Part shown: piece by piece, positions 1 through 32,895 of the stretch
How the letters are laid out: the number at the start of each line of letters is the position of its first letter
How positions within the stretch are numbered: position 1 is the stretch's first letter
NCBI RefSeq assembly: GCF_016820635.1
Contig: NZ_WSFU01000084.1
Location: 1-32,895, forward strand
DNA length: 32,895 nt
Origin: Anaeromonas gelatinilytica
GTDB taxonomy: Bacteria; Bacillota; Clostridia; Tissierellales; SIT17
Reading direction: 5' to 3'
Program-made: the position numbers and the translations under genes
The notes under the pieces: generated by a model
Told to the model about the DNA's origin: nothing
The model's input: only the letters and a program-made list of their open reading frames with translations
Database searches by the model: none

Positions 1-66
1 GCACCGTCGAAGGGAAACTAGGTTTCCTTGAGCTGTGCGGACACGTTTCTAGTCCGCCTTTTTATT
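1..66 (+). repeat. 3' part of dispersed structured element, copy A
   Basis: This stretch aligns with 9556-9617. Both begin GCACCGTC, continue with a GGGAAAC-TAG-GTTTCC hairpin (12-18 with 22-28), and end in a GC-rich hairpin followed by a T run. The 5' part of the copy would lie left of the window. Relative to copy B, the last pair of the terminal stem changes from T-A to C-G, which keeps the pairing. It lies before the murQ promoter, so it is not part of the murQ leader. The family is not recognised. Confidence 0.7.
37..65 (+). terminator. Rho-independent terminator at the 3' end of copy A
   Basis: GCGGAC (37-42) pairs with GTCCGC (52-57) and is followed by CTTTTTATT. The stem is GC-rich in a very AT-rich region. 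It would end any transcript entering from the left and isolates the murQ promoter. Confidence 0.75.
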
Positions 67-140
67 GTTCGGATAAATTATTTTTACTTTCATATAATAG
101 AATATGCAATATTTATGGTTAAAAATAATATAATGATATA

Positions 141-185
141 GAAATTATATTTCAAAAATAATAAAATATATTGAAATATAATTTC
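141..185 (+). promoter_or_regulatory. Paired MurR-type operators
   Basis: GAAATTATATTTCA (141-154) and TGAAATATAATTTC (172-185) are exact reverse complements. Each is itself a near-palindrome of form GAAAT-N3-ATTTC. Their centres (147 and 179) are 32 bp apart, about three helical turns. RpiR/MurR-family repressors bind such TGAAAT/ATTTCA boxes. The right-hand box overlaps the -35 element, and murR is the fourth gene of the operon. Autorepression relieved by MurNAc-6P is inferred from the E. coli MurR precedent. Confidence 0.65.
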
Positions 186-199
186 AAAAGTGTTACAAT
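171..199 (+). promoter_or_regulatory. Sigma-A promoter of the mur-nag operon
   Basis: TTGAAA (171-176) and TACAAT (194-199) are separated by 17 bp, with the start of transcription expected near 206. The murQ ribosome site AGAGGTGA follows at about 223. It is the only clear promoter seen upstream of the six-gene operon. Confidence 0.65.
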
Positions 200-234
200 G
201 TAATTGATAAATAATAATTATAAGAGGTGACAAA

Positions 235-1137
235 ATGAATGAAAATCTAGATAAATTAGTAACGGAATCAGTAAATGAAAAAACAACAAATATTGATCAA
301 TTAGATACAATAGGTATTTTGAAAATGATAAATGAAGAGGACAGGAAAGTAGCTAAAGCAGTTGAAAAAGAACTACCAAATATATCAAAGGCTGTAGATA
401 TAATATCTGATAGATTAAAAGAAAATGGAAGGCTTATATATATAGGAGCAGGAACTAGTGGAAGATTAGGAATTTTGGATGCATCAGAATGTCCACCAAC
501 ATTTGGAGTAGATTCAGATATGGTTATAGGACTTATTGCAGGAGGAGATAAAGCAATAAGAGATGCCGTGGAAGGTGCTGAAGATAGCAAAGAAGAGGCT
601 ATTAAACAATTAAAAGGAATCGCTTTCAATGCTAAGGATGTACTAGTGGGTATAGCTGCTAGTGGTAGAACTCCTTATGTTATAGGAGGATTAGAGTATG
701 CAAAAGAAATAAAAGTTCCAACAATTGCAGTTACATGTAATTCTGCTTCAGAGATTTCTAACATAGCAGATATATCAATAGCACCGGTTGTGGGACCTGA
801 AGTTATTTCGGGTTCAACTAGGATGAAAGCTGGAACAGCTCAAAAAATGGTATTAAATATGTTAACGACATCTACAATGGTTAAATTAGGAAAAGTATAT
901 AGAAATTTAATGGTAGACGTTCAGGCTAAAAATTTAAAGCTTATAGAAAGATGTAAAAAGATAGTAATGAAAGTTACAGAGGTTGACGAAGATATAGCAA
1001 CTAAATATTTAGAAAAAACTGATTACAATGTAAAATTAGCAATTTTTATTATAAAGTCAGGATTAGAATTAGAAAAAGCTAAAGAAGTATTAAATGAAAA
1101 TGATGGACATTTAAGTAGAGCTCTAATGTATATTTAA
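235..1137 (+). CDS. murQ: N-acetylmuramic acid 6-phosphate etherase
   Basis: MurQ cleaves the D-lactyl ether of MurNAc-6-phosphate, giving GlcNAc-6-phosphate and D-lactate, in cytoplasmic peptidoglycan recycling. The 300-residue length matches the E. coli enzyme (about 298). An SIS sugar-phosphate domain spans roughly residues 50-220. The family signature is present: [20 protein letters not shown] starts at residue 71, and Glu85 and Glu116 correspond to the catalytic Glu83 and Glu114 of E. coli MurQ. A small helical C-terminal domain follows. ATG is preceded by AGAGGTGA. It is first in an operon with the sugar PTS, MupG and the Nag enzymes, which confirms the role. Confidence 0.95.
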
Positions 1138-1171
1138 TATAAATTTAAAAAATAAAAATAGGGGTGATTAT

Positions 1172-2605
1172 GTGGACAATAAAGAATTAGTGTTGAAGAT
1201 TGTTAATTTAATTGGAGGCCAAAAAAATATTGAATATGCTACTAATTGTATGACTCGTTTAAGAATAAAATTAAAAGATGATAACCTAGTTAAAATGAAA
1301 GAATTAAAAGAGCTGGATGGAGTAATGGGGGTTGTAGAAGATGAAACTCTTCAAATAGTAGTTGGACCTGGCAAAGCAAAAAAGTTAGGGATGATTATTC
1401 AAGAAGAATTTTCATTTAGTAAAACTAAGAAAAATATGGATGTAGGAGAGGATTGGCAATCAAATAAAGAAAAAATCAAAGGTAAGCAAAAACAAAATAG
1501 GGTAAAGCAAGCCCTTAGAACAATTGGGGAAATATTTATTCCATTGATTCCGGCAATAATTGCAGCAGGTATTTTTAATGGATTTGCAAGTCTTGTTGGT
1601 ACTATGCAGGATACAGGAAGCTTACCAGCAACAGATTTTTGGAATATAACTAGATTAATATTATCATTATTAGGTGGAGCTTTCTTAGGGTATTTTGCAA
1701 TATTTACTGGTATTAATTCTGCAAAGCAGTTTGGTGCTACTGAAGGACTAGGTGGAATGATAGGTGCTCTTACAATTATGACACAGGTGCAAGAAATTTC
1801 TGAAATATTAGGATTATATAATGCAGAATCACCATTAAATTCAACTTTAACAACTGGAAAAGGTGGTATAATAGGAGTAATTATAGGAGTATATATTTTA
1901 TCTAAGATAGAGAAAAGAGTTAGAAAAGTTGTTCCAGATGTATTAGACTTAATAGTTACACCTGTAGTTACATTGCTTATAATGGCTATATTAATGTTGT
2001 TTATAATAATGCCAGTATCAGGAGTTGTTTCTGATGGATTAGTTGGTGTATTAGAATTATTAATATCTTCAGAAAATCCTGTAATAAGTGTTATATCAGG
2101 GTATATATTATCAGCTGTGTTTTTACCAATGGTGCTATTAGGATTGCACCATGGATTAATACCTATATATGCAGTTCAATTAGAAGCATTTGGAGGAGTA
2201 TCATTGTTTCCAGTATTAGCTATGGCTGGTGCAGGGCAAGTTGGTGCTGCAATAGCGATATATTTGAAAGCTAAAAAAGTAGGAAATCTTAAATTAAGAC
2301 AAATAATCTCAGGAGCATTACCAGCAGGAATATTAGGAATAGGTGAACCTCTTATTTATGGTGTTACTTTACCTCTAGGAAAACCATTTATTACTGCTGG
2401 GCTTGGAGCAGGTTTTGGAGGAGCTTATGTAATGTTAAGACATGTTATGGCTGGAGCGTGGGGTCCATCAGGAATGGTGGCAATACCATTAATGCATCCA
2501 GGGTCAATGCTCGATTATTTCTTGGGATTAATAATATCTTATGTATTTGGATTTATAATAACATCTTTATTTATTAAAGAAAAAGAAATAAAAGAACTAA
2601 ATTAG
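1172..2605 (+). CDS. murP: PTS EIIBC component for MurNAc or MurNAc-GlcNAc
   Basis: This is a membrane sugar permease that phosphorylates its substrate during import. The 477 residues comprise an EIIB domain (about 1-90) with phosphoacceptor Cys26 in ATNCMTRLR, a charged linker (about 91-110), and a glucose-superfamily EIIC domain with about ten hydrophobic segments and the signature GIGEPLIYGVTLPLGKPF. There is no EIIA domain, as in E. coli MurP (474 residues), so phosphate must come from an EIIA encoded elsewhere. The start is GTG after AGGGGTGA; an ATG two bases upstream is in another frame. MurNAc specificity is inferred from lying between murQ and mupG; by sequence alone it could be another glucose-family EIIBC. 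Confidence 0.85.
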   Translation: MDNKELVLKIVNLIGGQKNIEYATNCMTRLRIKLKDDNLVKMKELKELDGVMGVVEDETLQIVVGPGKAKKLGMIIQEEFSFSKTKKNMDVGEDWQSNKEKIKGKQKQNRVKQALRTIGEIFIPLIPAIIAAGIFNGFASLVGTMQDTGSLPATDFWNITRLILSLLGGAFLGYFAIFTGINSAKQFGATEGLGGMIGALTIMTQVQEISEILGLYNAESPLNSTLTTGKGGIIGVIIGVYILSKIEKRVRKVVPDVLDLIVTPVVTLLIMAILMLFIIMPVSGVVSDGLVGVLELLISSENPVISVISGYILSAVFLPMVLLGLHHGLIPIYAVQLEAFGGVSLFPVLAMAGAGQVGAAIAIYLKAKKVGNLKLRQIISGALPAGILGIGEPLIYGVTLPLGKPFITAGLGAGFGGAYVMLRHVMAGAWGPSGMVAIPLMHPGSMLDYFLGLIISYVFGFIITSLFIKEKEIKELN

Positions 2606-2617
2606 GAATATCATTGG

Positions 2618-2651
2618 GACGGTTATTTATAATTAAATATGAGTAACCGTC
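2618..2651 (+). other. Intercistronic hairpin between murP and mupG
   Basis: GACGGTTA (2618-2625) pairs perfectly with TAACCGTC (2644-2651), and the loop can pair further (ATTTA with AAAT). No T run follows, so this is more likely an mRNA-stability or processing hairpin than a full terminator. It lies immediately before the mupG ribosome site. Confidence 0.5.
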
Positions 2652-2680
2652 TTAATATTTAAGGAAATGGAGTGATCATA

Positions 2681-3724
2681 GTGATAGGTATATCTATATT
2701 TTCAGGCATGGATAATAATATAGAAGATAATATTAAGTATATAAAAGAAGCTTCTAGTTTAGGAATAAAAAAAATATTTACTTCTATACACATACCTGAA
2801 ACAGATAAAAGTTTCGAAAAAGAATCTTTTAGAATACTGAAAGAAGCCAATAAGCTAGGTATGACAATAATGGCAGATATTTCAAAAAAATATTTTGATA
2901 AAATAAATCTAGAAGAGTATAATATTGAATCATTAAGGTTAGATTTTGGATTTAATAATAAAGAGATTAGTGAATTGACAAAAGTAAATAAATATAATAT
3001 AACTTTAAATGCCAGTACTCTTTCAAGAAAAGATATAGAAGAAATTATTTATTATGGCGGAGATTTATCAAAAATTAATGCTTGTCATAATTATTATCCA
3101 AGAAAAGATGCTGGTATATCAGAAGAATTATTTATAGAAAGAAATAATCTTTTTAAAGAATATGGAATAGAAGTGATTGCATTTATACCATCAGAATATA
3201 AGAAAAGAGGACCTATATATGAGGGACTTCCCACATTAGAAAAACATCGAGGAATGGACCCTTTTATATCATCGCAACATTTATTTAAATTAGGTGTGGA
3301 TATTGTTTTTGTTGGAGATGCACAAGCATCTAAGAGAGAATTATTAAAGTTAACTAAAATAAATAATGATTATTTAATAATTCCTATAAAAACACATAGA
3401 AGTATTTCATATGGAGAAAAATATTTATTAAAACAAATTCACACTAATCGCATGGATCCAGGAGAATACAACGTAAGATCTCAAGAATCTAGATTTTATA
3501 AAAAAGGTAATATAGAACCTAATAATACAGTTGATAGATATAAATATTCTGTAACTATTGATAATAAAAAATATCTTAGATATGAAGGAGATTTACAAAT
3601 TTTAAAGAAGTCTTTAATAAAAGATGACCGAATAAATGTAGTGGCTGATGCTAGCTCTTCATCAATACTTATAGATTTAATAAATCCAGGAGATAAATTT
3701 AAATTTGAAATAATAGGTGATTAA
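2681..3724 (+). CDS. mupG: 6-phospho-N-acetylmuramidase, DUF871 family
   Basis: MupG hydrolyses MurNAc-6P-GlcNAc in the cytoplasm to MurNAc-6P and GlcNAc, the step between MurP uptake and MurQ. The protein has the DUF871 layout: an N-terminal TIM-barrel domain (about 1-235, opening MIGISIFSGMD, with LRLDFGF, CHNYYPRKDAG and GLPTLEKHRG) and a small C-terminal beta domain (about 240-347). I chose GTG 2681 (347 residues) because GGAGTG at 2669-2674 is spaced six bases from it. The GTG at 2672 lies inside that ribosome site. The functional assignment rests on the S. aureus MupG family and on the operon; no biochemistry is visible from sequence. Confidence 0.85.
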   Translation: MIGISIFSGMDNNIEDNIKYIKEASSLGIKKIFTSIHIPETDKSFEKESFRILKEANKLGMTIMADISKKYFDKINLEEYNIESLRLDFGFNNKEISELTKVNKYNITLNASTLSRKDIEEIIYYGGDLSKINACHNYYPRKDAGISEELFIERNNLFKEYGIEVIAFIPSEYKKRGPIYEGLPTLEKHRGMDPFISSQHLFKLGVDIVFVGDAQASKRELLKLTKINNDYLIIPIKTHRSISYGEKYLLKQIHTNRMDPGEYNVRSQESRFYKKGNIEPNNTVDRYKYSVTIDNKKYLRYEGDLQILKKSLIKDDRINVVADASSSSILIDLINPGDKFKFEIIGD

Positions 3725-3725
3725 G

Positions 3726-4580
3726 ATGAATGTAATATTGAGAATAAAAGAAGGTAAACAGGATCTTACACAATCTGAAATGAAATTGAGTAAGTATATA
3801 TTAGAGAATTTAAATGATATATCTGAACTTTCAGTTCAAAGTTTAGCTGAAAAATCTGATACTAGCCCAGCAACAATAATTAGATTTTGTAAAAAAATTG
3901 GCTGTAATGGATTTCAAGATTTTAAGATTAATTTAGTTAAAGATGTAAGTCAAAAAAATAATATCAGTACAAGGGTTTATGAAGATATTACAACAAAAGA
4001 TACTATAAAAGAAGTTATGGAAAAATTATCTTATGAAAACATAAAGATAATTGAAGATACAATTAAATTGTTAGATGAAAATGAAATTGAAAAAACAATA
4101 GATTGTATTGAAAAATCAGATAAGATATTTCTTTATGGCGTAGGGGCTTCAGGATTAGTGGCAAAGGATTTTCAGTATAAATTAGCAAGAATAAAAAAGA
4201 CAGCTAATTTCTATTTAGATAGTCATACACAATTAGCATTGTCTGCTAATATGGGAAAAGATGATGTAGCAATAGGGATTTCTTACAGTGGAAGAACCCT
4301 TGAAACATATAAAGCAATTGAAAAGGCAAAAGAAAGAGGAGCAACTACTATATCTATAACTAAATATGGTAAAAATCCTTTGAGTGATATAGCAGATATA
4401 AAAATATATGTAGCAGCAGGAGAACAAAATATAAGAGTTGGAGCTATTACATCTAGAATAGCCCAATTAACAGCTATTGATGTGATTTTTGTTGGAATAG
4501 CTAAAAAAGATTTTGAAAAAACATCAGAATATATTAAAAATACTAGGAAGATTGTTGAAGATTTTAAAATAAATAAATAA
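3726..4580 (+). CDS. murR: RpiR-family regulator of the mur-nag operon
   Basis: This is an RpiR-type transcription factor: an N-terminal helix-turn-helix (about residues 1-77, with SVQSLAEKSDTSPATIIRFC) joined to an SIS domain (about 120-250, with YGVGASGLVAKDF and ISYSGRTLET) that binds a phosphosugar. In E. coli, MurR is a repressor induced by MurNAc-6P. The start is ATG 3726 after AGGTGA (3715-3720). The in-frame GTG at 3717 is within that ribosome site. The gene begins two bases after the mupG stop codon. The likely targets are the paired GAAAT-N3-ATTTC boxes upstream of murQ. The effector could instead be GlcNAc-6P. Confidence 0.85.
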   Translation: MNVILRIKEGKQDLTQSEMKLSKYILENLNDISELSVQSLAEKSDTSPATIIRFCKKIGCNGFQDFKINLVKDVSQKNNISTRVYEDITTKDTIKEVMEKLSYENIKIIEDTIKLLDENEIEKTIDCIEKSDKIFLYGVGASGLVAKDFQYKLARIKKTANFYLDSHTQLALSANMGKDDVAIGISYSGRTLETYKAIEKAKERGATTISITKYGKNPLSDIADIKIYVAAGEQNIRVGAITSRIAQLTAIDVIFVGIAKKDFEKTSEYIKNTRKIVEDFKINK

Positions 4581-4596
4581 ATTTAGGAGTGATAAT

Positions 4597-5736
4597 ATGA
4601 ATGCTATAATAAATGGTAAAATAATTCTTCCGAATGAAATTTTAGAGGATCATATTATTGTTTATGAAGATAAAATTATAGATATAATTCATAAAGATAA
4701 TTTTGATAGTGAAAATATAAATATTATAGATGCCAAAAATAATTATGTATCTCCTGGATTCATAGATATACATATTCATGGTTCAATGGGATATGATACA
4801 ATGGATGGAGAATTAGAATCAATAGAAAACATAAGTAAATCTATATTGCAAAATGGAGTTACTTCTTTTTTACCTACTACTATGACTATGGATATGAAGT
4901 CTATATATAGATCTTTGGATACTGTAAGAAATGCTATGAATATAAAGATTAAAGGAGCGAGGGTATTAGGGGCTCATTTAGAGGGGCCATTTATTAGCCC
5001 AAAATATAAAGGTGCACAGAATTCTAATTTTATAGAAAAACCAAATTATGAATTAATAAAGAATTATATAGATGTAATCAAGATAATAACTTATGCTCCA
5101 GAAGAGGACAAAGATTTTGATTTCCTTAAATCTATCCTTCAAAATAAAGATATAACTCTTTCAATGGGTCATACCAATGCTTCATATGAAGAAGCTTTAG
5201 AAGCTATAAAAAAAGGTGTAACCCATAGTACACATATGTTTAATGCTATGACTCCATTACATCATAGGAATCCAGGAGTAGTAGGGGCTATAATGAGTTC
5301 AGATATAACCAGTGAAATAATTGCTGATAATATACATTTACATAGGGGTATATATGAAATAGTAAATAGAGTTAAAGGTTCTGAAAATATAGTACTTATA
5401 ACTGATGCTATGAGAGCTCAATGTTTAAAGGAGGGAAAATATGATTTAGGTGGTCAGGAAGTTATAGTTAAAAATAATAGTGCTAGATTGCTAGATAAAA
5501 CCTTGGCAGGAAGTGTGCTTAAACTAAATGAAGGAGTTAAAAATTTATATAAAAATACTACATTAAAATTATATGAATGTGTAAAGTTAGCCAGTGCAAA
5601 TCCAGCAAAGGTAATAAATATTGATGATATAGGTAGTATTGAAAAAGGGAAGTATGCAGATATTATACTATTTGATGATGACATAAAAATAAAAAAAGTA
5701 ATAATTGAAGGGGTTGTTAAACATGAGAATAATTAA
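4597..5736 (+). CDS. nagA: N-acetylglucosamine-6-phosphate deacetylase
   Basis: NagA converts GlcNAc-6P, the product of MurQ, to glucosamine-6P and acetate. The 379-residue amidohydrolase has the expected metal and catalytic residues: His59 and His61 in DIHIHG, Glu129 in HLEGPF, His192 in GHTNAS, His213 in HMFNAM and Asp270 in ITDAMRA. It ends with the usual beta-sandwich segment (SIEKGKYADIILFD). ATG follows AGGAGTGA. It overlaps nagB by 14 bases, implying coupled translation. Confidence 0.95.
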   Translation: MNAIINGKIILPNEILEDHIIVYEDKIIDIIHKDNFDSENINIIDAKNNYVSPGFIDIHIHGSMGYDTMDGELESIENISKSILQNGVTSFLPTTMTMDMKSIYRSLDTVRNAMNIKIKGARVLGAHLEGPFISPKYKGAQNSNFIEKPNYELIKNYIDVIKIITYAPEEDKDFDFLKSILQNKDITLSMGHTNASYEEALEAIKKGVTHSTHMFNAMTPLHHRNPGVVGAIMSSDITSEIIADNIHLHRGIYEIVNRVKGSENIVLITDAMRAQCLKEGKYDLGGQEVIVKNNSARLLDKTLAGSVLKLNEGVKNLYKNTTLKLYECVKLASANPAKVINIDDIGSIEKGKYADIILFDDDIKIKKVIIEGVVKHENN

Positions 5737-6454
5737 AGTGAAAGATTATCAAGGTATGAGTAAAAAGGTTGCTATTATAATGGCTAGCCAAATAAATATG
5801 AAAAGTGATTGTGTATTGGGATTAGCTACAGGAGATACTCCCCTTGGTATGTATAATGAACTAGTATATATGTATAAAGAAGGATTAATAGATTTTAAAG
5901 ATGTTATAACATTTAACCTTGATGAATACTATGGAATACCTAAAGATAATTCTCAAAGTTATAAGTATTATATGAATAAAAACTTCTTTAATCATATAAA
6001 TATAGATCTAGAAAATACTCATATACCTAATGGAATGACTGATGATATTGAAGAAGAATGTAGAAGATATGATAATCTTATTAAAAAAATGGGTAATATT
6101 GATATACAAGTTTTAGGAATAGGAAGAAATGGTCATATTGGATTTAATGAGCCAGATATACAATTTGAATCATGCACACATTTAGTAGAGCTTGATGAAG
6201 GAACAGTAAAGGCTAATTCGAGGTTTTTTGATAATATAGAAGATGTACCTAAAAAAGCAATAAGCATGGGTATAAAGAATATTATGCATGCAAAGAAAAT
6301 AATTTTGATGGCAAGTGGAGAAGAAAAAGCAGATGCAGTTAAAAAAGCTGTTGAAGGGAGTATATCTCCTGAGGTACCAGCTTCAGTTCTTCAATTGCAT
6401 CCTGATGCTTATCTTATATTAGACGAAGCAGCTGCTTCAAAATTAAGTAAATAA
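5723..6454 (+). CDS. nagB: Glucosamine-6-phosphate deaminase
   Basis: NagB converts glucosamine-6P to fructose-6P and ammonia, feeding recycled wall sugar into glycolysis. With the ATG at 5723 the protein has 243 residues, matching B. subtilis NagB. Visible motifs are GLATGDTPLGMY, FNLDEYYGI (Asp67) and GIGRNGHIGFNEP (His138 and Glu143). The ribosome site AAGGGG lies inside the end of nagA, and the two frames overlap by 14 bases. An upstream in-frame TTG (5705) has no suitable ribosome site. It is the last gene of the operon. Confidence 0.95.
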   Translation: MRIIKVKDYQGMSKKVAIIMASQINMKSDCVLGLATGDTPLGMYNELVYMYKEGLIDFKDVITFNLDEYYGIPKDNSQSYKYYMNKNFFNHINIDLENTHIPNGMTDDIEEECRRYDNLIKKMGNIDIQVLGIGRNGHIGFNEPDIQFESCTHLVELDEGTVKANSRFFDNIEDVPKKAISMGIKNIMHAKKIILMASGEEKADAVKKAVEGSISPEVPASVLQLHPDAYLILDEAAASKLSK

Positions 6455-6468
6455 ACGTATAATAAGTA

Positions 6469-6494
6469 AGTCCTGCCAAGTATTTGGTAGGACT
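6469..6494 (+). terminator. Hairpin ending the mur-nag operon
   Basis: AGTCCTGCCAA (6469-6479) pairs with TTGGTAGGACT (6484-6494) over 11 pairs, one of them G-T. The following sequence is ATATTAATATT rather than a T run, so termination may be incomplete. Confidence 0.55.
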
Positions 6495-6510
6495 ATATTA
6501 ATATTACTGG

Positions 6511-6539
6511 TACAAAATAATACTAATATAGTATATAAT
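6511..6539 (+). promoter_or_regulatory. Probable promoter of the yqeZ-floA operon
   Basis: TATAAT (6534-6539) has a weak -35 TACAAA (6511-6516) at 17 bp. The spacer carries a perfect inverted repeat, ATACTA-ATA-TAGTAT (6520-6534), which touches the -10 and could be an operator or may simply be AT-rich coincidence. Confidence 0.45.
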
Positions 6540-6568
6540 AGAATTAATTATATTAGGGGAGGTAATAT

Positions 6569-7867
6569 ATGGATAATAAAAAAATTTTTATAATTTTAAT
6601 AAGTTTAGGAATTCTACTTTTTAATCCAATAGCAAGTCTTGCTCAAAATAATGGAGATGTATTTGTAGTCCCTATCAATGGAAATATAGATAATGCGACA
6701 TATCAATTTGTTCAAAGAGAATTAAAAGATATAGAAAAATTAAATCCTAAAGCAATTATATTTGAGATTGACACATATGGTGGATATATTGATGAAGCAG
6801 AAAAGATTAAAAATTTAATTGTAGGCTTAGAAGTACCTACTATATCTTTTGTAAATACAAAGGCAGAATCTGCAGGAGTATTATTGACTATATCAGGTAA
6901 TAATATTGTTATGGCTGAAGGTTCTACTATAGGATCCGCTGAACCCATACCTAATACAGAAAAAAATCTTTCTTATTGGGTTGAAGAATTAAGATCAACT
7001 GCAATTACAAAGGGAAGAGACCCAGAATTAATAGCATCTATGGCAGATAAAAGTATAGAAATAGATGGAATCATTGAAAAAGATAGATTACTTAATTTGA
7101 ATTATAAAAAAGCTGAAGAATTGGAATTAGCAGATTTTATATCAAATGATTATGAAGGGATTCTAGAAAAACTTAATATAGAATATGATGAAATAAAAGT
7201 ATCTGAAATGGATTTTACTATTAGAATGTCTAAATTTTTAACAAATCCTTATGTACTAAGTATGCTACTTATTATAGGTTTTATAGGGATAGTAGTAGAA
7301 GTTTTTACAGCTGGATTTGGAGCTGGAGGAAGTGTTGCTATAATGTCCTTTGCATTATATTTTGGAAGTAATCTAATAGTAGGGAATACTGGTTGGGCTT
7401 CATTAATAATATTTGTAGCTGGTATAATATTATTATTTATAGAAGCTGTCGTTCCTGGTTTTGGAATTCCTGGTATTGGTGGTATAATAGCTATAGTTAT
7501 AGGGCTTATATTAGCTTCTCCTAATATAGAAATTGCTATAATATCTATTATTGTAGCTTTTATTGTGAGTGTAGTTGTGATATATTTATTTTTAAAGCAT
7601 GGACAGAAAAGTCCTATCTTTGATAAAATTGTATTAAATACTAAGCAAGAGGGAGATTCAGGATATAGTAGCATAATAGATAATCGTAAATATTTATATG
7701 ATGAAGGCATTGCATTAACAACTTTGCGACCATCAGGAACCATAGTTGTTAATGGTGATAGATTAGATGCAGTAACTGAAGGTCAATTTATCATGAAAGG
7801 AGAGAGAATAAAAGTTGTAAAGATTGAAGGCTCTAAAGTTGTTGTTAGGAAAATTGAATTAAAATAA
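6569..7867 (+). CDS. yqeZ: NfeD/ClpP-class membrane-bound serine protease homologue
   Basis: This is a long-form NfeD protein that works with flotillin in membrane microdomains; the partner gene follows 11 bases later, as in B. subtilis yqeZ-floA. Order: signal peptide (about 1-26, ending SLAQ), an extracellular ClpP-like domain (about 28-195) with the putative nucleophile Ser101 in AESAGVL, membrane segments (about 228-345, several close together), and a cytoplasmic OB-fold (about 370-432, with [16 protein letters not shown]). The general base expected from archaeal homologues would fall near residue 142, where I see Arg, so proteolytic activity is uncertain. ATG follows AGGGGAGGT. Confidence 0.85.
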
Positions 7868-7878
7868 GGAGGAATTGG

Positions 7879-8862
7879 ATGGATAGTTTAATACTTTTAA
7901 TTATAATTATTGTTGGAATTTTAATATTCTTGACTTTATTATTTAGTTTTATTCCAGTAGGACTATGGATAACAGCATATTTTTCAGGGGTAAAAATTGG
8001 ATTATTTACATTAATTGGTATGAGATTGAGAAAGGTAATACCTTCTAGAATTGTGAGACCAATGATAAAATCTACAAAAGCTGGTATAAACATAGATATC
8101 GATAAATTAGAAGCACATTATTTAGCAGGAGGAAATGTTAATACAGTTGTAGATGCTCTTATAGCAGCTCAAAGAGCAAATATTGAATTACCTTTTGAGA
8201 GAGCAACAGCTATAGATTTAGCTGGACGTAATGTATTAGAAGCCGTACAGGTAAGTGTTAATCCAAAAGTCATTGAAACACCAAAAGTTGCAGCAGTGGC
8301 TAAGGATGGTATAGAAGTTATGACAAAGGCTAGAGTTACAGTTAGAGCTAATATAGAGAGACTTGTAGGTGGTGCTGGTGAAGAAACTATTATTGCCAGA
8401 GTAGGTGAAGGAATAGTAACTACAGTAGGTAGTTCAATTGACCATAAAGCAGTATTAGAAAATCCAGATGTTATTTCTAAAAATATACTTGATAAAGGAT
8501 TAGATGCAGGAACAGCATTTGAAATATTATCCATTGATATAGCTGATGTAGATGTAGGAAGAAACATTGGAGCAACATTACAAACTGATCAAGCGGAGGC
8601 TGATAAGAGAATAGCTCAGGCTAAAGCAGAGGAAAGAAGAGCTATGGCTGTTGCTAAAGAACAAGAAATGAAAGCTGAAGTTCAATCACAAAGAGCAAAA
8701 GTTGTAGAGGCTGAAGCAAAAGTTCCATTAGCATTAGCTGATGCATTAAAAGAAGGGAACTTAGGAGCTATGGATTATTATAATATGAAGAATATTTTAG
8801 CAGATACATCAATGAGAGAATCAATTTCTAATGTTAATAAAGATGATGACAATAAAAATTAG
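7879..8862 (+). CDS. floA: Flotillin-like scaffold protein
   Basis: FloA anchors to the inner membrane face, oligomerises and organises functional membrane microdomains. Its 327 residues match B. subtilis FloA/YqfA (331). The protein has an N-terminal hydrophobic hairpin (about 4-48), a PHB/SPFH-like domain with [20 protein letters not shown] and [17 protein letters not shown], and a long Ala/Glu/Lys coiled-coil tail (about 240-290) rich in [18 protein letters not shown]-type repeats. AAGGAGG precedes the ATG. It sits between yqeZ and an unknown membrane-anchored protein. Confidence 0.95.
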
Positions 8863-8871
8863 GGTGATTCA

Positions 8872-9354
8872 ATGAATATTTTTGAATTTATAGGACCGTT
8901 TTTAATATTTCTTATACCAGTAGTAATTAAAAGTTTTGCTGAGAAACAGAAAGCTAATAAGAAACAAAATGAAAGAAATATAAATGGGAATTTAAGTAAG
9001 GAGAGAAATGCCGTTGGGTTAGAAAATATAGAAGCTATTCCTCCTATGAAAGATGATTTTGGGAAAAATATAAAAGAAAAGAAAGAAAGAGTTATTAAAC
9101 ATAAAGTAAATGAGAAAATAAAAAGTGAAATCAAAAAAGCAAAAGAAAACAAAGTAGAACAAAATAAGAAATATGAAGTGAATATAGAAAAGGAACCTAA
9201 AGCAACATTAAAGATTTCAAAGAATGATAAGATAAAGAAAAATGAAATTGGTTCGGATAATATTCAATTAAAATTTGATAAAGAAAGTATAGTGAAAGGT
9301 ATAGTGATGTCTGAGATATTATCATCACCTAAAGCATTAAAAGGAAAAAAATAA
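8872..9354 (+). CDS. Unrecognised lysine-rich protein with one N-terminal membrane segment
   Basis: The function is not recognised. The 160 residues start with a hydrophobic segment (about 3-20, FEFIGPFLIFLIPVVI). A highly charged, low-complexity Lys/Glu/Asn stretch (about 22-130) follows, likely disordered or helical. The protein ends in a compact motif around IVKGIVMSEILSSPKALKG. That end resembles the SEILGPPKA-type tail I associate with unannotated proteins beside flotillin genes, but that is from memory. AGGGTGA lies ten bases after floA, so it is cotranscribed and probably membrane-associated. It is larger than B. subtilis YqfB and not clearly its homologue. Confidence 0.75.
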   Translation: MNIFEFIGPFLIFLIPVVIKSFAEKQKANKKQNERNINGNLSKERNAVGLENIEAIPPMKDDFGKNIKEKKERVIKHKVNEKIKSEIKKAKENKVEQNKKYEVNIEKEPKATLKISKNDKIKKNEIGSDNIQLKFDKESIVKGIVMSEILSSPKALKGKK

Positions 9355-9367
9355 TTGATTATATTTA

Positions 9368-9401
9368 GAAGAGTAGCGTTTAAACGTTACTCTTCTTTTT
9401 T
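9368..9401 (+). terminator. Rho-independent terminator of the floA operon
   Basis: GAAGAGTAGCGT (9368-9379) pairs with ACGTTACTCTTC (9384-9395) over 12 pairs with a TTAA loop, followed by six T. The T run is shared with the start of structured element copy B. Confidence 0.9.
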
Positions 9402-9617
9402 GTTGTCTAAGAAAGTTTATTTAATAAAAGTTTTAGACTATTGATAAATACAAGGGTTAATAGTCACAGAAAAGATTGGAAGACAATAAAAAATAGGGGT
9501 TGTAGGGGATGGAATCCCATGCCGTATTAGAAGGGTGCTCAGGTGCACGTATTACGCACCGTCAAAGGGAAACTAGGTTTCTCTAGTGAAGCGGATACGC
9601 TTTTTATCCGCCTTTTT
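9401..9617 (+). ncRNA. Dispersed structured element, copy B (fullest copy); candidate small RNA
   Basis: This is an intergenic element of about 215 nt. The closing stem is TTGTCT (9403-9408) with AGACAA (9481-9486). Inside it are an invariant block (9411-9435) and a GACTATT/AATAGTC stem (9436-9442 with 9459-9465). Downstream of it come GTTGTAGGGGA, then GGGAT-GGA-ATCCC (9506-9518), a GGTGC/GCACC pairing (9534-9538 with 9556-9560), a GGGAAAC-TAG-GTTTCTC hairpin (9567-9583) and a terminator hairpin GCGGATA/TATCCGC (9591-9611) with T5. Its own terminator argues for a free-standing RNA rather than a plain yqfC leader. I saw no resemblance to tmRNA, SRP RNA, 6S RNA or a riboswitch I know. A mobile-element remnant remains possible. 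Confidence 0.55.
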
Positions 9618-9670
9618 GTAATAGTAGTAATTTTTAAAGCATAAATTTAATTATGGAGGAGGGTAGTAGC

Positions 9671-9946
9671 ATGGCTAAGAAGATAGAGAATGCAAAAAAC
9701 AGTATAGCAGAAGTTTTAGAATTACCAAAAGAAATAATATTAGACTTACCTAAAATTACAATGATAGGTAGTATTCAATTATATATAGAAAATCATAAAG
9801 GAATAGTAGAATATAGTAAAGAGAGAATTAGAATTAATAGTAAAGTAGGAATTATAAGAATAATTGGAAAGAAAATGATAATTAAAAATATAGTATCAGA
9901 GGAAATCGTAATAACAGGTGAAATTATAAATATAGAATTTATATGA
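9671..9946 (+). CDS. yqfC: Sporulation protein YqfC
   Basis: YqfC is a small conserved sporulation protein of the YabP/YqfC family, made in the mother cell in B. subtilis. The 91 residues match the usual length and have the typical features: LELPKEIILDLPKITMIG, then short beta-strand repeats (KVGIIRIIGKKMIIKNIV, EEIVITGEI). I chose ATG 9671 because GGAGGAGGG (9657-9663) is spaced correctly; the earlier in-frame ATG lies inside that site. It is directly followed by yqfD. The upstream gap is filled by the floA terminator and element copy B. Confidence 0.9.
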   Translation: MAKKIENAKNSIAEVLELPKEIILDLPKITMIGSIQLYIENHKGIVEYSKERIRINSKVGIIRIIGKKMIIKNIVSEEIVITGEIINIEFI

Positions 9947-9959
9947 TTGAGGTGAAAGT

Positions 9960-11195
9960 ATGTTAATCATTAGATTATGGAATTATTTTCGTGGATATGT
10001 TATTATTAGGATTGAAGGATTAACTTTGGAAAGATTTATCAATTTAGCTGCTATAAATAATGTTTATCTCTGGGATATTGAAAGATATGATTATACAACT
10101 TTAGAAGCAAAAGTTAGCTTAAAAGGAGTTAAGGAATTAAGAGAAATTATATTAAAAGCAGGATGCAGATTGAATATAATATCTAAAGAAGGATTACCCT
10201 TTTTACTTAGTAGATTAAGAAAAAGAAAGATGTTAGCTATTGGCTTTGTATTAGTTATAGGAGTAATCTTTTTTTTAACCTCTTTTATTTGGAATATAGA
10301 AATAAACAGCACTGGCGATTTAAATGAAGAAGAATTAATTGAATATTTAAATAAAGAAGGTATAAAAATCGGTATAAAAAAATCTATAATAGAAGAAGAA
10401 GAACTGAAAATTAATATTTTAGAAAAGTTTGAGGATATTGCATATGTAAATATCAATATCAAAGGGACTAATTTAGTAATAGAACTTAAGGAAAGAAGTT
10501 ATATAACCGAAGATGAAACAATAGATAAGAATAAGCCATGTAATATTGTGGCAAGTAAGAAAGGTATTATAGAAAAGACTATAGCTAAAAATGGTAATGT
10601 AGTAGTAGAAAAGGGAGAAATTGTTGAAAAAGGTCAATTACTTATAACAGGAATAGTACAAAATGATTTAGAAGAAAATATATTATTAGTTCATGCAAAT
10701 GGGGAAATTTTAGCTAGAACTTATTATACAAATACAATAAAAGAACCTATAGTTAAAGAGATACAGGAGGAAACAGGTGAAAAATACTTTTCAAGAGAAA
10801 TAAAGATAGGAAATAAAAGCATACATTTAAAAAATGGAGATATACCTTTTGAAAATTATATAGAGTATATTGATGATAAAGAAAAGGGATTTTATTCAAT
10901 TATACCATTTGATGTAATTACTCATGAATATAGAGAGGTAAAAAATAAAACTATCAAACAAAATGTAGATTCATTAAAAGAATCCCTTAACGTTATTATA
11001 ACTCAAAAAACAATGAAAGAAATTCCAGAAAATAGTCAGGTTGTATCAAAAGATATAGAATTTGAAACAGAGGATAATTTTTTAATAGCAAAGATTCAAT
11101 TAGAATTAATTGAAGATATAGGAAAAATAGAATATATTAAAGAAGAATTATATGATAAACCAGAAGAAGATATAGAAGAAAATGAGGAGGAGTAA
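9960..11195 (+). CDS. yqfD: Sporulation protein YqfD
   Basis: YqfD is a conserved sporulation protein (stage IV, SpoIV-associated in annotation) found only in endospore formers. The 411 residues contain an N-terminal cytoplasmic region (about 1-85, with NNVYLWDIERYD), one membrane segment (about 91-109, FVLVIGVIFFLTSFIW), and a large extracytoplasmic region with a POTRA-like part (about 110-180) and a barrel-sandwich-like part (GNVVVEKGEIVEKGQLLITG). The C-terminus is very acidic. ATG follows GAGGTGA. It lies between yqfC and phoH as in Bacillus and Clostridia. Confidence 0.9.
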   Translation: MLIIRLWNYFRGYVIIRIEGLTLERFINLAAINNVYLWDIERYDYTTLEAKVSLKGVKELREIILKAGCRLNIISKEGLPFLLSRLRKRKMLAIGFVLVIGVIFFLTSFIWNIEINSTGDLNEEELIEYLNKEGIKIGIKKSIIEEEELKINILEKFEDIAYVNINIKGTNLVIELKERSYITEDETIDKNKPCNIVASKKGIIEKTIAKNGNVVVEKGEIVEKGQLLITGIVQNDLEENILLVHANGEILARTYYTNTIKEPIVKEIQEETGEKYFSREIKIGNKSIHLKNGDIPFENYIEYIDDKEKGFYSIIPFDVITHEYREVKNKTIKQNVDSLKESLNVIITQKTMKEIPENSQVVSKDIEFETEDNFLIAKIQLELIEDIGKIEYIKEELYDKPEEDIEENEEE

Positions 11196-11197
11196 TA

Positions 11198-12172
11198 TTG
11201 TCAAAAGATTCTACAGAAAAAAGGATAAGAATAAATAACGAGGAGCTTACAATGGAGCTTTTTGGTAATTTTGATAAGAATATTAAACTTATTGAAAATG
11301 AGTTCAATGTAGATATAGTATCTAGAGAAGGTGAAATTAGAGTTCTTGGTGAAAAGGATAATGTTGATTTGTCTGAGGCTTTAATTCAAAAGCTTATAGA
11401 AATTGTTAAGAAAGAAGGACATTTAACTTCGCAACAGATTAGATATGCTATAAATTTGATATATAAAGGAAAAGAAGATAAAATTAATGATTTATTAGAT
11501 GAGACTGTTTGTATAACATTTTCGGGTAAAACCATTAAACCTAAAACATTAGGACAAAAAAAGTATATTAATTCTATAAAAAATAATGATATAGTGTTTG
11601 GTATAGGGCCTGCTGGTACTGGAAAAACTTATCTCGCAGTAGCAAAAGCGGTTCAAGCTTTCAAAAATAAAGAAGTTGATAGAATTATACTAACAAGACC
11701 TGCAGTAGAAGCAGGAGAAAAATTAGGTTTTTTACCAGGAGATTTGCAAGATAAAGTTGATCCATATTTAAGACCTGTTTATGATGCTTTATTTGATGTA
11801 TTTGGTGGAGAAGCCTTCTTAAAAAATAGAGAAAGAGGATTAATTGAGATAGCACCATTAGCATATATGAGAGGTAGGACATTAGATTCTGCTTTTGTTA
11901 TATTGGATGAAGCTCAAAATACTACTTCTGAACAAATGAAAATGTTTTTAACTCGTTTAGGTTTAGGATCTAAAGCTATCATAACTGGTGATATAACTCA
12001 AATAGATTTACCAAACGGGAAAATTTCAGGATTAAAACAAGTTACACATATTCTTAAAAATGTAAAAGGTATAGATTTTGTGTATTTAAACAAGAATGAT
12101 GTAGTAAGACACAGATTAGTTCAAAGTATAATAGAAGCTTATGAAAAAAATCAAAATAAAACTAAAGGATAA
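11198..12172 (+). CDS. phoH: PhoH-family ATPase
   Basis: This is a cytoplasmic PhoH-like P-loop ATPase/putative helicase, thought to act in RNA or ribosome metabolism with YbeY. The 324 residues have an N-terminal small domain (about 1-105), then Walker A GPAGTGKTYLA (about 137-147), TRPAVEAGEKLGFLPGDL, Walker B VILDEAQN and the downstream GDITQIDLP. The start is TTG after GAGGAGTAATA, the ribosome site lying within the end of yqfD. The yqfD-phoH-ybeY-dgkA order is standard in Firmicutes. Confidence 0.93.
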   Translation: MSKDSTEKRIRINNEELTMELFGNFDKNIKLIENEFNVDIVSREGEIRVLGEKDNVDLSEALIQKLIEIVKKEGHLTSQQIRYAINLIYKGKEDKINDLLDETVCITFSGKTIKPKTLGQKKYINSIKNNDIVFGIGPAGTGKTYLAVAKAVQAFKNKEVDRIILTRPAVEAGEKLGFLPGDLQDKVDPYLRPVYDALFDVFGGEAFLKNRERGLIEIAPLAYMRGRTLDSAFVILDEAQNTTSEQMKMFLTRLGLGSKAIITGDITQIDLPNGKISGLKQVTHILKNVKGIDFVYLNKNDVVRHRLVQSIIEAYEKNQNKTKG

Positions 12173-12205
12173 TAAATAGGAAATAGAAGAGAGGAAGAAC
12201 AGCTC

Positions 12206-12661
12206 ATGGAAGTTTATATAGATAATAGGCAAACAGAAGTATTATTGGATGAAGATATAGAATATATGATAAGTAAAGTTATTGAAGAATGTTTAAAATA
12301 TGAGAATCATAGAATGGATTATGAGATAAGTGTATCATTTGTTAACAGTGAAGAGATTAAGGATTTAAATTTAAATTTTAGAGGTAAAAATAGAGAGACT
12401 GATGTGTTATCATTTCCTATGGAGGATAATAAAGATATTGAAGGTCAAATACCTATATTGGGTGATATAGTTATATCAACTCAGAAAGCAAAGGAACAAG
12501 CAGAAGAATATAATCACAGCTTAAAAAGAGAAATAGCGTATTTAACAGCTCATAGTATGTTTCATCTAATGGGATATGATCATATGACTGAAAAAGACAA
12601 GGAAATTATGAGGAGTAAGGAAAAACAAATAATGAAAAAATTAAAGATTTTTAAAAATTAA
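12206..12661 (+). CDS. ybeY: Endoribonuclease YbeY
   Basis: YbeY is a zinc endoribonuclease for 16S rRNA 3' maturation and ribosome quality control. The 151 residues are typical. The metal-binding motif HSMFHLMGYDH (about 123-133) supplies the three histidines; the usual Gly after the first His is Ser here. The family motif RGKNRETDVLSFPM is also present. The start is ATG 12206, with GAGAGGAAGA as a distant ribosome site. Confidence 0.95.
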   Translation: MEVYIDNRQTEVLLDEDIEYMISKVIEECLKYENHRMDYEISVSFVNSEEIKDLNLNFRGKNRETDVLSFPMEDNKDIEGQIPILGDIVISTQKAKEQAEEYNHSLKREIAYLTAHSMFHLMGYDHMTEKDKEIMRSKEKQIMKKLKIFKN

Positions 12662-12681
12662 TATGAAAGCAGGTAATTATA

Positions 12682-13371
12682 GTGAAAAGATTAATAGATA
12701 GTTTCAATTATGCAATTGAAGGAATTATCTATACATTAAAAACTCAGAGGAACATGAAAATTCATTTTTTCATGATGATTATAATATTATTATTAAGTTT
12801 GTTTTTTGATTTTTCTAAGATTGAATTATTGTTACTATTATTTGCTATTGCATTGGTAATAATAACAGAAATGATTAATACAGCAATAGAAAAGGCAGTA
12901 GATATGATTACTAAAGAATTTCATCCCTTAGCTAAGATTGCTAAAGATGTAGCTGCTGCTTCTGTATTAGTTGCAGCTATAAATTCTATAATGGTAGGAT
13001 ATTTACTTTTTTTTTATCATGTAAATCCATTTACAAGATCAATATTATTTAAAATAAGGAGTTCTCCAGTACATCTGACTTTTATATGTATATTACTTAT
13101 TATAATAATTACTATTATAATAAAAACTATTACTCAAACAGGAACACCATTTGAAGGGGGAATAATTAGTGGACATACTGCTTTAGCATTTACTGTCTCA
13201 ACTGTTATTACATTTTTAAGCGAAAATATATTAATAGCGACATTAAGCTTTTTATTATCGATTTTAGTGGGGCAAAGTAGAGTAGAAGGAAAAATTCATT
13301 CTATATTTCAGGTCATTAATGGAGCTATATTGGGTATATTATTAACAGTACTAATTTTTCAATTATTATAG
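12682..13371 (+). CDS. dgkA: DgkA-type lipid kinase fused to a PAP2-like domain
   Basis: Residues about 1-112 form a small three-helix membrane kinase of the DgkA family (undecaprenol or diacylglycerol kinase), with IITEMINTAIEKAVD and AKIAKDVAAASVLVAA. Residues about 115-229 form a PAP2-like membrane domain: SGHTALAF matches the phosphatase motif 2, and SRVEGKIHSIFQV matches motif 3 except that the final Asp is Gln. The KX6RP motif 1 is not evident. The kinase half looks intact, while phosphatase activity is doubtful. Such fusions occur in Clostridia at this locus, where the likely role is recycling undecaprenol for wall synthesis. The start is GTG. Confidence 0.85.
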   Translation: MKRLIDSFNYAIEGIIYTLKTQRNMKIHFFMMIIILLLSLFFDFSKIELLLLLFAIALVIITEMINTAIEKAVDMITKEFHPLAKIAKDVAAASVLVAAINSIMVGYLLFFYHVNPFTRSILFKIRSSPVHLTFICILLIIIITIIIKTITQTGTPFEGGIISGHTALAFTVSTVITFLSENILIATLSFLLSILVGQSRVEGKIHSIFQVINGAILGILLTVLIFQLL

Positions 13372-13391
13372 ATTTCTGTTGGAGGGATATC

Positions 13392-14654
13392 ATGGCGGGC
13401 AACTTCATACTCATAAGAATAATATTTTTGATAATACTTTTAATATTGTCTGCTTTTTTTTCTAGTTCAGAAACAGCTTTAGTAGGATTGAAAATTGCTG
13501 AAATAAGACAACTTAGAGAAAAAGATGAGAAAAAAGCTAAATTATTAGAAAGAATTAAAAAGAGAATTAATATAATACTATCTACAATATTAGTAGGAAA
13601 TAATTTAGTCAATATTTTGGCTACTACTATATTAACTCAATTAACAATGGAATTTTTTAAAGGTAGTACTTCAACTTTCATATCTACAATTGTTATGACT
13701 GTATTAATATTAATATTTGGAGAGATAACACCAAAAACTTTTGCCACTCAAAATCCGGGAAAAGTTTCTATTATTGTAGCAAGACCAATAGAAATATTAT
13801 CAAAAATATTCAATCCTATTTTAATAATACTTAACTTTATTACTAGTTTCATGATAAAAATATTAGGAGGAAAAGTAGATTCTTCTGGTACCTTTGTAAC
13901 TGAGGAAGAGATAAGGACATTAGTGGATGTAGGTGAAGAAGAGGGAGTTGTAAAGCTTCACGAAAAAGAAATGATTGAGAATATATTTGATATAGACCAT
14001 ATTGATGTGGGAGATGTGATGATTCCAAGAATAGACATTATCGCTGTGTCTCAAGATGATTCTATGGAAACTGCATTAAATAAAATAACTAAATATGGAC
14101 ATTCAAGAATTCCTGTATATAAAAATACTATTGATAATATTATTGGGGTATTATATGCAAAGGATATATTACCTTTTGTAGTTAATAAGCAACAGGAGAT
14201 AAATGAAACAAAGATTGTAGATATAATAAGAGAACCTTATTATGTTCCTGAAACTAAAAAGGCTAATAAACTTTTAACAGAACTTCAACAAAATAAGGTA
14301 CACATGGCAATAGTTTTAGATGAATATGGAGGAACAGAAGGATTAGTTACGATTGAAGATGTCTTAGAAGAAATAGTAGGTGATATATATGATGAATATG
14401 ATAATGATGAGAATATGATTGAAAAGGTTAATGAATCTATATATAAGATAAGAGCCGATATATCTCTTGAAGATATTAATGAATTTTTCAATACTAATTT
14501 TCCAGAAGAAGATTTCGATTCTTTAGGAGGATATATATTTAGTAGTTTAGGTAGAGTACCTAAGCAGGAAGATACTTTAGAAGAGCAAGGAATAAAGATG
14601 ATAGTAAGAAAAGTTGTTAATAGAAGAATTAAAGTTGTGGAGATAAAAAAATAG
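13392..14654 (+). CDS. CNNM/CorC (HlyC)-family transporter
   Basis: The 420-residue membrane protein has an N-terminal CNNM/DUF21 domain with about four membrane segments (1-150; FFSSSETALVG, LVGNNLVNI, FGEITPKTFA), a tandem CBS pair (about 205-330; VMIPRIDII, HSRIPVYKNTIDNIIGVLYA, LDEYGGTEGLVTIEDVLEEI) and a C-terminal CorC/HlyC domain (about 340-418). Relatives export or regulate Mg2+ and, in some cases, Co2+. The older label hemolysin is not supported by function. ATG follows GGAGGG. Confidence 0.9.
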   Translation: MAGNFILIRIIFLIILLILSAFFSSSETALVGLKIAEIRQLREKDEKKAKLLERIKKRINIILSTILVGNNLVNILATTILTQLTMEFFKGSTSTFISTIVMTVLILIFGEITPKTFATQNPGKVSIIVARPIEILSKIFNPILIILNFITSFMIKILGGKVDSSGTFVTEEEIRTLVDVGEEEGVVKLHEKEMIENIFDIDHIDVGDVMIPRIDIIAVSQDDSMETALNKITKYGHSRIPVYKNTIDNIIGVLYAKDILPFVVNKQQEINETKIVDIIREPYYVPETKKANKLLTELQQNKVHMAIVLDEYGGTEGLVTIEDVLEEIVGDIYDEYDNDENMIEKVNESIYKIRADISLEDINEFFNTNFPEEDFDSLGGYIFSSLGRVPKQEDTLEEQGIKMIVRKVVNRRIKVVEIKK

Positions 14655-14676
14655 ATTTAAATTAGGAGTGAATTTG

Positions 14677-15714
14677 GTGAAAAAAATATTTCTTATATTA
14701 GTAATCATATTTTTAATATTTACTATATCTTGTAGTGAAGATCAAAATAACTATGAGTTAGATGATACAGACAATCAATCAGAGGAAGAAAATGAATCGA
14801 TTAATGACAAATCGGAGAAAGTAGTATCTCCATTAAGTGGTATATATACAGAAAAAAATAAAGTTGACAGAAGGCCAGTAGCAGTGATGTTTGATAATCA
14901 CAGAAATGCCAGATGGCAATCTGGATTAAGTGAAGCTGAAGTATTATATGAATTTTTAGTTGAAGGTAAAATAACTAGATATATGGCTATATATTTGGTA
15001 AATGATCCAGAAGTAATTGGACCTGTTAGAAGCTCAAGACCATATTTTTTATCAGCTGCATTAGAATATGATTCATTATATGTACATTGTGGAGGAAGTC
15101 CAGAAGCAGTAGAAGATATAGAAAAATTAAATATAGATAATGTGAGTTGTATGTCTGAATCCAATGATGTGTTTTATAGAAATAATGAAGTAGGGAAATC
15201 TTCTCCTCATAATTTATATACCAATATGGAATCTATAAGAAAATATCAAGATGAAATAGGATATAATTTAGATGGGGACTATGAAGCTTTTTCATTTAAT
15301 AAAGAAATTAAAAGTATCAAAGGGGATAATGCAAAAGAGGTAATTATAGATTATGGTTTGAATAATATCACTAGTTATAAGTATGATGATGAATCAAATT
15401 TATATCTAAGATATAAGGATGGTAAACCACATATAGATGAAAATAATAATACTAATTTAACAGCTACAAATATAATTATTCAAGAAGCTAATACACAGGT
15501 AATAGATGAACAAAAAAGATTACAAATTGATATAATAGGAAAAGGGGAAGGATATTATATAACAAATGGAGAATATATAAAGATTACTTGGGAGAAAGAT
15601 TCTAGGGAATCTAAAACTAGATACTATGATGAATTAGGAAAAGAGATAATTCTTAATCCAGGAAATACATGGATACAAGTAACTCCAATAAATCCTGAAA
15701 TAAAAATTTCTTGA
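14677..15714 (+). CDS. DUF3048 lipoprotein, YerB type
   Basis: This is a secreted lipoprotein of unknown function in the DUF3048 family (YerB in B. subtilis). I chose GTG 14677 (346 codons) because AGGAGTG at 14664-14670 is six bases upstream. A signal peptide (about 1-19) ends in the lipobox TISC. An acidic Asn/Glu linker (about 20-50) precedes the conserved domain with RRPVAVMFDNHRNARWQSGL and GPVRSSRPYFLSAALEYD. The domain ends with TWIQVTPIN. It sits between a transporter and cdd with no visible promoter of its own. Confidence 0.85.
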   Translation: MKKIFLILVIIFLIFTISCSEDQNNYELDDTDNQSEEENESINDKSEKVVSPLSGIYTEKNKVDRRPVAVMFDNHRNARWQSGLSEAEVLYEFLVEGKITRYMAIYLVNDPEVIGPVRSSRPYFLSAALEYDSLYVHCGGSPEAVEDIEKLNIDNVSCMSESNDVFYRNNEVGKSSPHNLYTNMESIRKYQDEIGYNLDGDYEAFSFNKEIKSIKGDNAKEVIIDYGLNNITSYKYDDESNLYLRYKDGKPHIDENNNTNLTATNIIIQEANTQVIDEQKRLQIDIIGKGEGYYITNGEYIKITWEKDSRESKTRYYDELGKEIILNPGNTWIQVTPINPEIKIS

Positions 15715-15729
15715 ATAGAAGGTGTTATA

Positions 15730-16152
15730 ATGAAAATAGATAAATTGATTAAAGAAGCATTAGAAGCAAAGAATATGGCATATGTACCTTATTCTGGTTT
15801 TAGAGTAGGTGCTGCAGTATTAACCGAAGAAAATAAAATATATACTGGATGTAATATAGAATCAGCAAGTTATAGTCCAACCAATTGTGCAGAAAGAACA
15901 GCAATATTTAAAGCAGTTTCAGAAGGTTATACTAAATTTAAAGCAATAGCAATCACAGGTGACAGAGAATATACATTTCCATGTGGAGTATGTAGACAAG
16001 TGATGAGAGAATTTTCAAAGGATTTAAAAATATATATAGTGAAAAATGAGAATGAATATAAGGAATATACATTAAAAGAACTACTACCTCATAGTTTTGG
16101 ACCTGAAGATTTAGAAAGAAAAACAGCTGAGGAGAAATGCGATGAAGTTTAA
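15730..16152 (+). CDS. cdd: Cytidine deaminase
   Basis: Cdd is a homotetrameric zinc enzyme that deaminates cytidine and deoxycytidine to uridine forms for pyrimidine salvage. The 140 residues carry YVPYSGFRVGAAV, the catalytic NCAERTA (Cys ligand and proton-shuttling Glu) and PCGVCRQ with two more zinc cysteines. ATG follows GAAGGTG. It overlaps era by 11 bases. The cdd-era order is common in Firmicutes. Confidence 0.95.
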   Translation: MKIDKLIKEALEAKNMAYVPYSGFRVGAAVLTEENKIYTGCNIESASYSPTNCAERTAIFKAVSEGYTKFKAIAITGDREYTFPCGVCRQVMREFSKDLKIYIVKNENEYKEYTLKELLPHSFGPEDLERKTAEEKCDEV

Positions 16153-17032
16153 ATCAGGATTTATAACAATAATTGGCAGACCTAATGTGGGTAAGTCTAC
16201 ATTATTGAATCATATTATAGGTGAAAAAATATCAATAATATCAGACAAACCTCAAACTACAAGAAATAAAATCCAAACCATTTATACAACAGAAAATAGT
16301 CAAATGGTATTTGTAGATACACCAGGAATACATAAGCCTAAAAATAAGTTAGGGGAATTTATGAATAAGGAAGTTTCTCTTGCCTTAGAGGATATGGATG
16401 TATTAGTATGGCTTGTAGATGAAAGTCTAGAAATAGGGCCTGGAGATAGTAGAATTTTAAAATCTCTTGATAATATAAAGACTCCTAAAATCTTAGTCAT
16501 TAATAAAATAGATAAATTGACAAAAGATCAAGTAAATAAAATAATTAATAAATATGAAGAAAAACATGATTTTGCTAATATAGTACCTATTTCAGCAAAG
16601 AATGGTAAAAATGTAGATGAATTATTAAAAAAAATAGAATATATATTACCGGAAGGACCAAAATATTTTCCTGAAGATATGATAACAGATCAGCCAGAAA
16701 GACTTATAGTGTCTGAAATAATTAGAGAAAAGACTCTTTATTATCTAGATCAAGAAGTACCTCATGGTATAGCTGTTGAAACTACAATGATGAAAGATAG
16801 ACCAGAGAAAGAATTAATAGATATTCATGCTACAATTTATTGCGAGAAAAGTTCTCATAAGGGTATAATAATTGGTAAAGGTGGAAGAAAACTTAAAGGC
16901 ATAGGTAAAAGTGCACGAAAAGATATAGAAAGATTTTTAGGGATTAAAGTTAACTTACAACTGTGGGTAAAAGTAAATAAAAATTGGAGAGAAAAAGAAA
17001 ATCTAGTAAAGCGTATGGGATATAAAAAATAA
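16142..17032 (+). CDS. era: GTPase Era
   Basis: Era is a GTPase that binds the 3' end of 16S rRNA for 30S assembly. The 296 residues are typical. G motifs: GRPNVGKS (G1), the PQTTRNK switch region, DTPG (G3), NKID (G4) and SAKNG (G5). The C-terminal KH domain has HKGIIIGKGGRKLKGIG. Translation is coupled to cdd by an 11-base overlap; the ribosome site GAGGAG lies in cdd. Confidence 0.97.
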   Translation: MKFKSGFITIIGRPNVGKSTLLNHIIGEKISIISDKPQTTRNKIQTIYTTENSQMVFVDTPGIHKPKNKLGEFMNKEVSLALEDMDVLVWLVDESLEIGPGDSRILKSLDNIKTPKILVINKIDKLTKDQVNKIINKYEEKHDFANIVPISAKNGKNVDELLKKIEYILPEGPKYFPEDMITDQPERLIVSEIIREKTLYYLDQEVPHGIAVETTMMKDRPEKELIDIHATIYCEKSSHKGIIIGKGGRKLKGIGKSARKDIERFLGIKVNLQLWVKVNKNWREKENLVKRMGYKK

Positions 17033-17119
17033 ATTTATCATTTATTTACACTATTTGTATTGTATAATTCACTTTTTTCATCGCAAACTAATGTTATATT
17101 AGTTGTATGGGAGGATATT

Positions 17120-17263
17120 ATGTTAGAAAACGACATATGGAAAATATTTGAAACAACAGGAAAAATTGATGCATATTTATATTATAAAGAACTAGTGAAT
17201 AATCAAGAAAATCAAAGTAATCAAAATACAAGAGAGGTAAATGATAAAAGTTCTAATATGTAA
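17120..17263 (+). CDS. yqzL: YqzL-like small protein
   Basis: This 47-residue protein has the YqzL signature near its start (WKIFETTGKIDAYLYYKEL), then an Asn/Gln-rich tail. In B. subtilis yqzL lies at the same place between era and recO. No function is established. ATG 17120 is chosen because GGGAGG (17109-17114) precedes it; extending upstream adds residues unlike the family. Its 3' end runs to within 20 bases of the recO start. Confidence 0.8.
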   Translation: MLENDIWKIFETTGKIDAYLYYKELVNNQENQSNQNTREVNDKSSNM

Positions 17264-17282
17264 GGGTGATAGAGGTGACTTA

Positions 17283-18026
17283 ATGTTATATAAACTTCAA
17301 GGGATAGTATTAAAAGCAACAAAGCTTAATGATTCAGATAAAATTATAACTATATTTACAAAGGAGCAAGGGAAAATTCAAGCCATAGGAAAAGATGTTA
17401 GAAATCCTAAAAGTAAGTTAGTAGGTTCTACTCAAGTATTTGCTCTAAGTGAATTTATATTATATAAGGGAAAGGGTTTATATAATATAAATCAAGGTGA
17501 AGTAATAAAATCATTCTATCCTTTGAGAGAAGATTTAAAGAAATTAGCCTATGCATCCTACATTATTGAGCTTGTTAATAGTGGTGTTATTGAAGAGGAA
17601 TCTAATATCAAGGTGTTTGGATTATTAGAAAAAACTTTAAGTTTAATAATTTCAGATAACAGGTATAAACAAATAGTTAGAGCATTTGAATTAAAGTTTA
17701 TAAGTTATTTAGGTTATAGACCTCATTTGATTAACTGCGTTAATTGTAATAATGATATAATTAAAAATGTAAGATTTAGTATAGTTCATAGTGGACTTTT
17801 ATGTGAAAATTGTTATAATATTGATAAATATAGTAAAAATATTAATTTGGAAGTTGTAAATACAATGAAATTTCTTTTATTTAGTTCCTTTGAGGATATT
17901 TTAAAGATTGAAGTTGAAGCAGATATTCTTAAAACATTAGAAAAATTATTATTTTCATATATAGCTAAGAATATAAATAAAACCAATTTCAATTCATTAA
18001 AATTTATAAATGATGTAGAAAAATAA
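17283..18026 (+). CDS. recO: DNA repair protein RecO
   Basis: RecO is a recombination mediator that helps load RecA on SSB-coated DNA with RecR. The 247 residues have an N-terminal OB-fold (GIVLKATKLNDSDKIITIFTK) and a helical domain with a four-cysteine zinc site (CVNCNN about 160 and CENC about 184). The start ATG 17283 follows AGAGGTGA; the longer reading from 17241 lacks a ribosome site and overlaps yqzL. Confidence 0.95.
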   Translation: MLYKLQGIVLKATKLNDSDKIITIFTKEQGKIQAIGKDVRNPKSKLVGSTQVFALSEFILYKGKGLYNINQGEVIKSFYPLREDLKKLAYASYIIELVNSGVIEEESNIKVFGLLEKTLSLIISDNRYKQIVRAFELKFISYLGYRPHLINCVNCNNDIIKNVRFSIVHSGLLCENCYNIDKYSKNINLEVVNTMKFLLFSSFEDILKIEVEADILKTLEKLLFSYIAKNINKTNFNSLKFINDVEK

Positions 18027-18041
18027 TATGGAGGTGTTACT

Positions 18042-18548
18042 TTGGATATAAGTTTGGAGAAAATTGATACTATTAGAGAACGTACTGGTGTAAGCTATAA
18101 AGAAGCAAAAGATGTATTGGAAAGAAATGATGGTGATATAGTTGAAGCATTAATTGATATTGAAAATAGCAAAAAGAGTAATGAATTTAGCATAAATGAA
18201 ACTAGTGAAGAGATTATTTCTAAATTAAAAGAAACTATTAAAAAAGGTAATGTAACAAAAATACTTCTTAAAAAAGATGGAGAAACTATTATGAATATTC
18301 CTGTTACAGCAGGAGCGATTGGTGCAGTATTAGCTCCACAATTATCGGCAATAGGAATAGCTGCAGCGATGATTTCAAGAACTACTCTTGAGATAGTAAA
18401 AGAAAATGGAGAAGTCATAAATTTAAATGATATGGCTGGAAAGACAATGGATAAAATAATGAAAAGAGATAAAAAATCATCTGCTACTATGAATGATAGT
18501 AATAATATGCAATATGAATCTAAAAATGTAGATGATGATACTTATTAA
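18042..18548 (+). CDS. DUF4342 protein with UBA-like N-terminus
   Basis: The function is unknown. Residues about 3-43 form a UBA/TS-N-like three-helix domain (IDTIRERTGVSYKEAKDVLE, GDIVEALID), as found at the N-terminus of elongation factor Ts. Residues about 58-135 match the DUF4342 pattern: a charged helix, then KILLKKDGETIMNIPVTAG, a hydrophobic Ala-rich segment and ISRTTLEIVKENGEV. The C-terminal 30 residues are polar and disordered-looking. The start is TTG, five bases after a strong GGAGGTG. It is the last gene before the glyQS promoter. Confidence 0.8.
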   Translation: MDISLEKIDTIRERTGVSYKEAKDVLERNDGDIVEALIDIENSKKSNEFSINETSEEIISKLKETIKKGNVTKILLKKDGETIMNIPVTAGAIGAVLAPQLSAIGIAAAMISRTTLEIVKENGEVINLNDMAGKTMDKIMKRDKKSSATMNDSNNMQYESKNVDDDTY

Positions 18549-18550
18549 TA

Positions 18551-18579
18551 TTGACAACACTTTAATTCTTTGCTAAATT
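18551..18579 (+). promoter_or_regulatory. Promoter of the glyQS T-box operon
   Basis: TTGACA (18551-18556) and TAAATT (18574-18579) are 17 bp apart, with TG just before the -10 (extended -10). A transcription start near 18586 would begin the T-box leader. Confidence 0.65.
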
Positions 18580-18585
18580 ATTTAT

Positions 18586-18793
18586 ATAATTTATATATAT
18601 ATAATTTGTTGCTATGACGAAGAATAGTAGATTAATATTATCATTTTAGCGAGTCGGGAAAGGTGGGAGCCTGATATGATAAGTTTTTTGAAGGCACTTT
18701 GGAGCAATATTACTAAGCGGGTACTTTGGTACCAAATAGGGTGGAACCGCGGAAGTTACCTTTCGTCCCTATATAGGGATGAAAGGTTTTTTA
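18586..18793 (+). promoter_or_regulatory. Glycine T-box leader of glyQS
   Basis: This transcript leader senses uncharged tRNA-Gly. Stem I is closed by TTGCT (18609-18613) with AGCAA (18703-18707) and has a GA-rich/AGTAG segment near its base. The specifier GGC (18693-18695) lies in TTGAAGGCACTT, in the same context as the B. subtilis glyQS specifier, and reads glycine. The T-box AGGGTGGAACCGCG is at 18738-18751. The competing terminator is 18758-18769 with 18776-18787 followed by T6. No separate stem II is obvious, as in other glyQS leaders. Confidence 0.95.
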
Positions 18794-18827
18794 TTGTCTA
18801 TAATAACTAGACAAAGGAGGAGAAAAA

Positions 18828-19703
18828 ATGTATTTACAAGATCTTATATTGAAACTACAGCAATATTGGGGAGAAAAGGGTTGCTTAGTGATGCAATCTT
18901 ATGATGTAGAGAAAGGTGCAGGAACTATGAATCCAAATACTTTTCTGAGAGCATTGGGACCTGAACCATGGAAGGTAGCATATGTTGAACCATCTAGAAG
19001 ACCAGCAGATGCTAGATATGGAGAAAATCCAAATAGAGTATATCAACATCATCAAATGCAGGTGATAATAAAACCATCTCCTGATAATATTCAAGAATTA
19101 TATCTAGAGAGTTTAGAAGCTATAGGAATTGATCCTTTAAAACATGATATAAGATTTGTTGAGGATAATTGGGAAGCACCAACATTAGGAGCATGGGGTC
19201 TAGGTTGGGAAGTTTGGTTAGATGGAATGGAGATAACTCAGTTCACATATTTTCAACAAGTAGGAGGTCTTAACTGTCAATTAGAATCAGCAGAAATTAC
19301 TTATGGGTTAGAAAGAATTGCAATGTACTTACAAGATGTTGATAATATATTTGATATAAAATGGACAGAAGAGATAAAATATGGAGAAATATTTAAACAA
19401 GCCGAATATGAGCATTCTGTTTATAGTTTTGATCAAGCAGAAAAGGATATGTTGTTTAAATTATTTGATATCTATGAAAAAGAAGCTGCTAGGTTAATAG
19501 TAGAAGATTTAATATATCCTGCTTATGATTATGTGTTAAAATGTTCTCATACCTTTAACATATTAGATGCAAGAGGAGCTATTAGTGTAACTGAAAGAAC
19601 TAGTTTTATTGGAAGAGTTAGAAATTTAGCTAAATTAATAGCCTCTAAATATGTAGAAAAAAGAGAAAAATTAGAATTCCCATTATTGAAGGAGGGAATA
19701 TAA
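18828..19703 (+). CDS. glyQ: Glycyl-tRNA synthetase alpha subunit
   Basis: GlyQ is the catalytic alpha subunit of the bacterial alpha2-beta2 glycyl-tRNA synthetase. The 291 residues match the family, with [39 protein letters not shown] and [16 protein letters not shown] follows AAAGGAGGAG. Expression is controlled by the glycine T-box immediately upstream. Confidence 0.97.
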
Positions 19704-21782
19704 ATGAGTAAATATTTATTAGAAATAGGAACAGAAGAAATTCCTTATAGATTTATGGAGGGTGCCTTAAATCAAATGAAAGTCATGATGGGGAATATGC
19801 TTAATGAAAATAGGATTGAATATGATGATATATATACATATGGAACGCCTAGAAGATTAGTTGTATTGGTCGAAGGTATTAGTAAAGTACAATCAGACTT
19901 AGAAGAAATGGTTAAAGGTCCTTCTAAAAAGATTGCTTATAATGATTCAATGGAACCTTCAAAAGCTTTATTAGGATTTGCAAAAGGACAGGGAGTAGAT
20001 ATTGAAAATATCATTGTAAAAGACTTTAATGGAGAAGATTATGTATTTGCTAATAAAAATGTAAAAGGAATAGAAAGTAAAAAAATCTTAAAGAAGGAAA
20101 TAGTTAATTATATAAAAAATATTCACTTTCCAAAACCAATGAAATGGGGAGGAAAAAACATAAAATTTGCTAGACCTATAAGATGGTTAGTATCATTATT
20201 AGATGATGAAATTGCTGAATTTGATTTAGAAGGAATAATACCATCAAATAAAACAAGAGGTCATAGATTTCTAGGTTCTGATAATGTGATTGTAGAAAAT
20301 GTTGATGATTATTTTATAAAGATAAAAGAAAATTATGTTATAGTAGATCAAGAAAAAAGAGAAGAACTAATAAAAGCAGGTTGTAAAAAATTAGCTAAAG
20401 AAAAAGGTGGAAATCTATTAAAAGATGATGAATTGCTAAAACAACTAACTTATATAGTAGAGTATCCTACACCTTTAATAGGAAGAATTAAAGAAGAATA
20501 TTTACAGTTGCCTAAAGAAGTTATAATTACCCCTATGAAGGAACATCAACGTTATTTTCCAGTAGTAGATGATAATAATAAGCTTTTGCCATATTTTATA
20601 GCTGTAAGAAACGGGAATAAAGAAAATATTAATATAGTTACAAAAGGAAATGAAAAAGTATTAGATGCTAGATTAGAGGATGCTAAATTTTTCTATAATG
20701 AAGATTTGAAAAATAAATTAGAAGACTATGTGGATGATCTTAGAACAATAGTATATCAAGAAAAGTTAGGTACATTATATGATAAGACTAAGAGAATAAA
20801 TGAACTATCTATTGAAATGGCTAAGGAACTTGAGTTAGGAGAAGAAACAGAGGATAATATTGATAGAGCAAGTATTTTAGCTAAGGCTGACTTAGTTACA
20901 AAGATGGTAAATGAGTTTACAGAATTACAAGGTATAATGGGAAGGGAATATGCATTTAAATCTGGAGAAAATGAGATAGTAAGTTTATCTATCTATGAAC
21001 ATTATCTTCCTAGATTTGCAGGAGATGAATTACCATCAACTACGGCAGGAGCAGTTATAAGTATAGCAGATAAATTAGATACTATTTGTGGTTCGTTTGC
21101 TATAGGCTTTCAACCAACAGGAAGTCAAGATCCATTTGGACTTAGAAGACAGGCGTTAGGGATTATTAATATTATTTTAAAGAAGAATTTAGATTTACCG
21201 TTATATGAATTTATAGAATCTTCTTTGAGAATTTATATAGAAAATGAATTATATTTTGATTTTGAAAAAGTAAAAGAAGAAATAATAAGTTTCTTTAAAG
21301 GTAGAATGAAAAATATGTTTATAGATGAAGGAATAAGATATGATGTAGTTGAAGCGGTGTTAAGTATCGGAAATGATAACATAGCTGATAATGTGGTTAG
21401 ACTAAAAGAATTAAATAAATGGGTTGAAAAAGAAGAATTTAATGAGATATTGTTAGCCTTTAATAGAGTTTCAAAAATCGCGGGAAAAGCTAAGACTAAT
21501 GAAATATCACCAGAATTGTTACAGGAAGAAGAAGAAGTCAATTTATATAAAGTATATAAAGAAGTAAAAGAAGAAGTGAAAGAATATATATTACAGAAAG
21601 AGTATGATAAAGCTTTAGATAAAGTGGTTCATCTTAGAGGATATATTGATGAATTTTTTGATAATGTAATGGTGATGGTTGATGATGAAGATATTAAGAA
21701 GAATAGACTTGCCCTAATAAATAATGTTTCAAATATCATGCTTCAAATTTGTGATTTATCTAAAATTTCAAATTCAAATTAA
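19704..21782 (+). CDS. glyS: Glycyl-tRNA synthetase beta subunit
   Basis: GlyS is the tRNA-binding beta subunit that pairs with GlyQ. The 692-residue length is normal. It opens with the typical LLEIGTEEIPYRFM, has KPMKWG, TPMKEHQRYFPV and an HD-like central region (EFTELQGIMGREYA), and ends with a helical anticodon-binding domain. ATG directly follows the glyQ stop; AAGGAGGG lies in the end of glyQ. Confidence 0.97.
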   Translation: MSKYLLEIGTEEIPYRFMEGALNQMKVMMGNMLNENRIEYDDIYTYGTPRRLVVLVEGISKVQSDLEEMVKGPSKKIAYNDSMEPSKALLGFAKGQGVDIENIIVKDFNGEDYVFANKNVKGIESKKILKKEIVNYIKNIHFPKPMKWGGKNIKFARPIRWLVSLLDDEIAEFDLEGIIPSNKTRGHRFLGSDNVIVENVDDYFIKIKENYVIVDQEKREELIKAGCKKLAKEKGGNLLKDDELLKQLTYIVEYPTPLIGRIKEEYLQLPKEVIITPMKEHQRYFPVVDDNNKLLPYFIAVRNGNKENINIVTKGNEKVLDARLEDAKFFYNEDLKNKLEDYVDDLRTIVYQEKLGTLYDKTKRINELSIEMAKELELGEETEDNIDRASILAKADLVTKMVNEFTELQGIMGREYAFKSGENEIVSLSIYEHYLPRFAGDELPSTTAGAVISIADKLDTICGSFAIGFQPTGSQDPFGLRRQALGIINIILKKNLDLPLYEFIESSLRIYIENELYFDFEKVKEEIISFFKGRMKNMFIDEGIRYDVVEAVLSIGNDNIADNVVRLKELNKWVEKEEFNEILLAFNRVSKIAGKAKTNEISPELLQEEEEVNLYKVYKEVKEEVKEYILQKEYDKALDKVVHLRGYIDEFFDNVMVMVDDEDIKKNRLALINNVSNIMLQICDLSKISNSN

Positions 21783-21808
21783 TACAAAGAAGCCAATAGG
21801 ATAAAGGG

Positions 21809-22453
21809 GTGAGAAATATCCAATTAACAAATAGGCAAGAAAAAATAATAGAGATAGTAAAGGAAAATGAACCTATTACTAGTGAAGCTATTGCAAAAAA
21901 ATTAAAATTAACAAGATCTACATTAAGACCAGATTTATCTATACTCACAATGAGTGGTATATTAGATGCTAGGCCTAAGGTTGGTTACTTTTATTCAGGA
22001 ATGTCAGAAGTTAATGTTTTTAGAGATAAAATAAATTCCATAAAAGTAGGAGATATTAAATCATTACCCACAATAATAGACGAAGAAACATCGGCATATG
22101 ATGCTATAGTAACATTGTTTTTAGAAGATGTAGGAAGTATTTTTGTAACTTCGGATAATTGTCTCTCTGGTATAATTTCTAGGAAAGATTTACTAAAAAG
22201 TGCAATTGGTAATACGGATATAAATAAAATACCTGTAGCTATGATAATGACAAGAATGCCAAATATAATATACTTAGAAGAAAGTGAAACTATATTAGAG
22301 GCAGCTATAAAAATCATAGAACATGAAGTAGATAGTCTCCCAGTAGTTGAAAAACATGAAAATAGCTTAGGGGAGGAACAATTGAAAGTTGTTGGAAAAA
22401 TTTCTAAAACTAATATAACTAAATTATTTGTTGATTTAGGTATAGAAAACTAG
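21809..22453 (+). CDS. ccpN: CcpN-like gluconeogenesis repressor
   Basis: This is an HTH plus CBS-pair regulator homologous to B. subtilis CcpN (YqzB), which represses gapB and pckA in glycolytic conditions. The winged HTH (about 1-65) contains ITSEAIAKKLKLTRSTLRPDLSILTMSGILDARPKVGYFYSG; the two CBS motifs follow (about 75-205). GTG 21809 is chosen because the N-terminus aligns with CcpN from this residue and AGGA lies seven bases upstream. The next gene is ppsR, as in Bacillus (yqzB-yqfL). Confidence 0.9.
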   Translation: MRNIQLTNRQEKIIEIVKENEPITSEAIAKKLKLTRSTLRPDLSILTMSGILDARPKVGYFYSGMSEVNVFRDKINSIKVGDIKSLPTIIDEETSAYDAIVTLFLEDVGSIFVTSDNCLSGIISRKDLLKSAIGNTDINKIPVAMIMTRMPNIIYLEESETILEAAIKIIEHEVDSLPVVEKHENSLGEEQLKVVGKISKTNITKLFVDLGIEN

Positions 22454-22466
22454 GGGGTTATTTATA

Positions 22467-23285
22467 ATGGATAAAATGATGGTAGCCTATGTATTGTCTG
22501 ATTCTATTGGAGAAACGGGAGAAGAAGTAGCTCAAGCGGCAATAAGCCAATTTAATTCTGGTGAATATGAAATTAGAAGATTTCCGTATATCACAGAAGA
22601 AAATCAGATAGTAGAAATATTAGAAGAAGCTAAAGAGGAAAATTGTATAATATTATTTACTATTGTAGTAGATAGTTTACGTAAATTTTTAATAGAAAAA
22701 TCTAAGGAATATGATATACAGGCTATAGACATATTAGAACCAATTTTGAATGGTATTGAAAATGTTGTAGGATTTAAACCTAAAAGAGAACCAGGATTAA
22801 TAAGAAAATTAGATGAAAATTATTTTAGAAAAGTTGCAGCAGTTGAATTTGCTGTTAAATATGATGATGGCAAAGATACAAGAGGTATAAGAAAAGCAGA
22901 CATAGTACTTATAGGAGTATCAAGAACTTCGAAAACACCATTAAGTATGTATTTGGCTCATAAGAATGTAAAAGTAGCTAATATACCTTTATTGCCTGAA
23001 GTTAAACCTCCAAAGGAATTATATGAAATAGATCCTAAAAAGATAATAGGATTGACCGCAAATCCAATAAAGCTCAATGAAATTAGACAGGAAAGACTAA
23101 AAGCATTGGGATTAAAAAATTCAGCTAATTATGCAAGTATGGAGAGAATACTTAGAGAAATTGAATATGCTGAAGAATTAATGGAAGATTTTGATTGTAA
23201 TATTATAGATGTATCTAATAAAGCAATTGAAGAAACAGCAGGAGTTATATTAGAACTTATAAGAATTAAAAATATGAATGATTAA
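22467..23285 (+). CDS. ppsR: Pyruvate, phosphate dikinase regulatory protein
   Basis: This is a DUF299 bifunctional kinase/phosphorylase that switches pyruvate phosphate dikinase off by ADP-dependent threonine phosphorylation and on by phosphorolysis. B. subtilis YqfL is the homologue. The 272 residues contain the family P-loop-like motif GVSRTSKTPLSMYLA (about 151-165) and the N-terminal SDSIGETGEEVA. ATG follows AGGGGGT. The target ppdK is not in the window. Confidence 0.93.
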   Translation: MDKMMVAYVLSDSIGETGEEVAQAAISQFNSGEYEIRRFPYITEENQIVEILEEAKEENCIILFTIVVDSLRKFLIEKSKEYDIQAIDILEPILNGIENVVGFKPKREPGLIRKLDENYFRKVAAVEFAVKYDDGKDTRGIRKADIVLIGVSRTSKTPLSMYLAHKNVKVANIPLLPEVKPPKELYEIDPKKIIGLTANPIKLNEIRQERLKALGLKNSANYASMERILREIEYAEELMEDFDCNIIDVSNKAIEETAGVILELIRIKNMND

Positions 23286-23314
23286 AGAGTATCTTAAGAT
23301 ACTCTTTAGTTTTT
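23284..23314 (+). terminator. Rho-independent terminator after ppsR
   Basis: AAAGAGTATC (23284-23293) and GATACTCTTT (23298-23307) form a perfect 10-bp stem with a TTAA loop, followed by AGTTTTT. It ends the glyQ-glyS-ccpN-ppsR unit. Element copy C starts in its T run. Confidence 0.88.
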
Positions 23315-23473
23315 GATTGTCAAGGAAAGTTTATTTAATAAAAGTTTTAAATTACTGATAAATATAAGTGTTAATGATCACAGAAAATATTATAGGACAA
23401 TCAAAATAGGGTTGTAGGGGAGGGAAACTAGGTTTCCCTAGTGAAGGAGGATACGCTTTTTATCCAATTTTTT
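23311..23473 (+). ncRNA. Dispersed structured element, copy C (internally deleted)
   Basis: This is the same element as 9401-9617. The closing stem is TTGATTGTC (23313-23321) with GACAATCAA (23396-23404), extendable to 11 pairs. The invariant 25-nt block at 23325-23349 is identical to copy B. GTTGTAGGGGA is kept, but the two middle hairpins of copy B (about 50-60 nt) are missing. A perfect GGGAAAC-TAG-GTTTCCC hairpin (23422-23438) and a shortened GGATA/TATCC terminal stem (23449-23465) with a T6 tract follow. The inner stem has two mismatches, so this copy may be degenerate. Confidence 0.5.
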
Positions 23474-23638
23474 GATAATATGCGTATGTGATTAATTATA
23501 CTCAAATTTGGTAATAGATATATAATAAAAACAATAAAAAATCATATTATATTTGAAGGAATTAGACATAGCTTTGTTGTATATAGAATATAATAGATTT
23601 AACTATTTATGAAAAGCAATGTGAAAGAGGGTATAATC
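23474..23638 (+). other. AT-rich leader region before dgt
   Basis: Between element copy C and the dgt start I see no gene. A TATAAT at 23589-23594 could be a -10 element, but the best -35 (TAGACA, 23563-23568) is 20 bp away, so promoter assignment is weak. Confidence 0.35.
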
Positions 23639-24643
23639 TTGAATATACGAGAATATAGAGAAAAATTAGAAGAAAAGATATTATCAAAGAATGCTAAATT
23701 AAGTTGTGAGTCTAAAGGAAGAGAAAAAAATGAAAAGAAATGTGATATAAGGACAGAATTTCAAAGAGATAGAGATAGAATTATTCATTCCAAAGCATTT
23801 AGACGATTAAAGCATAAAACTCAAGTTTTTTTATCTCCAGAAGGAGATCACTATAGAACAAGACTAACCCATACATTAGAAGTTTCACAAATATCGCGAA
23901 CTATCTCTAGAGCATTACAATTAAATGAAGACTTGACAGAAGCAATATCATTAGGTCATGATTTAGGACATACTCCATTTGGACATACTGGGGAACATAT
24001 GTTAAATAAACTGAACAAAAAGGGATTTAATCATAATGAACAAAGTCTTAGGATTGTAACATTTTTAGAAAGAAGAAAAGAGAAAGAAAAAGGATTAAAT
24101 CTTACTTATGAAGTTCGTGATGGAATATTAAATCATACTGGAGAGAAAATTCCTGTTACATTAGAAGGACAATTAGTAAAAATTTGCGATAGAGTAGCAT
24201 ATATAAATCATGATATAGATGATTCTATTAGAGGTAATATATTAAATATAAGAGATCTACCGAAGGATAGTATTAAAGAGTTAGGAGAAACTCATGGAAA
24301 TAGGATAAATACTATGATAAAAGATATAATAATAAATAGTAAGGATAATAACTATATAACAATGAGTGAAGAAATAAAATATTATACGGATAAACTTAGA
24401 AGATTTATGTTTGAAAATGTATATTATAATAAAAAAGCTAAAAGAGAAGATGGTAAAGCTGAATATTTAGTAGAACAATTATATAATTATTATATAAATC
24501 ATATAGATAAAATTCCGTTTGAATTTAGAGATAATCCAGGAGATATAGATGATTTTGTATGTGATTATATTGCTGGGATGACAGATAGATATGCTTTGAA
24601 AAAATTTAATAATATATTTGTACCATCTCCTTGGGAAGAATAA
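23639..24643 (+). CDS. dgt: Deoxyguanosinetriphosphate triphosphohydrolase-like HD protein
   Basis: This HD-domain enzyme hydrolyses dNTPs (classically dGTP) to the nucleoside plus triphosphate. Motifs: CDIRTEFQRDRDRIIHSKAFRRLKHKTQVF region, HRTRLTHTLEVSQI-type helix (here YRTRLTHTLEVSQI), HD pair in LGHDLGHTPFGHTGE and the later DRVAYINHDIDD. I prefer TTG 23639 (334 codons) over ATG 23609: GAGGG lies seven bases upstream, and relatives begin with a similar NIRE segment. It lies between ppsR and yaiI. Substrate preference cannot be read from sequence. Confidence 0.9.
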   Translation: MNIREYREKLEEKILSKNAKLSCESKGREKNEKKCDIRTEFQRDRDRIIHSKAFRRLKHKTQVFLSPEGDHYRTRLTHTLEVSQISRTISRALQLNEDLTEAISLGHDLGHTPFGHTGEHMLNKLNKKGFNHNEQSLRIVTFLERRKEKEKGLNLTYEVRDGILNHTGEKIPVTLEGQLVKICDRVAYINHDIDDSIRGNILNIRDLPKDSIKELGETHGNRINTMIKDIIINSKDNNYITMSEEIKYYTDKLRRFMFENVYYNKKAKREDGKAEYLVEQLYNYYINHIDKIPFEFRDNPGDIDDFVCDYIAGMTDRYALKKFNNIFVPSPWEE

Positions 24644-24713
24644 ACTATTTAAAAAAATTAATACTTTTTCAAAATATAAATGAAGGATATTAGATTTTTA
24701 TGTCGAAGATTGT

Positions 24714-24743
24714 TTGTTCAACCCTTTTATAAAATGTTATAAT
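24714..24743 (+). promoter_or_regulatory. Promoter for yaiI-dnaG-rpoD
   Basis: TTGTTC (24714-24719) and TATAAT (24738-24743) with an 18-bp spacer and a TG extended -10. It is the clearest promoter upstream of the macromolecular synthesis genes. Confidence 0.55.
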
Positions 24744-24773
24744 ATTTTAAGTGAAATTAATAAGGATGATTTA

Positions 24774-25232
24774 ATGAAAATATTAGTAGATTCTGATGCT
24801 TGCCCAGTTAAAAATATAATTAATAATATTTCAAATAAATATAATATTGAAACATTTTATATAACAAGTGTTTCCCACTATTCAATTAGTTCTAATATAG
24901 ATCAATCAAAATTTATTTATGTAGACAATACAAATCAATCTGCAGACATTGAAATACTTAATAGAGCAGTTAAAAAAGACATAGTCATAACTGATGATTA
25001 TGGTTTAGCATCTTTAGTATTATCCAAAGGATGTTATTGTGTATCTTCTAAAGGATATATATATAATAAAAATAATATTAATAATCTTCTTACTCAAAGG
25101 TATATAAGTATGAAAGAAAGAAAACTTAATAATAGAGTTAAAGGTGGACCTAAAAAGAGAAGATCTAAAGATGATGAAAAGTTCACAAAAAACCTAATAA
25201 AAATGTTAAATAATAATTTTATTGAAAATTAA
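24774..25232 (+). CDS. yqxD: YaiI/YqxD family (DUF188) PIN-like protein
   Basis: DUF188 proteins are PIN-like and presumed nucleic-acid-acting; no reaction is established. The 152 residues start MKILVDSDACPVK, then have YVDNTNQSADIEI, DIVITDDYGLASLVLSKG and the basic tail NRVKGGPKKRRSKDDEKF, all family features. ATG 24774 follows AAGGATGAT. The frame extends upstream, but those residues overlap the promoter. B. subtilis yqxD also lies just before dnaG. Confidence 0.9.
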   Translation: MKILVDSDACPVKNIINNISNKYNIETFYITSVSHYSISSNIDQSKFIYVDNTNQSADIEILNRAVKKDIVITDDYGLASLVLSKGCYCVSSKGYIYNKNNINNLLTQRYISMKERKLNNRVKGGPKKRRSKDDEKFTKNLIKMLNNNFIEN

Positions 25233-25292
25233 TAAATATAATAAGAAGGATTTAGTCAATTTTTGACGAATAGATAAATGAAGGTGGTATAA

Positions 25293-27119
25293 ATGTCTTA
25301 TACCTATAATGATGAGGTTATTAATGAAATAAGGGAAGCAAGTGATATAGTTGATATTATTTCAGATTATATAGAATTGAAGAAAACAGGATTAAATTAT
25401 AAAGGAATTTGTCCATTTCATAATGAGAAGACTCCTTCTTTCGTAGTTTCTCCTAATAAGCAAATATTTCATTGCTTTGGATGTGGAGAAGGAGGAGATA
25501 TAATAACATTTCTTATGAAGCATAGAAATTTAACTTTTATTGAAGCATTAAAAGATTTAGCAGATAGGTCTAACATTATATTACCTGAAGGGAATGATGA
25601 TGCTGGGAAAAAGAAATATGACGAAAGAGAGAAATTATTTAAATTAAATAGAGAAGCTGCTCTGTTTTATTATAATAATTTAAAATCAAATAAAAGGGCC
25701 TTAAAATATTTAAAGTCTAGAAATATTGATTTTAAAATAATAAATAAATTTGGTATTGGATATGCCAATGATAGCTGGGATGATTTATTTAAATATCTTA
25801 AAGAAAAGGGATATGAAGAAGAATTAATATATAAAGTAGGGTTAATAGTACAAAGAAGGGATAAATCAGGATATTATAATAGATTTAGGAATAGAATAAT
25901 ATTTCCTATAATAAATATTAGAGGTAAAGTATTGGGTTTTGGAGGAAGGGTTATTGACGATGGTCAACCTAAATATTTAAATACTCCAGATACTCCTATA
26001 TTTAATAAAGGATATAATCTTTATGGTATAAATATTATAAAGGATAATAGAAGATATGATAAAGCAATATTAGTAGAAGGATATATGGATGTAATATCAC
26101 TTAATAAATATGGAGTTGATTATGCGGTTGCATCTTTAGGAACTGCGTTTACTGAAAATCAAGCAAAACTTTTAAAAAGATATGCAAAGGAATTTTATAT
26201 TTGCTATGATTCTGATGAAGCTGGTATGAGAGCTACTGATAAAGCATTAGAAGTTCTATATCAGCAAGGTATAAAAGCAAAAGTTATTATATTGCCAAAG
26301 GGTAAGGATCCTGATGACTTTATTAAGGAAAGAGGAAAAAAAGCCTATCAAGAAGCGATAAATAAATCTTTAGATTTGATTGATTATAAAATATATATGT
26401 ATAAGAAAAAATTTGATATAAATAAACCTGAAGGTAAGATAAAATTCACTAAAAAAATTACTCAGTTTTTAAAAAAGATGAAAGGTTCTATTGAATTTGA
26501 CGTATATATAAATGAGATATCAAATAATACAGGTATATCAGTAGATACTATAAAAAATGAAATATATGGATATAGAGATAATAATTTAAATAAATCCTAT
26601 AAGGACAAGTATAGTAAACCTTATTTTAGGAATAATATAAAAGATCGTATTAAGCCTGTTGAGTTTTCATTGGAACCAGGACATTTGACAGCAGAAAAAA
26701 GATTATTAAATTTATTACTACAAGATAAGAATATATATAATAAAGTGAAAGAAGAATTTATGTATATGGATTTTTTAGATGAAGATAATAGAAAAATTGC
26801 TGAAATTATATATAAAAAATATGAAAAATCCGAAGTATTAAATATAGAAGAGATTATTGATGAATTAGATATTAATACATCGGAGAAACTAAGAAACATT
26901 ATAAATCTTGTTTCAAATGACGACAATAAAGAAAAAGCAATAAAAGACTATGTAAATAGAATAAATTATTATAAAAAAAAGATAAGAAGAGATTATTTAA
27001 AAAAAGAAATAAATCAAATTAAAGATAAAACAGATAAGTCTAAAGGAGAGGTTGAAAAATTAAGGGTTTTAATGATGGAATATGTACAGCTAGACAAAGA
27101 ATTAAAAGTAAATCACTAA
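25293..27119 (+). CDS. dnaG: DNA primase
   Basis: DnaG synthesises RNA primers at the replication fork. The 608-residue protein has the CHC2 zinc finger (Cys40, His43, Cys61, Cys64 in CPFHNEKTPSF and HCFGCGEGGD), the catalytic core with RIIFPI and GFGGRVI, the TOPRIM motifs LVEGYMDVISL and CYDSDEAG, and a C-terminal helicase-binding domain (about 455-600). ATG follows GAAGGTGG. rpoD follows in the classic macromolecular synthesis operon, without rpsU. Confidence 0.97.
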   Translation: MSYTYNDEVINEIREASDIVDIISDYIELKKTGLNYKGICPFHNEKTPSFVVSPNKQIFHCFGCGEGGDIITFLMKHRNLTFIEALKDLADRSNIILPEGNDDAGKKKYDEREKLFKLNREAALFYYNNLKSNKRALKYLKSRNIDFKIINKFGIGYANDSWDDLFKYLKEKGYEEELIYKVGLIVQRRDKSGYYNRFRNRIIFPIINIRGKVLGFGGRVIDDGQPKYLNTPDTPIFNKGYNLYGINIIKDNRRYDKAILVEGYMDVISLNKYGVDYAVASLGTAFTENQAKLLKRYAKEFYICYDSDEAGMRATDKALEVLYQQGIKAKVIILPKGKDPDDFIKERGKKAYQEAINKSLDLIDYKIYMYKKKFDINKPEGKIKFTKKITQFLKKMKGSIEFDVYINEISNNTGISVDTIKNEIYGYRDNNLNKSYKDKYSKPYFRNNIKDRIKPVEFSLEPGHLTAEKRLLNLLLQDKNIYNKVKEEFMYMDFLDEDNRKIAEIIYKKYEKSEVLNIEEIIDELDINTSEKLRNIINLVSNDDNKEKAIKDYVNRINYYKKKIRRDYLKKEINQIKDKTDKSKGEVEKLRVLMMEYVQLDKELKVNH

Positions 27120-27143
27120 TTGTTGCTGAGAGGAGGGAAAGCA

Positions 27144-28241
27144 ATGAGTGATAAGAAAAATATAAACAGCAAAGATATAAAAAAGAAAGTAATTGAAGAT
27201 ATTATTTCTAAAGGGAAGAAAAAAGGTATATTAACATATAAAGAAATAATGGATTCATTAGAAAATGTAGATTTATCACCAGAGCAAATAGATGATATAT
27301 ATCAAAGGCTTGAAAATCTTGGCATAGAAATAGTAGGTGATAAAGATGAGTTATTAGAAGACGATGATAGTAATGATGATGATAGTAAGATAATATCTGT
27401 TCCTAAAGGAATAAGTGTAGATGATCCTGTTAGAATGTATTTAAAAGAAATAGGAAAAGTTCCATTATTAACAGGAGATGAAGAAGTAGAATTAGCTAAA
27501 AGGATGGAGCAGGGAGATGAGAAAGCTAAAAGGAGATTATCAGAGTCTAACTTAAGATTGGTAGTTAGTATAGCAAAAAGATATGTTGGGAGAGGAATGT
27601 TATTTTTAGATTTAATACAAGAAGGTAACATGGGACTTATAAAGGCTGTTGAAAAGTTTGATTATACTAAGGGTTATAAGTTTAGTACTTATGCTACATG
27701 GTGGATTAGACAGGCTATAACAAGAGCTATAGCAGATCAAGCAAGAACTATTAGAATACCGGTGCATATGGTAGAAACCATTAATAAACTTATAAGAGTT
27801 TCTAGACAATTATTACAAGATATTGGTAGGGAACCAACAGCAGAAGAAATAGCCAAAGAGATGAATTTAGATGAAGAGAAAGTAAGAGAAATAATTAAAA
27901 TAGCTCAGGAGCCAGTATCTTTAGAGACGCCTATTGGAGAAGAAGAAGATAGTCATCTTGGAGATTTTATTCCAGATGACGATGCTCAAGCTCCGTCAGA
28001 TGCAGCAACTTTTACTATGCTAAAAGAACAATTAGTAGATGTATTAGATACTCTTACAGAAAGAGAGCAAAAAGTATTAAGATTAAGATTTGGTTTAGAT
28101 GATGGTAGAGCTAGAACTTTAGAAGAAGTAGGTAAAGAATTTGATGTAACTAGAGAGAGGATTAGACAAATTGAGGCTAAAGCACTAAGAAAACTAAGAC
28201 ATCCAAGTCGCAGCAAAAAATTGAAAGATTTTCTAGAATAA
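27144..28241 (+). CDS. rpoD: Primary sigma factor RpoD (SigA)
   Basis: RpoD is the vegetative sigma factor of RNA polymerase. Region 1.1 (about 1-70) is followed by an acidic patch ([15 protein letters not shown]), region 1.2 ([17 protein letters not shown]), region 2 ([34 protein letters not shown]), region 3 and region 4 ([35 protein letters not shown]). ATG 27144 (365 codons) follows AGGAGGG with six-base spacing; the earlier TTG lies before that site. Confidence 0.97.
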
Positions 28242-28265
28242 AAATGCTTCTATAGAAGCATTTTT
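28240..28265 (+). terminator. Rho-independent terminator after rpoD
   Basis: AAAAATGCTTC (28240-28250) pairs with GAAGCATTTTT (28255-28265) around a TATA loop. The A-rich 5' and T-rich 3' arms suit termination, and the stem overlaps the rpoD stop codon. Confidence 0.88.
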
Positions 28266-28281
28266 ACATTTTATAAATATT

Positions 28282-28307
28282 AAAGATTCGTCTGACGGCG
28301 AATCTTT
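28282..28307 (+). other. Second hairpin between rpoD and trmK
   Basis: AAAGATTCG (28282-28290) pairs perfectly with CGAATCTTT (28299-28307) around an eight-base loop. No T run follows. It sits 12 bases before the trmK ribosome site AGGAGGT and may be a back-up terminator or an mRNA 5' stabiliser. Confidence 0.5.
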
Positions 28308-28336
28308 AGTATGATATTAGGAGGTAAATATGAAAA

Positions 28337-29041
28337 ATGAATCTAACTCCAAGATTGTTAGAAATAGCAAATAAAGTAGATAAAGGATCAGTAGTAGCTG
28401 ATATTGGAACAGATCATGGATATATACCAGTATATTTAGTAGAAAATAATATATCCGATAAGATTATAGCATGTGATGTAAATGAAGGTCCTCTTCAAAG
28501 TGCTATAAATTATATATCAAAAAAGGAATATAAAAGTTTTATAGATACAAGATTAGGAAATGGATTAAATCCACTAAAACCTAATGAAGTAGATACAGTA
28601 ATTATAGCTGGTATGGGTGGAATACTCATAGCAAATATTTTAGAACAAGATAAAGAAATAGCAGATACCATAGATAAATTTATACTACAACCAATGGTAG
28701 CAAGTGATGAATTAAGAAAGTATTTAAATAAAAATGGATATAAAATAATAGATGAAAAACTAAGTAGAGAAGACAATAGATTCTATGAAATAATTGTAGC
28801 AACTCATGGTAAGGAAGAAATAAATGATGAAATATACTATGAAATTGGATATAAGTTAATAGAAAATAATGATATATTATTAAGGGATTATTTATTAAAG
28901 AAAATAAATAAAACAGAAAAAATATTAAAAAATATAGAAGTAAATGGAAACATAGAAGGAAATAAGAAGTATATCATGTTAAAAAAGAGACTTTCTAGAT
29001 TAGAGGAGGTTTATCGTGATAACATCAAAGAAAGTGATTAA
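28337..29041 (+). CDS. trmK: tRNA (adenine-22-N1)-methyltransferase
   Basis: TrmK (YqfN) methylates A22 in bacterial tRNAs using SAM. The 234-residue protein has a Rossmann-type domain (about 1-150) with motif I VADIGTDHGYIPVYL, CDVNEGPL, TVIIAGMGG and LQPMVASDELRKYL, and a C-terminal coiled-coil (about 170-230). ATG 28337 is the only possible start, since an in-frame stop precedes it by six bases. The ribosome site AGGAGGT is 11 bases away, rather far. nif3 overlaps its end by 26 bases, as in B. subtilis yqfN-yqfO. Confidence 0.92.
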   Translation: MNLTPRLLEIANKVDKGSVVADIGTDHGYIPVYLVENNISDKIIACDVNEGPLQSAINYISKKEYKSFIDTRLGNGLNPLKPNEVDTVIIAGMGGILIANILEQDKEIADTIDKFILQPMVASDELRKYLNKNGYKIIDEKLSREDNRFYEIIVATHGKEEINDEIYYEIGYKLIENNDILLRDYLLKKINKTEKILKNIEVNGNIEGNKKYIMLKKRLSRLEEVYRDNIKESD

Positions 29042-30122
29042 TAAATTAGAAGATATTGCACCAAAAAAATTAGCAGAAGAATGGGATAATGTAGGATTAC
29101 AGATAGGAAGTTTAAATAAAAAAATAAAAAAGGTATTGTTAGCATTAGATATTAATATAGATGTAGTAGAAGAAGCCATAGAAAATCAAGTAGACATGAT
29201 AATATCTCATCATCCAATGTTTTTTGATCCTATTAAGACTATAGATTTGGATACTTATAAAGGACAAATGATAGAAAAAATAATTAAAAATGATATAGTA
29301 GTATATAGTGCTCATACAAATTTAGATTTATCTAAAGATGGAGTGAATGATGCATTAGCTGAGACATTAGAAATTGAAAATTCTCAAATATTAGTAACGG
29401 AATATAGAGAAGCCATGTATAAATTATCAGTATTTGTACCAGTTACCCATGAAAATAAAATAAGAAAGGTATTAGGAGATGCTGGAGCAGGAGGTATTGG
29501 TAATTATAGTTATTGTACCTTTACGTCTAAAGGAATAGGAACATTCAAACCAAATGAAGGTTCAAATCCTTACATAGGTAACATAGAAGAATTAGAAAAA
29601 GTTGATGAAGTGAAAATTGAAGTAATTGTGTCGGGAGATATACTTGACGATGTAGTGAAAAAAATGATTTATAATCATCCTTATGAAGAAGTAGCTTATG
29701 ATATATTTAAATTGGAAAATCAATATATAGAATATGGCATAGGTAGGGTTGGTAATATAAATAAAACTACATTAATTAATTTTGCAAAAAAAGTAAAAGA
29801 GAAATTAAATAGCGCGTACTTAAGAATATATGGTAATATAAATGAAGAGGTAGAAAAAATAGCTGTAGTAGGAGGAAGTGGTTCAGATTTTATAAAAGAT
29901 GCTAAAAAAGCAAATGTGGATGTGTATATAACAGGAGATATCAAACATCATGATGCTCAACAAGCTATGGAATGGGGGTTAAATTTAATAGATGCAGGAC
30001 ATTTTAGTACAGAAAAGATTGTCATGAATAAACTAGAAAAATATTTTAGAAAAGAATTTTCTACTGATATTGAAATATTAATATCAGAAAAAGATAATTC
30101 AGGAAAGTATTTAAGTATATAA
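29016..30122 (+). CDS. yqfO: Nif3-like dinuclear metal protein with PII-like insert
   Basis: This is a Nif3/GTP cyclohydrolase I type 2-like protein. The 368 residues match the long Gram-positive form (B. subtilis YqfO, about 373): Nif3 half 1 (about 1-125, SHHPMFFDPIKTID and HTNLDLSKDGVND supplying metal ligands), a PII/CutA-like insert (about 128-230), and Nif3 half 2 (about 235-368, GSGSDFI and GDIKHHDAQQA, DAGHFSTE). The biochemical role is unsettled. GTG 29016 is five bases after AGGAGGT, inside trmK. Confidence 0.9.
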   Translation: MITSKKVINKLEDIAPKKLAEEWDNVGLQIGSLNKKIKKVLLALDINIDVVEEAIENQVDMIISHHPMFFDPIKTIDLDTYKGQMIEKIIKNDIVVYSAHTNLDLSKDGVNDALAETLEIENSQILVTEYREAMYKLSVFVPVTHENKIRKVLGDAGAGGIGNYSYCTFTSKGIGTFKPNEGSNPYIGNIEELEKVDEVKIEVIVSGDILDDVVKKMIYNHPYEEVAYDIFKLENQYIEYGIGRVGNINKTTLINFAKKVKEKLNSAYLRIYGNINEEVEKIAVVGGSGSDFIKDAKKANVDVYITGDIKHHDAQQAMEWGLNLIDAGHFSTEKIVMNKLEKYFRKEFSTDIEILISEKDNSGKYLSI

Positions 30123-30147
30123 AGGGGTACTAAGGAGGTATTTTTTC

Positions 30148-30870
30148 ATGAGTCAACTGAAATCTATTTGGAATATGCATGAAATTGATAAAGAGATAAA
30201 GGAGCTAGAATTAGAAAATGAAACTTTAGAAAAAAATGATAATATTCAAGATATTTTATTAAGTTTACAAGAAAAAGAGTATGATATAACTAATTTTAAA
30301 ACTCAATTAGAAGTTGATGATATTAAAATACAGAGATTAAATCAAAAATTAAAACAAAAAAATTTCAAGTTGAAAGAAGTTAATGAAAAATTATATAGCG
30401 GAGAAATAACAAATATAAAAAAATTATCAACACTTCAAGATGAAGAAAAACAAATTAAGGAAGAATTAGAAGATATTGAAAATGAAATATTGAAATTATT
30501 AGATAATATAGAAAGTGATACAGAAAAATTATATTCTGTGGAAAAAGAGTATAGGACATTAAAAGATAAATATAAAGAATTAAAAAGATCGAATAAAGAG
30601 AGAAGTAATATCATAAAAAATAAATTAAAAAATTTAAAGGAAGAAATAAAAAAAATAAAAATCAATTTAGATAAAGATGTATTAGAAAAATATGAAAATT
30701 TAAATAAAAAGAAAGGTAAAGCAATTGCGAAGATAGATGGAGATAAATGTACAGGATGTCATATGTCTATTCCATTATCAACTATTTCAAAAATAAAAAA
30801 AGGCAATGAACTTATATATTGTGATAATTGTGGTAGAATTTTATTTTATCAATTAGAAGATAAAGCATAA
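30148..30870 (+). CDS. Coiled-coil protein with C4 zinc ribbon
   Basis: The 240 residues form a long antiparallel coiled-coil (about 1-185) rich in Lys/Glu/Leu, ending in a C4 zinc ribbon with CTGCHMSIP and CDNCGR (DUF164/CT398-like family). The function is not established; nucleic-acid or protein binding is presumed. ATG is preceded by AAGGAGGT. In Clostridia it commonly follows nif3 and precedes rnpB, as here. Confidence 0.88.
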   Translation: MSQLKSIWNMHEIDKEIKELELENETLEKNDNIQDILLSLQEKEYDITNFKTQLEVDDIKIQRLNQKLKQKNFKLKEVNEKLYSGEITNIKKLSTLQDEEKQIKEELEDIENEILKLLDNIESDTEKLYSVEKEYRTLKDKYKELKRSNKERSNIIKNKLKNLKEEIKKIKINLDKDVLEKYENLNKKKGKAIAKIDGDKCTGCHMSIPLSTISKIKKGNELIYCDNCGRILFYQLEDKA

Positions 30871-30905
30871 TACAAATAAATGGATACGTTGGAATATATA
30901 ACCCC

Positions 30906-30934
30906 TTGAATAGAACTAGAATACATGGTACACT
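30906..30934 (+). promoter_or_regulatory. Promoter of rnpB
   Basis: TTGAAT (30906-30911) and TACACT (30929-30934) are 17 bp apart, with TGG making an extended -10. Transcription would start near 30941, about 25 nt before the mature RNA. Confidence 0.6.
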
Positions 30935-30965
30935 ATTAATTGTCGTTAGAAAAGAAAAAAATAAA

Positions 30966-31304
30966 TATGAGTAAGTCAGATGATCGCATGCTTTTGCATG
31001 AGGAAAGTCCGAGCTTCACAGGGCACGGGTGCTGGGTAATACCCAGTGGGGGCAACCCTAAGGATAGTGCAACAGAAATAAACCGCCTGTTTCCAGGTAA
31101 GGATGGAAAGGTGAGGTAAGAGCTCACCAGCAACTAGGTGACTAGTTGGCTCTGTAAACCCCACCCGAAGCAAGACCAAGTAGGGACTTTAAACAAGCGG
31201 CTGCCCGTCGCTGTCCCGTAGGTAGGTTGCTGGAGTCTATTGGTAACAATAGACCTAGAAAGATGATCGTCTAATACAGAACTCGGCTTATAGGTTTGCT
31301 CATA
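30966..31304 (+). ncRNA. rnpB: RNase P RNA, class A
   Basis: This is the catalytic RNA that matures tRNA 5' ends. The conserved blocks are visible in order: GAGGAAAGTCCGAGCTTCAC with CAGGGCACGG, GGATAGTGCAACAGAAA (with AAACCGCC), GTAAACCCCACCCGAAGCAA, and the 3' ACAGAACTCGGCTTA. The ends are set by P1 pairing of TATGAG (30966-30971) with CTCATA (31299-31304). The layout is class A, as expected for Clostridia. A terminator follows at 31344-31376. Confidence 0.96.
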
Positions 31305-31343
31305 TACATATAAAGATATAAAACATTATATATTATAGAATCA

Positions 31344-31376
31344 AAAAACTTTGAAGATGTACTCTTCAAAGTTTTT
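31344..31376 (+). terminator. Rho-independent terminator after rnpB
   Basis: AAAAACTTTGAAGA (31344-31357) pairs perfectly with TCTTCAAAGTTTTT (31363-31376), a 14-bp stem with a five-base loop and a T-rich 3' arm. Confidence 0.9.
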
Positions 31377-31408
31377 ATTATGATTACTAATATATATGTA
31401 AAGTTAAC

Positions 31409-31437
31409 TTGACATGAATTCAACTTTTCGTTATACT
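31409..31437 (+). promoter_or_regulatory. Promoter of the small HTH/membrane-protein operon
   Basis: A consensus TTGACA (31409-31414) and TATACT (31432-31437) are 17 bp apart. The palindrome AAGTTAACTT (31401-31410) touches the -35 and could be an autoregulatory operator. The promoter rules out a translational start at 31414. Confidence 0.75.
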
Positions 31438-31476
31438 AATAGTGGAAAGTATGCTTTACAAATGGAGGAAATAAAT

Positions 31477-31692
31477 GTGAAGAATAAGTTGGAAGAGATA
31501 AGAAAAGCACGAAGTATAAAGCAAGAACAACTGGCAGATGCCTTAGAAGTATCTAGGCAAACAATCAGTTCTTTAGAAAATGGTAGATACAATCCATCTA
31601 TTATATTAGCATTTAAGATTGCTCGTTATTTTAATCTTAGTATTGAAGAAGTCTTTATTTATGAGGAGGAAAAAAAATATGAAAAGAAATAA
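31477..31692 (+). CDS. Small XRE-family transcriptional regulator
   Basis: The 71-residue Cro/CI-type helix-turn-helix protein (about 5-60; EEIRKARSIKQEQLADALEV, SRQTISSLENGRYNPS) has almost nothing outside the DNA-binding domain. GTG 31477 is eight bases after GGAGG; upstream in-frame starts fall in the promoter. It overlaps the next gene by 14 bases. Such pairs with a small membrane protein are common in Firmicutes; here it probably represses its own operon. Confidence 0.85.
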   Translation: MKNKLEEIRKARSIKQEQLADALEVSRQTISSLENGRYNPSIILAFKIARYFNLSIEEVFIYEEEKKYEKK

Positions 31693-32092
31693 AAAGGATC
31701 TCGCATTATTAGTTATAGGAATATTAATTTTTGTGACATCACTAATTGGATTTTCATACACAGAAAATTGGCTTTTAGCAATTGGGGTAGGTATTGGAAC
31801 AATGGTATTATCATCAGCAGTCAACAGAATACTTACAAATTATTCTTTGAAAAATGATAAGGAACTACAGAAGAAACATGAAATTGCCAATAATGATGAA
31901 AGAAATCAGTTTATTATATATAAGGCAAGTTATCGAGTTTATCAACTTATGACACCAATTTTGGGAGTCCTTGGTATTTCTTTGGGAATTATGAGAGTAG
32001 AAATATGGATAATATGTATTCCTGTAGGGATATTGCTCTTGGAAGCAATTTTAATGGTTATGTTCCATTCCAAATATAATAAAGAATACTAA
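31679..32092 (+). CDS. Small four-helix membrane protein, DUF2178-like
   Basis: The 137 residues contain about four hydrophobic segments (about 8-24, 29-48, 88-106, 109-128) in two pairs, separated by a charged loop with NNDERNQFIIYKASYR. The DER-x-n-KA pattern before the second helix pair resembles DUF2178 proteins, which are often partnered with small HTH regulators. ATG 31679 follows GAGGAGG, within the regulator gene. The function is unknown; it may sense membrane state or bind the regulator. Confidence 0.75.
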   Translation: MKRNKKDLALLVIGILIFVTSLIGFSYTENWLLAIGVGIGTMVLSSAVNRILTNYSLKNDKELQKKHEIANNDERNQFIIYKASYRVYQLMTPILGVLGISLGIMRVEIWIICIPVGILLLEAILMVMFHSKYNKEY

Positions 32093-32179
32093 AGTATTGA
32101 ATATTGCTCATTGATGAGATAATAAGTATAATCTGTGTTTGTAATTAAGACGCATCATTTATAAAACACCACATAATGA

Positions 32180-32197
32180 AGCCTTAATATTAAGGCT
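32180..32197. other. Perfect 18-bp palindrome
   Basis: AGCCTTAATATTAAGGCT reads the same on both strands. It lies in the convergent gap between the membrane-protein gene and the leftward regulator, with no T run adjacent. It may be a weak terminator or a binding site. I see no gene in 32093-32252. Confidence 0.4.
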
Positions 32198-32252
32198 ATA
32201 TTAAAAATCATAAATATCATCACTTTTCTTAAATAGAGCAAATAATAAAAAT

Positions 32253-32319
32253 GGTTCTATAATAAATGTTGGAGTCACCTTAATTTTTTCACCTCAACAT
32301 TTATTGTAGAACCTTTTTT
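32253..32319. terminator. Long inverted repeat, probable bidirectional terminator
   Basis: GGTTCTATAATAAATGTTG (32253-32271) pairs with CAACATTTATTGTAGAACC (32295-32313) over 19 pairs, one G-T, around a 23-nt loop. T6 follows on the right and AAAAA precedes on the left, so it could stop convergent transcription from both sides. The long arms starting GGTTCT also resemble insertion-sequence ends. Confidence 0.6.
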
Positions 32320-32327
32320 ACAGACCC

Positions 32328-32702
32328 TTATGTTAAATAAGGAAGTATTGTTTTTAACAATTTTTTATATAATTCTAGTTCTGCTGGAGAACATTTTTTT
32401 AATAAATCTAATATTTCTTTAAAATCTATTTCGTATTTTCCATATGAACCATAAGATTCAATTATATATTCGTTATTTATTATTTCATCACCAAAGATAA
32501 GGTAGTCTAGTGAAATATGTAGATGTTTGGCCATATTTACCATAGTAGGCAAACTCATCTGTCTTTCTCCTCGTTCCAATTGTCCTATATAGTAATCAGA
32601 AAGATTCATTAATTCAGCAAATTCTTCCCTTGAGAGATCTAGTTTTTCTCTTTCATTTCGAATTCTTTGACCAATTGCTTCATTATTTATTTCATTTTTC
32701 AT
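32328..32702 (-). CDS. XRE-family regulator with helical C-terminus
   Basis: This is the only leftward gene. Its 124 residues have an HTH_3 domain (about 10-66; GQRIRNEREKLDLSREEFAE, LSDYYIGQLERGERQMS, LHISLDYLIFGD), then a short linker with YGSYGKY and a C-terminal helical segment (EILDLLKKCSPAELELYKKL). This clostridial type usually controls neighbouring genes, but the target is unknown. ATG (complement of 32700-32702) follows GGAGTGAT. It diverges from a possible rightward promoter at 32782-32810. Confidence 0.85.
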   Translation of the reverse strand: MKNEINNEAIGQRIRNEREKLDLSREEFAELMNLSDYYIGQLERGERQMSLPTMVNMAKHLHISLDYLIFGDEIINNEYIIESYGSYGKYEIDFKEILDLLKKCSPAELELYKKLLKTILPYLT

Positions 32703-32781
32703 TTAATCACTCCTAATCTTACTTTATACTTTAACGGATTTTAAAAGATATTTTAATTTGCATATAGCTTATATATAATAT

Positions 32782-32810
32782 TTGCTTATAGCTGTTTTTT
32801 AATATAAAAT
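32782..32810 (+). promoter_or_regulatory. Possible rightward promoter at the window edge
   Basis: TTGCTT (32782-32787) and TAAAAT (32805-32810) are 17 bp apart. The region is very AT-rich, so a chance match is quite possible. It would transcribe the structured leader that follows. Confidence 0.3.
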
Positions 32811-32832
32811 TATAATTGTATTTAGAATAATT

Positions 32833-32895
32833 GGAGGTAACTAACAGTTACAATGTTGACAGCCTCCCATGTTCATAAAGAGCATGGAGTGATAC
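32833..32895 (+). promoter_or_regulatory. Structured leader with alternative SD/anti-SD pairings
   Basis: GGAGG (32833-32837) can pair with CCTCC (32863-32867), enclosing a GTAACT-AAC-AGTTAC hairpin (32837-32851). Alternatively CTCCCATG (32864-32871) pairs with CATGGAG (32883-32889), hiding a second ribosome-site-like GGAGTG. The two are mutually exclusive. The gene would begin just beyond the window. A leader peptide from ATG 32853 (MLTASHVHK...) is possible, but its spacing from GGAGG is long (15 bases). Confidence 0.35.

Follow-up and report, generated by a model that had tools for sequence, protein, structure and literature searches.

Clostridiales-2 RNA is described in Rfam (RF02937) as an sRNA gene, modeled over 82 positions, with two hairpins and a conserved GGGUGCUCAG. 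One earlier paper is said to be the likely source of motifs of this kind; the literature we searched, which excluded that source, contained no paper on Clostridiales-2 RNA or RF02937, and none was found on such repeats in combination with terminators or introns. Canonical members of the IS200/IS605 group are not known to leave a target duplication, and guide-like pairing next to the cleavage site is a feature of IS608. The BOX elements of pneumococcus are intergenic repeats of modular build that show hairpins and internal deletions, and for which we know of no terminator T-tract target. Group IIC introns, according to one study, recognize the stem-loop of terminators (PMC7161350).

The window, the whole stretch of DNA analyzed here (32,895 nucleotides), is an entire contig (G000:C5:1-32895) of Anaeromonas gelatinilytica and contains three copies of a repeat, A, B, and C. 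The 85-nt core of copy B is Clostridiales-2 RNA: cmscan aligned RF02937 to 9488..9572 of the forward strand with 70.3 bits (gathering score 58.6), and the core shares hairpins H2 and H3 and the conserved GGGUGCUCAG with the two-hairpin consensus. The Rfam model spans under half of the full 216-bp unit, which adds a left hairpin, a hairpin H4, and a terminator. Whereas Rfam types the family as an sRNA gene, the behavior of the full unit appears to be that of a mobile element directed at terminators, and copies like C lack the core. We give a probability of roughly 0.78 to the reading that the unit is a short clostridial mobile element of about 165-216 bp, neither coding nor autonomous, that inserts at terminator T-tracts. 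Rfam already covers the core; the addition made by this analysis is mobility directed at terminators.

The element shares with group IIC introns a target behind intrinsic terminators (91/134 copies; sites B and C), but it encodes no protein, is about 200 nt long, and shows no association with reverse-transcriptase genes; no group II intron family was matched by Rfam in the window, nor up to E = 1 around copy B. Hairpin ends, polar insertion, and guide-like pairing beside the cleavage site resemble IS200/IS605-derived and REP/RAYT elements, from which the unit differs in that no Y1 gene was found beside a copy, and in having a probable target duplication and a long conserved RNA-like core. Modularity, internal deletions, and hairpins recall BOX elements at the level of general description.

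The original prediction, which had raised an undescribed RNA family, named an Rfam search as its check and a hit to a known family as evidence against it; that search returned RF02937 above the gathering score, and novelty is ruled out for the core of copy B. The left hairpin domain and the terminator lie outside the Rfam model, which also misses the other two copies: copy C had no RF02937 match up to E = 1, and copy A, cut by the contig end, had none at the gathering score.

All three copies lie on the forward strand. Copy A (1..63), recognized by sequence and blastn, consists of the 3' end only because the contig begins within the element. Copy B (9403..9618; 216 bp including its right TTTTTG) is delimited by a precise gap at the syntenic loci of three same-genus genomes. 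Copy C (23310..23475), flanked on both sides by TTTTTGA, is an internal-deletion form without H3 and GGGTGCTCAG; compared with copy B, it lacks the stretch running from the H2 loop through H3. From left to right, the unit contains H1, H2, the conserved GGGUGCUCAG, H3, H4 with its closing triplet, a terminal hairpin, and a run of T's. At copy B, again on the forward strand, the terminator hairpin of the upstream gene (9367..9396, the target, found by scan and present also at the empty sites) is followed by the left copy of the target T-tract, TTTTTG (9397..9402). In the fold, the T-tract and TTGTC (9396-9407) pair with GACAATAAAAAA (9482-9493) to form the left hairpin domain H1 (9396..9493). 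Next come H2 (9502..9522, from the Rfam structure line and folds), the conserved GGGTGCTCAG (9533..9542, nearly invariant in the 19 diverse copies of alignment A1), H3 (9543..9559), H4 (9562..9589; GGGAAAC-TAG-GTTTCTC with closing TCA/TGA), the terminal hairpin, which a scan identified as the stem of the element's own terminator (9591..9611), and the right copy of TTTTTG (9613..9618).

The anatomy drawn earlier from this DNA by itself was borne out in its particulars. The TTGTC/GACAA stem closes the left hairpin in copy B (9403-9407 with 9482-9486) and likewise in copy C; the 25-nt block GAAAGTTTATTTAATAAAAGTTTTA is the longest stretch common to copies B and C, both of which also contain GTTGTAGGGGA; and the GGGAAAC-TAG-GTTTC hairpin is found in A, B, and C. 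As claimed, the terminal stem reads GCGGAC..GTCCGC in A and GCGGAT..ATCCGC in B; the corresponding stem of copy C, GGATA..TATCC, is weaker. The count of three copies, by contrast, was far too low. In the genome of origin (G000; 2.89 Mb, 146 contigs), blastn with copy B gave 44 matches, a likeness far above chance, of which a few are two pieces of a single copy, leaving about 40 places by hand count. Nineteen of the 44 touch a contig end, as expected since a repeat breaks assemblies. The same genome has 21 RF02937 matches, 13 of them above the cut-off.

Multiple observations support mobility with a terminator target. First, synteny between window positions 8000-24600 and three genomes of the same genus (G001-G003) is conserved, with gaps at B and C. 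The empty site at B reads hairpin-TTTTTGTAATAG in G001 and G002 and has six T in G003, and the TTTTTG of the target is present as a single copy in the three empty sites; the filled site reads hairpin, TTTTTTG, the element from TTGTC to CCGCC, and then TTTTTGTAATAG. Copy B is a clean insertion into the T-tract of the terminator, with TTTTTG on either side. Site C is likewise empty in the three genomes, where its flanks are less conserved than those at B. These empty sites and the dispersal of copies support the earlier suggestion of a mobile structured repeat. Second, an almost complete genome, G199, contains 15 full-length copies of 98-100% identity at sites with unrelated flanks, and movement was therefore recent. 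Third, presence is patchy: within the genus, G002 has three RF02937 matches and G001 and G003 have none, and of 249 genomes from the order, 18 have the family, as do 29 of 391 sampled across the class (G000 counted in both). Carriers include Alkaliphilus peptidifermentans DSM 18978 and an Anaerosolibacter isolate. Finally, the copies in the window adjoin unrelated genes and copies elsewhere have differing flanks; no fixed position before related genes, as for a riboswitch or cis-regulator, was found among them. The original prediction was right to call this arrangement unlike a riboswitch, and it is consistent with insertion behind terminators.

A pattern scan of genome contigs was too loose, returning at least 114 stretches, most of which we judged to be chance; an Rfam check of 18 of these gave one RF02937 match, in Alkaliphilus peptidifermentans DSM 18978, and a second pattern, applied to 457 loci, contributed two Anaerosolibacter loci. 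The phage and plasmid collections contained no blastn match to the element. A virus-borne form was considered and set aside: two exact pattern matches in viral contigs were G+C-rich, lacked the element's hairpins by eye, and were taken as chance.

Most inspected copies begin in a T-tract. In four well-defined genomes, a run of five to nine T stood exactly at the left boundary of 47 of 49 copies; one exception is truncated and the other has lost its right end. A terminator hairpin (-6 kcal/mol or lower) directly preceded a T4+ run at 91 of 134 copies, compared with 73 of 537 T5+ control runs taken from these loci. This test took in 145 copies from 37 genomes, 11 of them without a T4 run (one more of the 146 had too short an upstream sequence), and its automatic choice of T-run was visibly wrong for a few copies, such as L003, L006, and L020. 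The right T-run was followed by A in 44 of 47 copies. Left and right flanks agreed beyond the T-run to a greater extent than in within-genome permutations (sum 115 versus a mean of 99.7, sd 5.3; 13 of 5000 as high; two of the 49 copies, L243 and L247, were skipped). Agreement is striking in L395 (TTTTTAATATG on both sides), L394 (TTTTTAATAA), L257 (TTTTTAA), and L256 (TTTTTTG), whereas in L259, L397, L399, and L158 the flanks disagree after the two T-runs. At the window sites, the repeated flank is TTTTTG for B and TTTTTGA for C, though its right T-run may be part of the element. In the 15 tabulated copies of G199, the right run is always T5 and the left varies from 5 to 9; a tail belonging to the element's terminator, and not a duplication, could account for the right T-tract.

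On these grounds, we propose that the unit would insert into the T5-6 tract, usually followed by A, that ends an intrinsic terminator, with the same orientation as the terminated gene, and would leave a T-tract on both sides. The target would be recognized through pairing of its T-tract with an A-tract in the 3' foot of the left hairpin, and the unit would move as a single strand, acted on in trans by an enzyme. Because the element carries its own terminator, it could sit behind a gene at low cost; carriers such as the genome of origin would have dozens of genes with a second terminator behind the first. If this reading is right, an Rfam "small RNA" behaves as a mobile element with terminator T-tracts as its niche, the annotation of the family changes, and the element becomes a means of testing whether simple A-tract/T-tract pairing chooses the target, with the identity of the mobilizing enzyme as a further question. 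Several observations run against this reading: the flank searches described below found no mobilizer, the right T-tract is ambiguous, some flanks disagree, targets in G332 and G271 are not simple runs of T, and H4 covariation and the consensus folds are weak. In addition, two copies lie in frame inside an addB-like gene, and H1 arms swapped between copies of one genome paired about as well as native arms in five of eight genomes.

In L212 (G263:C88) and L213 (G499:C57), the RF02937 element lies in frame within a gene that by eye resembles addB, and the frame stays open across the element. Around the element, 207 of 2700 positions differ between the two loci, and none differs between -88 and +175 relative to the start of the core; co-conversion, recent transfer, and selection are candidate explanations for the identical element and near flanks. 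In L058 and L375, a second, partial copy begins within the terminator T-tract of the first, so the element seems to insert behind itself.

For movement as a single strand, a DNA route with hairpin ends and an HUH-type enzyme would have an appreciable minority of the probability and a reverse-transcribed RNA route a small part of it; some other route, at just under even odds, would take the largest part. Neither association nor adjacency of Y1 or reverse-transcriptase genes revealed a mobilizer.

A tentative possibility is that a Y1 (HUH) transposase, of the IS200/IS605 or RAYT kind, moves the element as single-stranded DNA, with A-tracts that guide it to T-tract cleavage sites at hairpin ends. 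In its favor, an A-tract in the left hairpin is paired to the T-tract at the boundary, insertion has one orientation, and in several genomes an A-tract also precedes the terminal hairpin. In the order, 16 of 18 carriers have Y1 genes, as do 146 of 231 non-carriers. This association is weak because Y1 genes are common, however, and the two carriers without them are incomplete genomes (70% and 81%), of which the latter, G197, has 17 matches. The element was absent from the flanks (up to 1.5 kb) of 30 Y1 loci in eight genomes, and a different repeat, GGGACGGTTCT, adjoins five of the six Y1 loci inspected in G199, G179, G000, and G039. A target duplication would also be at variance with canonical members of the group. 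As a separate observation, the Y1 genes at L285, L286, L287, L289, and L291 are about 260-280 aa long, look RAYT-like by eye, and are flanked by the GGGACGGTTCT-type repeat.

It is doubtful that the unit is, as its Rfam type suggests, a multicopy small RNA gene family that spread by duplication together with its terminator and acts in trans. The type "sRNA," the conserved unpaired GGGTGCTCAG, a covarying H3, and the unit's own terminator favor this reading, as does folding: copy B gave z = -3.79, with none of 200 shuffles as stable, and a G199 copy gave z = -8.31. For the shortened copy C by itself, stability was at the level of chance (z = -1.05; matched by 26 of 200 shuffles). Covariation across genomes was strong in H3, which has 71 distinct sequences among 126 analyzable copies (20 of 146 were left out, one anchor being missing). 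The arm statistics for H1, H3, and H4 all include the kinship of the sequences, and with that component the outer four pairs of H3 were paired at 0.87 in their own arms versus 0.43 after swapping (at most 0.59 across 5000 swaps). The closing triplet of H4 was CCG/CGG in 65, UCG/CGA in 39, and UCA/UGA in 7 of the 126 copies; its distinct arm pairs scored 0.79, within the swap range (mean 0.73, maximum 0.86), and H4 covariation was weak (0.79 versus a swap mean of 0.71, maximum 0.79). In H1, the outer arm consists of the T-tract and the first bases of the element, and in most lineages an A-tract lies at the end of the inner arm; arm pairing averaged 13.06 of 16 positions, compared with 11.67 for cross-genome swaps and 10.97 for shuffles. 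RNAalifold on a MAFFT alignment gave a weak consensus of -7.2 kcal/mol over 69 sequences, after removal of 71 of 140 near-identical rows, and a second consensus (model R1; 18 pairs) was also weak, because H2 and H3 are misaligned in these alignments. The element may be transcribed into a functional RNA. Against a small RNA family stand near-identical copies at unrelated sites, precise empty sites, presence that is patchy even within one genus, and the many additional copies with truncations or internal deletions. The surroundings of copy B show no conspicuous promoter: 2 promoter-like sites in 401 nt compare with 1.7 expected, and none lies inside the element.

A non-autonomous, SINE-like retroelement, whose U-ended RNA would pair with the A-strand of the terminator's T-tract and be copied in by a reverse transcriptase such as that of a group IIC intron, is unlikely. 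The constant right end and variable left T-run fit this route, as do recognition of a terminator stem-loop by group IIC introns, described in the study cited above, and reverse-transcriptase frames of 415-432 codons, some broken, in G199, G200, G000, and G332. We take this length to be the size of group IIC proteins. RVT_1 genes are absent, however, from 9 of 19 carriers examined, including G179 with at least 17 copies, and are not associated with the element in the order (9 of 18 carriers versus 103 of 231 non-carriers, split by hand); the flanks (up to 1.5 kb) of 24 reverse-transcriptase loci did not contain it. A resident reverse transcriptase as mobilizer is unsupported by these counts.

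Shortened forms in G199 can be read in two ways. Besides full-length copies, this genome has further copies with internal deletions and many that are truncated, three of them reduced to H4 and the terminator; of these, L446 and L447 stand directly behind the T-run of a host terminator, each starting at an internal T-run joined to it, as 5' truncation during reverse transcription would leave them. Another, L445, starts within H3, and solo H1 hairpins stand behind terminators. The reduced forms have a GTCACCC variant in common, however, and so may be older copies eroded by later deletion between T-runs rather than truncated insertions. No autonomous relative was found among another 17 G199 loci, which comprise partial copies, solo hairpins, and a single full copy; in the ten of these with 2.4-2.9 kb of sequence, the two largest frames were each metabolic, transport, repair, or uncharacterized by eye, none of them transposase-like.

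A bacterial counterpart of SINEs, in which a structured RNA with its own terminator would select terminator T-tracts by an A-tract guide and a U-tail, be copied 3' end first by a reverse transcriptase or polymerase acting in trans, and have its 5' end resolved by T-tract annealing, is quite improbable. An ordinary MITE moved by a DDE transposase, which would account for a short, non-coding, dispersed unit with a short flanking repeat, is similarly improbable, as the ends, compared by eye, do not form inverted repeats and insertion has a single orientation relative to the T-tract, which is unusual for symmetric DDE targeting.

Returning to the reading of a mobile element guided to terminator T-tracts, the targets in G332 and G271 differ from plain T-runs, and a changed target would offer a natural test of guide pairing. 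In G332 (L380-L385), some copies have flanking repeats such as TTTTCTTGA or TTTTCTTTA in place of plain T-runs, and in several a matching CAAGAAAA-like arm is part of the terminal hairpin.

The window also encodes two other structured RNAs matched by Rfam, a class A RNase P RNA at 30968-31306 (292.7 bits) and a T-box leader at 18605-18773 (95.3 bits) upstream of genes that by eye resemble those for glycyl-tRNA synthetase.
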